From NCBI RefSeq assembly GCF_014904745.1, contig NZ_JACZCS010000009.1, forward strand, positions 1 to 64,000: DNA of 64,000 nt, read 5' to 3'. The notes under the pieces are model-generated. The model was not told where the DNA came from. It worked only from the letters and a program-made list of their open reading frames with translations, and made no database searches. The translations under genes were made by a program, and so were the position numbers. Position 1 is the stretch's first letter, and every line of letters begins with the position of its first letter. This DNA is from Oricola nitratireducens (lineage in GTDB: Bacteria; Pseudomonadota; Alphaproteobacteria; Rhizobiales; Rhizobiaceae). Of the stretch, positions 1-64,000 are shown piece after piece.

Positions 1-342
1 GGATCAGGCCTGTCTTGGCCGAAGCCAATAATTATGACGCTATCTCGCCACCCGCGACTCTCCCGCGAAGCGGGTTCGTGCATGGGGCGCAAAGCCGCCG
101 TGAAACGAATGCCTGCTAGTCTAACTGACGCGGGGAAAAAGATGAAACCTTCCCAGCTCCCTCCTTCGCCACCATCGCGGCCAGTCACAACCCCTGACCG
201 CCTTCGCGCGTGATCCGCGAAATTGGCCCAAACGCCTGGCAACCGATGGCTCCATGGCGATGGGCGATTACCGCGGGGCATTGACTCCAGCGACGGGGGC
301 ATGCCGATGCGATCGCCGCCGTCGCCTGTCAATGCCCTCCTC
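1..342. other. Left-edge region without a recognised gene
   Basis: I see no convincing gene here. The open frames that cross it have atypical composition and no family resemblance. It may be the flank of the small-protein unit that begins at the palindrome at 343. Confidence 0.4.
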
Positions 343-362
343 GTAACGGCGTTATCAGTTAC
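343..362. repeat. GTAAC palindrome, copy 1
   Basis: The 20-bp sequence GTAACGGCGTTATCAGTTAC has inverted ends GTAAC/GTTAC. It belongs to a seven-copy family in the window. It lies 49 bp beyond the stop of the 48-residue protein at 412-558, and the same arrangement recurs at 10488-10507. Its function is unknown; an operator or recombination site are possibilities. Confidence 0.6.
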
Positions 363-411
363 GCGTCGGCGCGTTTCGATGTTCGGCTCGGCATGGGAGG
401 ACGCGGCCCCG

Positions 412-558
412 TCAATCGGCCCTCCTCCGATCGGCGGCGACCTTGTTCTCGGCCACCCTGATCCGGCGGCCGAGAAAAGCGAGATTCGCGTCACCCAGGT
501 TCGCGAGGAGCCGCTGGAGCCTCCTCAATTCCGGTTCCGTCAGCGTATCCAACTCCAT
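412..558 (-). CDS. 48-residue conserved small protein, copy 1
   Basis: The reading starts at ATG 558 and stops with TGA at 412, giving 48 residues. It begins MELDTLTEPELRRL, continues RLLANLGDANLAFLGRRIR and ends in a basic tail. It is very similar over its full length to the protein at 10598-10744, and most differences are conservative, so the frame is under protein-level selection. The N-terminal half is predicted helical (TEPELRRL, RLLANL) and the C-terminus is Arg-rich, which would suit a small nucleic-acid or protein binder. AAGG precedes the start. I do not recognise the family. Confidence 0.65.
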   Translation of the reverse strand: MELDTLTEPELRRLQRLLANLGDANLAFLGRRIRVAENKVAADRRRAD

Positions 559-663
559 CGCCGCGCCTTATCGGTCGTTGTTAATAGGATGATGATACTG
601 TCGACGAAATCATGTCATCGGCAGGCATTGAAACGGACCGGAAGGTATAAGACGGGAGACCGC

Positions 664-694
664 CGTTGGAGGCATTCGCAAATTGCCTCCAACG
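664..694. other. Conserved hairpin upstream of small-protein copy 1
   Basis: CGTTGGAGGCA at 664-674 and TGCCTCCAACG at 684-694 form a perfect 11-bp stem with a 9-base loop. A matching hairpin lies at 10861-10892 in the other copy of the unit. One stem pair changed from G:C to A:T on both sides, and another became a G:U wobble when read as + strand RNA. That supports a structured RNA or terminator on the + strand. No T tract follows. Confidence 0.5.
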
Positions 695-1044
695 GTGGCA
701 GCTACAGTTAAATTCCGAACTGACAGTAGCGGTTATGGCCACCACCTTGAGCGGCCATAACTAGATCGCAATTGGGGCGGCATCATGCGTCCGAAGCCGC
801 CATGCCGCGATCTAATGAACCGATCTTCTCACTATACAACGCAGACGGGACAAACAGCATCCACGCTCTGGCGAAGCCGTTGGAAACCATGGCTTCAGAC
901 GGCCTTCTGTCGCTCGCAAATTTCGAACGCATCCGTTTGACGAACTGGGAGGCACAGCATCCAGATTACATCGAATGGTGGATAATATCACCCACCACAT
1001 GCCACGTCGGTCGCCGCGTCGGAGACGGAATTCCGCCTTGCCGC
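695..1044. other. Gene-poor stretch before the TRIC gene
   Basis: No gene is supported in this stretch. It contains one copy of the TCACTATA-N8-ACGGGACAA motif (829-853). The long + strand frame that runs on into 1045-1695 is the antisense shadow of the TRIC gene. Confidence 0.4.
829..853. repeat. TCACTATA-N8-ACGGGACAA motif, copy A
   Basis: TCACTATA and ACGGGACAA are separated by exactly 8 bases. The same arrangement recurs at 13071-13095 and 24068-24092. On the - strand it reads TTGTCCCGT-N8-TATAGTGA, which looks promoter-like. However, the 11-base gap between TTGTCC and TATAGT is too short for a standard sigma-70 promoter. Confidence 0.5.
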
Positions 1045-1722
1045 TCAGTCATCATTGTCCTTGTCGGTGTCGACGGGATCCCGCCCGGGACGCGGCCGAA
1101 ACGTCGGCATCGACCAGCCGAAACTGATCGCGAGCACCCGCGCGAAAAAGGCCGCGGCCAGACCGGCGGCGGCGGCGGGAACGCGCCCGGCATCGAGATT
1201 GACCGTCAGAACATAGACGCATGCTCCGAAAACGGATGCCGTGACGTAGATTTCGCGGCGCAGGATGATCGAAGGCTCATGGCCGAGAATATCGCGGATG
1301 ATGCCGCCGACGGATGCCGTAATCACCCCCATGACGACGGCGATCACCGGAGCCGTGCCGATGTCGAGGCCTTTCGCGGTTCCGGCGATCGTGACCAGCG
1401 CCATGCCGAACGCGTCGAACCAGAGGATGAGCGTGTAGCGCGACTGGAACAGGTGCGACGTGAAATGCAGCACCGCCGCCGTCGCGAGGCAGGCGATCAC
1501 GATGCTCGGCCTCTCGATCCAGAAGACGGGAACGCCCAGCAGCAGGTCGCGCACCGTGCCCCCGCCGACACCGGTCACCACGGACAGCCACATGAAGCCG
1601 ATCACGTCCATCTGTTTTCGCGACGCGACGAGAGCGCCGGTTATCGCGAACACGATGGCCGAGAGAAGATCCATGGTTGTCAACAACTGCCGTAGGCCGC
1701 CGAAGTCGAGCCAGTTTTCCAA
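1045..1722 (-). CDS. TRIC/UPF0126 family membrane channel
   Basis: This 225-residue inner-membrane protein has about seven hydrophobic segments. It carries the two glycine-rich repeats typical of bacterial trimeric intracellular cation channels: GGGTVRDLLLG at residues 53-63 and GGIIRDILG at 139-147, each followed by an aromatic or proline break. The family conducts monovalent cations; bacterial members were formerly named UPF0126 or YicG/YadS. The C-terminus is a charged cytoplasmic tail ending in DTDKDNDD. Met17 (MDLLSAIVF) is an alternative start and is closer to the usual family N-terminus. The gene stands alone on the - strand. Confidence 0.88.
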   Translation of the reverse strand: MENWLDFGGLRQLLTTMDLLSAIVFAITGALVASRKQMDVIGFMWLSVVTGVGGGTVRDLLLGVPVFWIERPSIVIACLATAAVLHFTSHLFQSRYTLILWFDAFGMALVTIAGTAKGLDIGTAPVIAVVMGVITASVGGIIRDILGHEPSIILRREIYVTASVFGACVYVLTVNLDAGRVPAAAAGLAAAFFARVLAISFGWSMPTFRPRPGRDPVDTDKDNDD

Positions 1723-2177
1723 TCTTCAATCCTCCCCAGTGGGAACAGTATTGCGACGGCCAATGACAGAGGGGGCTCACATGCGAAGCAGCATGACGTA
1801 GCCGCCCATCGAAGGCCAATTTACAGTCTTGCCATCTACCGACACCGGTTGAACGAGGTCTTCACTTCGCAGCAACCCCGTCACGGATGCTAAGGGAAGT
1901 ATTGCGGAGCTTCGACCCACAACCCGAGCCACGCTCATCCACCGCTGTCCCACCTACGGCCCGAAGCACCGGAGCGGCCACCCTGATGCTTCTTTCCTTC
2001 AAGCGGAAAATCTCTCCAAAACGCTCCCGGAAACAAAATGTAATCTACCTCTATGAAAACGTGAAATGGGCTTCCCCGCTGGTGGTCATGGCCTAGCGGC
2101 TTCGGGTTGGCAGCGGTCTTGTCTCCACCAACCCGGTGCCCAAGATCACGCAGCGGCTCCGCACCCGCGGTCTCCAC
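1723..2177. other. Intergenic region between TRIC gene and alr
   Basis: No family-supported gene is seen. An AT-richer patch around 2000-2070 could hold the promoter for the leftward TRIC gene, but I cannot define -35 and -10 boxes with confidence. Confidence 0.4.
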
Positions 2178-3284
2178 CTAATTCCCGTGCGAATGCACAT
2201 ACTCGCGTGCAATCCGCTGCCCCAGCCCGCAAAGGACTTCGTAACCGATCGTACCGGCGGCGGCAGCGACCGCATCCACCGTTTGCCGACCGTTGATCAG
2301 ATCCAACTGGTCACCTTCACGCAAACGATCCGGCGGGATGCCACTCGCATCGACGGTGATGCTGTCCATGGATACCCGCCCCGCGAGCGGCAGGCATTTC
2401 TTGCCGTGAATCGCCCCCAGATCGACATGACGCATCCAGCCATCCGCGTAGCCGATCGAGATCACCGCCAGCCTCCGGTCCCGCGTCGCGCGGTAACGAT
2501 GGCCGTATCCGACGGAGACACCCTCGCCAACCTCCCTCACCTGCAACACCCGCGCCTTCAACGAGACCACGGGCCGCATCGGATTGTCGGCCCCGGGAAC
2601 CGGATTGATGCCGTAGAGCGCCGCTCCCGGCCTTGCGAGATTAAATCCGTACTCCCGACCGAGGAATATCCCGGACGAGTTGGCAAGGGATGCCGGGATT
2701 TGCGGGAAGAGAGACCGCAAGCCGCGAAACGCCTTCAACTGCGCCATATTCGCCGGGCTTGACGGCTCGTCCGCGCAGGCCAGGTGACTCATGAACAAGA
2801 CGGGGCGAATGCCGGACAGCAGATCCGGATTCCCCGCGATCGTCAGGACATCCTCCTTCGACAAGCCCAGCCGGGTCATTCCGGAATCGACCTGGACCGC
2901 CGCGTCCAGCGGAGCGCCTTGCCGACGCGCCTCGCGACGCCAGCGCTCGATCGCTCCCATGGTATTCACAACGGGCACCAGATTTGCCTTGACGGCCTCC
3001 GTTTCCGCGCCCGGCGGGATCCCGTTCAATACGAATATACCGACATCGTCGGCGAGCATCGCGCGCAGCGCCAGTCCCTCGCCGAGTGTCGCCACGAAGA
3101 AGGTGTCGCAACCCTCCTCCGTCAGGCGGCGCGCGACGGGACCCGCTCCGAGTCCGTACGCATCCGCCTTGACCACGGCGGCGCATCGGCCCGGGCCGGC
3201 CATCGTCGACAACGTCCGGTAATTCGCGGCGAGCGCGTCGAGGTCGACCGACAGGACCGCGCCGGACCGCGCCTGTCCGTTCAT
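2178..3284 (-). CDS. alr: Alanine racemase, catabolic dadX type
   Basis: This 368-residue PLP enzyme interconverts L- and D-alanine. The PLP-binding lysine is Lys39 in VVKADAYGLG. Tyr260 in VSVGYGHRY matches the second catalytic tyrosine of the family, and GRVSMD and SIGYADGW are the usual C-terminal barrel motifs. Its start overlaps the stop of the upstream dadA gene by 4 bp (ATGA), so the two are almost surely cotranscribed and coupled. Pairing with dadA suggests a role in D-amino acid catabolism, although it could also supply D-alanine for peptidoglycan if no other alr exists. Confidence 0.92.
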   Translation of the reverse strand: MNGQARSGAVLSVDLDALAANYRTLSTMAGPGRCAAVVKADAYGLGAGPVARRLTEEGCDTFFVATLGEGLALRAMLADDVGIFVLNGIPPGAETEAVKANLVPVVNTMGAIERWRREARRQGAPLDAAVQVDSGMTRLGLSKEDVLTIAGNPDLLSGIRPVLFMSHLACADEPSSPANMAQLKAFRGLRSLFPQIPASLANSSGIFLGREYGFNLARPGAALYGINPVPGADNPMRPVVSLKARVLQVREVGEGVSVGYGHRYRATRDRRLAVISIGYADGWMRHVDLGAIHGKKCLPLAGRVSMDSITVDASGIPPDRLREGDQLDLINGRQTVDAVAAAAGTIGYEVLCGLGQRIAREYVHSHGN

Positions 3285-4537
3285 GTCCTGTACCGCCTGA
3301 TGGAAAGCGACCGCATGTCGATCAAGGGTTCACGTCCGGAGACGAGATCGGCGAGAGCGCTTGCCGACCCGCAGGCCATGGTCCAGCCCAGCGTGCCGTG
3401 TCCGGTGTTGAGGTAGAGCCCGTCGATACCCGTCGGACCGACCAGCGGAGGTCCGTCCGGCGTCATCGGTCGAAGACCGGTCCAGAACATCGCGGCGCGC
3501 ATGTCGCCACCCGCCGGAAACAGCTGCCCAAAGGAATGTTCCAGCGCCGCCCTTCTTCCGGATCTGAGCCGCTGGTCGAACCCGGCGAGTTCGGCGGTTC
3601 CCCCCACGCGGATCCTGCCGCCCAGCCGAGTGATCGCCGTCTTGTAGGTTTCGTCCATGACGGTGGAAACCGGCGCGAATTCGGGATCGGCGACCGGGAT
3701 CGTCAGCGAGTACCCCTTCACGGGATAGACGGGAATCATGATGCCCAGCGGCGCCAGGAGCGCGGGGCTCCAGGAACCGAGCGCGACGACGCAGGCATCG
3801 AACATGCGTATGATGCCGCCGTGAACAACACCGGAGACCTTGTGGCCATCGGTGGCTATGCCCGTCACCTCGCTGTTCAGGCGGAACCGGACACCCTCGC
3901 GCCCCGCCAGTTCGGCGAGTTCCCTGGTAAACATCCGGCAATCGCCCGTTTCGTCGTCGGGAAGCCTCAAGCCTCCCGCCAGCGGCACGGTGGACGCGGA
4001 AAGTCCGGGCTCGGTCAGCAGGCATTCCTTCTCGCTCAGGACCTGGTGGGGAACTCCGAGCCTTTGCAGAACCTCCACGTCCCTGGCGACGCCATCGAGT
4101 TGCCGCCGGGTCCTGAAGAGCTGGAGCGTTCCCTGGTTTTTCTGGTCGTATTCGATGCCGGTCTTCCGCCGCAGTTGTCGCAGGCAATCACGGCTGTATT
4201 CCGCCAGCGGCACCATCCGGGACTTGTTGAGCGCGTACCGGTCGGCCGTGCAGTTGCGGAGCATTTCAAGCATCCAGCGCCACATCTTGATATCCAGCGT
4301 CGGTCGGATCGACAGGGGACCGTGGCGCATGGCGAGCCATTTCAAGGCCTTGAGCGGAATGCCCGGTCCCGCCCATGGAGACGAATAACCGGGCGACACC
4401 TGTCCGGCATTGGCGAAACTCGTTTCCTCGGCGACATCGGCCCGACGGTCGAACAACTCGACTTCGTGGCCGGCCATGACGAGATAGTACGCGGTGGTGA
4501 CACCGATCACCCCGCCCCCCAGAACCGCTACCTTCAT
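3281..4537 (-). CDS. dadA: D-amino acid dehydrogenase
   Basis: This 418-residue FAD enzyme of the DAO family oxidatively deaminates D-amino acids and passes electrons to the respiratory chain. The Rossmann FAD motif GGGVIG is at residues 7-12. The SFANAGQVSPGYSSPWAGPG region and the C-terminal GLYLNTGHGTLGWTMACG match DadA. It is the first gene of a two-gene operon with alr. GGAG lies 10-11 bases upstream of the ATG. Confidence 0.93.
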   Translation of the reverse strand: MKVAVLGGGVIGVTTAYYLVMAGHEVELFDRRADVAEETSFANAGQVSPGYSSPWAGPGIPLKALKWLAMRHGPLSIRPTLDIKMWRWMLEMLRNCTADRYALNKSRMVPLAEYSRDCLRQLRRKTGIEYDQKNQGTLQLFRTRRQLDGVARDVEVLQRLGVPHQVLSEKECLLTEPGLSASTVPLAGGLRLPDDETGDCRMFTRELAELAGREGVRFRLNSEVTGIATDGHKVSGVVHGGIIRMFDACVVALGSWSPALLAPLGIMIPVYPVKGYSLTIPVADPEFAPVSTVMDETYKTAITRLGGRIRVGGTAELAGFDQRLRSGRRAALEHSFGQLFPAGGDMRAAMFWTGLRPMTPDGPPLVGPTGIDGLYLNTGHGTLGWTMACGSASALADLVSGREPLIDMRSLSIRRYRT

Positions 4538-4807
4538 GCGATGAAGCTCCTGAAATTGGCCGCGCTCATGATTGCGCCCGTTGTTGTCGTGATTTTCCCG
4601 AATGCGATCTCGGGGCAGCCGCGCGCGGCGACCGCGCCCGGACAGCCATCCGCGTGACGGCGGATATCGGCATTTGGCAATGGCCGGTCTCCAGGCGCGA
4701 CGGCCGCAAGGAATGGGACGATCGCGGCGAAGATTTCACCGGACGAGACGAGCGGCGCCGCTTCGCCGATGGATAAGAGGGTACCGTGAACATGATTGCG
4801 CCCCGCC

Positions 4808-5353
4808 TCACGCCGCCGACGGCCCCGGATCTCCGGAACCGCCGGAGAAGGGCCTTGGACGATCGAACGATGGCGAGACATCCAGTCCGCCCGAGACCAC
4901 TCGAAACGCGGCGCGCCGGGAAGCGGGCAAGGAGGCGCGCGATGCCTCTTCCCGTTCCATGCGCGCCGCTTCGGGCTGATAGAGGACCCTCTCGAGTAGG
5001 ATGTGCTCTGTTTTGCCTTCGTCATCGCCGATGCTGATCGCCTGCCCCTCCCGCAATCCGAAAAGCGCGAGGCCCCGCAGGCTCGTCAACGGCAGCAGAA
5101 GGCCGACGGGCAAGGTCATCCGGTCATGGGACAAGACGCGGGTGTCGGCATCGCCGTGGTCGACCCGAAAGCAGATCCGACTGTTGAGCGTCGCGACGTT
5201 CGGCGGAACGTCATCGCGGAATAGGATATTGGCGGTATCCAACTTGCGGTACAGAAGCGCGCGCCACTTTCCGGATGTCGCGGAACAGCGGTCATGCAAT
5301 GCCTCAAGCATCGCAAAGTCCTTGGTGGTGAGAATGCAGGTATCGTGTCGCAT
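4808..5353 (-). CDS. Rnk/GreA-C-like RNA polymerase-binding protein with extended tail
   Basis: This 181-residue protein has about 125 residues like Rnk and the C-terminal domain of GreA/GreB. It includes an early helical segment (FAMLEALHDRC) and the FKBP-like strand set ending TSLRGLALFGLREGQAISI. Such proteins bind the RNA polymerase secondary channel region. Residues after about 130 are low-complexity and resemble no family, so the tail may come from a frame change near the old stop. It lies 140 bp downstream of a second Rnk-like gene in the same orientation. GGAG precedes the ATG at 5353. Confidence 0.75.
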   Translation of the reverse strand: MRHDTCILTTKDFAMLEALHDRCSATSGKWRALLYRKLDTANILFRDDVPPNVATLNSRICFRVDHGDADTRVLSHDRMTLPVGLLLPLTSLRGLALFGLREGQAISIGDDEGKTEHILLERVLYQPEAARMEREEASRASLPASRRAAFRVVSGGLDVSPSFDRPRPFSGGSGDPGPSAA

Positions 5354-5493
5354 CGTGAATCTCCAGCGGGCCCTTGTCGGGCACGGTCGTGAACTACGAA
5401 TGTGATGGGGTCCCCTGGCCGCCGGACGGAGGCGCAGGGGTTACGATCCTGCGAGCAGGCAGCCTCCGAAAAGCGCGAGACGCGATGGCAAGG

Positions 5494-5916
5494 TCATTGC
5501 CCTTGTCCGCCCGGTTCCGACACGCCCACGCTTTGCACCACGAGGCGGTGAACGCGTCCGTCCCGCGCGCGCCAGTCCATGGACTGTCCGCTGGACAGGC
5601 CGATCAGGGCCGCGCCGATCGGCGTGAGGATGGATATCCTGCCGGCGGAGATGTCGGCCCGCCCCGGATACACCAGGGTCACTTCGCGAACCTCTCCCGT
5701 CTCCGTTGCATATCGCACATGCGAGCCCATGCGTATGACGTCCTCAGCCAGGCGCGCATCGGGAACGATGCCCGCGCGGTCGAGTTCGGAAAACAGCACA
5801 TCGACGACTTCGGCGTTGCCCGCCTGAACGGTTTCCGCGAGACGCGTCAGCTTGTCGTGGTCCGTCCGACCGAGGGTAATGGTTGGTTTGCGAATTCTCG
5901 CGGCAACGGGGGCCAT
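5494..5916 (-). CDS. rnk: Nucleoside diphosphate kinase regulator (Rnk family)
   Basis: This 140-residue protein has an N-terminal helical part (HDKLTRLAETVQ) and a GreA-C/FKBP-like domain (residues about 55-130) with VTLVYPGRADISAGRISILTPIG and GLSSGQSMDW. Rnk binds RNA polymerase and influences nucleotide pools. I chose Met at 5916 because AGGAGG sits 6 bases upstream; an upstream in-frame Met at 5970 lacks such a site. The pair with 4808-5353 looks like an old tandem duplication. Confidence 0.85.
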   Translation of the reverse strand: MAPVAARIRKPTITLGRTDHDKLTRLAETVQAGNAEVVDVLFSELDRAGIVPDARLAEDVIRMGSHVRYATETGEVREVTLVYPGRADISAGRISILTPIGAALIGLSSGQSMDWRARDGRVHRLVVQSVGVSEPGGQGQ

Positions 5917-6291
5917 GTCGACCTCCTCGAAATAAGGCGTTCGCGTATTGCGCGATGCCGGATCCATCAATGTCGTGAAATGGTCGCTGTGCGGATTGGG
6001 CCGACTTGGGCGGTCTCGCCTATCCGCCTACCCCTCGACCGGGGCGCGACGCGACCGGCCGGGGGTCAGATTCCCGCGATCGGGCAGACCCTGTTCATGA
6101 TTTCGGTGAGGCGGCTGGAAATGAACATGTCACCAGAGGTGGGAAAATCTCGACGTAAAGTCAAGACGCAAGATCGAATAAGCGGAAATGACGCGGTCGG
6201 TCGAAATGAACGATAGATTTGAGGCGGGCTTCTACCGATCATTTCACCGGCCACGCCTTCAGTGCTCAGATGCCTCACCAAGCGCATGTTG
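5917..6291. other. Intergenic region between rnk and metH
   Basis: No gene is seen. The left part should hold the rnk promoter (leftward) and the right end holds the metH control region. I see no cobalamin or SAM riboswitch that I can support. Confidence 0.4.
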
Positions 6292-6311
6292 ACATAAACA
6301 TATCTTTATGT
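6292..6311. promoter_or_regulatory. Palindromic operator before metH, probable SahR site
   Basis: ACATAAACATATCTTTATGT is a 20-bp inverted repeat with one mismatched symmetric pair (ACATAAA/TTTATGT). It overlaps a TTGACA hexamer at 6289-6294 and lies 32 bp before the chosen metH start. SahR, an ArsR-family repressor that senses S-adenosylhomocysteine, is known to control metH and ahcY in proteobacteria through AT-rich palindromes of this sort. The assignment to SahR is inference. Confidence 0.6.
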
Positions 6312-6343
6312 GACGAAAAACCGTCAACATGAGGTGCAAATTG

Positions 6344-9300
6344 GTGAAGTCACATTCGCACGTCTCCGTGGACGCGCTGTTCGGTCCGTTGGAAACATCG
6401 AAAAGACCGGACTCGCGCTATGAGCTTCGGAAAGCCGCGCGAGAGCGAATTCTCGTCCTCGACGGCGCCATGGGCACCCAGATCCAGGGGCTTGGTTTCG
6501 GCGAGGATCATTTCCGCGGCGAACGCTTCGGCGGTTGTGCCTGCCATCAGCAGGGCAACAACGACCTCCTTATCCTGACTCAGCCGGACGCGATCGAAGA
6601 GATCCATTATCAATACGCGATGGCCGGCGCGGACATCCTCGAAACCAACACCTTCTCCTCGACGCGCATCGCGCAAGCCGACTACGGCATGGAGGGGATG
6701 GTCTACGAGCTGAACCGCGACGGCGCCCGGCTCGCCCGCCGCGCCGCGCTTCGCGCCGAGAAGCAGGACGGCAAGACGCGCTTCGTAGCCGGCGCCCTCG
6801 GTCCGACCAACCGCACGGCATCCATCTCGCCCGACGTCAACAATCCGGGATACCGGGCGGTCACCTTCGACGATCTGCGCCATGCCTATGGCGAACAACT
6901 GCGCGGCCTCATCGACGGCGGCTCGGATCTGATCCTGATCGAGACCATCTTCGATACACTCAACGCCAAGGCGGCGATCTTCGCCTGTTTCGAGATCTTC
7001 GATGAAAAGGGCATCGAAGTGCCGATCATGATCTCCGGCACGATCACCGACCTGTCCGGCCGGACTCTGTCGGGCCAGACGCCGACAGCCTTCTGGCATT
7101 CGGTACGTCATGCGAGGCCACTGACGATCGGGCTCAACTGCGCGCTCGGCGCCAACGCCATGCGGCCGCACCTCACGGAGTTGGCCGCCGTCGCCGACAC
7201 GCTGGTCTGCGCCTATCCCAACGCCGGCCTGCCCAACGAGATGGGCGAATATGACGAAAGCCCCGAAGCGATGGCGGCCCAAATCGATGGCTTTGCGCGT
7301 GAAGGGCTGGTCAACATCGTCGGCGGCTGCTGCGGCTCGACGCCCGAACACATCACCGCTATCGCCGCTGCCGTCGCCAAATACCCGCCGCGCCCGATTC
7401 CCGAGGTGAAGCCTTTGATGCGACTGTCGGGCCTCGAGCCCTTCACGCTTACCGAGGACATCCCTTTCGTCAATGTAGGCGAGCGCACAAACGTCACCGG
7501 CTCGGCGAAGTTCCGCAAGCTGATCACCGCCGGTGACTTCGCGACCGCGCTCGACGTAGCGCGCGATCAGGTCGAAAACGGTGCCCAGATCATCGACATC
7601 AACATGGACGAGGGACTGATCGATTCGCAAAAAGCGATGATCGATTTCCTCAACCTCGTCGCCGCCGAACCCGACATCGCCCGCGTGCCGGTGATGATCG
7701 ATTCCTCAAAATGGGAGATCATCGAGTCTGGCCTGAAATGCGTCCAAGGCAAGCCGGTCATCAACTCCATCTCCATGAAGGAGGGCGAAGACGCGTTCCT
7801 GAAGCAAGCGAAACTTTGCCGAGCCTATGGCGCCGCCGTCGTCGTCATGGCCTTCGACGAGAAGGGCCAGGCCGATACGAAGGAACGCAAGGTCGAGATC
7901 TCCCGCCGCGCCTACGAGCTCCTGACGGAAAAGGCCGGCATGGCGCCGGAGGATATCATCTTCGACCCCAATATCTTCGCAGTCGCCACCGGCATCGAGG
8001 AGCATGATGATTACGGCCGCGCCTTCATCGAAGCCGCGCGCGAGATAACGCAGACCATGCCCGGTGTCCACGTCTCGGGCGGCGTGTCTAACCTGTCGTT
8101 CTCCTTCCGCGGCAACGAACCCGTTCGCGAAGCAATGCATGCGGTGTTCCTCTACCACGCGATCCAGGCCGGTATGGACATGGGCATCGTCAATGCCGGT
8201 CAGCTCGCCGTCTACGAGACGATCGACGAGGAACTGCGCGAGGCCTGCGAGGACGTGGTGCTCAACCGCGAGCCGAAGGGCGACGGTACCGCGACCGAGC
8301 GGCTGCTCGACCTCGCCGAGCGCTACAGGGGGACGGGCGGGCGCGAGGCGCGCGAGAAAGACCTGGGCTGGCGCGAATGGCCGGTCGAGAAGCGGCTCTC
8401 GCACGCCCTGGTCAACGGCATCACCGACCATATCGACGCCGACGTCGAGGAGGCCCGGCTGGCCGCCGCCAAGCCGCTCGAGGTTATCGAGGGCCCGCTG
8501 ATGGCGGGCATGAATGTGGTCGGCGATCTGTTCGGCTCGGGCAAGATGTTCCTGCCGCAGGTCGTGAAATCCGCTCGCGTGATGAAACAGGCCGTCGCCC
8601 ACCTGCTCCCCTACATTGAGGAAGAGAAGCGCCTCAACGGCGGCGGCGACAGGAGCAGCACCGGCAAGATCCTGATGGCGACCGTCAAGGGCGACGTTCA
8701 TGACATCGGCAAGAACATCGTCGGCGTCGTGCTCGCCTGCAACAACTACGAGATCATCGATCTCGGCGTGATGGTGCCGTGCGAGAAGATTCTCGAGGTC
8801 GCGCGCGAGGAGAAAGTCGACATCATCGGATTGTCGGGACTGATCACGCCGTCCCTCGACGAGATGGTCCACGTCGCCTCGGAACTGGAACGCGAGGGCT
8901 TTGACATCCCGCTGCTGATCGGCGGCGCGACAACGAACCGCGTGCACACGGCGGTAAAGGTCCATCCGCGTTACGCGCGCGGCCAAGCCGTCCATGTCAA
9001 TGACGCCAGCCGCGCGGTCGGCGTCGTATCCAGCCTTCTGTCGCCGCAAGCAAGGCCCGGCTATGTCGATACCGTTCGCGCCGAATATCGCAAGGTAGCT
9101 GATGCCCACGCCCGCTCAGAGGCGGAGAAGCGGCGCCTGCCACTAGCGCGTGCCCGCGAAAACGCGTTTAGGACAGACTGGCCGTCCTACGAGCCGCCGC
9201 GTCCGTCATTCCTCGGCACGCGTGTCTTCGAAACCTGGGACCTGGCCGAACTCGCCCGCTACATCGACTGGACGCCCTTCTTCCAGACCTGGGAGCTTAA

Positions 9301-10138
9301 GGGACGCTATCCAAAGATCCTCGAGGACGACAAACAGGGATCCGCCGCCCGCGCCCTTTTCGACGACGCGCGGGCGATGCTGAAGAAGATCATCGATGAG
9401 AAATGGTTCGCGCCGAAGGCGGTGATCGGTTTCTGGCCGGCAAATGCCGTCGGCGATGATATCCGGCTTTACGCCGATGACGAGCGAAAGGACGATTTGG
9501 CGACCTTCTTCACCCTGCGCCAACAGCTTTCGAAGCGCGACGGCCGGCCGAACATGGCGCTGGCCGATTTCGTCGCGCCGACCGACAGCGGAAAGGCGGA
9601 TTATCTCGGCGGCTTCGTCGTTACGGCGGGCATCGAGGAGGCGGCGATCGCGGAACGCTTCGAGCGCGCAAACGACGACTATTCCTCGATCATGGTCAAG
9701 GCATTGGCCGACCGTTTCGCCGAGGCTTTCGCCGAGCGCATGCACGAGCGCGTCCGCACTGAATACTGGGGCTATGCCAAGGACGAGGCGCTCTCACCGG
9801 GGGAACTGATCACGGAAAGCTATCGCGGCATCCGCCCCGCGCCCGGCTATCCCGCCCAGCCCGACCACACCGAAAAGACAACGCTGTTTCGCCTGCTCGA
9901 TGCCGAGGATAGGATCGGCGTGCAACTCACCGAGAGTTTCGCCATGTGGCCGGGCTCGTCGGTGTCGGGGTTATATTTCGCGCATCCGGAGAGCCATTAT
10001 TTCGGGGTCGCCAAGGTCGAACGAGACCAGGTCGAAGATTACGCCGCGCGAAAGGACATGCCAATGCAAGACATCGAACGTTGGCTGGGGCCGATCCTCA
10101 ACTATGTTCCGGCACCCGTCGCCGAAGCAGCGGAATGA
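6344..10138 (+). CDS. metH: Cobalamin-dependent methionine synthase
   Basis: This full-length four-module enzyme of about 1264 residues methylates homocysteine using methyltetrahydrofolate and B12. In order it has a homocysteine-binding barrel with zinc cysteines (GLNCALGA near 264 and GGCCGS near 327), a pterin-binding barrel beginning at [11 protein letters not shown], a B12 cap, the cobalamin-binding DVHDIGKN near 783, and a C-terminal reactivation domain with [15 protein letters not shown] prefer GTG 6344 because GAGGTG lies 7 bases upstream; ATG 6329 is in frame but lacks a ribosome site. It can use one-carbon units released by the sarcosine island downstream. Confidence 0.95.
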
Positions 10139-10487
10139 GCAAATTGATCTGCGGCGCGTACGGCCATTGAGAGCCAGGAATTGGCAGCGCCCTCCCGGGT
10201 TATCCGCAAACCCATACCTGCCCCATCTCGCACGATGGCGGGATTCCGCAATGGCGCCACTGGTCCTGGATCTCGATCGATCGCGCCATGGGCATCCGGT
10301 TAGCAGCCACCAGGCCCCACGAAGGCGCGGAGTCCGTCGTCGCAAAGGGGCCGTAACCGTGATGCATTGACCATGGCAGGTCGAAACCGCTCTGCTCTGG
10401 ATTGGCGCGGGTGCCTTACACGATACTCCGCCACCGCCGGAGACGAGGCCGACACGACCGCCGCCGTCGCTCGCCACGCCGCTCTCC
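10139..10487. other. Intergenic region after metH
   Basis: No gene is supported. The open frames here are compositionally odd and match nothing I know. The region leads into the second copy of the small-protein unit. Confidence 0.35.
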
Positions 10488-10507
10488 GTAACGGCATCGT
10501 CAGTTAC
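10488..10507. repeat. GTAAC palindrome, copy 2
   Basis: GTAACGGCATCGTCAGTTAC keeps both arms of copy 1 (343-362), with changes in the centre. Similar flanking sequence follows both (GGCGCGTTTCGA.G.TCGGCTCGGC). It lies 90 bp beyond the stop of the second 48-residue protein. Confidence 0.6.
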
Positions 10508-10597
10508 GCCTAGGCGCGTTTCGACGCTCGGCTCGGCGTCGGACGCGGCGGGATTACGGTTCCGCCACCATGGCATCCGGCGATGGTCGTGGACCCG

Positions 10598-10744
10598 TCA
10601 GTATCCCCTCCTCCGATCGGCGGCGATCCTGTTCTCCGCCGCCCTGATCCGGCGACCGAGAAAAGCGAGATCCTTGTCATCCAGATTCGCGAGGAGCCGC
10701 AGTAGCCTCCTCAGTTCCGGTTCCGTCCGCGTATCCGGCTCCAT
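10598..10744 (-). CDS. 48-residue conserved small protein, copy 2
   Basis: The protein starts MEPDTRTEPELRRLLRLL and ends AADRRRGY. It aligns without gaps to the 48-residue protein at 412-558. A longer in-frame reading extends upstream to MPADDIV, but in the other copy that upstream part is broken by indels and a stop. The conserved product therefore begins at ATG 10744. A weak G-rich ribosome site (GGGGGCGGCG) precedes it. The function is unknown. The transcription unit is divergent from the MFS gene at 11026. Confidence 0.65.
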   Translation of the reverse strand: MEPDTRTEPELRRLLRLLANLDDKDLAFLGRRIRAAENRIAADRRRGY

Positions 10745-10860
10745 CGCCGCCCCCTGTCGTTCGTTATCGATAGGATGATGATGCTGTCGGCGAACCGCCT
10801 GCGCAACGATGTCATCGGCAGGCATTGAAGCCGCCCGGAAGGGAAAGGTGGGGAGATCAT

Positions 10861-10892
10861 CGTTGGAAGCAATTTGCAGATAGCTTCTAACG
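10861..10892. other. Conserved hairpin upstream of small-protein copy 2
   Basis: CGTTGGAAGC (10861-10870) pairs with GCTTCTAACG (10883-10892), with one G:U in the + strand reading. It corresponds in position to the hairpin at 664-694. The paired base changes between copies suggest a conserved RNA structure. Confidence 0.5.
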
Positions 10893-11025
10893 GTGTCGGT
10901 TATGGTCAGATCGGCACGGACATCAACGGGGTTTTGCTTCGGCCGGGACCGATCCCGCCATGCAAACACCCGGTCTTCCCACCTGGCCTCCCGACGGATA
11001 TGGCAATCCCCGGAGGAGGCAATCC

Positions 11026-12309
11026 ATGAATGCTCAGGACAGAAGCGTTTATTACGGCTGGGTAGTGGTAGCGATATCGTTCGTCACCATGGCCGTCGCG
11101 GTCAACGCGCGGACCGGCTATTCGCTGCTGCTGCCGCACATCTCGAAGGAACTCGGATGGACGACCACGACGACCTCGGGGCCGTTCTCGCTGGGTTTCG
11201 TCGCCTCGACCGCGTTCGTGCCAGTGCTGGGTGCCGTGATGGACCGTTACGGCCCGAGGATCGCCATTCCGATGGGAGCCGTCATGGTTGCCTCGGGTTA
11301 CGCCGGAGCGGTCGTGATCGGCTCTCCGGTCGGCCTCTACCTGTCGCTCGGCCTTCTGGCGGTCATGGGGTCGATGGCAATGAGCTACATCGGCCACTCC
11401 ATGTTCCTGCCCAACTGGTTCGTGCGACGGCGCGGCCTTGCGGTCGGCATCGCGTTTTCCGGCGTCGGCGTTGGCGCGGTCACCCTGCTCCCGCTCATGC
11501 AGTGGTCCATCGACACGCACGGCTGGCGCGCCTCCTGTCTCGGCATCGCGCTGCTGACGCTGGTCGCGATCCTTCCCCTCAACCTGCTCTTCCAGCGCAA
11601 ACGTCCCGAGGACATGGGGCTTCGTCCGGACGGCGGATCGGGGGCCGCGAAGGCGGATGACCACGGCTCTTCGGATGGCATCGTCGACCGGGAATGGGTT
11701 TCCACGGACTGGACTCTCGGACGCGCCATGAAGACGGCCCGTTTCTGGTGGATCGGCAGCGCGTTCTTTTGCGGCCTGTTCGTCTGGTACGCGATCCAGA
11801 TTCACCAGACGAACTTCCTCCTGCGCGAAGGCATCGATTCCGTGACGGCGGCGTCGGCGCTCGGCCTCGTCGCGCTGTTCGGCATCGGCGGACAGATCGC
11901 GCTGGGTGCCCTTTCGGACAGGTTCGGACGCGAAACCGCCTGGACGCTGGCGCAGTGCGGTTTCGGGCTTGCCGCGATCCTTCTCGCCACCGTGAATTTC
12001 GGGCAATCCTCTCGTCTCATCTATGTCATGGTCGCGCTACAGGGGCTCCTGGGATACGGGATGGCATCGATTTACGGCGCGATTCCCGCCGAGGTGTTTT
12101 CCGGCAGGCACTTCGCGAAGATCTTCTCGATCCTCTCGCTGTTCGGAAATTTCGGTGCCGCCGGCGGCGTGCTTGCGCTCGGCATCATCGACGACGCTTC
12201 TGGCGGCTACCGCCCCGGCTGGTGGCTTTGCGTTCTCGCCTCCGGCATATCCGTCGTCAGCATCTGGATGGCCGCGCCGCGAAAGGTCCGCGCGGCCGGT
12301 CGGGCATGA
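11026..12309 (+). CDS. MFS transporter, monocarboxylate/oxalate-formate-like
   Basis: This 427-residue protein has about 12 transmembrane segments in two halves, separated by a charged loop around residues 200-230 (RKRPEDMGLRPDGG). The start YYGWVVVAISFVTMAV and the loop MDRYGPR match the MFS branch that includes oxalate/formate antiporters and monocarboxylate carriers. I chose ATG 11026 because GGAGGAGG is 6 bases upstream. The substrate cannot be told from sequence. It is followed by a broken acetyltransferase gene. Confidence 0.85.
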   Translation: MNAQDRSVYYGWVVVAISFVTMAVAVNARTGYSLLLPHISKELGWTTTTTSGPFSLGFVASTAFVPVLGAVMDRYGPRIAIPMGAVMVASGYAGAVVIGSPVGLYLSLGLLAVMGSMAMSYIGHSMFLPNWFVRRRGLAVGIAFSGVGVGAVTLLPLMQWSIDTHGWRASCLGIALLTLVAILPLNLLFQRKRPEDMGLRPDGGSGAAKADDHGSSDGIVDREWVSTDWTLGRAMKTARFWWIGSAFFCGLFVWYAIQIHQTNFLLREGIDSVTAASALGLVALFGIGGQIALGALSDRFGRETAWTLAQCGFGLAAILLATVNFGQSSRLIYVMVALQGLLGYGMASIYGAIPAEVFSGRHFAKIFSILSLFGNFGAAGGVLALGIIDDASGGYRPGWWLCVLASGISVVSIWMAAPRKVRAAGRA

Positions 12310-12481
12310 CCGATGCCGCCAAGGACGGCAATGCCTCGCCCCGCGCGGATGCCGCCGCGCCACCCGGAGAACCTAGCCCGGGACAGGGCCGTTCGAGACA
12401 AGAATGGGCGATCACCCGCGGAACGGCCACGGGCGAGCAAAGAGGCCGGCTGCCGCGATACTGTTCAACGGAAAAGAAGCA

Positions 12482-12963
12482 ATGGAATTCTCGACAGCTT
12501 TCAAGGGGCGGGAAAAGGAGATCGTCGACCTGTTCACGGCGACCTTCTCGGCACCACGGCGGAACGGGACCTGTTCGTCTTCACCGCCGAGGAGGCCGGG
12601 ACGATCGTCGGCGGCATCGTCTTTTCGCGGCTGACCTACGACCGGGATGACCGGACGGTGTTCGTCCTCGCGCCCGTCGGCGTCGCGACCGGCCATCAGG
12701 GCAAGGGGATCGGACAACGGCTCCTCGCCGATGGCCTCGCCGCGTTGCGTGAGACCGGTATCGATATCGCCGTGACGTATGGCGATCCGGGCTACTATTC
12801 GAAGGTGGGCTTCGCGCCGATCACGGAAGCGTTCGCTCAAGCGCCCTTCAAACTGAAACACCCCGAAGGCTGGCTCGGCCAGTCGCTGACCGATCGGGAG
12901 ATGACACCGCTGAAGGGCCCCTCGCGCTGCGTCGAGGCGCTGAACGATCCCGCATTCTGGTAA
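12482..12963 (+). pseudogene. Broken YhbS-like GNAT acetyltransferase
   Basis: The ATG at 12482 opens MEFSTAFKGREKEIVDLFTA, the usual N-terminus of YhbS-type GNAT proteins, but this frame runs into unrelated sequence. The remainder of the enzyme, from GTTAERDLFVFTAEEAG through the acetyl-CoA loop VATGHQGKGIGQRLL to the family C-terminus SRCVEALNDPAFW, is in another frame. The join at about 12540-12560 also lacks the roughly 20 residues normally found between these parts. An out-of-frame internal deletion therefore explains it. The 482-nt span is not a multiple of three. Confidence 0.8.
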
Positions 12964-13365
12964 TCGTCATGGCCACCGACCGAAACGTCCATAGCGGAGC
13001 GGCATCTCCGACCGTGGCGGATGCCCGGAGTTCTCCCGCTCCGGCCAGCACCGCTGAAGCCCCTACCCTTTCACTATACAACAAAAACGGGACAAGCCAC
13101 CGTCGGACCGTATGCAACTCGTTGAAGTTTTTGACCTTCCGCAGTCAGTCGCTGAGCGGAAATGTCGAACGCCTTCCCTCGCCGCATTCCGAAGAAGCGC
13201 GGCCCGCTTCGGATCGCGGAAGGTCACAAGTCCGTTCGCCGGCGGCATCCGGCATCGGCCCCATCCCGCGCGCGGTTGAAATCCTGCATCGACCGCGCCG
13301 AGACTGGTGGCACCGGGACCAATCCGGGAACGAGAGCAGCGGGCCTTGCGGCCTCCGCCAGTGTC
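12964..13365. other. Gene-poor stretch with motif copy B
   Basis: No family-supported gene. The stretch contains TCACTATA-N8-ACGGGACAA at 13071-13095. Open frames here look like antisense or random frames in GC-rich DNA. Confidence 0.35.
13071..13095. repeat. TCACTATA-N8-ACGGGACAA motif, copy B
   Basis: TCACTATA, 8 bases, ACGGGACAA. It is preceded by a pyrimidine run (CCCTACCCTT), similar to copy C at 24068-24092 (CCCTTCAT). No gene on either strand is close enough to make a simple promoter reading convincing. Confidence 0.5.
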
Positions 13366-13749
13366 CTAGGCGGCGGCGCGTGGTGCCGATCGGTGGCGCG
13401 CGGCCCACCGCTCGAAGAAATCACGGAGCCACCCGTCGTGGTCGGTATCGAACCAGCGCTGGCTCGCCTCCCATTTTTCAACGTGATCGTAATCGTATTC
13501 GACGGCGACGACCCTTGTTTCCTCGGCCTTCCCGCCCGGCGTGAAATGGACGGAAATGGTCGAGGGATATTCCTGTTCGTCGGAGGAATTGAAAACGCGG
13601 ACGGGCCCTTCCTCGATCCCGAAGCAATATGCCGCGTATTCTCCGGCCATGAACTCGACGACGAAGGAAACGATCCCGTCATGCTCCACGATCTCGATGC
13701 CCCGAAAACGGAAATAGCACGGGGCCAAATTGACGATGAAGGTACCCAT
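13366..13749 (-). CDS. Hypothetical protein, 127 residues
   Basis: I do not recognise this protein. It is soluble, acidic in the middle and rich in aromatic residues (CYFRFRG, FVVEFMAGEYAAYCFG, EYDYDHVEKWEASQRWFD), with beta-strand-like spacing. It looks like a compact globular domain rather than a chance frame. GGAG lies 11 bases before ATG 13749. It is downstream of and in the same orientation as the XRE-like protein at 13940-14704. Confidence 0.55.
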   Translation of the reverse strand: MGTFIVNLAPCYFRFRGIEIVEHDGIVSFVVEFMAGEYAAYCFGIEEGPVRVFNSSDEQEYPSTISVHFTPGGKAEETRVVAVEYDYDHVEKWEASQRWFDTDHDGWLRDFFERWAARHRSAPRAAA

Positions 13750-13939
13750 CCGGATTGAAACTCCCTGAATTGCACGCGTTCCCGCCCACCGGGAACGGGG
13801 ATCCGCAGCGGCGGGTTGAATGCCGTCGCAACAACAGGAGGCGCACGGATTTCCTCGGATGTCCAGACCGCCTCGCGCCCGCCTTCATCGATCTCGTTCG
13901 GAGGCGGAACGGGGTGCCGTGACGGCCGCCGGCGAGCGA

Positions 13940-14704
13940 TCACATTTCCATGCCGCCGCCATATCGCTCGCCCGCCTCGTCCAGAGCCTCGATGACCTTG
14001 TCCAGCCGCTCGATGCTCAGCCCGCGCGTTTCCCCGCGCTCCACGATGCCGCGCATGGCCCCTATATCCAGCCCGACGATCCCGGCGGCGGCCTCGACCG
14101 ACAGCCCCAAGTCGCGCACGCGCCTGCGGATCGACGCCGAGATGTCCGCCCTGACGAGCGCCTGGCCCGTGTCCGCCGTCCCCCTCGCCGCCAGAGCATC
14201 GAACACGCGGTCGGCCTCCCCGGCGGTCCAGCCTTCGGCGGAGCCGTCCAGCAACGACCGCAGCCTGTCGGGCTCCAGGCCGACGGCCTCGGCCGCCCGC
14301 TCGAGATCCAGACCTCGCCGCAGCATGAGCAGCCTGATCTGGCCGGCCACGTTGGGAAGCTTCCATGCGTCGATGGCCGCCTGCTCCTCCACGGACCGGT
14401 CGAACGGACTGTTGCCGGCGACCAGCCGGACTGCCTCGTCGATGCCGACAACGCGCACCTCCACCCCGTCCGTGTTCCACAGGGCGTTCAGTGCCTCCAG
14501 GGCGTAACGCGGGTCCGGATCGCCCAGAAGGCGGTACCGACGGCCGGAAGCCGTCACGGCGGTCCCGGACACGGGATCGAGCGCGACCAGAGGCGTGGAG
14601 GTGCGGTATTCGGCTCCGTCCGGCTCGCATCCTGCGAGGATCGGGCCCTTGTCTCCGGCCATGATCAGGGCCCATCTGGCGAGATATCGCCGCTGCTTAC
14701 CCAT
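13940..14704 (-). CDS. Hypothetical protein with two XRE/Cro-like helix-turn-helix repeats
   Basis: This is a 254-residue protein. The N-terminal 100 residues (GKQRRYLARWALIMAGDKG...) match no domain I know. Residues about 105-175 (NVAGQIRLLMLRRGLDLERA...) and about 190-245 (DISASIRRRVRDLGLSVEAA...) each look like XRE/HigA-type HTH units with the GLxxEAAAxxxGL spacing. It may be a regulator or an antitoxin-like DNA binder. I chose ATG 14704 over an upstream Met because a purine-rich GGGAGC precedes it. Confidence 0.6.
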   Translation of the reverse strand: MGKQRRYLARWALIMAGDKGPILAGCEPDGAEYRTSTPLVALDPVSGTAVTASGRRYRLLGDPDPRYALEALNALWNTDGVEVRVVGIDEAVRLVAGNSPFDRSVEEQAAIDAWKLPNVAGQIRLLMLRRGLDLERAAEAVGLEPDRLRSLLDGSAEGWTAGEADRVFDALAARGTADTGQALVRADISASIRRRVRDLGLSVEAAAGIVGLDIGAMRGIVERGETRGLSIERLDKVIEALDEAGERYGGGMEM

Positions 14705-14929
14705 GTGCTGCTCCCAACGAACGTGTTCCCGACACCCGTTCAACCATGCCTGGCCTCGGGAGCCGTCGCCGACGAGTGAAAGCGATGCCTTCGCAAGCGA
14801 GAAGCCCGACGGAATCCGGGTGGCCAAACGATGCGTTTCCCGGATGCCTCAAATTCGAACGACGGCCTGAAAGATTGAGTCGTCGGCGGAGTGTAGGGAT
14901 GGGCTTTATTGAAAGCGAAAGGAGGCACC

Positions 14930-15373
14930 ATGTCGCTGCGCTGGTACACTACCAAGATGATCAAGAGGCTGGGTGAAGAGCGTTATCATCAGATCAGCAC
15001 CGACCCCGATGGCCGCGATGGCCCGAGGGAAGGTTGGGATTGGCATCCGGTTACCGAGGCCCTGGTCAGTCATTCCGTAGTTTGCGGATTCAACGAGATC
15101 ACGGAACGCAACGCGCTGGAGATTTCCCGCCGCATCGCCACCTACGAGCGAAACAAATCGCCGAGCCTCGCCCGCAGGAATCCCGATACGCGCAAGATCG
15201 AGCGCGTATACCTGACATTCGAAGATGTCTGGAACCATGTCGGTCTCTCAACGAACGCGTCAACGATCTCCCTGAAGGAGTTCGAGGAGCGGCATGGCAA
15301 GCTTGGCGACCCCGCACTCGGGGTATCCGTGTTCGATATATTCGAGGCGAACTACTCGGCAAGGGCCGCCTAG
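14930..15373 (+). CDS. Hypothetical protein, 147 residues
   Basis: This is an unrecognised soluble protein. It opens MSLRWYTTKMIKRLGEERYHQI and contains many charged residues and a central ITERNALEISRRIATYERNK helix. AGGAGG sits 5 bases before ATG 14930, a strong translation signal. It diverges from the XRE-like gene at 13940-14704, so the two may share a control region. Confidence 0.6.
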   Translation: MSLRWYTTKMIKRLGEERYHQISTDPDGRDGPREGWDWHPVTEALVSHSVVCGFNEITERNALEISRRIATYERNKSPSLARRNPDTRKIERVYLTFEDVWNHVGLSTNASTISLKEFEERHGKLGDPALGVSVFDIFEANYSARAA

Positions 15374-15433
15374 GCTCACCCAAAACGAGCACCGCAAACG
15401 AGACGGCGATGCGCCATCGGAAGCGCCAGGCGC

Positions 15434-15453
15434 GTAACGGAAATGTCCGTTAC
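15434..15453. repeat. GTAAC palindrome, copy 3
   Basis: GTAACGGAAATGTCCGTTAC has perfect 8-bp arms (GTAACGGA/TCCGTTAC) around 4 bases. It is the most symmetric member of the seven-copy family. It lies 60 bp after the end of the hypothetical gene at 14930-15373 and 134 bp before the IS1182 left end. Confidence 0.65.
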
Positions 15454-15587
15454 CGAGGTGACGTTGGCATTCGTTCGCGTTGTTCCCGAGAACCGACACG
15501 GGAGGTCGGCCTGCGGACTTTGTTCATTTCGGTGTCGGACCAATTCCGACACCGAAGAGTTGCTCGTTGAACGGCAACTTTGCGCCC

Positions 15588-17096
15588 GATACCGTTGAAA
15601 AACTGGCTATTTTGTCTGCCCGATTGGAAGGCCGAGATCGCACCCGGCTTCCTTCTTACGCCGGGATTGGAACCAGCTTCGCCAATCTGCGAAGATTTTG
15701 GGCTGTTGCTGCCATCAAGAACTCGTCCTTTGCTCCGTTTGGTCCTCGAAGACGCAACCGATCGAGTTTGAGAATTCGTTTGAGGTGCGCGAACAACATC
15801 TCGACCTTCTTGCGGGCGTAGCTTGCGGTCACATAGGCATCGGTCTTGGTGATATCGCGTGCCCGGTCGCGGGCATGTTCATGGATGGAGCGAAGGATTT
15901 TCCGAGCGGGTTCTTTCGGACAACATTGCGGTTTGAGCGGGCAGAGGTCGCAATCCTTCTTGCTGGCCCGGTAGCGCATCATTCCTTCCGCATCGACGCC
16001 TGATCGAGGCGTCGTGTAGGTTCGGCGGAACTGCACGAGCTGTCTGCCGCCCGGGCAGGTATAGGCGTCCGTGCCGGGATCGTAGGTGAAGTCGTCCCGC
16101 GAGAAGGTGCCGTCCTTGCGTTCGGACTTGTCGATCACCGGGATGTAGGGATCGATGCCCTGCTCATCGACCAGCCAGCCAAGCATCGGTGCTGACCCAT
16201 AGGCCGTGTCAGCGACAAGCATATCGGGATGCAGGTCGAAGCGCTCCCGCGTTCGCACGATCATGTCCTGGACGATTCCAGTCTCGGCCTGCCGGATCGG
16301 CGCGGTTGCGTCTACATCGACGATGACAGCATTGTCGAGGTCGACAAGATAGTTGGTGGAATAGGCAAAGAAGGGCCTGTCGCCGTTGGCACCGGTGTAG
16401 CGGGCTGCCGGATCAGCCGGTGAGAGCGCCTTGGGTTCAACCGGCGTGGATGCGCCGAATGCCGCATCATCCAGCGTATCGAGATATTCCTGCGTGGCCC
16501 GCGTGACCGCTTCCGGAACGACCCAGTCGGCACGCTCGACCTTGGCATAGCGGCTGGCATCCGCCTTGATCAGGGAAGCGTCCGCTCCAAAGCTGCTTCC
16601 GCCGACAAGTCCCTCGACGATGCAACGGGACAGAACCTCCTCGAACAATTGCCGAAACAGATCGCTTTCGCGGAACCTACCGTGTCTGTTTTTGGAAAAG
16701 GTCGAATGATCCGGCACCGCATCGGTCAGGTCCAGCCGGCAGAACCAGCGATAGGCAAGGTTCAAGTGAACCTCTTCGCACAAGCGCCGCTCCGACCGGA
16801 TGCCCATGACATAGCCGACCAGCAGCATCCGGATCATCAGTTCCGGATCGATCGAAGGGCGGCCTATCGTGCTGTAGAACGGCGCCAAATGTGAACGTAT
16901 TGCGTCCAGTGCGATAAACCGGTCAATCGCACGAACCAGGTGATCTGCTGGAACGTGATCCTCAAGCGAGAACTCGTAGAACAACGCCGCCTGCGTTTCC
17001 TTCTTCGGTCCCATCATCGCCGACAATCTCCCAAATCAATTGGGAAATTGAATCAGCAGCGGAACCGGCAATCAAGGCGAGTTTTTCAACAGTATC
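15588..17096. mobile_element. IS1182-family insertion sequence, complete
   Basis: The left terminal repeat at 15588-15608 reads GATACCGTTGAAAAACTGGC. The right end (17076-17096, on the opposite strand) reads GATACTGTTGAAAAACTCGC, so the ends match with two differences. The 4 bases CGCC occur at 15583-15586 and at 17097-17100 and may be the target duplication, if the left end includes one extra C. A single intact transposase gene fills the element. Confidence 0.82.
15656..17026 (-). CDS. IS1182-family transposase
   Basis: This 456-residue transposase has the N-terminal DUF772 domain (residues about 45-130, IGRPSIDPELMIRMLLVGYVMG) and a DDE catalytic fold. A Cys-rich insertion (CDLCPLKPQCCPKE) and the terminal KKVEMLFAHLKRILKL block with the acidic residue are typical of IS1182. 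The reading frame is intact, so the element may still be active. Confidence 0.92.
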   Translation of the reverse strand: MSAMMGPKKETQAALFYEFSLEDHVPADHLVRAIDRFIALDAIRSHLAPFYSTIGRPSIDPELMIRMLLVGYVMGIRSERRLCEEVHLNLAYRWFCRLDLTDAVPDHSTFSKNRHGRFRESDLFRQLFEEVLSRCIVEGLVGGSSFGADASLIKADASRYAKVERADWVVPEAVTRATQEYLDTLDDAAFGASTPVEPKALSPADPAARYTGANGDRPFFAYSTNYLVDLDNAVIVDVDATAPIRQAETGIVQDMIVRTRERFDLHPDMLVADTAYGSAPMLGWLVDEQGIDPYIPVIDKSERKDGTFSRDDFTYDPGTDAYTCPGGRQLVQFRRTYTTPRSGVDAEGMMRYRASKKDCDLCPLKPQCCPKEPARKILRSIHEHARDRARDITKTDAYVTASYARKKVEMLFAHLKRILKLDRLRLRGPNGAKDEFLMAATAQNLRRLAKLVPIPA

Positions 17097-17342
17097 CGCC
17101 CCAAGTCGGTCGTTCGATAGATCTCGATCTAGTCCCGAAAGCTGCCGTTCGTTGTCCGACGAGCGCGAGAACCATATACATCGCAACGACAGATGAATTT
17201 TCAAAAAAGGCGGCAGCGCTAACCTAAGCGCCACCCCATCAGAGTGTCATTTGCCGTGGATGATAAGTATTCACCGATCGACGATAGCCGAAAAAGTTAA
17301 GTAAATGCATTTGCGGAACGCTTTGTTGAACGGATCACTGCG

Positions 17343-19769
17343 ATGTCGGTCACGAGAGATAACCACTACGTACCGCAATGGTATCAGGAGGGTTTCTTCG
17401 AGCCCGGTCGGAAGTCGCTTGCTTATGTCGACATGACTCCGGACCAAAAAGTCCTCCCCGACGGACGCGTCATCACCCAGAATGGCGCGTGGAACGACAC
17501 GCCGACTTCCAGAGCATTCTTTCAGACGGATTTGTATTCCACGTTCTTCGGCACGTCGGTCAACGATGAGATCGAGCGCCGCCTCTTCGGCGATGTCGAC
17601 ACCAGGGGATCGCAAGCGGTCCGTGCCTTCATAGGCACGGACATGCGCGAGTGGCATGACCATTTTCAAGACTTCTTCGAGTTTCTCGATAATCAGAAAA
17701 TCCGCACGCCGAAGGGCTTAGACTGGCTTAGGGCCCAATACCCTGAACTTACGCAGAACGAGTTGATGATCGAGATGCAGGGCATCCGCATGCTGCACTG
17801 CACGATCTGGATCAGCGGCGTGCGCGAGATCGTCTCTGCTAAAGATTCCGACGTGAAGTTCATTACGAGCGACCATCCGGTGACGATTTACAACCATGCG
17901 GTCCCTCCCACGGATAGCGCGTGCACGTATCCACTTGATCCCGGAATAGCGCTGCGGGGGTCGCAGACGCTTTACCCGATGGACCGCGACCACTGCCTAA
18001 TTCTGACGAATCTGGAGTATGCGGAGGACCCGAGCATCGACCCGCTCCTGAAGAGGACCTTCGCTCGCAACTACCGGCAGTCCATAACCAAGATCGACTC
18101 TTTTATCCGCGAGCGGAAGCTCACCGCGCAGGAAGTCACCGAAATCAACTTCATCATCAAGAAGCGCGCGCGCCGCTACATCGGCGGCGGGCGCAAAGAG
18201 TGGCTGTACCCGGAACGGACCGTGACACGGCCGTGGAGCGAGCTCCGGAAAACGCTGTTGCCGCCGGAACTTGGGCTGTTCAAGTTCGGCGGCGAGATAT
18301 TCGTTAAGTACGAGAGCGGCGACGTACACTACCAGGACGAGTTCGGCAGGACCGAGAAACCGCGGGAATTCTTGATCAAGAAGCGACCGGACAAGCCGTT
18401 GCGTTCGGGCGACTACTGCGGGTGTGGGCGCGGAAAATCGTTCAAAGAGTGTTGCCAATCCAAGCCTGAGGCGCTGCGCCCGGCCTGGAACGAAAAGAGC
18501 ATCCGCGAGCGCAATCTGATGCTCCAAAACGCCATTGTAAACGTGCTGGAGCTGGAATCCGGCAAGGACTGGGTGCAGATTCGCAGCGAGCTAACCGATG
18601 AGAAGATCGGCAAGATTTATAGTCTCTACGAAGGGCTATGGCCGCTCGATACCGATCTGCTCGCGCTGCTACCCAAGCCCGATGGCGAGGCTCGCGCTGT
18701 CTACACAGGGTCTATTCACCCGTCATCGATCTCGGACTTCGCTTTGGCAGCCCCCCTGTACTTCGGCGAACTGATTGTGGCACACCCGTTCGTCCACCCC
18801 GGAATAATGAAGAAGGAAATGAACCCGACCGGCAACCCGAAGTCCTATCGGCAGGAGTTCCTAAAAACGCTCTTGTTCTTCCTGAACGTCATGCCGCTCG
18901 TGGATTACGGCTTGGTCAACCTCATACCGGACCCCTGCGACTTCGATTTCCATCTCCGCGAGCAGATGATGAGCATGGCACGGGCTCGAGCGCCGCGGTT
19001 CGGCCCGATGCATGACCCCGGCCTGCAAAAGACCATCGAAGAGGACAACCGGCGCGGCATCATGCTTATGCCGCCTGAGGTGATGCGCAGACGGCTCCGT
19101 AAACTGAACCCGGACCTCAGTGAGGAGGAGGTCGAGGCGGTCATGTGCGCCAACTTGCGGATGCGGGAGGATGATCCCCTGGCCGTGCTCCAGGAGGGCT
19201 CGCTGGAAGGTGGAGAAGGTGGTGGGCAGATGAATATGTTCAAGCTCGCACCGAATTTCGAAATGACGATGTATTTGGCCCAGGCTACGGGTGCCTCCAT
19301 TGTCACGGATAGTCCGTTCCGCTGGAGCGAAGTGCAGGATGCCATCCGGCGGCGGTACAAGCCCACAACTCCCGGTCTCGCCCCGCTCGTGACCAACATA
19401 GAGCGCTCAAAATTCGCGTTCCCGCGGAGCGCGACGGACATCGTGGCAGCGGCCTTGAATAAGACCGTCTCGGGTTACCCGGAATTGTTCCGAGATCTCT
19501 TCAAGTACATTTCCAATCTCAAAGAGCGCGGAACGAAACCCAATCGCGAGGCGCAGTTGATAAGTCGGTTCGCCAGGACGCATTTAACAGCCCAAAAAGA
19601 TCTGCAGAAGGTGGGCGTTCCCGTGAATCACGGCCGCATTTCTTGCGCCATGCCGCTGGAAGGTATTCAGGACAACACCGTCAATCGACTTCTTTTGATG
19701 TCGAGCTCGGAGAAGCACTTGTCGAGCGTTCCGGCGGCTTACTTCATAGAGCCTGTTGATGCCCCTTGA
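17343..19769 (+). CDS. DUF4238-domain protein with SEC-C motif, 808 residues
   Basis: The N-terminal part (residues 8-290) matches DUF4238: NHYVPQWYQEGF at the start and FITSDHPVTIYNH near 180. A cysteine motif GDYCGCGRGKSFKECC at about 356-371 is a SEC-C zinc-binding motif. The C-terminal 430 residues include a second domain I do not recognise, with LMLQNAIVNVLELESGKDW and TASIVTDSP-like strands that may repeat the DUF4238 fold. Biochemical function is unknown. It lies in an accessory region with restriction-modification genes and near a second DUF4238-like gene. Confidence 0.75.
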   Translation: MSVTRDNHYVPQWYQEGFFEPGRKSLAYVDMTPDQKVLPDGRVITQNGAWNDTPTSRAFFQTDLYSTFFGTSVNDEIERRLFGDVDTRGSQAVRAFIGTDMREWHDHFQDFFEFLDNQKIRTPKGLDWLRAQYPELTQNELMIEMQGIRMLHCTIWISGVREIVSAKDSDVKFITSDHPVTIYNHAVPPTDSACTYPLDPGIALRGSQTLYPMDRDHCLILTNLEYAEDPSIDPLLKRTFARNYRQSITKIDSFIRERKLTAQEVTEINFIIKKRARRYIGGGRKEWLYPERTVTRPWSELRKTLLPPELGLFKFGGEIFVKYESGDVHYQDEFGRTEKPREFLIKKRPDKPLRSGDYCGCGRGKSFKECCQSKPEALRPAWNEKSIRERNLMLQNAIVNVLELESGKDWVQIRSELTDEKIGKIYSLYEGLWPLDTDLLALLPKPDGEARAVYTGSIHPSSISDFALAAPLYFGELIVAHPFVHPGIMKKEMNPTGNPKSYRQEFLKTLLFFLNVMPLVDYGLVNLIPDPCDFDFHLREQMMSMARARAPRFGPMHDPGLQKTIEEDNRRGIMLMPPEVMRRRLRKLNPDLSEEEVEAVMCANLRMREDDPLAVLQEGSLEGGEGGGQMNMFKLAPNFEMTMYLAQATGASIVTDSPFRWSEVQDAIRRRYKPTTPGLAPLVTNIERSKFAFPRSATDIVAAALNKTVSGYPELFRDLFKYISNLKERGTKPNREAQLISRFARTHLTAQKDLQKVGVPVNHGRISCAMPLEGIQDNTVNRLLLMSSSEKHLSSVPAAYFIEPVDAP

Positions 19770-20030
19770 TCGGCAGCTTAGAGAAGGCATCCACTATGGG
19801 GGCTATACATTTTGATGTCTGCTTCGGTCAGCCGAGACCGCGTAAGCGGACGGCCTTTATCAGCCCTAAAAGGGCTGCGCATTCTCCAGGCGCTGAATTT
19901 TGTACTATCGCTTGCTCCGTGTATATCATTCTGGAGCCAACCAATAGCCCCCCGCGTCTTCTGCCGGAGCCGCGCGAGACACCGCCCACTATGCCTCGAC
20001 ATCGATCGGTCGTGCCCCCAGCTAGCAACA

Positions 20031-21029
20031 ATGAAGCAGAAACCGCCGCTCAAGACCGAACTGCACCATTGGTGGCCGCGAACCCTGGCTGATCATTGGG
20101 CAGCGGCGGATGGTATGGTCTCCGTGACCCGGCCGAATGGAACCGTCCACCGCGCGCCTCCGGGCGCGTTCGGCGCAATCACCAATGCACATCACATGAG
20201 GATGGGCGGTCCGTGGGATTCGACTTTCGAACCGATTTTCAACGAGCCCGACAAAGAAATGGCTGCGTTCGTACAGTGGCTGGCGACGCTCGAAGCTGCG
20301 TTTGCGGTGCCTGAGCGATCGATGGTCGAACGCATTTCGCCGCAGCCGCTACCCGACCAGCGCGCGGCGCAGATCGCTCGCGTTACAGCCTCGCTGCTGG
20401 CCCGCAGCCCGAGCATCCGCGCCTCGATCAAGCGAACTACCGAATATTATCGCCGCGGCTTCGGCCTGACCGATCCGACCGCCGACAAGACCCTGATCGC
20501 GGCGAACCAGCGCGGGCTGTATGACGCTTATCGCAAGCGCATGATGCACGGCCGTTGGGCGATCCTGTTTAGCGACGAACGAGAATTCATCGCTGGCGAC
20601 GGCTTCCTCCACAATTTCCCCGCATCCCAAGACGGGCTTAACTCCGGCCTCAAGCTAGTGCTACCGATCCTGCCGACGGCGACGATCGTATATATGTCCC
20701 CGATGCAATATCCGACCGAACCGCGCCTCGTGACGCTGCGGCTCAGCGCGGACGAAGTCGAGCAGCTGAACGAGATCACGCAAGTCTACGCCAGCGACTT
20801 CCTGTTCTACCGAGACGAGAAGCCGGAAATTGCCGATGCCTTCCGACACGGCGAGCATCGCAAGTTCCAGTATCATCGCCATAACTGGCTTGATCCACTG
20901 CTCGACGATCTGTCGCAATATAATCGCTGGGGGAAGGGTGGCGCCGCCGGGATTTCCAGCCGCCGCCCCTACAGCGAGTCGCTCGAAGGAAATCGCAGGC
21001 TCAACCGCTTCATCGGCCGAGACAATTAG
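20031..21029 (+). CDS. DUF4238-like protein, 332 residues
   Basis: The start KTELHHWWPRTLADHWA (His12-His13) and the later AHHMRMG, the helix rich in MVERISPQP, and the YMSPMQYPTEP strand resemble the DUF4238 family, where an HHxxP motif opens the domain. Here the motif is HHWWP instead of HYVPQ. The ribosome site is weak, so the start is tentative. It is 261 bp downstream of the larger DUF4238 gene and co-oriented. Function is unknown. Confidence 0.65.
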   Translation: MKQKPPLKTELHHWWPRTLADHWAAADGMVSVTRPNGTVHRAPPGAFGAITNAHHMRMGGPWDSTFEPIFNEPDKEMAAFVQWLATLEAAFAVPERSMVERISPQPLPDQRAAQIARVTASLLARSPSIRASIKRTTEYYRRGFGLTDPTADKTLIAANQRGLYDAYRKRMMHGRWAILFSDEREFIAGDGFLHNFPASQDGLNSGLKLVLPILPTATIVYMSPMQYPTEPRLVTLRLSADEVEQLNEITQVYASDFLFYRDEKPEIADAFRHGEHRKFQYHRHNWLDPLLDDLSQYNRWGKGGAAGISSRRPYSESLEGNRRLNRFIGRDN

Positions 21030-21286
21030 CTCAGGATCAGCCTTTGTGGGCGCCTGCGGCTAGCACACCTCAGTATGCGGCTCGACACAGTCGTCTTAGC
21101 CGCAAGCTCGTTGCTCTCTTCTGGGCACACGAACTCTGCGAACGAGTGTCAGCTTCCCGATGTCCGGTACCCTAAACCGGACAGTCTCCTTGCGGCCCCG
21201 TTTCGGTCATTCGCCCCAGATTCTCCAGCCCGCTTCCCGCGCGATCGTTATTCATCACACCTACGGACAAACGGAGCCCAAGCTCT

Positions 21287-21715
21287 CTACGATCCGAGGA
21301 ACTCCTCCAGTTTCCAGACAAGTTCTTCGCGCCGCGAGGGTGTCGTCTCGCATTCCCACACGACCAGAACGTCCCAGCCGAGCTTCTGCAGCGCCCGCTC
21401 GTTCTCGATGTCGCGTCTCGCGTTGCCCTCGAGCTTCGGCACCCAGAACTCCCGACGGGTCTTTGGAATGCGCGCCCGTCGGCAGGCCGGATCGGGATGC
21501 TGGTGCCAGAAACACCCATGGACCTGGATGATCTTCCGAAGACGCGGAAAAACGAGATCGGGCTTGCCCGGCAAATCCTTGCGGTGCAGCCGATAGCGGT
21601 ATCCCATCGCGTGGACGAGCCGCCGTACGACCATCTCCGGCTTCGTGTCCTTGCCGCGGACGCGCGCCATCTGCGCGCTGCGGGCCGGGTCGACGAGGTG
21701 TCTGTCGAAAGACAC
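21287..21715 (-). CDS. vsr: Very short patch repair endonuclease
   Basis: This 142-residue nuclease nicks 5' to T:G mismatches created by deamination of 5-methylcytosine. The family signature ARSAQMARVRGKDTKPE is at residues 11-27, KPDLVFPRLRKIIQVHGCFWHQH holds the catalytic aspartate and histidines, and CRRARIPKTRREFW holds the zinc and DNA-contact region. It lies 42 bp downstream of the restriction gene and two genes after a C5 methyltransferase, the classic companion. Confidence 0.92.
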   Translation of the reverse strand: MSFDRHLVDPARSAQMARVRGKDTKPEMVVRRLVHAMGYRYRLHRKDLPGKPDLVFPRLRKIIQVHGCFWHQHPDPACRRARIPKTRREFWVPKLEGNARRDIENERALQKLGWDVLVVWECETTPSRREELVWKLEEFLGS

Positions 21716-21757
21716 TAGCAGATGAACCCTCCCCCGTAATCGGAGTGAAGCGGGCGG

Positions 21758-22681
21758 CTACCCCTCGTCGTCACCACCATCGTCTTCCGCATCGGATTCG
21801 TTATCGAGAAGCGGATCCTGAGCGAAGGCTGACAGGAACGCCTCCACGATTTCGTCTCTGTCCGTATATGCAGGCTTCGCCTCCGTATGCTTCCTGATGT
21901 CTTCGAGGATTCGTTCTTCGGACCGCGAGTCCTCAAGCTTTTCCTGCATCGCCCATTTGCGCCCCTTATGCAGGACATCCCAAGGCGACCGTTTGTTGCT
22001 TCTTCCCTCTGTATCTCCGTGCTTCGAGATGCCCCAGCAGACATTCGTATCCTTGTTCCAAATGGGTTCGAAGATTCCAATCAGGTGCTTTTCGGCGAAT
22101 AATTGGGCATTCGTCGCGGTCACGAGCCGTCGGCATTCGAAGTCTTCGACCCGAAGCGGGTTCGGGAGGCCGTGATCGAGCGCGAACTTCTCCACCGTTC
22201 GGATGGCTTTTCTATGATCGGCTAGACGACCATAGAGCTTGTCCCCTTGTTCCCTTGGAGACACGGCCACCGTGGAACTCGGATCGGCTTTCCCAACGTA
22301 TATAGGCATCTCGGTTCCGCTGATACCCAGATAGGCTGGATAACGTCCATTATAGTATATCGCATACACCCCGCTTCCGTACGACCTCGGGATGCGGCCG
22401 AGTGGAACCCGAGGCTGCGCGAGAAGAGCCATGGCTACAAGCCGACCAGCGGTCTCGGGATCGGCTGGGTCGAAGAAGCTTTTAGGCTCCTTTATGGGAT
22501 CCAGGGACGAAATAACTCTGGCGAGGTCTTCGCGAACCTCACCCACAAGCAGCTCTCGTGTCTTCCGGGACGCCACGTTCGAAAGACCCGATGCCAAGCC
22601 CTCCAATTCCTCGAGGTGGGCGCGGACACCCTCGATTATCTCCGTTTGCCTCGGCTTCCGAGCTTTGCCCCTGCGTGACAT
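21758..22681 (-). CDS. Eco29kI-family type II restriction endonuclease (GIY-YIG)
   Basis: This 307-residue endonuclease has GVYAIYY (104-110) and IYVGK (127-131), which form the GIY-YIG pair. Arg152 and His156 are four apart, and Glu197 and Asn209 twelve apart. These are the same spacings as R104/H108 and E142/N154 of R.Eco29kI. SPWDVLHKGRKWA is also a family block. The prototype cuts CCGCGG; specificity here is inferred only. Its ATG overlaps the methyltransferase stop (TGATG), so expression should be coupled to the protective enzyme. Confidence 0.88.
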   Translation of the reverse strand: MSRRGKARKPRQTEIIEGVRAHLEELEGLASGLSNVASRKTRELLVGEVREDLARVISSLDPIKEPKSFFDPADPETAGRLVAMALLAQPRVPLGRIPRSYGSGVYAIYYNGRYPAYLGISGTEMPIYVGKADPSSTVAVSPREQGDKLYGRLADHRKAIRTVEKFALDHGLPNPLRVEDFECRRLVTATNAQLFAEKHLIGIFEPIWNKDTNVCWGISKHGDTEGRSNKRSPWDVLHKGRKWAMQEKLEDSRSEERILEDIRKHTEAKPAYTDRDEIVEAFLSAFAQDPLLDNESDAEDDGGDDEG

Positions 22682-23853
22682 CAGGCCGCCTTGCCCCGCG
22701 CGCTCCCGGAGGCGGCGGAGAGGATGCCGGCGAGATAATTGCCGAAGTACTCCGACAGCTCCGCCGGGACGGCGTTGCCGAGCTGGCGCATGTTCTCGGT
22801 CCACGAACCTACGAACTCGTAGTCATCCGGCAGCCCCTGCAGGCGCGCCGCCTCCCGCACGGTGAAATACCGGACCGATCCGTCGGCGAAAGCGATCATG
22901 TTCTCGCCGCCCGGAACGCCATGCACGCCCGCCTTGAGCGCCTTGGCAGGCTCGTCGATGGGGCTGCCCGTGTGGCCGGGATAGGACCTCGCCCCCGGCT
23001 GGAAGACGTGATTGGAAATATCGTCCCGCGCGCCCGGCTCCCCCAGCCCCGCGAGCGCGTCGCGGACGGTTCGCCAGGGCCGCCCGCCGGGTTTTTTCCC
23101 GCCCGCCTTCAGGGAGGCGACAGTCCTCGCGTCGATCGGGTTGGCGGGTCCCGAGGCCGACGGCTCAAGTCCGTGCCGCCTCCAGTACTCGCCGCCGACA
23201 TACTGGTCCCACAACAGCCGCTCGCGCGAGTGGGTCGGCGACGGCGGCTCCAGCGCGTCGACGAGGTCGCGCCGGATGCCGATGAACAGGACGCGGTGCC
23301 GCTTCTGCGCCGCGCCGTAGTCGGCCGCGTTCACCTTTACGACGCGCACGTGGTAGGTGGCCTCGCTCTCCTGCGCCCTGAGCCGATCCAGGTGGGCCGC
23401 CCTTTCCTCGCCGTCCTTGATCGCGAGCCACGGCTCCGTCAGCGACAGACGGATCCACTCGAGATGCTCCGAGAACTTCGGGCGCAGGAGCCCGCGGACA
23501 TTCTCGAACAGGAACCCCCTCGGCTTGATCTCCCGGACGGCGCGCACCGCCTCCGGCCACATGTCGCGCTCGTCCTCCTCCCCCCGATGGAGGCCGCCGA
23601 TGGAGAAGGGCTGGCACGGAGGCCCGCCGGCGACGAAGTCGACGGTTGGGGCCTTGTCCGCCCACTTCAGTTCGCGGACATCGCCGGAATGCACTTTCCA
23701 GTGCCCAACATGCTTCACACCGCGTTCGACGTTGTGCTCCATGTTTCGCACGGAGGGACCGTCGCGCTCGACCAGCAAAAGATGCTCGAACCCGGCCCGC
23801 GCCAGGCCGAGGGCCAACCCCCCGCATCCGGAAAAGAGTTCTATGCTGCGCAT
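22681..23853 (-). CDS. DNA cytosine-5 methyltransferase, partner of the Eco29kI-like nuclease
   Basis: This 390-residue C5 methyltransferase has motif I FSGCGG (7-12), catalytic Cys80 in GGPPCQPFS (motif IV), FENVRGL (VI), QKRHRVLFIG (VIII) and QLGNAVP (X). The target recognition region lies between about 220 and 320. It heads the M-R-vsr operon. ATG 23853 follows GGAGG; an in-frame Met at 23952 would add an unrelated 33-residue leader. It should protect the site cut by the endonuclease. Confidence 0.92.
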   Translation of the reverse strand: MRSIELFSGCGGLALGLARAGFEHLLLVERDGPSVRNMEHNVERGVKHVGHWKVHSGDVRELKWADKAPTVDFVAGGPPCQPFSIGGLHRGEEDERDMWPEAVRAVREIKPRGFLFENVRGLLRPKFSEHLEWIRLSLTEPWLAIKDGEERAAHLDRLRAQESEATYHVRVVKVNAADYGAAQKRHRVLFIGIRRDLVDALEPPSPTHSRERLLWDQYVGGEYWRRHGLEPSASGPANPIDARTVASLKAGGKKPGGRPWRTVRDALAGLGEPGARDDISNHVFQPGARSYPGHTGSPIDEPAKALKAGVHGVPGGENMIAFADGSVRYFTVREAARLQGLPDDYEFVGSWTENMRQLGNAVPAELSEYFGNYLAGILSAASGSARGKAA

Positions 23854-24471
23854 TCCACCTCCGCCAAGGCACGGTTTACCGCGCGCCGGGGATTCGCAAT
23901 CCCCGCGATTCGATTGCGCACAGATAGAATCCGAGACACCCTCCAATTGCAAGAACGTTTCGGGAACGAAGTTCGCATCGAAATGTTGATCAACCCTTAA
24001 GGATGCGGCACCGAGCCCGCACGGACATTGAAGGGGCGCATGCGGGTCGCACCCGAATGCCCTTCATTCACTATATTGCGCAAACGGGACAAGCCCAACA
24101 TGAGTTGTCCCTAACCAGTTAATCTTTAATCGGTTTCCGGTTCCGATGCGTTTCGGAAACGCCGAACATGCGATCGGTTCCAACTGAAACGAAGACCTTG
24201 GCCTCACGGCCCGGACCGCCGGGAACGCATCGGCAATTCGCGATGCAAGGTTTTTCGGGGGCGATTTCATCGTCCCGTCCGCGCGATCGGAGGCCACAAC
24301 ATCAATCCGATGGCACCGCATGCGATGGATAGCGTGACGGGATGGACACTGAATTGTTGACAACGCGTGATCGAATTTTTTTGCAAAACCCACTTGGCGC
24401 CTCCGAAAAATTCAGCCCATCCTGAATCATCGCGCCTTGGCGGCGCCGATGACAAGGACGAGGAAACGGCA
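23854..24471. other. Upstream region of the R-M operon
   Basis: No gene seen. It contains the TCACTATA-N8-ACGGGACAA motif at 24068-24092. Within and after that motif, GGGACAA (24086-24092) and TTGTCCC form a 7-bp inverted repeat with a 12-base gap, a possible operator. It probably carries promoters for the leftward methyltransferase and the rightward gene at 24472. Confidence 0.4.
24068..24092. repeat. TCACTATA-N8-ACGGGACAA motif, copy C
   Basis: TCACTATA, 8 bases, ACGGGACAA. It lies 215 bp upstream of the methyltransferase start and would read toward it as TTGTCCCGT-N8-TATAGTGA. This is the only copy with a plausible downstream gene in that orientation. Confidence 0.5.
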
Positions 24472-24837
24472 ATGACCGAAGCATCGGGTATCAGAGATCG
24501 GTGGGAAATCGAGGAGCTCAAGGCGGCATGGCGGGCGGACCCAAGCTTTGACCTCTGCGCGGCGGAGGGGTTTGAAGCCCACGGAGACGAACTGGCGCGC
24601 TGGGAGGACGAATGCAACGCGCGCTGGGAACGCGAGCTAAAATGGCAGCGAAAGGCCGCCGTTCGCGCGAGGATGACAAAATTTCCCTGCAGCAGGGAAC
24701 TGGCGGAATATCTCGTCGAACTCGAGGAGACGATCGCGAGCCTGCGGTTGGCCGTGCGGAACCTCGAGCACCCCGGCCGCCCAGTGTCGGCAAGCAGACC
24801 TTGGCGGCCGAGCCTGGGTCTAGTGGCGCGGGTCTAG
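24472..24837 (+). CDS. Hypothetical acidic protein, 121 residues
   Basis: I do not recognise it. It opens MTEASGIRDRWEIEELKAAW and contains FEAHGDELARWEDECNARWERE, a Trp/Glu-rich amphipathic helix, then a Leu-rich helix (LAEYLVELEETIASLRLAVRNLEH) able to form a coiled coil. GAGGA precedes the ATG. Composition suggests a genuine small helical protein. It is divergent from the R-M operon. Confidence 0.45.
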   Translation: MTEASGIRDRWEIEELKAAWRADPSFDLCAAEGFEAHGDELARWEDECNARWERELKWQRKAAVRARMTKFPCSRELAEYLVELEETIASLRLAVRNLEHPGRPVSASRPWRPSLGLVARV

Positions 24838-24999
24838 CGGCGGGCGTGAGGAGCGGGTGAAATGCCGATATTTTCCGGCGATTCATCATCCTCCGACACC
24901 GTAACCGCCGTGAAAGGACTGAGCGGTCACCGCCCATAGGCACGCCTTGACGAGTCCCGTCGATAGCGGAACCCGACATCTTCAATTCGCAATATCCGA

Positions 25000-26373
25000 T
25001 CAGGCGGCCGCGGCGGACATCCCGGTTTCCCCGATCGGTTCCGGAGCCGTCTTCGGGGCATTCCTCGCCGATCGCTCGGCCTTCTCCTCCAGCCATTCCC
25101 GATACAGCCGCAGCGCCGACCGCAGGTCGGACTGCGTCTTGACCGGCAGCGAGAGGAACTCCCCGACCCGCTCCAGCGCCGCGATCTCCATCGCCGGATC
25201 GGCGAATGTCCGGCCCGCCAGCAGCCGCCGGGCGCGGTTGACCCGCGTCTTCGCGTTGCGGACCGATTGCGGCGAAAGGCCCCGCCTCCTCAGCCACTGG
25301 CCGAAGCGGCCCTCCAGGGCGGGAATGGTCTCGCCCGCCTCGCGCGCCAGGATCACGCGGCCGATCGCCTCGGCGAGCGGCGGCGGAACCGCGTTGGCGA
25401 TCAGCTGGTCGATGTCGCGCTTCGTGCGGCCGGGTGACCAGTCCCAGCCGGGTGGGAAGCCCTGGATGCGCGACACCTGGGCCTGGGTGAGCACGGCGGC
25501 ATCCGCCGGATGGACGGGATCGTTCGGGTGCGGCTCGGTCATGTAGCTCGCCCTCGGCCTCTCGCGCGAGGTCCGCACGATCGCCGGCGCCGGCTCGTCC
25601 AACACGCGCACACCCCTGCCCCCGTGCAGCGGCCGCGTGAAGAAGGCACCCTTCTCGAGCAGCGGTGCATCATCGGGATGCGGCTCGTAATCGGCCGGGA
25701 TCGGCCGCCGCGACGAGGAGCGCATGGTCGGCGCGGGCTCGTCCGCGCTCCACAGCCCCTTCTTGCCCGGCATGCGCGGATGCACGTAGATCGCCTCGGG
25801 GCTGCGGTCACCGAACAGATCGCGGACCGTCATCGCGGTCTCCGATGCCGCGTTGCGGATCGCCGACTGCAGAAAGCCGTCGGCCTCGCCGAGCCTGCCG
25901 ATGACGATCAGCCGCCGCCTGCGCTGTGCCACGCCGTAGAGGGAGGCGTCGAGTTTGCATTCGGTCAGGCCGTATCCCGCCCTGACCAGCATCGCCCTCG
26001 CCTCGCGCCACGCATCCGAGTTCAGCGCGCGCGTGACATTCTCCATCACGAACCAGCGGGGACGGGCGACCGCGACGAGCATGGCGAAGGCGCGCGTCAG
26101 GGCGGCATTCTCGCGCTCCTCGCGCCGACCGGCCGCCGAGAAGTCCTGGCACGGCGGCCCGCCGCAGATCAGGTCGGGCGCGAGCCGCGCCAGTTCCGGG
26201 CCGATCGAGAAGATGTCCTTGAGGTCGGCCTCGCGCGCGTGCGGGCCGAGATTGGCGCGGTAGACATCCACAGCCCGGTCCCAGGCATCGTATGCCTGGA
26301 CAAGTTCGAATCCTGCCCTTCGCAGGCCGAGCGACATGCCGCCGGCCCCGCAGAAGAGCTCCACCGCTCTCAT
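25000..26373 (-). CDS. DNA cytosine-5 methyltransferase with C-terminal extension, no nuclease partner seen
   Basis: This is a 457-residue protein. Motif I LFCGAGGMSLGL (6-17), catalytic Cys75 in GGPPCQDFS, VMENVTRAL, YGVAQRRRRLIVIG and NAVPPPLAEAIG mark a complete C5 methyltransferase. About 110 extra residues follow motif X (GQWLRRRGLSPQSVRNAKTR...), ending in a helical domain of unknown role. No restriction gene is adjacent. I start at ATG 26373 because the enzyme core begins there. Its upstream region carries the paired palindromes at 26539 and 26600. Confidence 0.88.
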   Translation of the reverse strand: MRAVELFCGAGGMSLGLRRAGFELVQAYDAWDRAVDVYRANLGPHAREADLKDIFSIGPELARLAPDLICGGPPCQDFSAAGRREERENAALTRAFAMLVAVARPRWFVMENVTRALNSDAWREARAMLVRAGYGLTECKLDASLYGVAQRRRRLIVIGRLGEADGFLQSAIRNAASETAMTVRDLFGDRSPEAIYVHPRMPGKKGLWSADEPAPTMRSSSRRPIPADYEPHPDDAPLLEKGAFFTRPLHGGRGVRVLDEPAPAIVRTSRERPRASYMTEPHPNDPVHPADAAVLTQAQVSRIQGFPPGWDWSPGRTKRDIDQLIANAVPPPLAEAIGRVILAREAGETIPALEGRFGQWLRRRGLSPQSVRNAKTRVNRARRLLAGRTFADPAMEIAALERVGEFLSLPVKTQSDLRSALRLYREWLEEKAERSARNAPKTAPEPIGETGMSAAAA

Positions 26374-26505
26374 GTCGCTTCCGTTCCCGAGGGTGCGGCC
26401 GGGGCCGCCGAGGAGGGCGCCGATGCCGCGCGGGGACCGTCCCCGCGGCCGGACATCGACATGTCGGCGGATAGGCGATTCGAATCCGGCGGCGAATTCC
26501 CAGAT

Positions 26506-26558
26506 TTCGCGATCACGCTGCGTCAAGCCGCTGAAATCGTAACGGAAAACTCCGTTAT
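26506..26558. repeat. 53-bp direct repeat, left copy
   Basis: Identical to 51444-51496 except for one C/T change. It begins TTCGCGATCACGCTGCGTC and ends with the palindrome at 26539-26558. Weaker similarity extends about 55 bp further left. The two copies are in the same orientation, 24,938 bp apart, and enclose the creatinine/sarcosine gene island. Confidence 0.85.
26539..26558. repeat. GTAAC palindrome, copy 4
   Basis: GTAACGGAAAACTCCGTTAT. It is the first of a pair with copy 5, start-to-start distance 61 bp. It forms the right end of the 53-bp repeat and lies 166 bp upstream of the start of the methyltransferase at 25000-26373. Confidence 0.65.
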
Positions 26559-26599
26559 GCAGAGAGCGCCGGAATGCGCCTTGTAAATTCTTCTGTATG

Positions 26600-26619
26600 G
26601 CAACTGGCCATTCAGTTAC
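26600..26619. repeat. GTAAC palindrome, copy 5
   Basis: GCAACTGGCCATTCAGTTAC. Its right arm CAGTTAC is identical to copies 1, 2 and 7; the left arm has one change in GTAAC. It sits 61 bp from copy 4, the same distance as between copies 6 and 7. Confidence 0.55.
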
Positions 26620-26829
26620 GTTTCCCGCTATCCTCCGCAGACATCTTGAATCATTAAGACCTTGGTTTGGGAATCTCTGCCGATCCAATCAGCTCGGGTG
26701 CCGCTCAAGGTGATGGACTCATAAACGCACAGACATATCCGGATGTTGGTCACATCGTGTGCTCCGCTAAGAATCTACAACGATCTGGTTCTATAACTTT
26801 GGAGTGGGTGGGCCTGCCTGTGTCACTGT

Positions 26830-27242
26830 CTAACCTAGCCATTCAGTTTGCTCAGACACCAGCGCTCGAGCACCTCGCTGTCCAGCGGTGAATTCTTCAA
26901 AGGCGGCTTATTTCAAGCGGCTCAGCCCACCATCACAGGAATGTCGCGCATCAGCGCATTTGCGATTACAGCGCGGAAACTGCGACCCGAACACTCGTGT
27001 TTTCTGAAATTGTTGATGACCAGAATATGCGGATTGCATGACATCTGCTCCTCAACGACCGCAACCGCAGTATCGAGTGCGGGGGAGTCGAGACGACAGC
27101 TATTTAAGCCTGGACCAAGAGACTGAGAAATGCGGATAACCTCACCATTGGAAAGGATGCGGATCCCAAGTGAGAGACACCATGGACCTCGCGCTCCGAG
27201 TAGATTTCGATGCCGCATGTCGCACGCCGGCACGGAAGGCAT
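26830..27242 (-). pseudogene. Remnant of a DUF2478 protein
   Basis: Residues ACDMRHR, VIRISQSLGPGLNSCRLDS, PHILVINNFRKHE and FRAVIANALMRDIPVMVG follow the pattern of DUF2478 proteins (CDM, ISQxLG, CRLD, VNKFGKxE, FRxxIAEAL). The frame stops right after MVG, whereas the family continues about 30 residues. That missing C-terminus can be read in another frame (AFEEFTAGQRG...) down to a TAG at 26830. The N-terminal 40 or so residues are absent. Family members are often linked to molybdate transport. It is a broken gene at the island edge. Confidence 0.6.
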
Positions 27243-27326
27243 CGTTTCGCTGGCTTACAGGTCGGTCAGATACCAACCATTAACACCGACCACCCCGTCG
27301 GGACTGATCATGAATTACGTGCAAAA

Positions 27327-28430
27327 TCACTCACCCGGCAGCACGTGACAATGGTCGGGATCCCAATGAACGGCAAGTTTCGAACCTGGGCGCGTATCCA
27401 ACGACGAAAACTCGTCGTGGCTTTTCTGGATTTTGAGTTCCGCGCCGGACTCGGTTTCAACGAATAATATCGCGGTGGCTCCCACAAATTCCTCTCCGAC
27501 TACTGTCACCGTAATTCCATTGGGTTGCGATCCAGTGGGCCTGACATTCATATTTTCCGCGCTGACTATAAATGTCACGGAATCGCCTTCATTCTTGTTT
27601 GTCACCTTGCCTGCATTGATTTCAAACGAGCCATCGGGGGCTTCAATCGTCCAGTAAACGCCAGTTTTTCTGCTCAACGCTCCAGTAAAAATGTTAGCGG
27701 ATCCAAGAAATTCGGCAACGAAGCGGTTGCGCGGCTCCCGGTAAATTTCTTGCGGAGTGCCAATCTGTTCGATTTTTCCACGACTCATAATGACCACTCG
27801 ATCCGCCATCGAAAACGCTTCCGACATTGAGTGCGTGACATAAACGAATGTGATGCCGAGATCTTTCTGCAAGCTGGACAAGACCGACTGCATCCGGACC
27901 TTTAGATGCGCGTCGAGGGCCGAAAGCGGCTCGTCGAGAAGTAGAATCTTGGGTTCGGTCACGAGCGCCCGAGCAAGCGCGACACGCTGCTTCTGGCCGC
28001 CTGACAATTGTGAGATATTGCGGTTCGCGAACTCCAGTATTTGCATCTTTTCGAGCCATCTGCGTGCCCGCTCGATGCGCTCAACCTTGCTGACACCACG
28101 CATTTTCAAACCGAACTCGACGTTTTCCTGGACGGTCAGAAACGGAAACAGCGCAAGGCTTTGCCACACCATGGGAGTGTCACGATCCCAAGTCGCCTTG
28201 CCATTCACTCGTTCTCCGTCGAGATAGATATCGCCATCGGTCGGGTCTTCCAATCCGGCCAGCATCCGCAATGTCGTTGTTTTGCCGCATCCGGAAGAAC
28301 CCATGATTGCGAGAAACTCGCCGCGGCCGATCTCGAAGTCGACACGTTCAACGGCGAAAATGTCTCCGAATTTCTTAACAACGCTGTCGAGTTTTACGAT
28401 TGAGTTGGTCGTCATTTGATCGTTCATCAT
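27327..28430 (-). CDS. ABC transporter ATPase, PotA-like
   Basis: This 367-residue ATPase has Walker A GSSGCGKTT at 44-52, the signature LSGGQKQR, Walker B ILLLDEP and the H-loop VTHSMSEA, followed by a C-terminal TOBE-like regulatory domain (residues about 280-367). It powers the import system encoded with the two permeases and binding protein upstream. Its ATG overlaps the preceding permease stop by 4 bp. Next to creatininase, the likely cargo is creatinine, creatine or a related amidine. Confidence 0.9.
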   Translation of the reverse strand: MMNDQMTTNSIVKLDSVVKKFGDIFAVERVDFEIGRGEFLAIMGSSGCGKTTTLRMLAGLEDPTDGDIYLDGERVNGKATWDRDTPMVWQSLALFPFLTVQENVEFGLKMRGVSKVERIERARRWLEKMQILEFANRNISQLSGGQKQRVALARALVTEPKILLLDEPLSALDAHLKVRMQSVLSSLQKDLGITFVYVTHSMSEAFSMADRVVIMSRGKIEQIGTPQEIYREPRNRFVAEFLGSANIFTGALSRKTGVYWTIEAPDGSFEINAGKVTNKNEGDSVTFIVSAENMNVRPTGSQPNGITVTVVGEEFVGATAILFVETESGAELKIQKSHDEFSSLDTRPGSKLAVHWDPDHCHVLPGE

Positions 28431-29233
28431 TTTTCCACGGGCCCTGTTGAAGGGTTGCGCATCAGCATTTGAGCGAAGACGATCAGCGTTATCGAACTCA
28501 GGAACGCCAGCGAGCCGATAGCGTTTATTCGAGGGCTTACCTGACCTTGCAGGAAGCCCAAGATCTTGACGGGAAGCGTCTCGTGCAGGCCGGAAACGAA
28601 CCATGCCACCGCGAATTCGTCGAATGAAACCGCCATCGTTATGAAAAGCGCTGCGAAGATTGCTGGTTTCGTGAAAGGCATGATCACATGTCGCAGCGTT
28701 GCCCATTCGTTGCCCCCCAGGTTCCAAGAGGCGGCCTCGAGATCCGGATCCATCTGCGAAAGCCGAAGCCGAATTATGGCCATGGCGAAGGGGCTGCACA
28801 TAACACCATGCGCAATAATCACTGAAAACGTGCCGCCGGATAGACTGATACGCGACAGGAAGGCCAGCATGGCAAGGCCCATGATTACCACCGGGATCGT
28901 TGGCGGCAACAAGGCCAAAGCGAGATAGGCATTCTTTCCGATGAAGTTGTAACGAAAGTCTGTGTAAGCCCCACCGAATCCGAGTGTCGTGGCAATCACC
29001 GCGACAATGGCACCGACGAAAACGGTATTGAAAAATCCGGCCCACACGAACGGGTCTTCCAAGATCAGCCGATACCACTGCAAAGAGAAATGCCCTAGCG
29101 GCAACGACGGAAAGCGATCCGAATTCAGCGAAAAAACAAAGCTGCCGATGATCGGCGCGAAAATGAACACTAGGCATGCCAAGATATGCAGCTTCAGCAA
29201 GCCATTGATTACAATGTTCCTGTTCCCGGTCAT
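28427..29233 (-). CDS. ABC transporter permease, PotC-like
   Basis: This 268-residue inner-membrane protein has about six transmembrane helices and the permease coupling loop EAASWNLGGNEWATLRHVIMP (EAA motif). ATG 29233 overlaps the upstream permease stop (ATGA). It is the fourth gene of the five-gene creatininase-transporter operon. Family members carry polyamines and similar cationic compounds. Confidence 0.88.
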   Translation of the reverse strand: MTGNRNIVINGLLKLHILACLVFIFAPIIGSFVFSLNSDRFPSLPLGHFSLQWYRLILEDPFVWAGFFNTVFVGAIVAVIATTLGFGGAYTDFRYNFIGKNAYLALALLPPTIPVVIMGLAMLAFLSRISLSGGTFSVIIAHGVMCSPFAMAIIRLRLSQMDPDLEAASWNLGGNEWATLRHVIMPFTKPAIFAALFITMAVSFDEFAVAWFVSGLHETLPVKILGFLQGQVSPRINAIGSLAFLSSITLIVFAQMLMRNPSTGPVEK

Positions 29234-30075
29234 TCCCCGCGCTCCCGGTAGGCGAACCTGATTGAAAGAAATGCAACCGTTAGAAGTGTGCCAATCATGG
29301 TCAGCGCGACGACCGCCGCGCGTGGCCACTGTTGACCTGATTTAGTGATGTCGGTGATCATGATGGAAAGGGTCGGCGGGTTGCCGCCACCGAGATAAAG
29401 CGGGCTAACAAAATCGCCAAAAGAAAGAATGAAGGCGAAAAGCGCCGCGATCACCAGCCCCACCTTCGCGGATGGCACGATCACGAGGAAAACGGTCCTG
29501 AAGCGCGCGCAACGCAAATTGTGAGCCGCTTCGACGAGATCCCTGTTTACAAAATTCAAGCTGAACAGCTGGAGCAATATGACCAGCGGCAAGCACAGAG
29601 TGATCATGCCGACCAAAGTGCCGAAGGTCGAGTTCAGCAAAGGAAACGGACCGATGCCAAATTTGCCAAGCAAGGCATTGATGATGCCGGCATCCGATAG
29701 AAACACCTGCAACGAATAGACCCTGACAAGATAACTGGTAAAGAACGGAATAATCAGAACAAATATGAGCCACCGCCTCGCACGTTCAGACAATTTGAAT
29801 GAGATCGCGTAAGAGGCCGGAAACGCAATTGCGCTGGTTATCGCCGCGCTAGCCGCCGCGAGACAGAATGTCCGCAGGTAAGCGTCCCAGAAAGCGCTTC
29901 GCGTGAATATGCGCACCCAATTTCCTGTATTGAAATCGGGCTGCATCTGGAAGTTGCGCACCGTCCAGAAGCTGATCGCGACGAGAAACAGCAGCGGAAA
30001 CAGGAAAAAGGCAAGCTGCCAGATCAGCAACGGAAGCGACAAGACCAGAGAGAAAAGGCTTGGACGTTTGGACAT
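29230..30075 (-). CDS. ABC transporter permease, PotB-like
   Basis: This 281-residue protein has six predicted transmembrane helices, with the coupling motif EAAHNLRCARFRTVFLVIVP near residue 190. Together with the PotC-like protein it forms the membrane channel. It follows the binding-protein gene by 66 bp. Its start MSKRPSLFSLVLSLPLL is a normal N-terminal membrane anchor. Confidence 0.88.
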   Translation of the reverse strand: MSKRPSLFSLVLSLPLLIWQLAFFLFPLLFLVAISFWTVRNFQMQPDFNTGNWVRIFTRSAFWDAYLRTFCLAAASAAITSAIAFPASYAISFKLSERARRWLIFVLIIPFFTSYLVRVYSLQVFLSDAGIINALLGKFGIGPFPLLNSTFGTLVGMITLCLPLVILLQLFSLNFVNRDLVEAAHNLRCARFRTVFLVIVPSAKVGLVIAALFAFILSFGDFVSPLYLGGGNPPTLSIMITDITKSGQQWPRAAVVALTMIGTLLTVAFLSIRFAYRERGE

Positions 30076-30141
30076 GGATTATCGGCCTTGTCGTGAGAAT
30101 GGCCGCCGGAACCGTGGGAGAGCGGTCCCGGCGGAGGCATG

Positions 30142-31260
30142 TTAGGCTGCCTTGTAGTCGGTCCAGAAGTCATTCCAGGTTTCGAGGCTTTGCTGAACGG
30201 GCAGTTGTCGATACTGGATACGACCTTCCCGGATCATGTCCATGACATTGCGCTCGCCCAGCACCATGTTCTGGCGCTTGGCCTCGGCCATGTTGTTCTC
30301 GTTTAGGACCTTCCAGCCGGCCTTGCTTGGGATAAGCGCCGGATATGCCGCCATATCAGCCGACTTGGCCTGGCCTTCGGGCGAAGTGATATACTGGATC
30401 CACTTCTTCGCCATCTCCTGATTCTTCGAGCCCTTGCCGATGGAAAAGGATTCGGTCCATTGGAGACCGCCTTCCTTCGGAATAACTGAACGCACGGGAG
30501 CGCCGTTCTTCTCGAGCGTTCCCGTTATCCAGTCCCCGATTCCCGCGATGGCAAGCATCTGTCCATTCTTCAGCGACGAGAACGTGCCGCCGTAGTCGAG
30601 AAAGCCGCCGACCTGCGGACGGAGGGTCATGGTCTTCTCCTTCAGCGCCTCCCAGACGACATCATCGATATCGTACGGCGATGCATTGCCGTTGTAGAGG
30701 CTGATCTGGCCGAGATTGGGCAGATGCCAGTCGAAATGACCCAGCTTTCCAGCCAGGCGTTCGTCCCAGTAGAGCCCATATGTGCCGGCCTCCTGCTCTG
30801 TGAAGGCATCGGTATTGTAGGCGACACCCAGGAATCCGAATCGGGTGATGACCGAGTAGAGCCTGCCGTCCTTCCAGTGACCCGGAAACTTCTGGAACTC
30901 TGGATAGTAGTCGTCAAAGTGGTAGTCTTCAGGGTCAAGTTCTTCGATATAGCCCGCCGCGTTCAACTGTTGAACATACTCGGCATCCGAGAGGATCACA
31001 TCGTATGTGCCGGCCGGTGATTGGGCGATCAGGCCAAGCATGTTATCGCCGCCGGTATAGTATTTTGGCGTGAACTTTACATTGTTGGCCTCTTCGAATT
31101 CACCAACGATATCCGGCTCGGCATGGCCATACCAAGCCAACATCGACAGATTCACGGTCTGCGCGGATGCTCTGATCGACAGAAAAGGCATCGCCAGCGC
31201 GGCGCCACCGGTCATTTTCATGAACTCCCTGCGGCTCGGTTTGATTAGATTAGATGCCAT
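30142..31260 (-). CDS. PotD/PotF-like periplasmic binding protein, Tat-type signal
   Basis: This is a 372-residue protein. The N-terminus KPSRREFMKMTGGAALAMPF is a twin-arginine signal with a probable cleavage after ASA near residue 33. The mature protein has the type II binding fold of spermidine/putrescine receptors (VNLSMLAWYGHAEP, YDVILSDAEYVQ, KKWIQYITSPEGQ). AAGGAG precedes ATG 31260. It lies 43 bp downstream of creatininase, so I infer a creatinine or creatine ligand rather than a polyamine. Confidence 0.88.
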   Translation of the reverse strand: MASNLIKPSRREFMKMTGGAALAMPFLSIRASAQTVNLSMLAWYGHAEPDIVGEFEEANNVKFTPKYYTGGDNMLGLIAQSPAGTYDVILSDAEYVQQLNAAGYIEELDPEDYHFDDYYPEFQKFPGHWKDGRLYSVITRFGFLGVAYNTDAFTEQEAGTYGLYWDERLAGKLGHFDWHLPNLGQISLYNGNASPYDIDDVVWEALKEKTMTLRPQVGGFLDYGGTFSSLKNGQMLAIAGIGDWITGTLEKNGAPVRSVIPKEGGLQWTESFSIGKGSKNQEMAKKWIQYITSPEGQAKSADMAAYPALIPSKAGWKVLNENNMAEAKRQNMVLGERNVMDMIREGRIQYRQLPVQQSLETWNDFWTDYKAA

Positions 31261-31303
31261 GCTTAGCTCCTTGTTTGCGAATTGTGCCTCCTGTCTTGGC
31301 GGA

Positions 31304-32107
31304 TTATTCCGCCGCGACAACATCGCCTTCGAAATTGAACTCCTTGCGCAACGCCGCGACGATCCCGCGCGTGCAGACCTCCAGCAAGATCTCGCCCTTC
31401 TCGGCGGTTGCCTCCTTGGGAGATGACAGCGTGCCGCTCGCCGGTGTCCACTCAGGTTTGGATGGGTAGACATCATAGGGCGGGAAAGTCGCCGGGGCAT
31501 GCTCGACCGCGTTTTGCAGCGACACCAAGTTCGGATGGAGCAGGAGCATTAGCGAGGTTTCCAAAACACCACCATGCTCGATATCCCAACCGAGAAAGCC
31601 GTCGGGATAGATCTTTTCAATGGATGCCTGATCAACGAAATCCCAATAGGAAAGCACGACCACTTTGACATCATTGATCCCGCTCCATTTCAGTTCCCTA
31701 AGTGCAAGATCGATCCCCTCGACGATGAACCACGAATTCTCGAAGTGACCATTTACGATGCAAATATTGCGAATCCCGTGGCGAGCGAATTCCTTGACCA
31801 CATCCTTGAGGGCATTGATCAAGCTCACGCCGTCGAGGCTGGTGGTGCCGGGAAAGAAGTTCCCGCCCCCGGATTTTTGCTGCGACTTGTAGCCATATGT
31901 GAACGGCGGCGCGACCAGCGCGCCAATTTCACTGGCGGCCCGACGCGCGAATTCGGTTGGCAGGAGCACATCCACGTGCATTGGCATGTGATGTCCGTGC
32001 TGCTCCATGGAGCCCAGCGGAATAAGAATGGGCACGGCCCCACCCTGTACGCGCCGCTGGTAATCCGGCCAGGCAAGTTCGGCGGCGAAAACTGTATCTG
32101 AAATCAT
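31304..32107 (-). CDS. crnA: Creatininase (creatinine amidohydrolase)
   Basis: This 267-residue enzyme hydrolyses creatinine to creatine. Metal ligands are visible: Glu35, His37 and Asp46 in SMEQHGHHMPMHVDVLLP, and His121 and Glu123 in VNGHFENSWF, each one residue beyond those of the Pseudomonas enzyme. The blocks YGYKSQQKSGGGN, FPGTTSLDG and FLGWDIEHGGVLETSLML are specific to true creatininase rather than the wider MftE-like family. It is first in an operon with the PotD-like transporter and diverges from a LysR gene. Confidence 0.9.
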   Translation of the reverse strand: MISDTVFAAELAWPDYQRRVQGGAVPILIPLGSMEQHGHHMPMHVDVLLPTEFARRAASEIGALVAPPFTYGYKSQQKSGGGNFFPGTTSLDGVSLINALKDVVKEFARHGIRNICIVNGHFENSWFIVEGIDLALRELKWSGINDVKVVVLSYWDFVDQASIEKIYPDGFLGWDIEHGGVLETSLMLLLHPNLVSLQNAVEHAPATFPPYDVYPSKPEWTPASGTLSSPKEATAEKGEILLEVCTRGIVAALRKEFNFEGDVVAAE

Positions 32108-32163
32108 GGCAGCCTCTAATGAGCGATCGAGTAAAACTTAATCCCGCTTGCTTCATCTGGAAA

Positions 32164-32178
32164 ATTCATAGTACGAAT
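32164..32178. promoter_or_regulatory. LysR-type box between crnA and its divergent regulator
   Basis: ATTC-N7-GAAT gives a T-N11-A element with perfect 4-base arms. It sits in the 90-bp gap between the divergent creatininase and LysR genes, where a LysR-type regulator would be expected to bind. The assignment is inferred from position and pattern. Confidence 0.5.
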
Positions 32179-32197
32179 GATCGCATAAAGGATATTT

Positions 32198-33091
32198 ATG
32201 ATGCGGCAATTCGTTAATCTGCAAACCGACCTTATCCGGACATTCGTCACGGTGGTGGATCTCGGAAATTTCACGGAGACCGGTCAAATATTGGGCAGGA
32301 CGCAGCCGGCGATTTCCCTGCAGATCAAGCGGCTTGAAAGCTTGGTTGGGGCAAAACTGCTTCAGCACACGGGCAAAACACTAGAGCTCACATCAGATGG
32401 CCAGACCCTTATCGGCTACGCTCGGGAAATACTGCGGATGAATGACCGAGCGGTAGCCAACTTTCAGCGCGCCCAACTTCTCGGCACACTTCGAGTTGGG
32501 CTTCCGACAGATTATGCCATCGGCTACTTCCAACGCGTCATCGCTCAATTTGCCAAGTCCAATCCGGAGGTCTCATTGGATGTCCGCTGCAATTGGAGCA
32601 GGGATATCCTGTCAAGCCTGCACACCGACGACCTCGATCTCGCGATCGCGATCACCGACGCGATGCCCGCGCCATATGTTTCGCTTTACTGGTCCGAGCG
32701 CCCGTTTTGGGTTTGCGGCCGCGACTATCACTACAGCCTGGAACGACCGGTCCAGATCATCGCGCACCCGGAAGGGTGCTATTATCGCAAGCGCATGATT
32801 GAAGCCCTGAGCACGGAAGGGCGCGAATGGAGGATATGTTTCGAGAGTCCCGGCATCTCGGCGCTTCAAAACGCGGTTCTCGACGGCATGGGGGTGACCG
32901 CCCTTACAAAGAAGACACTCCTGCCTGGGATGCGCGTCTTGTCACCGAAGGAGGGCTTCCCACTCCTGGCAAACCTGCACGTTGGCCTTTTCTACAAGCA
33001 CGTAAAGGCATCCGATGCCGCGTTGAAGCTAATCGACCAGATCGCGAACGGCGTGAGCGCTTTCCGTAAACCAACATATTCGCGGGCATGA
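32198..33091 (+). CDS. LysR-family regulator of the creatininase genes
   Basis: This 297-residue protein has an N-terminal winged HTH (IRTFVTVVDLGNFTETGQILGRTQPAISLQIKRLE, residues about 13-47) and a C-terminal effector-binding domain (about 95-290) containing LRVGLPTDYAIGYF. It diverges from the crnA operon and is followed by creatinase 124 bp downstream. The probable inducer is creatinine, creatine or a product, by inference from context. An AGGAT ribosome site precedes ATG 32198. Confidence 0.88.
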   Translation: MMRQFVNLQTDLIRTFVTVVDLGNFTETGQILGRTQPAISLQIKRLESLVGAKLLQHTGKTLELTSDGQTLIGYAREILRMNDRAVANFQRAQLLGTLRVGLPTDYAIGYFQRVIAQFAKSNPEVSLDVRCNWSRDILSSLHTDDLDLAIAITDAMPAPYVSLYWSERPFWVCGRDYHYSLERPVQIIAHPEGCYYRKRMIEALSTEGREWRICFESPGISALQNAVLDGMGVTALTKKTLLPGMRVLSPKEGFPLLANLHVGLFYKHVKASDAALKLIDQIANGVSAFRKPTYSRA

Positions 33092-33215
33092 GCGGGACCA
33101 GAGGGAAATATCCATACATTTCGGATTCTAATGATTGGATCAGTTCTATTAATTTCTTTCAAATCCTGTTTGCTGGTAGCGAGATGCGTCTCGACTTCAG
33201 CGAAGGGGAAGCAGC

Positions 33216-34442
33216 ATGCTCAACGATACGCTCAACAATATGCTCCACGTGACGGAATGGCATAATGGCGAGAAGGATTATTCGCCGTTTTCCGATAATG
33301 AAATGGCTCGACGCCAGAACGAATTACGCAAATGGATGGAAGCAAACAGCGTCGACGCGGCGTTGTTCACTTCCTATCACTGCATCAACTATTACTCGGG
33401 CTGGCTGTATTGCTATTTCGGCCGCAAGTACGGGATGGTGATCGATCAAAAGAACGCCACCACCATTTCCGCTGGCATCGACGGAGGTCAGCCGTGGCGC
33501 CGCACATTCGGCAACAACATCACGTATACAGACTGGCGCCGCGACAATTTCTATCGTGCGGCGCAGCAGCTGACGAAGGGTGCCAAGCGAATTGGGATCG
33601 AATTCGACCATGTATCGTTGGATTATCGGCAACAGTTGCAGGATGCCCTTCCCGGAGTCGAATTCGTGGACATTGGTCAACCGTCCATGTGGATGCGAAC
33701 CATCAAGTCCGACGAGGAGATCAAGCTCATCCGGGAAGGCGCGCGCGTATGCGACATTGGCGGTCATGCCGTGGCGAATGCCGTGAGAGCCGGTGTGCCT
33801 GAGCACGAAGTCGCGATCGCTGGCACGAACGCGATGATCCGAGAGATCGCAAAGTCATTTCCCTTTGTCGAACTGATGGATACCTGGACATGGTTCCAGT
33901 CCGGGATCAACACGGACGGTGCCCACAATCCGGTGACCAACCGGGTGGTTCAGTCTGGAGACATTCTCAGCCTCAATACATTTCCGATGATCTTCGGCTA
34001 CTATACCGCGCTTGAACGAACGCTGTTCTGCGAAACCGTCGACGATGCCAGCCTCGACATCTGGGAAAAGAATGTCGCGGTTCACGAACGCGGGCTTCAG
34101 CTGATCAAGCCCGGGGCGCGCTGCATGGACATAGCAAAGGAATTGAACGAGATGTATCGTGAGTGGGATCTGCTCAAATACCGCTCCTTTGGCTATGGCC
34201 ACAGCTTTGGAGTCCTAAGCCACTACTATGGTCGCGAGGCCGGCGTGGAGCTTCGTGAAGACATCGATACCGAATTGAAGCCTGGAATGGTAGTTTCCAT
34301 GGAGCCGATGGTCATGATTCCTGAGGGGCAGCCCGGTGCCGGCGGATATCGCGAGCACGACATTCTGGTCATCGGGAACGATGGAGCCGAGAATATCACT
34401 GGTTTCCCGTACGGACCTGAACACAATGTCGTTGGCAAATAG
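33216..34442 (+). CDS. Creatinase (creatine amidinohydrolase)
   Basis: This 408-residue enzyme of the pita-bread (aminopeptidase P-like) fold hydrolyses creatine to sarcosine and urea without metal. The substrate region FTSYHCINYYSGWLYC and the catalytic histidine, about His237 in SGINTDGAHNPVT, match the Pseudomonas enzyme. The C-terminal GYGHSFGVLSHYYGREAG and PGAGGYREHDI blocks do too. Length equals the family norm. GAAGGGG lies upstream. It links creatininase to the sarcosine oxidase operon; the urea would need a urease outside this window. Confidence 0.93.
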   Translation: MLNDTLNNMLHVTEWHNGEKDYSPFSDNEMARRQNELRKWMEANSVDAALFTSYHCINYYSGWLYCYFGRKYGMVIDQKNATTISAGIDGGQPWRRTFGNNITYTDWRRDNFYRAAQQLTKGAKRIGIEFDHVSLDYRQQLQDALPGVEFVDIGQPSMWMRTIKSDEEIKLIREGARVCDIGGHAVANAVRAGVPEHEVAIAGTNAMIREIAKSFPFVELMDTWTWFQSGINTDGAHNPVTNRVVQSGDILSLNTFPMIFGYYTALERTLFCETVDDASLDIWEKNVAVHERGLQLIKPGARCMDIAKELNEMYREWDLLKYRSFGYGHSFGVLSHYYGREAGVELREDIDTELKPGMVVSMEPMVMIPEGQPGAGGYREHDILVIGNDGAENITGFPYGPEHNVVGK

Positions 34443-34478
34443 AGGAGTCCGACGGACTTTGAAGATTGCCGCGTCGAT

Positions 34479-34503
34479 GACCAGCATCAGTTTGATGCTG
34501 GTC
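34479..34503. terminator. Strong hairpin after creatinase
   Basis: GACCAGCATCA and TGATGCTGGTC form a perfect 11-bp stem with a 3-base loop, 37 bp after the creatinase stop. There is no following T run, so a factor-independent terminator is uncertain. It may instead protect the transcript end. Confidence 0.45.
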
Positions 34504-34822
34504 ACCGTATGCGCGCTGATGGCCGCCAGGATTAATCGCCAAGGATACGTTGTACTTGTTCGGTACGGCGCTTCGTACTACCTCCGGACCAATACCGGAA
34601 ACCCGAGAAAAGCAGGCGCTGCCCCTCACTCGACAGCCCATCTCCGTTTTAACATAAATCGGCCGCGCGGCTCTCGGTCGGTCGCGGTGCCATGATGCTT
34701 GCCGTTTCATTTGGTACACATTGCCGCGGAATTTCTCCGGTCATCCCACATTCCGTACACCAACTTCGTTAATGTTCCTGAAGTTGTTCGCCATCAAGAC
34801 AAGTATTGGCGATATTCGGCCG
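34504..34822. other. Gap between convergent creatinase and sdaA
   Basis: I see no gene. The creatinase and sdaA transcripts converge here. Confidence 0.4.
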
Positions 34823-36235
34823 TTAGCATTCCGGTAAATTGACAGCGATCCCGCCTGTCGATGTCTCCTTGTATTTTACGCTCATATCGAGGCCGGTTTC
34901 GAACATGACCTTGATGCAATTGTCGAGCGGCATGAAATGCCTGCCATCTCCGTGCAACGCTAGTGATGCCGCGGATACCGCCTTGATCGCGCCAAGCGCG
35001 TTCCTTTCGATACAGGGCACTTGTACAAGCCCGCCCGCCGGATCGCAGGTCATCCCAAGATGATGCTCCAATGCGATTTCCGCCGCATTCTCGATCTGTT
35101 CGCTACCTCCGCCGAGTGCGGAGCATAAACCCGCCGCGGCCATCGCAGAGGCGGATCCGACTTCGCCCTGGCAGCCAACCTCGGCTCCGGAGATCGACGC
35201 ATTGGACTTGATTATTCCGCCGATCGCGGCGGCGGTAAGCAGGAAATCACGCCGACGTGCATCGGAGACACCATCGCAATGATCCTGCCAATAGCGCAGC
35301 ACTGACGGAAGCGTGCCCGCCGCCCCATTCGTCGGTGCCGTCACGACCCGGCCGCCGGCGGCGTTTTCCTCATTCACCGCCATGGCGTAGACGCTTAGCC
35401 AATCATTGATCTCATGAGGCGGTCGCCGGTTGCTGAAGCGCCTTTCCCGCAGGCGTACATGGATCCCATTGGCACGTCGCCTTACCTTCAATCCGCCGGG
35501 CAATATCCCTTCGGTTCTCAATCCGCGGTCGATGCAGGCGTTCATGGCTTCGGCCAGAGCATCGAGGCCGGCATCGAGGGATTCCACCCCGTTGGCTTGC
35601 TCATTGCATCGCTTCATCGCCGCGATGCTCAACCCCGAGGCGCGAGCCATCTCCAGCATTTCAGCGGCGGATCCGAACGGAAAGGGATAGCCGCGCGTCT
35701 CCTTGACCGCATGCAATCCGCCTCCAGATGCGGCACGCTCGGCACGCAACTCGGCCTCGGTCAGAACGAAGCCGCCGCCGACCGAATAGTAGATCGATTT
35801 CAGATAACAATTACCTCGTGTATCGAAAGCCTCCAGCACCATACCGTTGGCATGAAGAGGCAACGGCGGTCCGTAGTCAAAAACGAGATCGGCCGCGGGG
35901 TCAAAGGCCAATTCCGGCAGGCCCTCGGGCCGCAAGGTTTTTTCCGTGCAAAGCCTCTCGATCATGTCATCGGCGGCATCCGGGTCAAGCGTATCAGGGC
36001 GGGCGCCCAAAAGCCCCAGCATGACCGCCCGGTCCGTCGCATGGCCCTTGCCCGTGAATGCAAGAGAGCCATGCAGCCGCGCGCGCAGATGGGCGGGCCG
36101 ATCCGCGCCGGGGATCGGCTCGGCCCCACCGCGCAGCTCGTCGAGAAAACGATCGGCGGCGACCATCGGTCCCATCGTATGCGAGGACGACGGGCCGATG
36201 CCGTGTTTGAATATTTCAAAGACCGATATGAACAT
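34823..36235 (-). CDS. sdaA: L-serine ammonia-lyase, iron-sulfur type
   Basis: This 470-residue single-chain enzyme converts serine to pyruvate and ammonia. The N-terminal [13 protein letters not shown] is the substrate loop. The Fe-S cluster cysteines are in [22 protein letters not shown] and nearby. The start codon lies 5 bp after the glyA stop, and it is the last gene of the soxBDAG-glyA-sdaA operon. It completes the route from sarcosine through glycine and serine to pyruvate. Confidence 0.93.
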
Positions 36236-36240
36236 GGAGC

Positions 36241-37506
36241 CTAGCTGTAAATAGGATAACGGGCACAGAGCTTCTCGACCTCCGCGCGGACCTCCGCTTC
36301 GACGGAGCCGTTTCCCTCTTCGTCTTTCAACAGGGCGCGCAGCACCCGCAGGATCATCCCGCCCACAGCGCGGAACTCCGTTTCCCGCAAGCCGCGTGTC
36401 GTCCCCGCCGAGGTACCGAGCCGTATACCGGATGTCACGAAGGGCTTCTCGGGATCGAACGGGATGGCATTCTTGTTGCAGGTCAATCCGGCTCGCTCCA
36501 GCGCGATTTCCGCCATCTTGCCGGTGACACCAAATGGGCGCAGATCGACCAAAACCATATGGCTGTCGGTGCCCCCCGAAACGATGCCTGCCCCGCCCTC
36601 CTTCAGCGTTTCGGACAAGGCCCGGGCATTGGCGATCACAGCTTTCGCATAATTCTTGAACGACGGCTGCAGCGCCTCGCCGAAGGCAACCGCCTTGGCC
36701 GCAATCACATGCATGAGCGGCCCTCCCTGGTTTCCGGGAAACACCGCTGAGTTTATCTTTTTGCCGAGCACCTCGTCATTGGTCAGAACAATGCCGCCAC
36801 GCGGACCTCTCAACGTCTTGTGCGTCGTCGAAGTGACGATATGAGCGTGCGGGATCGGATTGGGATACTCGCCCGCCGCAATTAGCCCCGCATAGTGCGC
36901 CATATCAACCATCAAATATGCGCCCACTTCATCGGCGATGGAGCGGAAGGTGGCGAAGTCGAGATGCCGCGGATAGGCCGAGGCACCCGCGATTATCAAT
37001 TGTGGCTTCTCCGCCAATGCGATCTGGCGCACCTTCTCCATGTCGATCAGATGGCTGCCGGGCTCCACCTCATACGAGACAACCTCAAACCACTTGCCCG
37101 ACATAGTAACAGGCGAACCATGCGTGAGGTGCCCGCCATGGGCGAGCGACAGACCCATTATCTTGTCGCCCGGTTGAAGCAGAGCGAGGAACACCGCCTG
37201 ATTGGCCTGCGCGCCCGAATGCGGCTGAACATTGACATGGGCCGCGCCAAACAGCGTCCTGAGCCGGTCGCGAGCGATGTCCTCCACGGTATCCACATGC
37301 TCGCAGCCGCCATAGTAGCGGCGGCCCGGATAACCCTCGGCATATTTGTTGGTCAGGACCGAACCCTGCGCGATCAACACATCGCGCGAAACGATATTCT
37401 CAGACGCAATCAGTTCGATCTGGTTCTGCTGACGATTTAGTTCAAGATCGATGGCGACGGCCACAGGCGTGTCGGTGAGCAGATTCCCGATATTGGCATC
37501 AAGCAT
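36241..37506 (-). CDS. glyA: Serine hydroxymethyltransferase
   Basis: This 421-residue PLP enzyme combines glycine and 5,10-methylenetetrahydrofolate into serine. [20 protein letters not shown] and [14 protein letters not shown] are visible; the PLP lysine is in the last (about residue 229). In this operon it would use both products of sarcosine oxidase. It probably exists alongside a housekeeping glyA elsewhere, but that cannot be seen here. Confidence 0.95.
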
Positions 37507-37592
37507 GCGTGCATTCCTTTCTATGGCGTAAATCGGACTTGAACGGTGGCTGGGTTCACCACGAGCAGCGATTGTCCGAGTCAGATGGAAGG

Positions 37593-38138
37593 TTAGAGAC
37601 CCGCCGCGAACTCAGCTTGGGCAAGATCGAGCAAGGCCCGGACATGTGGCAGGAAACTGCGCCAGACATCCATGCGGAAGCTGTTTTCGTCGTCCCGCCA
37701 CAAGATCACCGTCGCTGTATCGAAAGCCGTGCGCGCCGCGCTGCCGACCTCCATCGATTCAATGTCGCGAGCGATGCCCGTCGTGAGAGCCGTCAGCGCC
37801 TCCGGACCGCTCAACCGCAGCACAACCTCGCGATCTGACACGTCGCAAAACGCATGTGGAATCTTTGCGTATGCCGCACGGGAGGCTTCGATGAGCGCGT
37901 CGCGCCGTTTATCGGGCGCAAGGACGCACCATTCGTCGGGGCCAAGGCAAAGAGCCTCGACCTCGCCCTTTCGCTCGACCGAGCCGATGCGAACCGGCAA
38001 TGCGAGGCCGAGGGATTCGCTCAACACCCGCGCGCGCTCAGATCGAACACGCAGCGAAAAGCGTGCCTGTGGGACCAGTTCCTCGATGCGGATCATAACG
38101 GCCGATCTGTCGGTGTCGTTGTGTTTCTGGGTGGTCAT
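37593..38138 (-). CDS. soxG: Sarcosine oxidase gamma subunit
   Basis: This is a 181-residue protein with the GcvT-like fold of Sox[27 protein letters not shown], then [25 protein letters not shown]. The last part, [24 protein letters not shown], is the family C-terminus. It is the fourth subunit of the heterotetramer. The gene follows soxA by 11 bp and precedes glyA by 86 bp. Confidence 0.9.
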
Positions 38139-38149
38139 GATCGGCCTCC

Positions 38150-41143
38150 TCAGACCTGCAGGCGTGCGCCTTCGGGGTCATAGAAATTGGTATCGGTGAT
38201 ACGCGCCCTGTGCGTGACGCCGGGCAATGGCACATGAACAATGTCGCCCATGAGATCCCGCCCGCCCTCGATCAACGCCATGGCGATAGGGTGACCCAAC
38301 GCGGCCGACCGATAGGACGAGGTGACATGACCTACCATCTTCATCGGTTTGGGTTGGTTCGGGTCGAGCACGATCTGTGCGCCCTCTTCGAGCTTGGCGC
38401 CATTCTCGGTGATCAGGCCGACAAGCTGCTTGCGGCCGGGCATGACGAGATCAGGGCGTGCGAGTGAGCGTTTGCCCACGAAGTCCGGCTTCTTTTTGCC
38501 GATCGCCCAGTTCAGACCGGCATCCTCCGGCGTTACCGTTCCGTCTGTGTCCTGACCTACGATAATGTAGCCCTTCTCGGCGCGCAGGACATGCATCGCC
38601 TCGGTTCCGTACGGGCAAATATCATGGGCTGCGCCCGCCTCCATCAGCGCTTTCCAGAGCGTCGGACCGTGGCGCGCGGGCACGTTGATCTCGAATCCCA
38701 ACTCGCCGGTGAAGCTCAGCCGGAAGAGACGCGCGGGCAGACCCGACACCTTGCAATCAGCCACAGACATATGCGGGAATGCATCATGAGAGATGTCGAG
38801 ACCCTCGACCAGCGGCTCCAATACCTTGCGCGCGTTGGGACCGTTGAGCGCGACGACCGCCCAATGCTCGGTCATCGAGGTTAGCCAGACGGTGAGGTCG
38901 GGCCATTCGGTCTGGAGGTAATCCTCCATCATGTTCAGCACGCGGGCCGCCCCGCCCGTCGTCGTGGTGACATGGAACAGATCATCCGTGATCCGTCCAA
39001 TCACGCCATCGTCGCGGATGAATCCGTCTTCGCCCAGAAGCAGACCATAGCGGGTGCGGCCCGGTGCCAGCTTCGTCCAGGGATTGGTATACATGCGATT
39101 CATGAACTCCGCCGCGTCCGGTCCCGCAACCTCGATCTTGCCGAGCGTGGACGCATCGAAGATCCCGACGGAGTTGCGTGTGGCGGTGCATTCGCGCAAT
39201 ACGGCGGCATCCATGCTCTCGCCGACCTTTGGGAAATACCAGGCCCGGCGCCACTGGGCCACCGGCTCGAAGACCGCTCCGTGTTCCTCGGCCCAGGAAT
39301 CGATCGTGGTCCTACGCGTCAACTCGAAGGTCGCACCCCTGTGGTAGCCGGCGAAGGCACCAAAGGTGGTCGGCGTATAGGGCGGCCGGAAGGTCGTCAG
39401 CCCGACACGAGGCGGTGCCTCGCCCAAGGCATCGGCGGCGATCATGAGCCCGTTGATGTTGGACATCTTGCCCTGATCCGTCGCCATTCCGTTGGTGGTA
39501 TACCGCTTCACATGCTCGATCGAGCGCATCCCCTCGCGTACGGCGAGCCGGATGTCCTTGGCCGTCACGTCGTTCTGGAAATCGATGAAGGCGCGCGCCT
39601 TGCCCGCGTCGCGATCAGTCGGCAATTCCTTGTGCGTGACACCGGTTCCGGGTCGATCCTGCGCGACGGCGAACCGCGCGTGGTCCGAGATTTCGAACCC
39701 GGCGGCCTCCGCCGCCGCGCGGCCGGCGACATCGCCATCGTTCAGCGCCGCTTCAAAGCTCCAGAGGCCGCGCCCGGCCCCGGCAATGTGGCAGGCTTCG
39801 GACCTGTGATCCGGTAAATAGGCGTTTTGGCTCTCGTCCCATTTCAGACTGCCTTTGGTATGGGAAAAGAGATGCAGTGATGGTGTCCAGCCTCCGCACA
39901 TCAAAAGACAGTCACACCGCACGGTCACAGCCGCGCCGACGCGACCGTCCCTCACAGGGTTGACACGCACCGACTTGACCCGCAGGCGTCCCGCCGTGCC
40001 GGTCACGGTGTGGCCGGCAAACAAGCGGATGCCCCGGCGTTCGGCCTCTCGCGCTAGATCGGCGCGCGGCGTATCGCGGGTGTCGACGATGGCTGTGATC
40101 TCCGTACCAGCATCGGCCAGGTCGAATGCACCGTACCAAGCGCTGTCATGGCTGGTAACCACGACAGCCTCGTCTCCGACCCGCACGCCATAGCGGTTGA
40201 GATATGTCTGCGCGCTGCCCGCCAGCATCACGCCGGGACGGTCGTTGCCGTCGAATACGAGCGGTTTTTCCAGAGCGCCCTGCGCGAGCACAACCTGCCC
40301 CGCGCGCACGCGCCATAAGCGTTCACGCGGGGCACCTTCTGGCAACTCGTCGAGATGGTCGGTCAGTTTTTCGCACAGGCCGACCATGTTCTGGTGATAA
40401 TATCCGATCGCCGTGGTGTGCATCATCAGCCGCACGCCAAGTTCCTCCAGTTCGACGAGCTGGGCGGAAAGCCAGTCCCACGCCCCGATATCGTCGATTT
40501 TCACGCGGGGGTCGGATAGTAGCGCGCCGCCGATTTCGCGGTTCTCGTCCACTAGCGTGACACGCGCGCCCGACTGCGCCGCGCTTTTCGCCGCGGCGAT
40601 TCCCGCGGGACCCGCGCCGATCACGAGGATGTCGGTGTGTAAATAACGAGACGAATAACGATCGGGATCCTCTTCGCCGGGTGACACGCCCAAGCCGGCG
40701 GCGGCGCGAATGATTGGCTCGTAAACCTTGTTCCAAAAACTCTTGGGCCACATGAAGGTCTTGTAATAGAAACCTGCGGAGAACAGCATGTAGGCCTTGT
40801 CGTTGACGGCCCCGATGTCAAAATTCAGGCTTGGCCATCTGTTCTGGCTCTCGGCCACCAAACCCTCGCGCAACTCCTGCACGGTCGCGCGGGTGTTGGG
40901 CTCGTATCGGCCCTTGCCCCTGCTCGTACTGATCAGCGCGTTTGGTTCTTCCGAACCCGCGGTGACGGTACCGCGCGGGCGGTGATACTTGAAGCTGCGA
41001 CCGATCAGGTGCACGCCGTTGGCCAGCAGGGCCGAGGCAACCGTGTCCCCACGCAGGCCGGTGTATGTACGTCCATCAAAAGTGAAGTTGACAGGCTCGG
41101 CGTGCTCGACGCGGCCTTTGCCCTCTACGCGAAACCGGGTCAT
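38150..41143 (-). CDS. soxA: Sarcosine oxidase alpha subunit
   Basis: This 997-residue subunit starts with a ferredoxin-like fold (FDGRTYTGLRGDTVASALLANG). Next comes an NAD(+)-binding Rossmann domain (VIGAGPAGIAAAKSAAQSGARV, about residues 175-200). The C-terminal half is GcvT-like and binds tetrahydrofolate (ELTRRTTIDSWAEEHGAVFEP onward). The complex oxidises sarcosine to glycine and delivers formaldehyde equivalents as 5,10-methylenetetrahydrofolate. Its ATG overlaps soxD's stop by 4 bp. Length fits the family. Confidence 0.95.
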   Translation of the reverse strand: MTRFRVEGKGRVEHAEPVNFTFDGRTYTGLRGDTVASALLANGVHLIGRSFKYHRPRGTVTAGSEEPNALISTSRGKGRYEPNTRATVQELREGLVAESQNRWPSLNFDIGAVNDKAYMLFSAGFYYKTFMWPKSFWNKVYEPIIRAAAGLGVSPGEEDPDRYSSRYLHTDILVIGAGPAGIAAAKSAAQSGARVTLVDENREIGGALLSDPRVKIDDIGAWDWLSAQLVELEELGVRLMMHTTAIGYYHQNMVGLCEKLTDHLDELPEGAPRERLWRVRAGQVVLAQGALEKPLVFDGNDRPGVMLAGSAQTYLNRYGVRVGDEAVVVTSHDSAWYGAFDLADAGTEITAIVDTRDTPRADLAREAERRGIRLFAGHTVTGTAGRLRVKSVRVNPVRDGRVGAAVTVRCDCLLMCGGWTPSLHLFSHTKGSLKWDESQNAYLPDHRSEACHIAGAGRGLWSFEAALNDGDVAGRAAAEAAGFEISDHARFAVAQDRPGTGVTHKELPTDRDAGKARAFIDFQNDVTAKDIRLAVREGMRSIEHVKRYTTNGMATDQGKMSNINGLMIAADALGEAPPRVGLTTFRPPYTPTTFGAFAGYHRGATFELTRRTTIDSWAEEHGAVFEPVAQWRRAWYFPKVGESMDAAVLRECTATRNSVGIFDASTLGKIEVAGPDAAEFMNRMYTNPWTKLAPGRTRYGLLLGEDGFIRDDGVIGRITDDLFHVTTTTGGAARVLNMMEDYLQTEWPDLTVWLTSMTEHWAVVALNGPNARKVLEPLVEGLDISHDAFPHMSVADCKVSGLPARLFRLSFTGELGFEINVPARHGPTLWKALMEAGAAHDICPYGTEAMHVLRAEKGYIIVGQDTDGTVTPEDAGLNWAIGKKKPDFVGKRSLARPDLVMPGRKQLVGLITENGAKLEEGAQIVLDPNQPKPMKMVGHVTSSYRSAALGHPIAMALIEGGRDLMGDIVHVPLPGVTHRARITDTNFYDPEGARLQV

Positions 41144-41442
41144 TGCGCGGCCTCCTCGGCTGTCAGGTCGGGGCGGGGATCGCCCGCCTTGTAGGTGGTC
41201 ATAAACTTGTCACTCACGGTATCGCGCACCGCATTGAAGAAACGCGCGCAGCCATGAACATGCCGCCAGCGTTCAAAATGCGGTCCCTTCACGTTGGAGC
41301 GGATGAACAGATAATCGCGCCATTCCTCATCGGAGAGCGCTGAAGGATCAGCGGGGCGGTCAATATGCGCCTCGCCCGCGTAGGCGAACTCGGCCTCCGG
41401 CAGAGTTTCTTCGCAATAGGGGCAATGGATCAGCAACATCAC
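41140..41442 (-). CDS. soxD: Sarcosine oxidase delta subunit
   Basis: This 100-residue zinc-binding subunit has CPYCEE near the N-terminus and a HGCARFFN block, giving the Cys3His zinc site typical of SoxD. It begins 9 bp after the end of soxB and is coupled to soxA by an ATGA overlap. Confidence 0.92.
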   Translation of the reverse strand: MMLLIHCPYCEETLPEAEFAYAGEAHIDRPADPSALSDEEWRDYLFIRSNVKGPHFERWRHVHGCARFFNAVRDTVSDKFMTTYKAGDPRPDLTAEEAAQ

Positions 41443-41451
41443 TCTTCCTCC

Positions 41452-42705
41452 TCAATGCGCCACGGCAGCCGCCGCCGCCTCGTCAATCAAGCGCCCGGTC
41501 GTGAAGCGCTCCAGCGTGAAGGGGGCGTTGATCGGGTGTGGTTCGTCCTTCGCCACGGTCCAGGCCAATGTATGGGCGGCACCCGGTGTTGCCTTGAAGC
41601 CGCCCGTTCCCCAGCCGCAATTGACATAGAGACCCTCGACCGGCGCCTTGCCGAGAATGGCCGAGCGGTCGGGCGTGACATCGACGATGCCACCCCATTT
41701 GCGCAGCATTCGCATTCGGTTGAAAATCGGGAACACTTCGCAGATCGCGGCCACGGTGTGCTCGATGAGCGGCAATCCACCGCGCTGCGAATAGCTTGTG
41801 TACTGGTCAGTGCCCGAACCGATTACGAGCTCGCCTTTGTCCGACTGACTGATATAGGCATGCACCGTGTTGGACATAACAACGCAGGGAAAGACCGGCT
41901 TGACCGGCTCGCTGACAAGGGCCTGGAGCGGATAGCTTTCCAGCGGCATCCGCACGCCCGCGCTCTCCATGACGACACTCGTGTGCCCGGCCGCCGAAAC
42001 CGCCACCTTTTTTGCCTTGATGAATCCCTTGGCGGTGTCCACTCCCGCGACGGCGCCATCAGCTCCGCGGCGGATGGCGATGACTGGGCAGTTTTGGATG
42101 ATGTCGACACCCCGTGCCGCGGCGGCGCGCGCATATCCCCATGCCACCGCATCGTGGCGGGCGGTGCCAGCCCGTTTCTGGAGCGCCGCGCCCATGACCG
42201 GATAACGGGCGGTACTCGAAATGTTGAGCGGTGGACAGAGCTCCTTTGCCTGCCCCGGTGTAAGCCACTGGTTGTCCACACTGTTGAGTCTATTGGAGTG
42301 AATGTGGCGCTGGAACGACTGCACGTCGTGCACGTTGTGCGCCAACATCATCACGCCGCGCTTGGAATACATGACGTTGTAGTTGAGTTCCTGGCTGAGC
42401 CCGTCCCAGAGATCGAGCGCATGGTCATAAAGCCGGGCGCTTTCGTCATAGAGATAATTGGAGCGGATGATAGTGGTGTTTCGCCCGGTATTGCCGCCGC
42501 CCAACCATCCCTTGTCGATTACCGCGACATTGGTAATGCCGTGTTCCTTCGCCAGGTAGTAGGCCGCTCCCAGGCCGTGCCCTCCCGCGCCAACGATGAC
42601 GACATCATATTCGCTTTTCGGTTGCGCGTCGGGCCATTGCTCGGCCCAGTTCTTGTGACCGGTCAGCGCGTTTCTCAAAAGCGACAAGGCGGAAAAATGG
42701 GTCAT
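41452..42705 (-). CDS. soxB: Sarcosine oxidase beta subunit
   Basis: This 417-residue catalytic flavoprotein has the FAD-binding motif VGAGGHGLGAAYYLAKE (about 37-53). The GGNTGRNTTIIRSNYL block marks true SoxB and contains the flavin-contact region. The C-terminal GWGTGGFKATPGAAHT is the second flavin-binding motif. It is first gene of the soxBDAG-glyA-sdaA operon and divergent from a GlxA/SouR-type AraC regulator. Confidence 0.95.
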   Translation of the reverse strand: MTHFSALSLLRNALTGHKNWAEQWPDAQPKSEYDVVIVGAGGHGLGAAYYLAKEHGITNVAVIDKGWLGGGNTGRNTTIIRSNYLYDESARLYDHALDLWDGLSQELNYNVMYSKRGVMMLAHNVHDVQSFQRHIHSNRLNSVDNQWLTPGQAKELCPPLNISSTARYPVMGAALQKRAGTARHDAVAWGYARAAAARGVDIIQNCPVIAIRRGADGAVAGVDTAKGFIKAKKVAVSAAGHTSVVMESAGVRMPLESYPLQALVSEPVKPVFPCVVMSNTVHAYISQSDKGELVIGSGTDQYTSYSQRGGLPLIEHTVAAICEVFPIFNRMRMLRKWGGIVDVTPDRSAILGKAPVEGLYVNCGWGTGGFKATPGAAHTLAWTVAKDEPHPINAPFTLERFTTGRLIDEAAAAAVAH

Positions 42706-42830
42706 TGGCGTAGCCTCCGGGCCGGGCGGTCCTAATCAATGCGCCATGATGCCAGAGGAAAGGATTTTTCACTGTATGTATGCGTCAGTTTGGCGTTATA
42801 ATTGCGTCACGTTTTCGAAATGAATCAACG

Positions 42831-43847
42831 ATGAATGTCCAAATCCCTCGCTTGCGCATCGGCTTTATTCTGGCCCGACGTTTCACGCTGTCCGCCTTCG
42901 CCAACTTCGTCGACGTGCTGCGCCTGGCGGCGGATGAGGGAGACCGCTCGCGTCCCATACTCTGCCGATGGCGGGTACTGTCGGCGACGATGGACCCCGT
43001 CACTTCGAGCTCCGGAATTCCCGTGCAGCCAGACGAACGGCTCGGCGAACCTTCGCGCTTTGACTACATCGTGGTCGTCGGCGGATTGATGGAGGAATTG
43101 GAGCGATTGGACCCGGAATACGTGGCCTTTCTGAATCGCGCGGCGGATTCGGGCATCCCATTGGTGGGAGTCTGCACCGGCGCGTTCATCCTGCACCACG
43201 CCGGATTGATGCACGGCTATCGCTGCTGTGTCAGCTGGTTTCACCACGATGACTTTCTGGAACAGTTCGAGGGCTTGCGACCGGTATCGGATCAAATTTT
43301 CGTGGTGGACCGAGAACGACTGACCTGTTCGGGTGGAGTCAGTTCCGCCCATCTAGCTGCATTTTTAGTCGACAGCCATGTAGGTCGCGCGGCGGCGAAG
43401 AAGAGCCTGTCTATAATGATTATCGACGAGGCACTGGCCGGAGAAAAGGCGCAGCCAGGGCTCCCTCTCGAATTAACCACCAAAGACGCTCTTGTTAAGA
43501 AGGCGCTGCTTGCGATGCAGCAAACACTCCACACACCCTTGACTGTTACCGATCTCGCGGCGCGGTTGGGTGTCAGCAGAAGAAAACTTGAGCGACATTT
43601 CACGACAGCGCTTCGTATCACGCCCTCGGAAGCGGGGAAGATGATCCGTCTGGCTCAGGCGCGGCTACTTCTGGAACGCAGTGAACGATCGGTCACCGAA
43701 ATCGCAAACGATACCGGCTTCGCCGATGTCTCGCACCTGATACGAGTATTCCGCGCTATCGAAGGAGTGACACCCGAGGCGTGGCGCCAGGAGCGAAAGA
43801 ACCACGTCACAAAAACAAACCGGCCCGCGCGATTGGCGGGCCGGTGA
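42831..43847 (+). CDS. GlxA-family AraC regulator, SouR/GbdR-like
   Basis: This 338-residue protein has an N-terminal DJ-1/PfpI-like domain (RIGFILARRFTLSAFANFVDVLR, GVCTGAFILHHAG with the nucleophile-elbow cysteine). A C-terminal pair of AraC helix-turn-helix motifs follows (TVTDLAARLGVSRRKLERHF; VTEIANDTGFADVSHLIRVF). This domain pair is shared with SouR and GbdR, which sense sarcosine and glycine betaine derivatives. Divergence from soxB suggests sarcosine-responsive activation. The start is ATG 42831; an in-frame ATG at 42780 is less likely. Confidence 0.88.
   Translation: MNVQIPRLRIGFILARRFTLSAFANFVDVLRLAADEGDRSRPILCRWRVLSATMDPVTSSSGIPVQPDERLGEPSRFDYIVVVGGLMEELERLDPEYVAFLNRAADSGIPLVGVCTGAFILHHAGLMHGYRCCVSWFHHDDFLEQFEGLRPVSDQIFVVDRERLTCSGGVSSAHLAAFLVDSHVGRAAAKKSLSIMIIDEALAGEKAQPGLPLELTTKDALVKKALLAMQQTLHTPLTVTDLAARLGVSRRKLERHFTTALRITPSEAGKMIRLAQARLLLERSERSVTEIANDTGFADVSHLIRVFRAIEGVTPEAWRQERKNHVTKTNRPARLAGR
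43819..43845 (-). terminator. Probable rho-independent terminator of the permease operon
   Basis: ACCGGCCCGC and GCGGGCCGGT form a 10-bp GC stem with a 7-base loop. Read leftward, it is followed by GTTTGTTTTTG, a T-rich tract. It lies 20 bp beyond the NCS1 permease stop and inside the last codons of the convergent AraC gene. Confidence 0.65.
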
Positions 43848-43865
43848 TCATTCTTGAATTACGCG

Positions 43866-45368
43866 TTACAGATCTTCGCGGGCTATCCCCTGCCCCGCGG
43901 CATCGGGCGTGATGCGGTCAAACCGCCCGTTTCCAAGATAGGTCCAACTTTTTCCCATTGATGTAGCGAGATATGCGTCGGAAAAGCCACCGTCTATCTC
44001 TGCCTGCGGATTTGTAGGAAGAACCACGGCTTTCATAAGTATGAGGTAGATTACGAAGCCAAGCGGGAAACCGATCAGGAAGGCGTATTGCGAATAAAAT
44101 GCCGCGATACCCCCCGCGATTACCCATGCACCGAGGCCGGCAATATTGAACCCGCCTGCATAGCGGAACTGGCCGCTCAGCGAATATAGCTCCGGCACGT
44201 TCAGGCGACGTCTTCTGAGTACATAATAATCCGCCACCATTATTCCGCCGATGGCGGAGAGAAACGCGCCGTAATATCCGAGGAACACGAAGAGGTTGCC
44301 GAGGATCTTCCATGGGAAGCACAGCGTGCCGACGATACCCGCCAATGCCACGGCAATCTTGTAGTTGATAAGTCGCGGCGCAAGATTGATGAACGTCAGA
44401 GCCGAGGGAATGAGGTTTGCAGAGTTGTTGGTGGACCACTGAGCCAGAACAACCAGCGCGAGCAACACGACCAATGACAAGCCTTGCCCCTGTCCCTGGA
44501 TAACTTCCACTGGGTTCCAATTGCCGGTTGCAATGAACGAGACCGCGCCAATACCCGCGATCATCGCCTGCGTTGCCGGCAACGCAACGAGTTGCGCGAG
44601 GAAGATGTTACGGTTTCGGGCGAAGAACCCCCTGGCGCCGGGCTTCGTCTTGACGAAACGTGTCAGATTCGGAATGTCGATCGCCAGCGTCGACCAGAAA
44701 CCCAAATTGGCCACGAACAACACAACCAGAGACATCTGGCCCTCGCCGCGGAAGTTCCAGATGTTCAGTCCCTTGGTCGTGGCGATCCCCTCAAGCGTGA
44801 AATACATCCATACCGAAATGGCGATAATCGCGGGTGCGGCGAACGAAGCCAACCGTTCGACCGACTTGATTCCCAAGGCGGTATTCGCGACTTGCAAAAC
44901 ACCGAAAGCCACGTACCAAACGAACCAGTTGGAGAAGCCCAGGAAATACTCACCGATCCCGTTCAAGGCCAGCGCGCCGAGATAGGTCTGGATTCCGAAC
45001 CACATCGCCGCCACGATCCCGCGCGAGATGGATGGCAAATGTGTACCATGTACGCCAAATGGCGCGCGCAGATACACGGCGAAAGATAAGCCATGCTCCG
45101 TCCCGATATCGGCCGTCAGCACCATGAAGGCGCCGATCGCGACATTGGCCAGGAGGATCGTCAGGATCACAGCGCCTAGCCCGACACCACCGCCGATGCC
45201 GGAAGCGCCAAGAGAATAGGTGGCGATAATCACTGCGATGCCGACCCAGATCCAAGCGTAGCCCAAAAGACCGATGGGCCGCTGGTTCAACTGGACGGGC
45301 AATATCGACTCCTCGACAAGCGCGTTTCGCTCGTGTTCGGCCGCCAGGATTTGATCTGCTAAAGCCAT
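43866..45368 (-). CDS. NCS1-family cytosine/allantoin-type permease
   Basis: This 500-residue membrane protein has about 12 helices. NCS1 signatures include WIWVGIAVIIATYSLGASGIG near the start, FGVHGTHLPSISRGIVAAMWFGIQ and WSTNNSANLI. The family moves cytosine, allantoin and hydantoins by cation symport. It is last in an operon with N-carbamoylsarcosine amidase and the two hydantoinase subunits, so uptake of N-methylhydantoin or creatinine is a reasonable inference. I start at 45368, where a G-rich site precedes the ATG. Confidence 0.88.
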   Translation of the reverse strand: MALADQILAAEHERNALVEESILPVQLNQRPIGLLGYAWIWVGIAVIIATYSLGASGIGGGVGLGAVILTILLANVAIGAFMVLTADIGTEHGLSFAVYLRAPFGVHGTHLPSISRGIVAAMWFGIQTYLGALALNGIGEYFLGFSNWFVWYVAFGVLQVANTALGIKSVERLASFAAPAIIAISVWMYFTLEGIATTKGLNIWNFRGEGQMSLVVLFVANLGFWSTLAIDIPNLTRFVKTKPGARGFFARNRNIFLAQLVALPATQAMIAGIGAVSFIATGNWNPVEVIQGQGQGLSLVVLLALVVLAQWSTNNSANLIPSALTFINLAPRLINYKIAVALAGIVGTLCFPWKILGNLFVFLGYYGAFLSAIGGIMVADYYVLRRRRLNVPELYSLSGQFRYAGGFNIAGLGAWVIAGGIAAFYSQYAFLIGFPLGFVIYLILMKAVVLPTNPQAEIDGGFSDAYLATSMGKSWTYLGNGRFDRITPDAAGQGIAREDL

Positions 45369-45460
45369 GACATTTTCCCCAGTTCTTGTTTGGATTCGTC
45401 CGCTAGAAGGATCGATTGCCGCGGATTGCTTCAGAGCCATGCGAATGGCCGCCGCGGCGG

Positions 45461-47254
45461 TCAGGAATGAAGTTGCATCGCCGCGCGTATTTTTTCCGTG
45501 GCAGCCATGTCGACGGTTTCGGTTTCGAGATTGACCACGACGCCGTAGACCGAACGCGCGTGCTCGACAGTGCAGAAACCGTCCAGCACATCTTCCAATA
45601 CCCTTAACGCGGAGCGATCGAGCGGGTCGCCATAACCGCCGCCGTTCGGGCTGTAGTACGCCATCACATCATTCGCCTGAACCGCGAGACCCGAGAACTT
45701 GGAGTGCATTTCGCGCACCTCTTTTGGATTCTCGCTATTGTATATCAGGCACTTGCCAACCGCGCCGTCGGTGCCGCCGAATATGCCCCAAGGCGCATCG
45801 GTGTGACGCTCGGATTCGTGTGTGATAAAGGCCGGTGTCAGCACTCGCTGCGCCTTCACGACACCTATACCGCCGCGATACTCGCCGGCACCTGGCGGAA
45901 CGTCATCGCGAAGTTCGTAACGGTCGCAAATCATTGGTATGTGCATCGCCAGATCTTCGAGCGGATTATTGCGGGTGTTGGCCATCAGATTGTCGATGCT
46001 GTCCGGCCCGTCTGACCTCGGCCTTCCGCCATAGGCACCCTCGTTGACTTCGAGGAAGACCCAATAGTCACCCGAGGGGCGCAAGCCGGAATAAGCGGCG
46101 AAGCTGATTGACGCGGACGATCCAGCGATCACCGTTTCCGGCATCACCGGGGCGAGCGCCCGGATGATAAGGTCGATCATCCGGTTGCATTGGGTGAACC
46201 GCGCCTCCGCAGAGGCCGGTGCCTTGGGATTGAAGATCGAGCCCGACGGCGCGGTCACCTTGATCGGACGGAACGAACCCTCGTTCGAAGGCACGCGCAC
46301 CTCCGATGTGGCGGAATCCAACAGCAGCTTGCGGAAACCGGCATAGGCGGCAACTTTGGTGGATCCCTCGAACGGCACGTTGTACGCGGTGGGCGTCTGG
46401 TCGGCGGAGCCGGTCAGATCGACCTCCACCTCGTCTCCACGCACGCGCAGCGTCACTTTGACTTTCAATCGTTGATCACGGTTCCGTCCGTCATCGTCCA
46501 GCCACCCCTCGGCGGTGTAATCCCCGTCCGGGATTTCGCTGATCCGCTGGCGGGTCATGCGTTCGGCATAGTCCATCAACTGGTTGGCTGCGGCAAACAC
46601 CGTTTCCTCGCCAAATTTCTCCAAGAGCTCGACGAACCGTTTTGCCCCGAGCCGGGCCGAGGCCACCTGTGCCTCGATGTCACGCACCAGTTGCTCGGCG
46701 GCGCGGGAGTTGCGGCGAATGTAGTTCCACATTGCGTTGTTGGGCTCGCCCTTGCGGTAAAGCTTGGTGCCCGCGAACAACATCCCTTCGGCAAAAACGT
46801 CCGGTACATCGATAATGAGCCCCGGTGTCGCCGCGCCAATATCGACGTGATGCGCTGTGTTGCCGGCGAATCCTACCAAGCGCCCTTTCAGAAAAACTGG
46901 CACCACGATTGCAAGATCGGGCGTGTGCGACGATCCGAAATAGGGGTGATTGTGGACGACCACGTCACCCTCGTACCACTCCTCATCTTCGAGCGTTTGG
47001 GCAATACCGCGCAGGTAGCCCGGGATGGAGCCGATATGCATCGGTGTCGATTCCGACTCGCACAGCGTGTTGAAATCGGTATCGAACAGTCCTGCGCCCA
47101 AGTCCTGGCTTTCGCGGATGATCGAGGAGAAGGACATTCGGTAAAGGACGTGACCCATCTCTTCGGCGATCGTTTCGAAGGACCCGCGTATCACCTGGAG
47201 CGTGATTGGATCCACCTCAACGACGACGGGTTGGGATTTTGTCATGACATTCAT
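45461..47254 (-). CDS. hyuB: N-methylhydantoinase B subunit (HyuB type)
   Basis: This 597-residue protein begins VDPITLQVIRGSFETIAEEMG and carries HVDIGAATPG, PYFGSSHTPDLAIVVPVF and PNGGGYGDPLDRS, all marks of hydantoinase B. With the A subunit it performs ATP-dependent opening of N-methylhydantoin or related rings. Position in an operon with N-carbamoylsarcosine amidase favours N-methylhydantoin over 5-oxoproline or acetone. ATG 47254 follows GAGGAGG by 9 bases. Confidence 0.9.
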   Translation of the reverse strand: MNVMTKSQPVVVEVDPITLQVIRGSFETIAEEMGHVLYRMSFSSIIRESQDLGAGLFDTDFNTLCESESTPMHIGSIPGYLRGIAQTLEDEEWYEGDVVVHNHPYFGSSHTPDLAIVVPVFLKGRLVGFAGNTAHHVDIGAATPGLIIDVPDVFAEGMLFAGTKLYRKGEPNNAMWNYIRRNSRAAEQLVRDIEAQVASARLGAKRFVELLEKFGEETVFAAANQLMDYAERMTRQRISEIPDGDYTAEGWLDDDGRNRDQRLKVKVTLRVRGDEVEVDLTGSADQTPTAYNVPFEGSTKVAAYAGFRKLLLDSATSEVRVPSNEGSFRPIKVTAPSGSIFNPKAPASAEARFTQCNRMIDLIIRALAPVMPETVIAGSSASISFAAYSGLRPSGDYWVFLEVNEGAYGGRPRSDGPDSIDNLMANTRNNPLEDLAMHIPMICDRYELRDDVPPGAGEYRGGIGVVKAQRVLTPAFITHESERHTDAPWGIFGGTDGAVGKCLIYNSENPKEVREMHSKFSGLAVQANDVMAYYSPNGGGYGDPLDRSALRVLEDVLDGFCTVEHARSVYGVVVNLETETVDMAATEKIRAAMQLHS

Positions 47255-47268
47255 TTTCTTGTTCCTCC

Positions 47269-49350
47269 TCAAACCACGCCGACGGGGCGGATGCGCGTAT
47301 TGCCGTAATCAAGCGTCTCGGCGACGTAACCGGGTGGCACGAGCGTGGTGGAGTTATGCTGGATCAGGATCGCCGGTCCTTCGAGCTCGTCGCCCGCCAT
47401 CAGCTTCGTGCGATCGTAACGCGGAGTTTCCAGCGTCCGTCCGTCATCGAAAGTGGTGGGACGCACGAACATCAGCGCCCGATCGGGGCTGGAGCCGTCC
47501 GTCGGCGCGATCTTCGGAATGTCGATCCGGCGGACCGCGGCCGTGCCGATGGCGCGAAGCGTTATCAGTTCCACCTCCGCCTCGCGGTAACTATAGCCGT
47601 AATCGAGATGGTGCTGGTCGTGGAAACTGTCGGTGATTACGTGTTTGTTTCCTTTTGTCACCGAGCCGTCCGGCATGTCGGCACGCAGTTCGAACCCTTG
47701 ACCGTGGTAGCGACATTCGGCGACCACGCTGAGCCGTTGCTGATCGAGCGGGATGCCGTCAGCATCAAGCTCGGCCCGCACCCGGTTGCGCAGAACGGCG
47801 ACGGCCCCGTTGATCCGATCGAGGTCATTGTCGCTCGCCGCGTTCAGTTCCACGATCACGGCTTCTGTATGCTCGTATTGCAAATCGGTTTTCAGAAGAC
47901 CTACCGCCGCGGTGATCCCGGGCGCAACCGGCACGATCACGTCTCGCGCCGACATTGCCTCGGCCAACGCGACACCGTGCAGCGGCCCGGCTCCGCCAAA
48001 GGGCATGATCGAGAATTCGCGCGGATCGATGCCGCGGGCGACCGAGTTCGACCGAATAGCCAAAGCCATGTTGTTGTTGATGATCCGGATGATCCCCAGC
48101 GCGGCTTCGATCACCGACATGCCAAGGGGCTTTGCAATCTTCTCCTCGACCGCCTTTCTTGCAAGTTCCGCATCAAGGCTGAGATCGCCACCAAGCGCCA
48201 TGTCCGGGTCAAGCCGCCCCAGTACGATCTGCGCGTCCGTCACGGTTGGCTCGCCCCCCCCGCGCCTATAGCACGCGGGTCCCGGCTCCGATCCCGCCGA
48301 GCGTGGACCCACGTTGAATCCGCCCGCCTCGTCTATATAGGCGACCGATCCACCGCCGGCCCCGATGGTCACGAGGTCGATCATTGGCGTCAATACCGGG
48401 TGGCCGGATACATAGGTGTCGCGCGGGTTCATGATCTTGACGGTCCCGCCGGGTATGGTCGAAATGTCCGCGGACGTGCCCCCGATATCCACGGTGATGA
48501 TGTTCGACACCTCCGCCATCTGGGCTTCCGACGCGCCGCCGATCACCCCTCCGGCGGGTCCGGACATGAGAATACGGATTGGACGCTTGGCGCAGCTCTC
48601 AACCGTGGAAACACCCCCGTTCGACTGCATGATCCGGAGTTTCGATGACACCCCGGCCTCCCGAAGCTTCGACTCCAAATCGCGCAGGTAGAAAGAGGTC
48701 TTCGGTCCGACATAGGAATTCATCGCGGCGGTGGAGAAGCGTTCGTACTCGCGCATCACGTTCGCCACTTCGGATGACAGTGTGACATAGGCATCGGGCA
48801 TCTCTTCAAGGACGATTTCCTTGGCGCGAAGCTCGTGCGCGTCGTTGAGGAAGGCAAACATGAAGCCGATGATGACCGAGCCGATTCCGCGCTTCTTGAA
48901 CACAGCGCAGGCGGCGCGGACGGCATCCTCGTCCAACGGTTTCTCGACCGCGCCGGAAGGCGGCAGAATCCGCTCGGCAACGGCGATCCGGTTTCGGCGC
49001 TTTACCAGCGGGCGGCTTTGCCACGGCACATCGAAATGCAGCGAGAAGTTGTAAGGCCGCTTGTGCCGCCCGATATGCAGTATGTCGCGGAATCCTTCCG
49101 TGGTCAGCATCCCGCATTCGGACCCATTGTGCTCAATGGTGATGTTGGTCGCGGTCGTCGTGCCATGCACGATCAGTTCTACCTCGGCCGGTTCGATCCC
49201 GGCCATCCTGCAGATGCCCTGCACGCCTTCAACAACACCGATCGACTGGTTCTTCAGCGTCGTCGGAACCTTGTGATAGAAGACTCCTTTCGGACACTCG
49301 AGCACGAGGTCGGTGTTTGTCCCACCTACATCCACACCAATTCTTGCCAT
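47269..49350 (-). CDS. hyuA: N-methylhydantoinase A subunit (HyuA type)
   Basis: This 693-residue ATPase subunit has the ASKHA-fold ATP-binding loop RIGVDVGGTNTDLVL at the N-terminus. The core includes VDIGGTSADIS, TIGAGGGSVAYID, GPACYRRGGGEPTVTDAQIVLG and MPFGGAGPLHGVALAEA. It pairs with HyuB 14 bp downstream. GGGAGG precedes ATG 49350. The complex should yield N-carbamoylsarcosine, the substrate of the enzyme encoded upstream. Confidence 0.92.
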   Translation of the reverse strand: MARIGVDVGGTNTDLVLECPKGVFYHKVPTTLKNQSIGVVEGVQGICRMAGIEPAEVELIVHGTTTATNITIEHNGSECGMLTTEGFRDILHIGRHKRPYNFSLHFDVPWQSRPLVKRRNRIAVAERILPPSGAVEKPLDEDAVRAACAVFKKRGIGSVIIGFMFAFLNDAHELRAKEIVLEEMPDAYVTLSSEVANVMREYERFSTAAMNSYVGPKTSFYLRDLESKLREAGVSSKLRIMQSNGGVSTVESCAKRPIRILMSGPAGGVIGGASEAQMAEVSNIITVDIGGTSADISTIPGGTVKIMNPRDTYVSGHPVLTPMIDLVTIGAGGGSVAYIDEAGGFNVGPRSAGSEPGPACYRRGGGEPTVTDAQIVLGRLDPDMALGGDLSLDAELARKAVEEKIAKPLGMSVIEAALGIIRIINNNMALAIRSNSVARGIDPREFSIMPFGGAGPLHGVALAEAMSARDVIVPVAPGITAAVGLLKTDLQYEHTEAVIVELNAASDNDLDRINGAVAVLRNRVRAELDADGIPLDQQRLSVVAECRYHGQGFELRADMPDGSVTKGNKHVITDSFHDQHHLDYGYSYREAEVELITLRAIGTAAVRRIDIPKIAPTDGSSPDRALMFVRPTTFDDGRTLETPRYDRTKLMAGDELEGPAILIQHNSTTLVPPGYVAETLDYGNTRIRPVGVV

Positions 49351-49425
49351 ATCGATCCTCCCGATTTCGTCTGTTGCCACGTTAGCCTGCTGGACACATC
49401 GCCCAGCAGGCTTCCGGGGTATCGG

Positions 49426-50148
49426 TCATTCGGCCGCGGCGGCGGCACCGTTGACCGTATTGAGATAATCGACGCATTCGTCGACCGTGTGCACGTCGCC
49501 AAACTTCGCGTCGATGTCGAAGAGGTTCCAGGCGACGGCGCCCGGCACGCGGTCGCCAATCGCTTCCTTCACCGCGATCGTGCGGAAACCATCAGCGATA
49601 CCGTCGCAGATCGTCTGACGCACGCAGGCGCAAGCAGTGACACCAGTGACCAGAATCGTATCCACGTTGTTCGCCCGGAGAATGCCCGCCAGCTCGGTTC
49701 CGTGGAACGAGGACGCGCGCTTCTTCAACAGCGTGTATTCTCCCTCGATCGGCGCGATGCGGCTGTCGATCGCCCACAGATCTTTGTCGGCCAAATTGAC
49801 TACATCCACCGGGATCTTGTTGTGCCACAGGCCCATATCGGTGAAGGACGCATTGCGGTCGGTGATTTCGTAGGCCGTCGTCACGTGGATAACCGGATGA
49901 CCGTTGGCGCGGCAGGCAGAAAGAAGCTTCTGCATTCCGGGAATGATCTCATTATCCATTTTGTCCTGATCGCAGGTGAAGGGGTTGCCGGGACGCGTCC
50001 AGGCATTGGCGAGGTCAACGCTCACCAGCGCCGGGCGCTTGCCGAAACCGACGCGGCGCTGGAAGCCACGCTGTTGGTAGAGTTCGGAAGCAACCTCGAA
50101 AGCCTGCTGAAGCAGCCGATCCAGTTCCTTGTGATCCACGTCTTTCAT
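49426..50148 (-). CDS. N-carbamoylsarcosine amidase (isochorismatase-like)
   Basis: This 240-residue enzyme hydrolyses N-carbamoylsarcosine to sarcosine, CO2 and ammonia. The catalytic triad of the cysteine hydrolase fold is visible: Asp45 (VSVDLANAW), Lys142 or 143 (LLKKRASSFHGTEL) and Cys175 (VTGVTACACVRQT). The blocks LANAWTRPGNPF, TTAYEITDRNASFTDMGLW and WNLFDIDAKFGDV closely follow the Arthrobacter enzyme. I start at 50148, where GGAG precedes the ATG. It is first gene of the N-methylhydantoin operon and divergent from a LysR gene. Confidence 0.9.
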   Translation of the reverse strand: MKDVDHKELDRLLQQAFEVASELYQQRGFQRRVGFGKRPALVSVDLANAWTRPGNPFTCDQDKMDNEIIPGMQKLLSACRANGHPVIHVTTAYEITDRNASFTDMGLWHNKIPVDVVNLADKDLWAIDSRIAPIEGEYTLLKKRASSFHGTELAGILRANNVDTILVTGVTACACVRQTICDGIADGFRTIAVKEAIGDRVPGAVAWNLFDIDAKFGDVHTVDECVDYLNTVNGAAAAAE

Positions 50149-50311
50149 CTCGTTCTCCTGTGTGATTTGGCGCGGCATGCCCCTCTCGGGGGTGTGAAAG
50201 CCCCGCGGCGCAATTGCCGCTCGGTTTCAATACTGCACTTCCGCTTGACGGCCCGGAATTGCCGTGTGAGCCTTTATTATTGCGAGATTTGCATCAACAA
50301 AGAGTGTGAAA

Positions 50312-51211
50312 ATGTCCAATGCGCCGGGTCTCGATACCATCCATTCCTTCCTGATCGTCGCGGAAGAACTGAACTTCCGCCGCAGCGCGGAACGTCTGAA
50401 CTTGGACCAATCAGCCCTGACCCGGCGCATACAAAAACTCGAGCACTCGATCGGTTTCAAGCTCCTCGAACGCACCACGCGCGAAGTGGCCCTGACCCAA
50501 GCGGGACAGTCTTTCTACAAGGACAATGCCCACCTTCTGACCCGCTATGCGGAGTCGATTGAAGGTGCCCGGCGCATCGCCGAGGGCAAGGCAGGGCATT
50601 TGCGCATTGCTTACATGGCTTTCGCGGCGACCGAATTGATGCCCTCGGCTGTCGCCCGGTTCCGTCAGGCTCATCCGCATGTCGACGTGGCACTGCAATA
50701 CATCCGCACGCAGGGGCAGAAGCTTGCACTTGCCAATGACGAGGTTGACCTAGGCTATATGATCGGCCCCTTCGAGCATCCAGACTACAACAGCGTCATG
50801 CTCTCATCCGAGACACTCTACGTGGTCACCCCGCTTAACCATCCGCTGCTGCGCAAATTCAGCATCTCGCCGACGGATCTGGCCGAACAGGACCTAATCC
50901 TCGGCGACATGCGGGAATGGGAGGAGTATCGAAGGAGGCTCAATGATCTCTTCAACGCGGAAGGGATCGAATTGCAAGTCGGATTAGAAGCATCGAATAC
51001 TCTTGCGCTTCTGGGCCTGGTGGCGGCCGGTTTGGGTATCACGGTATATCCCGAAAGCCTGATCGGATTTCTTGGCCGCTCGGTCGAGGTGCGTCCGATC
51101 GTTCATTCCCAGTTCCGCAGTCGTACGGTTCTGACTTGGAAGAAGTCCAATCATAGCGAACAGGTTCGAGCATTCGTCGAGGTGGCCAAGAACCTCCCCG
51201 CGCGACACTAG
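50312..51211 (+). CDS. LysR-family regulator of the N-methylhydantoin operon
   Basis: This 299-residue protein has an N-terminal HTH (FLIVAEELNFRRSAERLNLDQSALTRRIQKLE) and a substrate-binding domain beginning LRIAYMAFAATELM. The form resembles the CatR/CbbR-like branch. It is divergent from the amidase gene across a 163-bp gap. An in-frame GTG at 50306 is an alternative start. The inducer is not known; N-methylhydantoin or N-carbamoylsarcosine is plausible. Confidence 0.88.
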   Translation: MSNAPGLDTIHSFLIVAEELNFRRSAERLNLDQSALTRRIQKLEHSIGFKLLERTTREVALTQAGQSFYKDNAHLLTRYAESIEGARRIAEGKAGHLRIAYMAFAATELMPSAVARFRQAHPHVDVALQYIRTQGQKLALANDEVDLGYMIGPFEHPDYNSVMLSSETLYVVTPLNHPLLRKFSISPTDLAEQDLILGDMREWEEYRRRLNDLFNAEGIELQVGLEASNTLALLGLVAAGLGITVYPESLIGFLGRSVEVRPIVHSQFRSRTVLTWKKSNHSEQVRAFVEVAKNLPARH

Positions 51212-51443
51212 ATGCTAAAATGCGTTCTAGCCGCAACGACCTTCCGATAATAACCTCTTCGCCTAAGTCGAATGATCGGAAGGCAGTCCACAAATGTCTC
51301 ACCGAACGCAAGTCACCGAACCCACGCGTTTCCCAGAGCACCAATCTCGAGATTTCAAGCGTAGCGGCTTAGAGGACGAGAACCTCCCAGCCGCCAGACA
51401 TCGACGCTTCAGTAGACCGACGATTCGATGCGGATGCCCGGAA

Positions 51444-51496
51444 TTCGCGATCACGCTGCGTCAAGCCGCTGAAATCGTAACGGAAAATTCCGTTAT
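51444..51496. repeat. 53-bp direct repeat, right copy
   Basis: The same as 26506-26558 with a T for C at one position. Weaker similarity extends about 50 bp to the left, including GACATCGAC and GATTCGA blocks. It closes the catabolic island on the right, 230 bp after the LysR stop. Confidence 0.85.
51477..51496. repeat. GTAAC palindrome, copy 6
   Basis: GTAACGGAAAATTCCGTTAT; the change relative to copy 4 makes the central GGAAAATTCC fully symmetric. Paired with copy 7 at 61 bp. Confidence 0.65.
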
Positions 51497-51537
51497 CCCA
51501 AACCGCCCTCGGAGCAATCGAATCCAGATCTCGAATC

Positions 51538-51557
51538 GTAACTAACGGAGCAGTTAC
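51538..51557. repeat. GTAAC palindrome, copy 7
   Basis: GTAACTAACGGAGCAGTTAC, with 6-bp arms GTAACT/AGTTAC. The stop codon of the replication-associated gene (51554-51556, TAA on the - strand) lies inside it. The 41 bp between copies 6 and 7 show no clear similarity to those between copies 4 and 5, although the distance is identical. Confidence 0.6.
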
Positions 51558-52900
51558 GTTGTGGCGGTCGATGCCATCGCCGGGGACGATCGAAATCGCT
51601 CCAGTTCCCTTTCGGATGGTGGCGCCCACTCCCCCGCCGCCTCCATCGCACTCAGCCGCGAGCATCGCGCCAGGGCCTCGACGACATCGTTTGTCGCCCC
51701 GAACACGCTCTCCTGGATCCAGCGAACCCTGGCGTGGCTCTCCGGAAACTCCCGCCGGAGCGCGTCGCGGAACGGCAGCGCGCATTCGAGCTCGATGATG
51801 GCGAAGTCCCGAGCACATCTCCCGGATGCCTGATGAAGCGCGCTCAACACGCCGACGATGCCCCATGCCTGCTCCTTGACCGTCCGGTCCTCGATCTTCG
51901 CCGCCAGCCGATCGAGCGCCCGGAGGAAATCGTGTTCGCCCCAGTAGTCGATCGCCCGCCGGATCCACGGCAACAGCGGTGACGGATCGAGCAGGCCCCG
52001 GCCCGCGAGCCGCATCAGGTCGAGGAGCGGCAATAGGTCCTCCCAGTGCATCGGATGCGGATCGCAGCCGAGGCGCAGCGTGTCGACAAAGGCCCGCACC
52101 CAGCGGTCCTCCCAGAAGAGGCCTTCCGGCCGGGGCAGCCGAACCTCGCGGACACGGCCGCGCGCCGTCGCGTCCTCGACCAGCAGCGGGATGTCCTTGA
52201 TGCGCCGGAAGCGGCGGCCGCGGCGGATGGTGACATGGTCGCCCACGACCCAGGCGCGGTAGCCGAGGCCCGCTCTCGAGACGGCATCGAGGTAGCCGCG
52301 CATGCGCTTCCTACGTGTCGACCGCGTCGAGCGCGGCAATGCCGGAAGCGGAATCCCCGATCGCGGGGCGATGCCGTCCCAGAGCGCGCTGCAGAGATCG
52401 TCGAGGCGCAGCACGCACGTCCCCTCGCAGTGCTGCGTCTCGTCCAGGATGCGGACGAGGTCGCGCGCCTTCTTCGGCATGGCCGCGATGATCCGGTCGC
52501 GCATCGGCATGATGCCATTGCGGTTCAGCTGGCGGCCGAGCGTGCTCTTCGACAGGCCCGCGATCCGGGCCGCACCGCGGACGGTCGCCTTGCCGTAACT
52601 CTCTTCCGCGAATTCCAGCGCGGCCGGGGCCGCCAGCAGGCAGGCCGCCCTTTGCTCGCGCGATCGTTCGTGCCTTGGCCGCGGCGGGTTGTATCGCCGG
52701 ACCGTCCATTTGGCGACCGACCGCGCAAGCCGCCGAGCGCCGTCGTCGTCGAGGTTGCTCCCCGCTCCCTCGCCCGTCCGCCATTCGTCGATCTTCTCGC
52801 GGCAGAAGGCGAACAGCCCCACCCTGTCCCGGCCATGCCGATGCACATAGCCGTAGGCCTGCTTCCTCAGGTAGTCGAAGGCTTCGGGATTCTGGCTCAT
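51554..52900 (-). CDS. Replication-associated protein with PriCT-like N-terminus and HTH
   Basis: This is a 448-residue protein. Residues 5-85 (AFDYLRKQAYGYVHRH...ARRLARSVAKWTVRRY) resemble the PriCT-1 segment found after the primase-polymerase domain of plasmid and phage replication proteins. An HTH follows (YGKATVRGAARIAGLSKSTLGRQL, about 110-135). The remaining 300 residues are rich in Arg/Trp and not recognised. The usual N-terminal polymerase domain is absent: upstream sequence in this frame is not protein-like. I start at ATG 52900. It may be a truncated replicase or a satellite-type replication regulator. Confidence 0.6.
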   Translation of the reverse strand: MSQNPEAFDYLRKQAYGYVHRHGRDRVGLFAFCREKIDEWRTGEGAGSNLDDDGARRLARSVAKWTVRRYNPPRPRHERSREQRAACLLAAPAALEFAEESYGKATVRGAARIAGLSKSTLGRQLNRNGIMPMRDRIIAAMPKKARDLVRILDETQHCEGTCVLRLDDLCSALWDGIAPRSGIPLPALPRSTRSTRRKRMRGYLDAVSRAGLGYRAWVVGDHVTIRRGRRFRRIKDIPLLVEDATARGRVREVRLPRPEGLFWEDRWVRAFVDTLRLGCDPHPMHWEDLLPLLDLMRLAGRGLLDPSPLLPWIRRAIDYWGEHDFLRALDRLAAKIEDRTVKEQAWGIVGVLSALHQASGRCARDFAIIELECALPFRDALRREFPESHARVRWIQESVFGATNDVVEALARCSRLSAMEAAGEWAPPSERELERFRSSPAMASTATT

Positions 52901-52953
52901 TCGGTCCTGGATCCTCGTCGTTGTTCGGCGGCGCTCGTTGCGGTCGCGGGTGC

Positions 52954-53361
52954 TCAGTCGAAAAGGTCGTACTGGTCGGTCAGCCCCATGCGCATGGCGA
53001 GCGCGTTCGGCACCTGGCGGCGGTACTTTCGCGCGAGGTCCATGGCGAGACGGGCGAACGACGGCCGCCCGAGAACTTCTCCCGATGGCGCGGATGCCAG
53101 CGCGTGGCCGAGGGGCATGTCGCATCTGGCGAAGCCCCGGCCGTCGCGAAGCCGCGCGCGGTCCGGATCGCGGTTCGCCACCTCCCGCAGCGCGGCGAGC
53201 GCGGCCTCCACGGCGTCGCGGCCCGCCATGTCCCTCGCGGCCCTCGCGTCGAGGCCGGAAAGGCCGAGGCCGTAGCGCGTCTTCGCGGACCGCCTCGCGG
53301 CGGCCGCGAGCGACTGGGCGGGTGACATGGACGGATCCGTCGTGTTGCGGGAATTCGTCAT
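52954..53361 (-). CDS. Hypothetical protein, 135 residues, companion of the replication-like gene
   Basis: It opens MTNSRNTTDPSMSPAQSLAA and ends RMGLTDQYDLFD. It is rich in Ala and Arg, with a helical SARTRYGLGLSGLDARAARDMAGRDAVEAAL-like centre. It is 53 bp upstream of the replication-associated gene and co-directional, so the two probably form a unit. No family is recognised. Confidence 0.5.
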   Translation of the reverse strand: MTNSRNTTDPSMSPAQSLAAAARRSAKTRYGLGLSGLDARAARDMAGRDAVEAALAALREVANRDPDRARLRDGRGFARCDMPLGHALASAPSGEVLGRPSFARLAMDLARKYRRQVPNALAMRMGLTDQYDLFD

Positions 53362-53765
53362 CTTCGGAGTCCTCGATCTGCGGACGATGCCGACGCGCCG
53401 TGCATTCGACCAAGGCCGCGCCGCATCCTCTCGCCGCGGAAGCATCGGTCTCCGGTGATCGCCTGCATGTCCCATCCGTCCCTCGCGAAGGTGGCTCAGG
53501 AAAAATGCTTGTCCGAATCCGTGTCGGCGTCGAGGGCCCAGTTGCGAGAGTGTCGCGGCGATCCGATGCGTCCACGCGCGTGGGCAGCAGCCGCAGGGTC
53601 AAACGGATAGCCGACGGAGGATGCCAGACGGATAGTGATTGCGGCTTGCGGGAACAGACCCGACCGCTGCGCTTCGTCGCGGCCTTCGACAATGGAAAGG
53701 GGAGCGCTCGCCCTCCGGATCTCTGCATACGCAGGGGATACTACGGATCGAACCAGCGAATCCGC
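53362..53765. other. Non-coding stretch between the mobile segment and the nnr cluster
   Basis: I see no supported gene. This stretch probably contains the right boundary of the accessory segment and the promoter of the 135-residue gene, but no repeat or att-like sequence stands out. Confidence 0.35.
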
Positions 53766-54302
53766 TTAGGCTTCCGCCTGTACGGCGGTTGACCCCCGCC
53801 GAGGCGGGGACGTGATCGTTTCAGAGCCGCCTGTCCGGCGGAGCGTTCGCGGCCACGGTCTGATGCTGACGGGGTCATTCTCCATGGCGGCGAAGCGGGC
53901 CTTGATCGCCACATCCATTACCTCGGTTCTTCGGGCTTCTTCGGCTGCCGCCCTGTAGGCATCTTCCTGCGCCCGTTGGATACGGTCTGAGCGCTCACCC
54001 TTCGCGGCCTCATCGAAGATGCGCCGATTGATCTGACCGGTAGCCAAGGCGGGAAGAGCGACGAGCCCGCTGGAGGTCAAAAACCCCTGCGCTGAGAAGG
54101 TCAGCGTCTCGCCCGCCTCGATCTTCAGCAGAATTCCATTCAGCCGCGAGCCGACGAGCGCAGCGCTCGACAGATCATCGACAAGATACTTTTCCGCCCC
54201 GCGATGGGCGCTTGTGCGTGTTCGCAACAGGGATGATGGCGGAGGGGTTGGGCCTGATGTCAAACCTTCTCTGACCCGGCAATACGGCGGCCACAACGCC
54301 AT
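53766..54302 (-). CDS. Hypothetical protein downstream of nnrU
   Basis: This is an up to 178-residue frame. The middle (YLVDDLSSAALVGSRLNGILLKIEA... and the charged helix RIQRAQEDAYRAAAEEARRTEVMDVAIKARF) looks like real protein. The first 35 and last 20 residues look random, so the true start may lie inside. No family is recognised. It lies 21 bp after the broken nnrU in the same orientation. Confidence 0.4.
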   Translation of the reverse strand: MALWPPYCRVREGLTSGPTPPPSSLLRTRTSAHRGAEKYLVDDLSSAALVGSRLNGILLKIEAGETLTFSAQGFLTSSGLVALPALATGQINRRIFDEAAKGERSDRIQRAQEDAYRAAAEEARRTEVMDVAIKARFAAMENDPVSIRPWPRTLRRTGGSETITSPPRRGSTAVQAEA

Positions 54303-54323
54303 GGGGTCCCATCAACCTCCGGC

Positions 54324-54980
54324 CTACCAGATGGCGGGCAGGCCGATGACCACGAGATGCAGCGCGATCAGCCCTGCAAGAAGGACCGCTGCGGCCAACC
54401 ACCGCAACGGTCCTCCCGCATAGCGGAGATTCACCGGTGGACACAAGCGCTGCCAAGCCTCGACGCCCATGCTGCGCTGGCACCACTTGTCGATCATCAC
54501 CATCCCAAGGACTGCAAAGGCCGCAAATCCCCCGAACATCAGCACGTGCGCAAGATCGCCATTCGGGGCTAGATGCCCCGATGCCCAGAACCCGAGTGCG
54601 GCCAGGATTGGATGCCGCACCAGCCCGACGATGCCGGGACGCGCCGGATCGAATCTTTCATTCCGCCAGCAGCCAAAGGAAAAGGGATGCGGCGTGAACG
54701 CTGACAGTGCAAGGATCAGGACAGCCAGTGTCATCGTCGGCCAAGGTGACGTGGTTCTGCCATTCCGCACGCTTCCAGACCTCGACATATGGCGCGCGTG
54801 CCGCCGCGCCGATCAGCCAGACCAACACTGCTACCGACAGCTCGGAATAAGCCATCCCAAAGCCCGCGCGACCCAGACTGGCCACAAGCCACGGCTTGAC
54901 CGGAGGGCGCACAGGTACGGCGTGGATCAGCAGGAACACCGCAAAGGCGGCGGCATATTCCCCCAGCCTGCCACGCTCAT
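54324..54980 (-). pseudogene. nnrU: nnrU, broken by two frame shifts
   Basis: ATG 54980 overlaps the nnrS stop (ATGA) and opens MSVAGWG, then loses frame in a run of five Gs (54960-54964). One more G would give WGEYAAAFAVFLLIHAVP, the usual NnrU start. A second shift near 54730-54745 separates VEVWKRAEWQNHV from LAVLILALSAFTPHPFSF and the conserved FDPARPGIVGLVRHPILAAL. All parts of a normal 210-220 residue NnrU membrane protein are present across two frames. Decay or sequencing error are both possible. Confidence 0.75.
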
Positions 54981-56197
54981 TCGCCCGCGTTCGGCGCGCG
55001 CATGGGTTGCCGCCCAGCATTGCGCGGGCGCGAAAGGATCGGCCAATAGATTACGGCGAACCCGCCAAAGGCCGCGATCCACGCTCCTGCGGCCAGTTGC
55101 AGGGGCCAGCTTTCCCCTGGCATCAGACCGGCCAGAAGCCGCGCCAGAACCGAAACGATCACCGCCAGATAGACCGCGGTTATAGCCTTGGTCGCGTGCA
55201 AGGCTCGCCCGGCATGGCCAAGGCTCGCCCGCGTCATCACCGCCAGCGTCATCAGCCCCACCGCCCCCGCCATCCAGACATGCTGTGCCGCAGGCCCCAT
55301 TTCGGGAGCGAGCTGCCCCGCCGCGATTGCCAGAAAGCCCAGCGGCACGAAGACGTAGCCCGCGTGCAGGACCCAGACCAGCGCCTCGGCCCCGGTCTGC
55401 ACGCCTTGCCACCGTGCCAGCCGCCAAAGATGGGCAAGCCCGGCTAGGCCACAGGCCACCGCCGTCACCGGACGATCCGGCCCAATGACCCAGAGCGTCA
55501 GTGTGAGGCCCGTCAGCCCCAGCACCGCGCCATCGGCCTTGCCGAAGGGAACCGGCAGCCGCACTGCCTTGCGCTGAGCTAGCCAGTTGCGCGTGAAACT
55601 TGGGACGATGCGCCCGCCGATCAGCGAAATCAGCATTACCGCCGTCGCCAGGCCGATCCGCAGCCCGATGCCTTGCGCGGGATAGCCGCCGCGCGCCTCC
55701 TCCAGATGGAACAGTGCGTTGGCGATGGTCCAGCCCGCCAGCAGTGCCAGCACGGGCATATTCTTCCAGTTGCGCCCCGCGATGATCTCGCGTGCCAGAA
55801 AGGCGGACAGCGCCAACGGCAGTGCCAGGTCCGCCAGTGCAACGGGTAGCGACGGCAGATACGCCGACACGCCCATGGCCACGCGACCCGCGATCCACAG
55901 CCCCACCAGCCCGGCCAGTGGCCAGCCGACAACCGGCAAGCCGCCAGTCCAGTTCGGCACCGCCGTCAGCAAAAAGCCGACAATCACCGCGCCGAGATAG
56001 CCGAACAGCATTTCATGCGCGTGCCAAGAAACGGGATCGAAACCCGTCGGCAAGAGGTCCTTCCCGGCAAGCAGGCAGACCCAGATCACCATCGCCAGCG
56101 CCGCCCAGACGGCCCCAACCAGGAAGAAGGGCCGGAAACCGAAACTCAGGATTGCCGCGCCGGTCCAGGCGCGCATCTTCTCGGCCGAGGTGATCAT
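54977..56197 (-). CDS. nnrS: NnrS family haem-copper membrane protein
   Basis: This 406-residue membrane protein has about 12 helices and the family motifs FGFRPFFLVGAVWAALAM at the N-terminus, WHAHEMLFGYLGAVIVGFLLTAVPNWTG, and GGRIVPSFTRNWL. NnrS counters nitrosative stress, and the histidines in WHAHE are thought to bind haem or copper. Its ATG overlaps the preceding gene by 4 bp; it is seventh in the NO-response operon. Confidence 0.92.
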   Translation of the reverse strand: MITSAEKMRAWTGAAILSFGFRPFFLVGAVWAALAMVIWVCLLAGKDLLPTGFDPVSWHAHEMLFGYLGAVIVGFLLTAVPNWTGGLPVVGWPLAGLVGLWIAGRVAMGVSAYLPSLPVALADLALPLALSAFLAREIIAGRNWKNMPVLALLAGWTIANALFHLEEARGGYPAQGIGLRIGLATAVMLISLIGGRIVPSFTRNWLAQRKAVRLPVPFGKADGAVLGLTGLTLTLWVIGPDRPVTAVACGLAGLAHLWRLARWQGVQTGAEALVWVLHAGYVFVPLGFLAIAAGQLAPEMGPAAQHVWMAGAVGLMTLAVMTRASLGHAGRALHATKAITAVYLAVIVSVLARLLAGLMPGESWPLQLAAGAWIAAFGGFAVIYWPILSRPRNAGRQPMRAPNAGE

Positions 56198-56895
56198 GCG
56201 CCTGACCCCGTTTGCGACCCGGTCTCGGTCACGATGGCATCCATTGCAATGTCGTGTGGCTGAGGAAAGATCGTCGGGATCCGCGCGACCTGAAGCCCGA
56301 CACCGATCACGAACGGGCGAGGACGAAGAACGGCCAGCGTCCGGTCGAAATAACCCCCGCCATAGCCGAGGCGGAAGCCCGCATCGTCCCACCCCACCAC
56401 CGGCGCGAGGGTGACATCGGGCACCATCTCCGGCCCGTCGGCGGGGACGGGGATCTTCCAGAACCCCTGCACCATCCGGCAACCTGGCATCCAGAACCGA
56501 AAAACCAGCGGCGCCGCAGGTGTCACCACCACCGGAAGCGTCACACGCGCGCCTCGCGCGGCAACGCCCTCCAGCCAGTGCCGCAGGTTCAGTTCTGCCT
56601 TGATCGGCCACCAGGCGGAAATCGTCAGCCCGTCGATGCTGCCATAGCGCGCGGTCAGCAGGCGGTCTAGCTGTTCGGCAACGGCCTCTGATGCCTCGTG
56701 CCGCACCGCCACGGGCAGTGCCGACCGCTGGGCAAGAAGCCGCGCGCGTTCGGCCTTGCGCCAGCGCGCCACGTTAGTCGCCTGCTGCTGATCGACCGCA
56801 AGCGGTTCGAAATATGCCGGGCCGATCTCATGCGCGAGACAGGGTGGCGAGGCGTAGCCGCCGATGGCATCCTTCGGTCCGTCCGGGTCGGTCAT
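56194..56895 (-). CDS. 5-formyltetrahydrofolate cyclo-ligase family protein
   Basis: This is a 233-residue protein. ARWRKAERARLLAQRSALP (about 43-61) and AWWPIKAELNLRHWL form the N-terminal part, and GFRLGYGGGYFDRTLAVLRP is the substrate/ATP loop of the cyclo-ligase family. Genes of this family inside nnr clusters are common; the role there is not clear, and it may not be the housekeeping enzyme. Translation is coupled on both sides by ATGA overlaps. Confidence 0.82.
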   Translation of the reverse strand: MTDPDGPKDAIGGYASPPCLAHEIGPAYFEPLAVDQQQATNVARWRKAERARLLAQRSALPVAVRHEASEAVAEQLDRLLTARYGSIDGLTISAWWPIKAELNLRHWLEGVAARGARVTLPVVVTPAAPLVFRFWMPGCRMVQGFWKIPVPADGPEMVPDVTLAPVVGWDDAGFRLGYGGGYFDRTLAVLRPRPFVIGVGLQVARIPTIFPQPHDIAMDAIVTETGSQTGSGA

Positions 56896-57932
56896 GTGGA
56901 CCCTCCCTTTCGTTTTGGCAGAGCCCCGAGTCTAACGAGGCAGCGTTCTGCCTCAGCCATGATGCGCCGGATGCGCTCGGCGGCCGGAACGACATCGCGG
57001 ATCGCGCCGACGCTCTGCCCGGCGAAAAGCGCCATCGCCTCCAGATCGCCCGTTGTGGTTCGCAGCGGGGAGTCGGTGCTGAAGCGCAGCCGCGGCTGGC
57101 CATCCTCATGCGCGATCACCTCGCGCGGCAGGCTGGTCGGGTCATGGCCCAGCAGATCAAACCCAAGCGCCGCAGTCACGCTGTTGGCGATCACGCGCAC
57201 CGCCGCCTGCGGGGGCCAGTTAAGAACGAAGATGTCGGTCAGCACCGTTTCGGAGGCCTGGGCCGCGACCACGCGCTCCTTGTGATAGTCATGGGCGAAG
57301 GATTCGGTCGTGGCCAGAAACGCCGTGCCGCACTGTATGCCCTGCGCCCCCATGGTCAGCGCCGCTGCCAGCCCCGCGCCCGTAGCGATACCACCCGAGG
57401 CGACAACCGGCACCTGTACCTTCCGCAGGATTTTCTCCAGAAGCACGAAAGCGCCGAGGCGGCCATGCACATGTCCCCCCGCCTCGACGCCTTGGGCAAT
57501 CAGCACATCCGCCCCGGCATCCTCGGCCTCGCGCGCGGCCTTGAGGGTGCCCACCTGATACAGAACCCTGCACCCGGCCGATTTCACCCGCGTCACGACT
57601 TCAGGCATGACGTCCCAGAAGAAGGTGAAGTCGGTCACACCCAGATCGATACAGCGGCCGATCTGGCGGTCGAGCAGCCCCGGATCGGTCGCCGCCGGGA
57701 TCAGGTTCACCGCAAAGGTCCGGTCCGTCGCCGCGCGCAGAGCCGCCACCTCACTCGCGATCAGGTCGGGGTCTTCGCGCACCATGCCGAGCATGGCGTA
57801 TCCGCCAGCATTGGCCACGGCCGCCGCCAGTTCCCAGCGCGACACGCCGCCCATGCCCGCGAGCAGGATCGGCACGTCGCATCCGAGGGTGTCGCAGAGC
57901 GGAGTGCGCAGGGCGGTGGGCGATATCGTCAT
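56892..57932 (-). CDS. Nitronate monooxygenase
   Basis: This 346-residue FMN-binding TIM barrel has PILLAGMGGVSRWELAAAVANAGGYAMLG at the N-terminus, VLIAQGVEAGGHVHG and the phosphate loop VPVVASGGIATGAGLAAALTMGAQGIQCGTAFL. Such enzymes oxidise nitronates or similar compounds. Placement in an NO-detoxification operon suggests handling of toxic nitro compounds. ATG 57932 overlaps the DUF488 stop by 4 bp. Confidence 0.88.
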   Translation of the reverse strand: MTISPTALRTPLCDTLGCDVPILLAGMGGVSRWELAAAVANAGGYAMLGMVREDPDLIASEVAALRAATDRTFAVNLIPAATDPGLLDRQIGRCIDLGVTDFTFFWDVMPEVVTRVKSAGCRVLYQVGTLKAAREAEDAGADVLIAQGVEAGGHVHGRLGAFVLLEKILRKVQVPVVASGGIATGAGLAAALTMGAQGIQCGTAFLATTESFAHDYHKERVVAAQASETVLTDIFVLNWPPQAAVRVIANSVTAALGFDLLGHDPTSLPREVIAHEDGQPRLRFSTDSPLRTTTGDLEAMALFAGQSVGAIRDVVPAAERIRRIMAEAERCLVRLGALPKRKGGST

Positions 57933-58312
57933 GGCGCGCCACTCTCCGAAGACAGCCATTCAGCGAGATAGGCGCGCAACACCAGGGCCTGATTGTGTTC
58001 GCGGTCCCTTGCACCATAAAGCAGCGTCACCCGCCCCTTCCGACACCAATCGAGCAACTGCTCGACGGTATCAGGGCTTTCGTCCAATTCGGCTCGATAG
58101 CGTCTGCGGAACTCTTCCCACTTCGCCGGGTCGTGGCCGAACCATTTGCGCAGCTTCGAACTCGGCGCGATCTCCTTGATCCAGTCGTCGTGCTTCAGAT
58201 TTTCCTTCGATACACCGCGCGGCCAGATCCGGTCGATCAGGATGCGTACGGCATCGGAATCGCCGGCCTCGTCATAGGCGCGCGCGATGCGGATACTCGC
58301 GTCGCCGGTCAT
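57929..58312 (-). CDS. DUF488 family protein
   Basis: This 127-residue protein is marked by RILIDRIWPRGVSKENLKHDDWIKEIAPS and KWFGHDPAKWEEFRRRYRAEL, and ends with VTLLYGARDREHNQALVLRAYL, the full length of the family. DUF488 proteins are often found with haem or stress genes, but their biochemical role is not established. It is coupled by ATGA overlaps to both neighbours. Confidence 0.9.
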   Translation of the reverse strand: MTGDASIRIARAYDEAGDSDAVRILIDRIWPRGVSKENLKHDDWIKEIAPSSKLRKWFGHDPAKWEEFRRRYRAELDESPDTVEQLLDWCRKGRVTLLYGARDREHNQALVLRAYLAEWLSSESGAP

Positions 58313-58647
58313 TCCCGCTCCTCGTCGGCCAGCAGATCGAGCGTCTTGACGGAATGGGCAAAGGCCGCGCCGGCGCGCATCTCGGCCGCAACCCAGATCG
58401 CCTCCATGATCTGCGCCGAGTTGGCGCCGGCGCGACCGGCGGCCTTGACATGTCCCTCGATGCACCAGGGGCACTGCGTTACATGCGCAACCGCCACGGC
58501 GATGAGTTGCTTGGTGCGCGTATCCAGCGCGCCCTCCGCGAACACCGCCTTCGAGAACGCCTGAAAAGCAGCGTCGGCATCGGGGGACAGTGCGCGGCGA
58601 CGCTCGGCATGGGCGCGGGTGGCTTTGGGGAAGCAAAAACCGGTCAT
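58309..58647 (-). CDS. Carboxymuconolactone decarboxylase/AhpD-like protein
   Basis: This 112-residue alpha-helical protein has the AhpD-type redox pair CPWC in VTQCPWCIEGHVKAAGRAG. Members act as peroxidase-associated thiol proteins. ATG 58647 overlaps the hemerythrin stop by 4 bp. It probably supports repair or reduction in the NO-stress operon. Confidence 0.88.
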   Translation of the reverse strand: MTGFCFPKATRAHAERRRALSPDADAAFQAFSKAVFAEGALDTRTKQLIAVAVAHVTQCPWCIEGHVKAAGRAGANSAQIMEAIWVAAEMRAGAAFAHSVKTLDLLADEERE

Positions 58648-59135
58648 GGGAGCACCTGAGGGGTGGCAGGCTCGCATAGTGGGAACAGCACGTCATTTTC
58701 CAGCCGCACATGCGACTCAAGATCATCGATGAATCCCGCAAGTCCTTCATAAAGCGCGGTCCAGGAACGGCATGCGCCCGCGGGCAGCGTAAGGTTGTCG
58801 GTGAGAAGACGGATACGCGCGATCTCGGCGCCGTGGTCGTCATGATCGGACCGCATCGCCGCGATCGGATTTTCGATCCCCGCCATTCTGCCGCGGCGGA
58901 TCGCGGGAAACAGCATCAGCTCCTCTTTTTTCATATGCACTTCAAGTTCGCCAATCAATCGCTGCAGCAGCTCGCCCAGACCGGCGGGTACGCCCGCGGC
59001 ACCGCCATGGACCCTCTCGACCTTCAGCGCCAGCGCCGCGAGGTTCGGCAATTGTTCGCGGTGAGTCCGGTGATAGCGCGTCTCGATATAGCGGGTCAGT
59101 TCTGCCGGATCGGTCAATTGAACAGCTTGTGTCAT
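58644..59135 (-). CDS. Hemerythrin-like di-iron protein, YtfE/DnrN-like
   Basis: This 163-residue four-helix protein has diiron ligands in YHRTHREQLP (helix 1), EVHMKKEELMLFPAI (helix 2), MRSDHDDHGAEI and HVRLENDVLFPL (helix 4). It lacks the N-terminal Cys domain of full-length YtfE. Such proteins repair or trap iron-NO damage. It begins 21 bp after the truncated haemoglobin gene and starts the run of ATGA-coupled genes. Confidence 0.88.
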   Translation of the reverse strand: MTQAVQLTDPAELTRYIETRYHRTHREQLPNLAALALKVERVHGGAAGVPAGLGELLQRLIGELEVHMKKEELMLFPAIRRGRMAGIENPIAAMRSDHDDHGAEIARIRLLTDNLTLPAGACRSWTALYEGLAGFIDDLESHVRLENDVLFPLCEPATPQVLP

Positions 59136-59156
59136 GTCAGCCTCCTATCGCTGCGG

Positions 59157-59615
59157 TCAAAGTCTCGGGATGACGGCTTCGCTGTCGCGCGCCGCGTCCT
59201 CGATGGCGAAATTCAGCGACCGCGCGATGCGCTCGGCGCGCTCGACGACATGGGCGGCGCCCGCGGGCGGGCAGGTTTCGGTGGCGGTCTCGCGGAACAG
59301 GTCCAGCCATCGCTCGAAATGGGCCCACGTCACCGGCAGGCGCACGTGTTTAACCACGGGTGATCCGTGATAGCAGCCAGTCATCAGCGCCACCGAGGAC
59401 CAGAAATCGACCATCCGCGCAAGGTGCGGATCCCAATCGGCGATGCGCTCGGCGAAGACCGGCCCCAGCACCGGATCGGCGCGCACCTTGTCATAAAAGC
59501 GATGGACAAGTGCCGTCAGCCGGACCTCGTCCAGACCAGTCTTGGCCATGAGTTCGGCTGTGAGCGCCGGGCGGGCCGAGCGGATGGACGAAAGGGGAGA
59601 AGCATCGTGCGCCAT
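59157..59615 (-). CDS. Group III truncated haemoglobin
   Basis: This 152-residue globin has LTALVHRFYDKVRADPVLGPVFAERI (helices B-E), MVDFWSSVALMTGCYHGSPVVKH (with the FWSS motif) and the proximal histidine region in HVRLPVTWAHFERWL. The family handles NO or oxygen chemistry. It is first gene of the nnrS operon and diverges from nsrR, with an NsrR-type operator in the gap. Confidence 0.9.
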   Translation of the reverse strand: MAHDASPLSSIRSARPALTAELMAKTGLDEVRLTALVHRFYDKVRADPVLGPVFAERIADWDPHLARMVDFWSSVALMTGCYHGSPVVKHVRLPVTWAHFERWLDLFRETATETCPPAGAAHVVERAERIARSLNFAIEDAARDSEAVIPRL

Positions 59616-59660
59616 AGCGGGGTCCAGATGATCGGGGTTGCATTCACGTCTAGTCCTGTT

Positions 59661-59683
59661 AATAGGTATTGTAAATACTCATT
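59661..59683. promoter_or_regulatory. NsrR-type palindromic operator
   Basis: AATAGGTATT-N3-AATACTCATT gives 10-base arms matching at 8 of 10 positions. This is close in spacing and AT-rich arms to NsrR operators. It lies in the 88-bp gap between the divergent haemoglobin and nsrR genes, 20 bp before the nsrR start, which fits repression of both units and relief by NO. Confidence 0.6.
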
Positions 59684-59703
59684 ACATCGGAGCCCGGGCG
59701 GCA

Positions 59704-60126
59704 ATGCGCCTCACCTCATTTACGGATTACGGCCTTCGGATGCTGATGCGCATGGCCAGCGCACCGGACCGTGCATTCTCAACCGCCGAATTGGCTGAGG
59801 AGTTCGGCCTCTCGCGCAACCATCTGACCAAGATCATGCAGCGCCTGGCGCAGGGCGGGATCGTCGCCACCCGGCGTGGCGGCGGCGGCGGCGCGACGCT
59901 GGCCCGTCCGCCACAGGTGGTGAGCCTCGGCGCAGTGGTGCGCCTGCTAGAAGAGGGGCAGGCGCTGGTCGAGTGTTTCGGGGCCGATGGCGGTGACTGC
60001 ACGATCACCGGCTGCTGCCGCCTGAAGGCGCGATTGCGCAGTGCCGAGGCCGCCTTCCTTGCCAGTCTCGACCGCGCGACCCTGGCTGACATTGCGCTGC
60101 CGCAGTTGGAAGGTTCCCCGGCATGA
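59704..60126 (+). CDS. nsrR: Rrf2-family NO-sensing repressor
   Basis: This 140-residue protein has an N-terminal winged HTH (MRLTSFTDYGLRMLMRMAS, FSTAELAEEFGLSRNHLTKIMQRL). Cys91, Cys99 and Cys104/105 are available to ligate the iron-sulfur cluster, in the CxxxxxxxxCxxxxC(C)RL region typical of NsrR. NO destroys the cluster and relieves repression. ATG 59704 fits the family start, so upstream in-frame sequence is excluded. It is 22 bp upstream of ccoN, probably cotranscribed. Confidence 0.9.
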   Translation: MRLTSFTDYGLRMLMRMASAPDRAFSTAELAEEFGLSRNHLTKIMQRLAQGGIVATRRGGGGGATLARPPQVVSLGAVVRLLEEGQALVECFGADGGDCTITGCCRLKARLRSAEAAFLASLDRATLADIALPQLEGSPA

Positions 60127-60148
60127 CCAAGATGCAAGGAACGCTTCC

Positions 60149-61780
60149 ATGATCCGCTCCCTCAGCATCCCCGAGCGTCAGGTCGCCCTTGCCCTCTCGG
60201 TGGCCCTCGCCCTTCTGGGCCTTGCGATGGCTGCAGCGGCGCGGCACGGGGCGATGGCCGTGCACGGCGCAATGGCGATGGCGCTTGGTCTGGCCCTGTT
60301 GTTTGCCCTCGGCGGGGCGCTTTACGATCCCGATGCCCCGGCCGATCGCGCCCGGCGCTATTATGACGAACCGACCCGCTTCGGCATCGTCATGACGCTG
60401 TGCTGGGCGTTGATCGGCATGGGTGTCGGCGTCTGGGTGGCGGCACTGCTTTATTGGCCAGAGGCCACGCCGCCCTGGCCCGCGACCAGCTTCGGCCGCC
60501 TGCGCCCGGTTCACACCACGAGCGTTATCTTCGGCTTTGGCGGCAATGCGCTCATTGCGACCTCGTTCCATGTTCTGCAACGCACGTCGCGCGCACGGCT
60601 CGCAGATGCGATCAGCCCCTGGATGGTGCTTATCGGCTTCAACCTGTTCTGCGCCTGGGCGGTGACGGGCTATCTGATGGGATCGACCCAGTCGAAGGAA
60701 TACGCCGAGGCCGAATGGTATGCCGATATCTGGCTTGTGGTGATCTGGGTCACGTATTTCGTGCTTTACCTGCGCACGCTCGCCCGTCGGGCCGAGCCGC
60801 ATATCTATGTCGCCAACTGGTACTACATGGCCTTCATTCTGGTCGTGGCGATGCTGCACATCGTCAACAACATCGCGCTGCCGGTCAGCCTTGCGGGGGC
60901 CAAATCCTTCACCATCTGGGCCGGCGTGCAGGATGCGATGGTGCAGTGGTGGTATGGGCACAACGCGGTCGCCTTCTTCCTGACCGCGGGATTTCTGGGG
61001 ATGCTCTACTATTTTCTGCCCGTCCGCTCGGGGCGGCCGATCTGGTCTTATCGTCTCTCGATCGTCAGCTTCTGGGGCATCGTCTTTTTCTACATCTGGG
61101 TGGGATCGCATCACCTGCACTACACCGCGCTGCCCTATTGGGTGCAGACGCTGGGGATGACCTTCTCGGTCATGCTGCTGGTGCCAAGCTGGGCCTCGGC
61201 GGGCAACGCCATCGCCACGCTGAACGGCGCCTGGCACAAGGTGCGCGACGACGCCACGCTGCGTTTCATGTTCGTCGCGGCAGTGTTTTACGGACTGTCG
61301 ACATTCGAGGGCTCGTTCCTCGCGATCCGCCCCGTGAACTCGCTGTCGCATTACACCGACTGGACTGTAGGGCACGTTCATTCCGGAACGCTGGGTTGGG
61401 TGGCGATGATCATCTTCGGTGCGATCTACACACTGGTGCCGCAGCTTTGGGGACGAGAGACGATGGCCTGGCCGCGCGCGGTCGAATGGCACTTCTGGCT
61501 CGCGGTGACAGGCACGCTGATCTACGTCGTCTCGATGTGGAACGCGGGCATTACGCAAGGTCTAATGTGGCGCACCTATGATGCCAATGGCGCGCTCAGC
61601 TACAGCTTCCTGCAATCGGTTCAGGCAATGGCACCCTATTACCTGCTGCGCACGATCGGCGGCGCGCTGTTCCTGACCGGTGCTGTGATCTGCGCTCTGA
61701 ACTGCCGGGCAACGATGCGCGCTGCGTCTGAAGGGGCCACGGCCACGGATCGCCCACTTGCCCCCCAGCCAGCGGAGTGA
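60149..61780 (+). CDS. ccoN: cbb3-type cytochrome c oxidase subunit I
   Basis: This 543-residue membrane protein of about 14 helices carries the haem-copper core of a high-affinity terminal oxidase. VQWWYGHNAVAFFLTAGFLGMLYYFLP holds a copper ligand and the catalytic tyrosine region, and VGSHHLHYT contains further copper and haem ligands. AAGGA precedes ATG 60149. It starts the ccoNOQP set downstream of NsrR, not Fnr or FixLJ, so this oxidase is probably switched on with NO or low oxygen. Confidence 0.93.
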   Translation: MIRSLSIPERQVALALSVALALLGLAMAAAARHGAMAVHGAMAMALGLALLFALGGALYDPDAPADRARRYYDEPTRFGIVMTLCWALIGMGVGVWVAALLYWPEATPPWPATSFGRLRPVHTTSVIFGFGGNALIATSFHVLQRTSRARLADAISPWMVLIGFNLFCAWAVTGYLMGSTQSKEYAEAEWYADIWLVVIWVTYFVLYLRTLARRAEPHIYVANWYYMAFILVVAMLHIVNNIALPVSLAGAKSFTIWAGVQDAMVQWWYGHNAVAFFLTAGFLGMLYYFLPVRSGRPIWSYRLSIVSFWGIVFFYIWVGSHHLHYTALPYWVQTLGMTFSVMLLVPSWASAGNAIATLNGAWHKVRDDATLRFMFVAAVFYGLSTFEGSFLAIRPVNSLSHYTDWTVGHVHSGTLGWVAMIIFGAIYTLVPQLWGRETMAWPRAVEWHFWLAVTGTLIYVVSMWNAGITQGLMWRTYDANGALSYSFLQSVQAMAPYYLLRTIGGALFLTGAVICALNCRATMRAASEGATATDRPLAPQPAE

Positions 61781-62517
61781 CCCGGATGCTGCGCCTTCAC
61801 TACAATTTGGAAAAACTGTCGATGGGGCTGGTTGTGGGGATCATCGTCGCCGCCTCCATCGGCGGTGCGGTCGAGATCGCGCCACTTTTCACAATCGACG
61901 AGACTGTCGCCATTCCCGATGACCTGCGCCCACAGACGCCGCTGGAACTGGCGGGGCGCGAGATCTTCATCCGCGAGGGCTGCTATGCCTGTCACAGCCA
62001 GATGGTGCGCCATCTGGCCGATGAGATCGACCGCTACGGGCCCTATTCGCTGGCGGCCGAATCCGCCTACGACCATCCGATGCTCTGGGGTTCCAAGCGC
62101 ACGGGGCCTGATCTGGCGCGGCTTGGTGGCAAATATTCCGATGCCTGGCATGTGGCGCATCTGATCAATCCGCGCGCGGTTGCCCCGACCTCGATCATGC
62201 CGGCTTATCCTTGGCTGACCGCCCGACTCGATACGGACATCCTGTCCGCCGAACTGGCGACGCTCGCGCTTCTCGGTGTTCCGTATTCGGAGGATATGGT
62301 CGCCAACGCGGGCCGTGACGCGCTGGCCCAGTCGCGGCCCGACAGCGACGGCGCGGCCAATGTCACCGAGCGCTATGGCGAGACGGTGGCCATTCGCGCC
62401 TTCGACGGCGACACCTCGCGGCTGACCGAGATGGATGCGCTTGTCGCTTATCTGCAATCGCTGGGGACGCTGACCAGGGCCGCCTACGAGACACTTGGGC
62501 AGGAGGCGGCACGATGA
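61777..62517 (+). CDS. ccoO: cbb3-type oxidase subunit II, monohaem cytochrome c
   Basis: This 246-residue protein has an N-terminal membrane anchor (SMGLVVGIIVAASIGGAVEI) and one CYACH haem c site at about residues 69-73, the canonical CcoO position. I use GTG 61777 because it overlaps the ccoN stop by 4 bp, matching the coupling seen at every other junction of the operon; ATG 61786 is the alternative. It donates electrons to CcoN. Confidence 0.92.
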   Translation: MTRMLRLHYNLEKLSMGLVVGIIVAASIGGAVEIAPLFTIDETVAIPDDLRPQTPLELAGREIFIREGCYACHSQMVRHLADEIDRYGPYSLAAESAYDHPMLWGSKRTGPDLARLGGKYSDAWHVAHLINPRAVAPTSIMPAYPWLTARLDTDILSAELATLALLGVPYSEDMVANAGRDALAQSRPDSDGAANVTERYGETVAIRAFDGDTSRLTEMDALVAYLQSLGTLTRAAYETLGQEAAR

Positions 62518-62690
62518 GTCATGGCACCCTCGTAATCATAGCCAAGACATTCGGCCTGATCTGGCTGATGGGTTTCTTCCTGATCGTCGTCGTGCTGGCC
62601 TACCGCCCCTCGGCCCGCGCCGCGCAAGAGCGCGCAGCGCGCTCGATCCTGCCCGACTGCGCCGCGCGGCAACCGGAGCATTGGACATGA
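62514..62690 (+). CDS. ccoQ: cbb3-type oxidase CcoQ subunit, short
   Basis: This 58-residue protein has one membrane helix (AKTFGLIWLMGFFLIVVVLAY) and a basic cytoplasmic tail, RPSARAAQERAARSI. That size and layout match CcoQ, which stabilises the complex. It overlaps ccoO and ccoP by 4 bp each. Confidence 0.88.
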   Translation: MSHGTLVIIAKTFGLIWLMGFFLIVVVLAYRPSARAAQERAARSILPDCAARQPEHWT

Positions 62691-63580
62691 GTCGCCAGTC
62701 CCACCATGAGGTCGAGATCGACCCGATCACGGGCCATGAGACGACCGGCCACGACTGGAACGGAATCCGCGAGCTCAACACTCCCTTTCCCCGGATGGTG
62801 ATCTGGGCTTTGTCACTGGCTTTCGCGTACTCTGTCGTCGCCTGGGTGCTGTTGCCCGCCTGGCCGCTGGGACGCGATTACACGCGTGGGCTGCTGGGGC
62901 TGGATCAAGGACGTATGGCGGTCGAGAACTACCGGCACCTTGAACAGGCAAGAGCCGATTGGGTGGTGCCCTTCGCGTCCGCCGACTTTGCCTCGCTGGC
63001 CACCAATCCGGGACTGATGGCGCGCGCAATGCCTGCCGCGGCGCGCCTCTTTGCCGACAATTGCGCCGCCTGCCATGGCGTCGAGGCGACTGGCGGGCCA
63101 GGCTTCCCCAGCCTCGCCGATGGCGCCTGGCTGTGGAGTGCCGACCCCGCGGCGATCGCCGAGACGCTCCGCTATGGCATCAACAGCCCCCATACCGACA
63201 CCCGTTTCAGCCAGATGCCCGCATTCGGTCGCGACGGACTGCTGACGCGCGAGCAAGTCGCGGCAGTGGCCGATTATGTGCTGGCCCTGTCGTCCGGCAA
63301 CGCCGATCCTGACAGCCATGGTGCGGCAATCTTCGCCGAGAATTGCTCTGCCTGCCACGGCGATGCCGGATCGGGCGGCCTTGGCATCGGCGCGCCCGTG
63401 CTGGCCGACGATCACTGGATCTATGGCGGAACCCGCGATGATATCCTCGCCACGCTCGGGGGAGGACGCCAAGGCGTGATGCCCGCTTGGGAGGGGCGGT
63501 TGAGCCCGGCCGAGATCAACATGCTGGCGATCTATGTCTCGCGTCTGAACGACGGCGGCAATGCGGGGGACGGGCGATGA
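62687..63580 (+). CDS. ccoP: cbb3-type oxidase subunit III, dihaem cytochrome c
   Basis: This is a 297-residue protein. Two haem c sites are visible: CAACH at 126-130 and CSACH at 220-224. The N-terminal anchor includes MVIWALSLAFAYSVVAWVLLP. It receives electrons from cytochrome c and passes them to CcoO/CcoN. Start and stop are coupled to neighbours by ATGA overlaps. Confidence 0.93.
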   Translation: MSRQSHHEVEIDPITGHETTGHDWNGIRELNTPFPRMVIWALSLAFAYSVVAWVLLPAWPLGRDYTRGLLGLDQGRMAVENYRHLEQARADWVVPFASADFASLATNPGLMARAMPAAARLFADNCAACHGVEATGGPGFPSLADGAWLWSADPAAIAETLRYGINSPHTDTRFSQMPAFGRDGLLTREQVAAVADYVLALSSGNADPDSHGAAIFAENCSACHGDAGSGGLGIGAPVLADDHWIYGGTRDDILATLGGGRQGVMPAWEGRLSPAEINMLAIYVSRLNDGGNAGDGR

Positions 63581-63738
63581 ATGCTGCGCATCAAAGACGC
63601 CTCGCGATCCTCGGCGCGGTCCTGCTCGCGGCGGTGTTCGTGGCGGCGAATGCACATTTGATTACGGTTGCCGTGCAGTCTCAAAGCCGCTGCATCGCGC
63701 CTGCGCCGGACAGACCGCCCGCAAAGAACGTCTGTTGA
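63577..63738 (+). CDS. Small single-pass membrane protein, 53 residues
   Basis: It opens MNAAHQRRLAILGAVLLAAVF with one hydrophobic helix (about 9-28), then a short tail with two cysteines (SRC..., ending VC). Its ATG overlaps ccoP's stop by 4 bp, so it belongs to the operon. It is too small to place in a family; a role in oxidase assembly or metal delivery is speculation. Confidence 0.65.
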   Translation: MNAAHQRRLAILGAVLLAAVFVAANAHLITVAVQSQSRCIAPAPDRPPAKNVC

Positions 63739-63748
63739 GGAGAACGCC

Positions 63749-64000
63749 ATGCTCGAACCGCTACCCGCCCTTCATTCGCCGCGCCGGCCCCCGGCTGTAT
63801 TCGCCCGCAATCTGCCGACTCACGCGGCCATTGGGTGGCTCGGTGAGGGGTGGCGCGATTTCCGGCAGACCCCGGGGCCGAGCCTGGCCTATGGGCTATT
63901 CGTATTTGTGCTTTCGTTCGCTGTGCTGGCCGGATTGCATGAGGCGGGTCTGCTTTATTTGGCACTGCCGGCGTTCGCCGGCTTTCTGATTGTCGGGCCA
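63749..64000 (+). CDS. DUF2189-like membrane protein, cut by the window edge
   Basis: 84 codons are visible, from ATG 63749 to the edge without a stop. WLGEGWRDFRQTPGPSLAYGLFVFVLSFAVLAGL and LPAFAGFLIVGP match the start of DUF2189 integral membrane proteins, which often accompany respiratory and nnr gene sets. GAGGAG precedes the ATG. The remainder lies outside the window. Confidence 0.75.
   Translation, partial: MLEPLPALHSPRRPPAVFARNLPTHAAIGWLGEGWRDFRQTPGPSLAYGLFVFVLSFAVLAGLHEAGLLYLALPAFAGFLIVGP

Follow-up and report, generated by a model that had tools for sequence, protein, structure and literature searches.

The methyltransferase M.SsoII acts as repressor of its own gene through a palindromic regulatory site (PMC3978073 and PMC3874152, in part), and the former source reports that each site takes two molecules of the enzyme. 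The same sources describe readers at the N terminus and control through methylation sites in promoters, with CfrBI as a case of promoter control through the methylation site (PMC3978073, in part). RptR, which represses restriction-modification islands, is another protein, 79 residues long, that binds 6-bp palindromes according to part of PMC12255303. In the literature searched, which did not cover most subscription journals, no paper matched for HindV or GRCGYC had HindV itself as a word or a title on the control of such genes, and none among the matches listed on DNA methyltransferases and tyrosine recombinases used the term core-binding domain.

The window analyzed here is a stretch of 64,000 nucleotides, the first 64 kb of the 137,124-bp contig C21 in a 4.93-Mb draft genome of Oricola nitratireducens (66 contigs). 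Its features relevant to this analysis are as follows, with island genes named by Pfam (ABC ATPase, LysR) or from the annotation of similar plasmid records (the others).

343..362, forward strand: unpaired palindrome copy, within a duplicated stretch
10488..10507, forward strand: unpaired palindrome copy, in the second copy of the duplicated stretch, 0.35 kb past metH
15434..15453, forward strand: unpaired palindrome copy, between convergent genes
25000..26373, reverse strand: C5-cytosine methyltransferase (457 aa), of which aa 345-457 form a C-terminal extension
25000..25341, reverse strand: C-terminal domain of the methyltransferase, similar in its model to the N-terminal domains with which tyrosine recombinases read DNA
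26440..26538, no strand assigned: repeated flank on the methyltransferase promoter side, recurring at the right end of the island
26539..26558, forward strand: palindrome 1 of the left pair, GTAACGGAAAACTCCGTTAT, with arms GTAACGGA-AAAC-TCCGTTAT; candidate for the proximal methyltransferase operator
26600..26619, forward strand: palindrome 2 of the left pair, GCAACTGGCCATTCAGTTAC, with arms GCAACTGG-CCAT-TCAGTTAC; 61 bp from palindrome 1
26620..51384, no strand assigned: cargo island between the copies, with an ABC transporter, sarcosine-oxidase-like and hydantoinase-like blocks and a LysR regulator
51385..51476, no strand assigned: second copy of the methyltransferase promoter flank, with no adjoining methyltransferase gene
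51477..51496, forward strand: palindrome 1 of the right pair, GTAACGGAAAATTCCGTTAT
51538..51557, forward strand: palindrome 2 of the right pair, GTAACTAACGGAGCAGTTAC, overlapping by 4 bp the end of the gene for a 448-aa protein
51554..52900, reverse strand: 448-aa protein with no family match, flanking the right pair

Read directly from the sequence, the two 20-bp palindromes of each pair start exactly 61 bp apart, as a preliminary description of this DNA had stated, and its further statement that the 41-bp fillers are unrelated also holds, with 10 of 41 positions in agreement against a shuffle mean of 9.8 (P 0.55). Its description of the pairs as island ends is fair, because the block between them begins at lower G+C (0.53-0.57 at 27-35 kb). 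The sequence preceding palindrome 1 presents the opposite picture from the fillers: 26506-26558 shows 98% identity to the copy ending at 51496, and the longer alignment of 26440-26558 with 51385-51496 shows 79% over 119 columns. Beyond palindrome 1 the similarity breaks off abruptly, yet palindrome 2 follows at an equal distance in both copies. A promoter-like stretch is thus duplicated together with palindrome 1. Half-sites vary independently, as GTAACGG or GTAACTG on either side, and for this reason a protein-binding inverted repeat is the best fit; the centers of paired sites differ by one base. An RNA hairpin or terminator reading was rejected for the C21 sites, several of which have G facing A between their arms and which are not followed by a run of T. 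Two copies in the related genome G289 have longer stems, and these may have a terminator role.

Contig C21 contains ten sites with no more than one mismatch to GTAACKG-N6-CMGTTAC, while each of 12 order-2 Markov simulations contained none. A looser pattern matched the window 14 times, with 6.6 matches expected; the largest count among 100 shuffles was 13, so none reached 14. Scanned genome-wide at up to one mismatch, a near-equal pattern, from which the palindrome at 26600 differs by two mismatches, hit ten places, nine of them on C21 and the tenth at C36:19901, which stands alone on its 99.8-kb contig even at up to three mismatches. In addition to the three unpaired copies in the window, C21 has others at 75026, 103574 and 133374, and for all six the best other match within 130 bp has at least five mismatches. 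As a general rule, therefore, the 61-bp distance fails, given seven unpaired copies (these six and C36:19901) and a single site in the 7.6 kb of L065, a Hyphomicrobiales contig. Nine of the ten C21 sites lie outside called genes (calls of at least 90 aa, with a coding density of 79%), and the tenth, at 51538, overlaps a gene end by just 4 bp. Several of the single copies sit between convergent genes, an arrangement atypical of operators.

No site cluster was found in five congeners. Exact matches were limited to the source genome and G003 among 61 related genomes (its own included), and to five of 394 genomes of the family; matches in G003, G165 and G211 were set aside as near the chance rate (about 1.8 places expected, with a control pattern matching four genomes), and separate hits in G021 proved to be an unrelated repeat. 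Between 9.5 and 29.4 kb, only the metH end and scattered pieces match the congeners, and we regard this region as accessory DNA for that reason. Several other observations concern the make-up of the window. The stretches 303-697 and 10448-10895 are diverged copies (about 78-80%) of roughly 0.4 kb, each with a 48-aa ORF and a palindrome, that flank a block with alanine racemase, a DAO oxidoreductase and metH; the metH block at 6280-10142 is 92.6% identical to congener G002, while its flanks are unmatched in the G002 stretch compared. A repeat around TTCACTATA...ACGGGACAA occurs at 820-853, 13062-13095 and 24059-24092, the second and third copies being 79% and 68% identical to the first. A defence-like cluster at 17343-23853 encodes two DUF4238 proteins, a Vsr endonuclease, an Eco29kI-type restriction enzyme and a C5-methyltransferase. 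Past the island, 54324-61780 contains NnrU, NnrS and cbb3-type oxidase genes, and similar clusters occur on plasmids of Defluviimonas, Gemmobacter and Thioclava.

The left pair lies directly upstream of the methyltransferase gene at 25000-26373. The catalytic domain of the enzyme matches Pfam model PF00145 with an E-value of 3.4e-48, and the protein scores 118.8 bits to the NCBIfam dcm superfamily model, for which the cut-off is 100.65. Counted from the predicted ATG, the palindromes are found at -185 and -246, farther away than in other loci. The reading frame is open to 26688; an alternative TTG start at 26526 would leave palindrome 1 merely 13 bp upstream, while a start at 26688 would place both left palindromes within the ORF.

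The eight complete, fully aligned enzymes from the order to which the window belongs all start at motif I, have from their predicted starts no N-terminal helix-turn-helix region, and share an extension of about 100 residues C-terminal to the catalytic domain. No Pfam model scores above cut-off for this extension. Among more distant relatives, the enzymes of plasmid pEC34B and of Citrobacter carry it, with the pEC34B extension related to that of the window at 29% over 77 residues, and the Morganella enzyme is truncated early within it. M.BsaHI, a GRCGYC methyltransferase, is encoded by 969 nt according to part of PMC2413257, and at that length would be too short to include the extension. The full-length methyltransferase yielded a poor model (pLDDT 43), while the extension modeled alone reached a pLDDT of 75.8. 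For this model, the nine best VIA-align rows (Z 8.0 to 5.7) are all tyrosine recombinases, representing five proteins when lambda Int is counted once, and include an integron integrase (2a3v, Z 7.6) and lambda Int bound to its core site. The tenth row, at 5.3, is a fragment without a name, and unrelated proteins start at 4.6. No helix-turn-helix family occurs among the best rows, an absence that carries no weight. We take the aligned ranges of the nine recombinases to be their core-binding domains. These Z scores must be read with the caution that, below 13, the match of a helical bundle may reflect no more than a common shape, and Foldseek alone gave a weak result, its best hit being an archaeal Xer at E 0.15. 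No catalytic recombinase domain is seen in the methyltransferase.

Related loci were collected into a set of eleven, made up of the window, seven relatives, and three enterobacterial HindV plasmids. In all eleven, a 20-bp inverted repeat of 8-4-8 geometry is found upstream of the methyltransferase, and in ten of them its first base falls between -35 and -76. The repeat is perfect in four loci, has one mismatched pair in five, and has two in the remaining two (G674 and the second G713 copy). Of 4,889 random 250-nt windows drawn from 14 loci, 0.9% hold a perfect repeat; with one mismatched pair allowed, the comparison is nine of eleven loci vs. 20% of random windows, and three relatives outside the set also have an upstream repeat at that level. 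Because so many random windows and these three outside relatives pass, only perfect or sequence-like repeats carry weight. The eleven loci, moreover, represent about seven independent cases, since the two G713 loci and G674 belong to a single type of island and the three enterobacterial plasmids are closely related to one another. The three outside relatives are the broken gene of pAA04, a fragment from R. leguminosarum and a phage enzyme that lacks the extension. Also left out of the set were L084 (a near copy of pEC34B, with the GACGTC pair) and L066, which is 27% identical and has no GTAAC-type site at up to four mismatches. In pAA04, where identity is 53%, no GTAAC-type site precedes the gene.

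The letters of the repeat differ by lineage, reading GTAACTGA, GTAACCGA, GTCATGTA, GTAACGAA with GTCATGAA or GTAATGAA, and GACGTCAA. A search at E 1e-70 through 397 genomes of the order matched the methyltransferase in its own genome, G083, G041, G674 and G713 (two copies), and among these five genomes the letters drift through GTAACCGA, GTCATGTA, and GTAATGAA or GTCATGAA paired with GTAACGAA. G289 has a C5-methyltransferase ORF homologous to that of the window, with the repeat at -63 to -44, and L065, whose enzyme is 65% identical, has a perfect copy, GTAACTGACAAATCAGTTAC, at -35 to -16. The HindV methyltransferases of E. coli, Citrobacter and Morganella plasmids, 36-38% identical, have GACGTCAATTTATTGACGTC or close variants at about -75; the Morganella locus keeps its repeat although its enzyme is truncated in the extension. 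A protein scan of genome contigs for the methyltransferase returned two loci, and none in viral contigs.

We counted matches to the local site of each relative at up to two mismatches. G289 has three within 12.5 kb (26.2-38.7 kb) and none elsewhere in 295 kb; G083 has three within 21 kb (76.9-97.9 kb) and none elsewhere in the 226 kb searched from the start of its contig; in about 159 kb scanned, G674 has two sites 3.2 kb apart. The site at the gene is the sole one in G041 (137 kb), G713:C1 (about 199 kb) and G713:C45 (43 kb, after one candidate was dropped). Two site-like sequences, G674:49760 and G713:C45:128261, were rejected as part of conserved relaxase-like coding sequence. That cognate copies are dispersed near the enzyme in some genomes, not all, supports, so far as sequence can, a putative single reader with one code per element. 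Two further observations were made at these loci. In G289, G083 and G674, Vsr-like ORFs occur no more than a few kb away from the cognate methyltransferase. A homologous recombinase gene is present in L102 (G083:C3, about 98-101 kb) and L100 (G041:C4, about 18-20 kb), next to a gene that looks to us like comM/YifB, which suggests that these islands inserted at a comM/YifB-like gene.

The preliminary description had named an XRE-like protein, a replication-like protein, and 48-residue proteins as candidate binders of the palindromes. In an all-against-all comparison of ORFs of at least 80 aa from the eleven pieces, which range from 2.6 to 137 kb so that counts for other genes are lower bounds, the methyltransferase is found in 11 of 11 and any other gene in five at most. 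With no other gene exceeding five of eleven loci, neither the XRE-like nor the replication-like protein emerges as the binder; the 48-residue proteins fall below the 80-aa cut of this comparison. The first 276 residues of the 724-aa replication-like ORF look like out-of-frame translation, and the remaining 448 aa are reminiscent, in our judgment, of plasmid replicases. Homologs of the 448-aa protein were found in two of 150 other genomes searched (37% and 35%), with a weak, broken match in a third, while the protein scan of genome contigs returned no match. In L048, its homolog adjoins a second gene (279-1151 and 1498-2868), presumably a restriction endonuclease from its appearance.

These comparisons make it somewhat probable that the palindromes are operators of the M.HindV-related C5-cytosine methyltransferase, bound by two molecules of the enzyme and controlling its own gene. 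Self-recognition is the simplest reading because a domain of the type by which recombinases read their cores coincides with an inverted repeat before the gene of the same enzyme. Two methyltransferase molecules would read the inverted repeat, probably through the C-terminal recombinase-like domain, and the bound enzyme would shut down or tune transcription of its own gene. At the promoter in the window, two operators 61 bp apart, on roughly the same face of the helix, could allow cooperative binding. The equal distance in both copies suggests selection on spacing, as previously claimed, from an n of two in which the members are copies of one duplicated promoter region; likewise, the dimer-of-dimers array proposed with it agrees with the spacing and the unrelated fillers as a form of cooperative binding, its basis being those same two copies. 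The promoter region would have been duplicated and so come to lie at both ends of the 24.9-kb cargo block, while single copies would sit at further intergenic positions in this accessory DNA, perhaps as secondary targets of the same protein.

How cargo came to lie at the sites bears on two other explanations, each compatible with operators. The locus G713b has the methyltransferase, one site, and the next gene contiguous and uninterrupted. In G674, 3.2 kb separates the genes contiguous in G713b; the insert, with an ATPase and a phosphatase-like gene as judged by eye, is flanked by direct copies of the site, and its flank matches overlap on G713b by 28 bp, comprising the palindrome with the 6 bp that precede it and the 2 bp that follow. 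G713:C1 has an insert of about 0.63 kb within about 6 bp of the palindrome, with no clean second copy. The window is similar in layout only, with 24.9 kb of cargo bracketed by direct copies and a repeated unit longer than in the relatives. Such insertions, and the bracketing of the island, would be expected if the palindrome were a site-specific recombination core at which an integrase inserts or exchanges modules, the methyltransferase living beside the core or sharing the DNA-reading domain of the integrase. A 20-bp inverted repeat with a short variable center is like a recombinase core, the extension resembles core-reading domains down to that of the integron integrase, and G289 and G674 have ORFs that we take to be integrase-like. 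We nevertheless judge such a core unlikely. The second palindrome is not clean in G713:C1, the centers of paired sites differ by a base, a crude motif scan shows no tyrosine integrase on C21 or C36, and the flank repeat in the window reaches about 100 bp beyond the site, which is unexpected for crossover at the core. A recombination site had been among the earlier suggestions; the insertions at the homologous site in relatives speak for that part of it, and the extended flank repeat against. Duplication of operators by ordinary rearrangement, with both copies kept as both neighbors need them and with no dedicated recombination, is a possibility we hold tentatively. It can be likened to insertion with long target duplication around restriction-modification genes, a term used in the restriction-modification literature (for example PMC3031569 and PMC3874152), and it accords with a duplication that is long and diverged in the window (79%, 119 columns) and short in G674 (28 bp). 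It leaves less well explained why, in relatives, two distinct inserts start just a few bases from the palindrome, and why the fillers are unrelated although the flank is 98% identical. A fuller picture, in which a methyltransferase with a tyrosine-recombinase-type reader has 20-bp repeats that are both operator and docking site for cargo or defence modules, the 61-bp pairs of the window being one such platform, seems to us doubtful on present sequence comparisons.

Concentration of nine of ten places (at most one mismatch, 4.9-Mb genome) on one 137-kb contig, outside genes, would also be expected of sites that organize a replicon or chromosome, serving in partition or marking a terminus as matS does. 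This we consider very improbable. A crude pattern found no ParA-type Walker A motif on C21, which may be part of a replicon, the genome has no match to the RepC family (RP-C), and no contig-end overlap was found for C21; five congeners are without clusters, and clusters in other genomes lie around the methyltransferase. In the part of it available, the ZapT paper found no motif (PMC7188993), and the available part of PMC7858052 names none. The Walker A and RepC results, together with the absence of a family match for either the 724-aa ORF or its 448-aa part, likewise give no support to the origin-like element suggested earlier. A dif-like site on C21 was considered and dropped, being a single weak 19-letter match to a dif consensus that was unconvincing.

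Returning to the putative operators, the systems of M.SsoII, M.Ecl18kI and M.EcoRII are alike in pairing a C5-methyltransferase gene with a palindromic site in the promoter region. They differ in that the M.SsoII kind has an N-terminal reader, and M.SsoII a 15-bp site, whereas here there is a C-terminal recombinase-like extension and a 20-bp site, which in the window family occurs in dispersed copies in several genomes. Core sites such as dif, integron and lambda att sites share the inverted repeat, short variable center, cargo at the site, and the fold of a linked protein; in contrast, the crude scan found no recombinase on the contig of the window, and the methyltransferase is without a catalytic recombinase domain. 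HindV-type restriction-modification comes close in protein and layout: the window enzyme aligns at 35.9% identity over residues 1-427, extension included (E 9e-63), and the space separating the divergent R and M genes holds an 8-4-8 repeat at about -75 relative to the methyltransferase start. The differences are the presence of an R gene and the letters, GACGTC...GACGTC, two words that fit the GRCGYC target. An HindVP-like ORF is matched among the three plasmids only (E 1e-8), with none in the eight other pieces, C21 included. Because the operator arms fit the target, the catalytic part could be the reader in these plasmids. As in CfrBI-type control, the HindV plasmids carry two of their two or three GRCGYC sites in the gap before the methyltransferase (2/2, 2/3 and 2/3 of whole-plasmid sites in L142, L143 and L144), so that CfrBI-like control through the target site is possible there by analogy; the GTAAC-type operators differ in having no recognizable methylation target.

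Self-controlling methyltransferases are known with N-terminal readers, and a recombinase-like reader at the C terminus, with an operator code of its own, would be a new design. That code would change its letters and keep its geometry from the order of the window to enterobacterial plasmids. If cargo insertion at operators is true, it would explain the stacking of defence and catabolic modules beside such methyltransferases and would provide a searchable signature for further islands.
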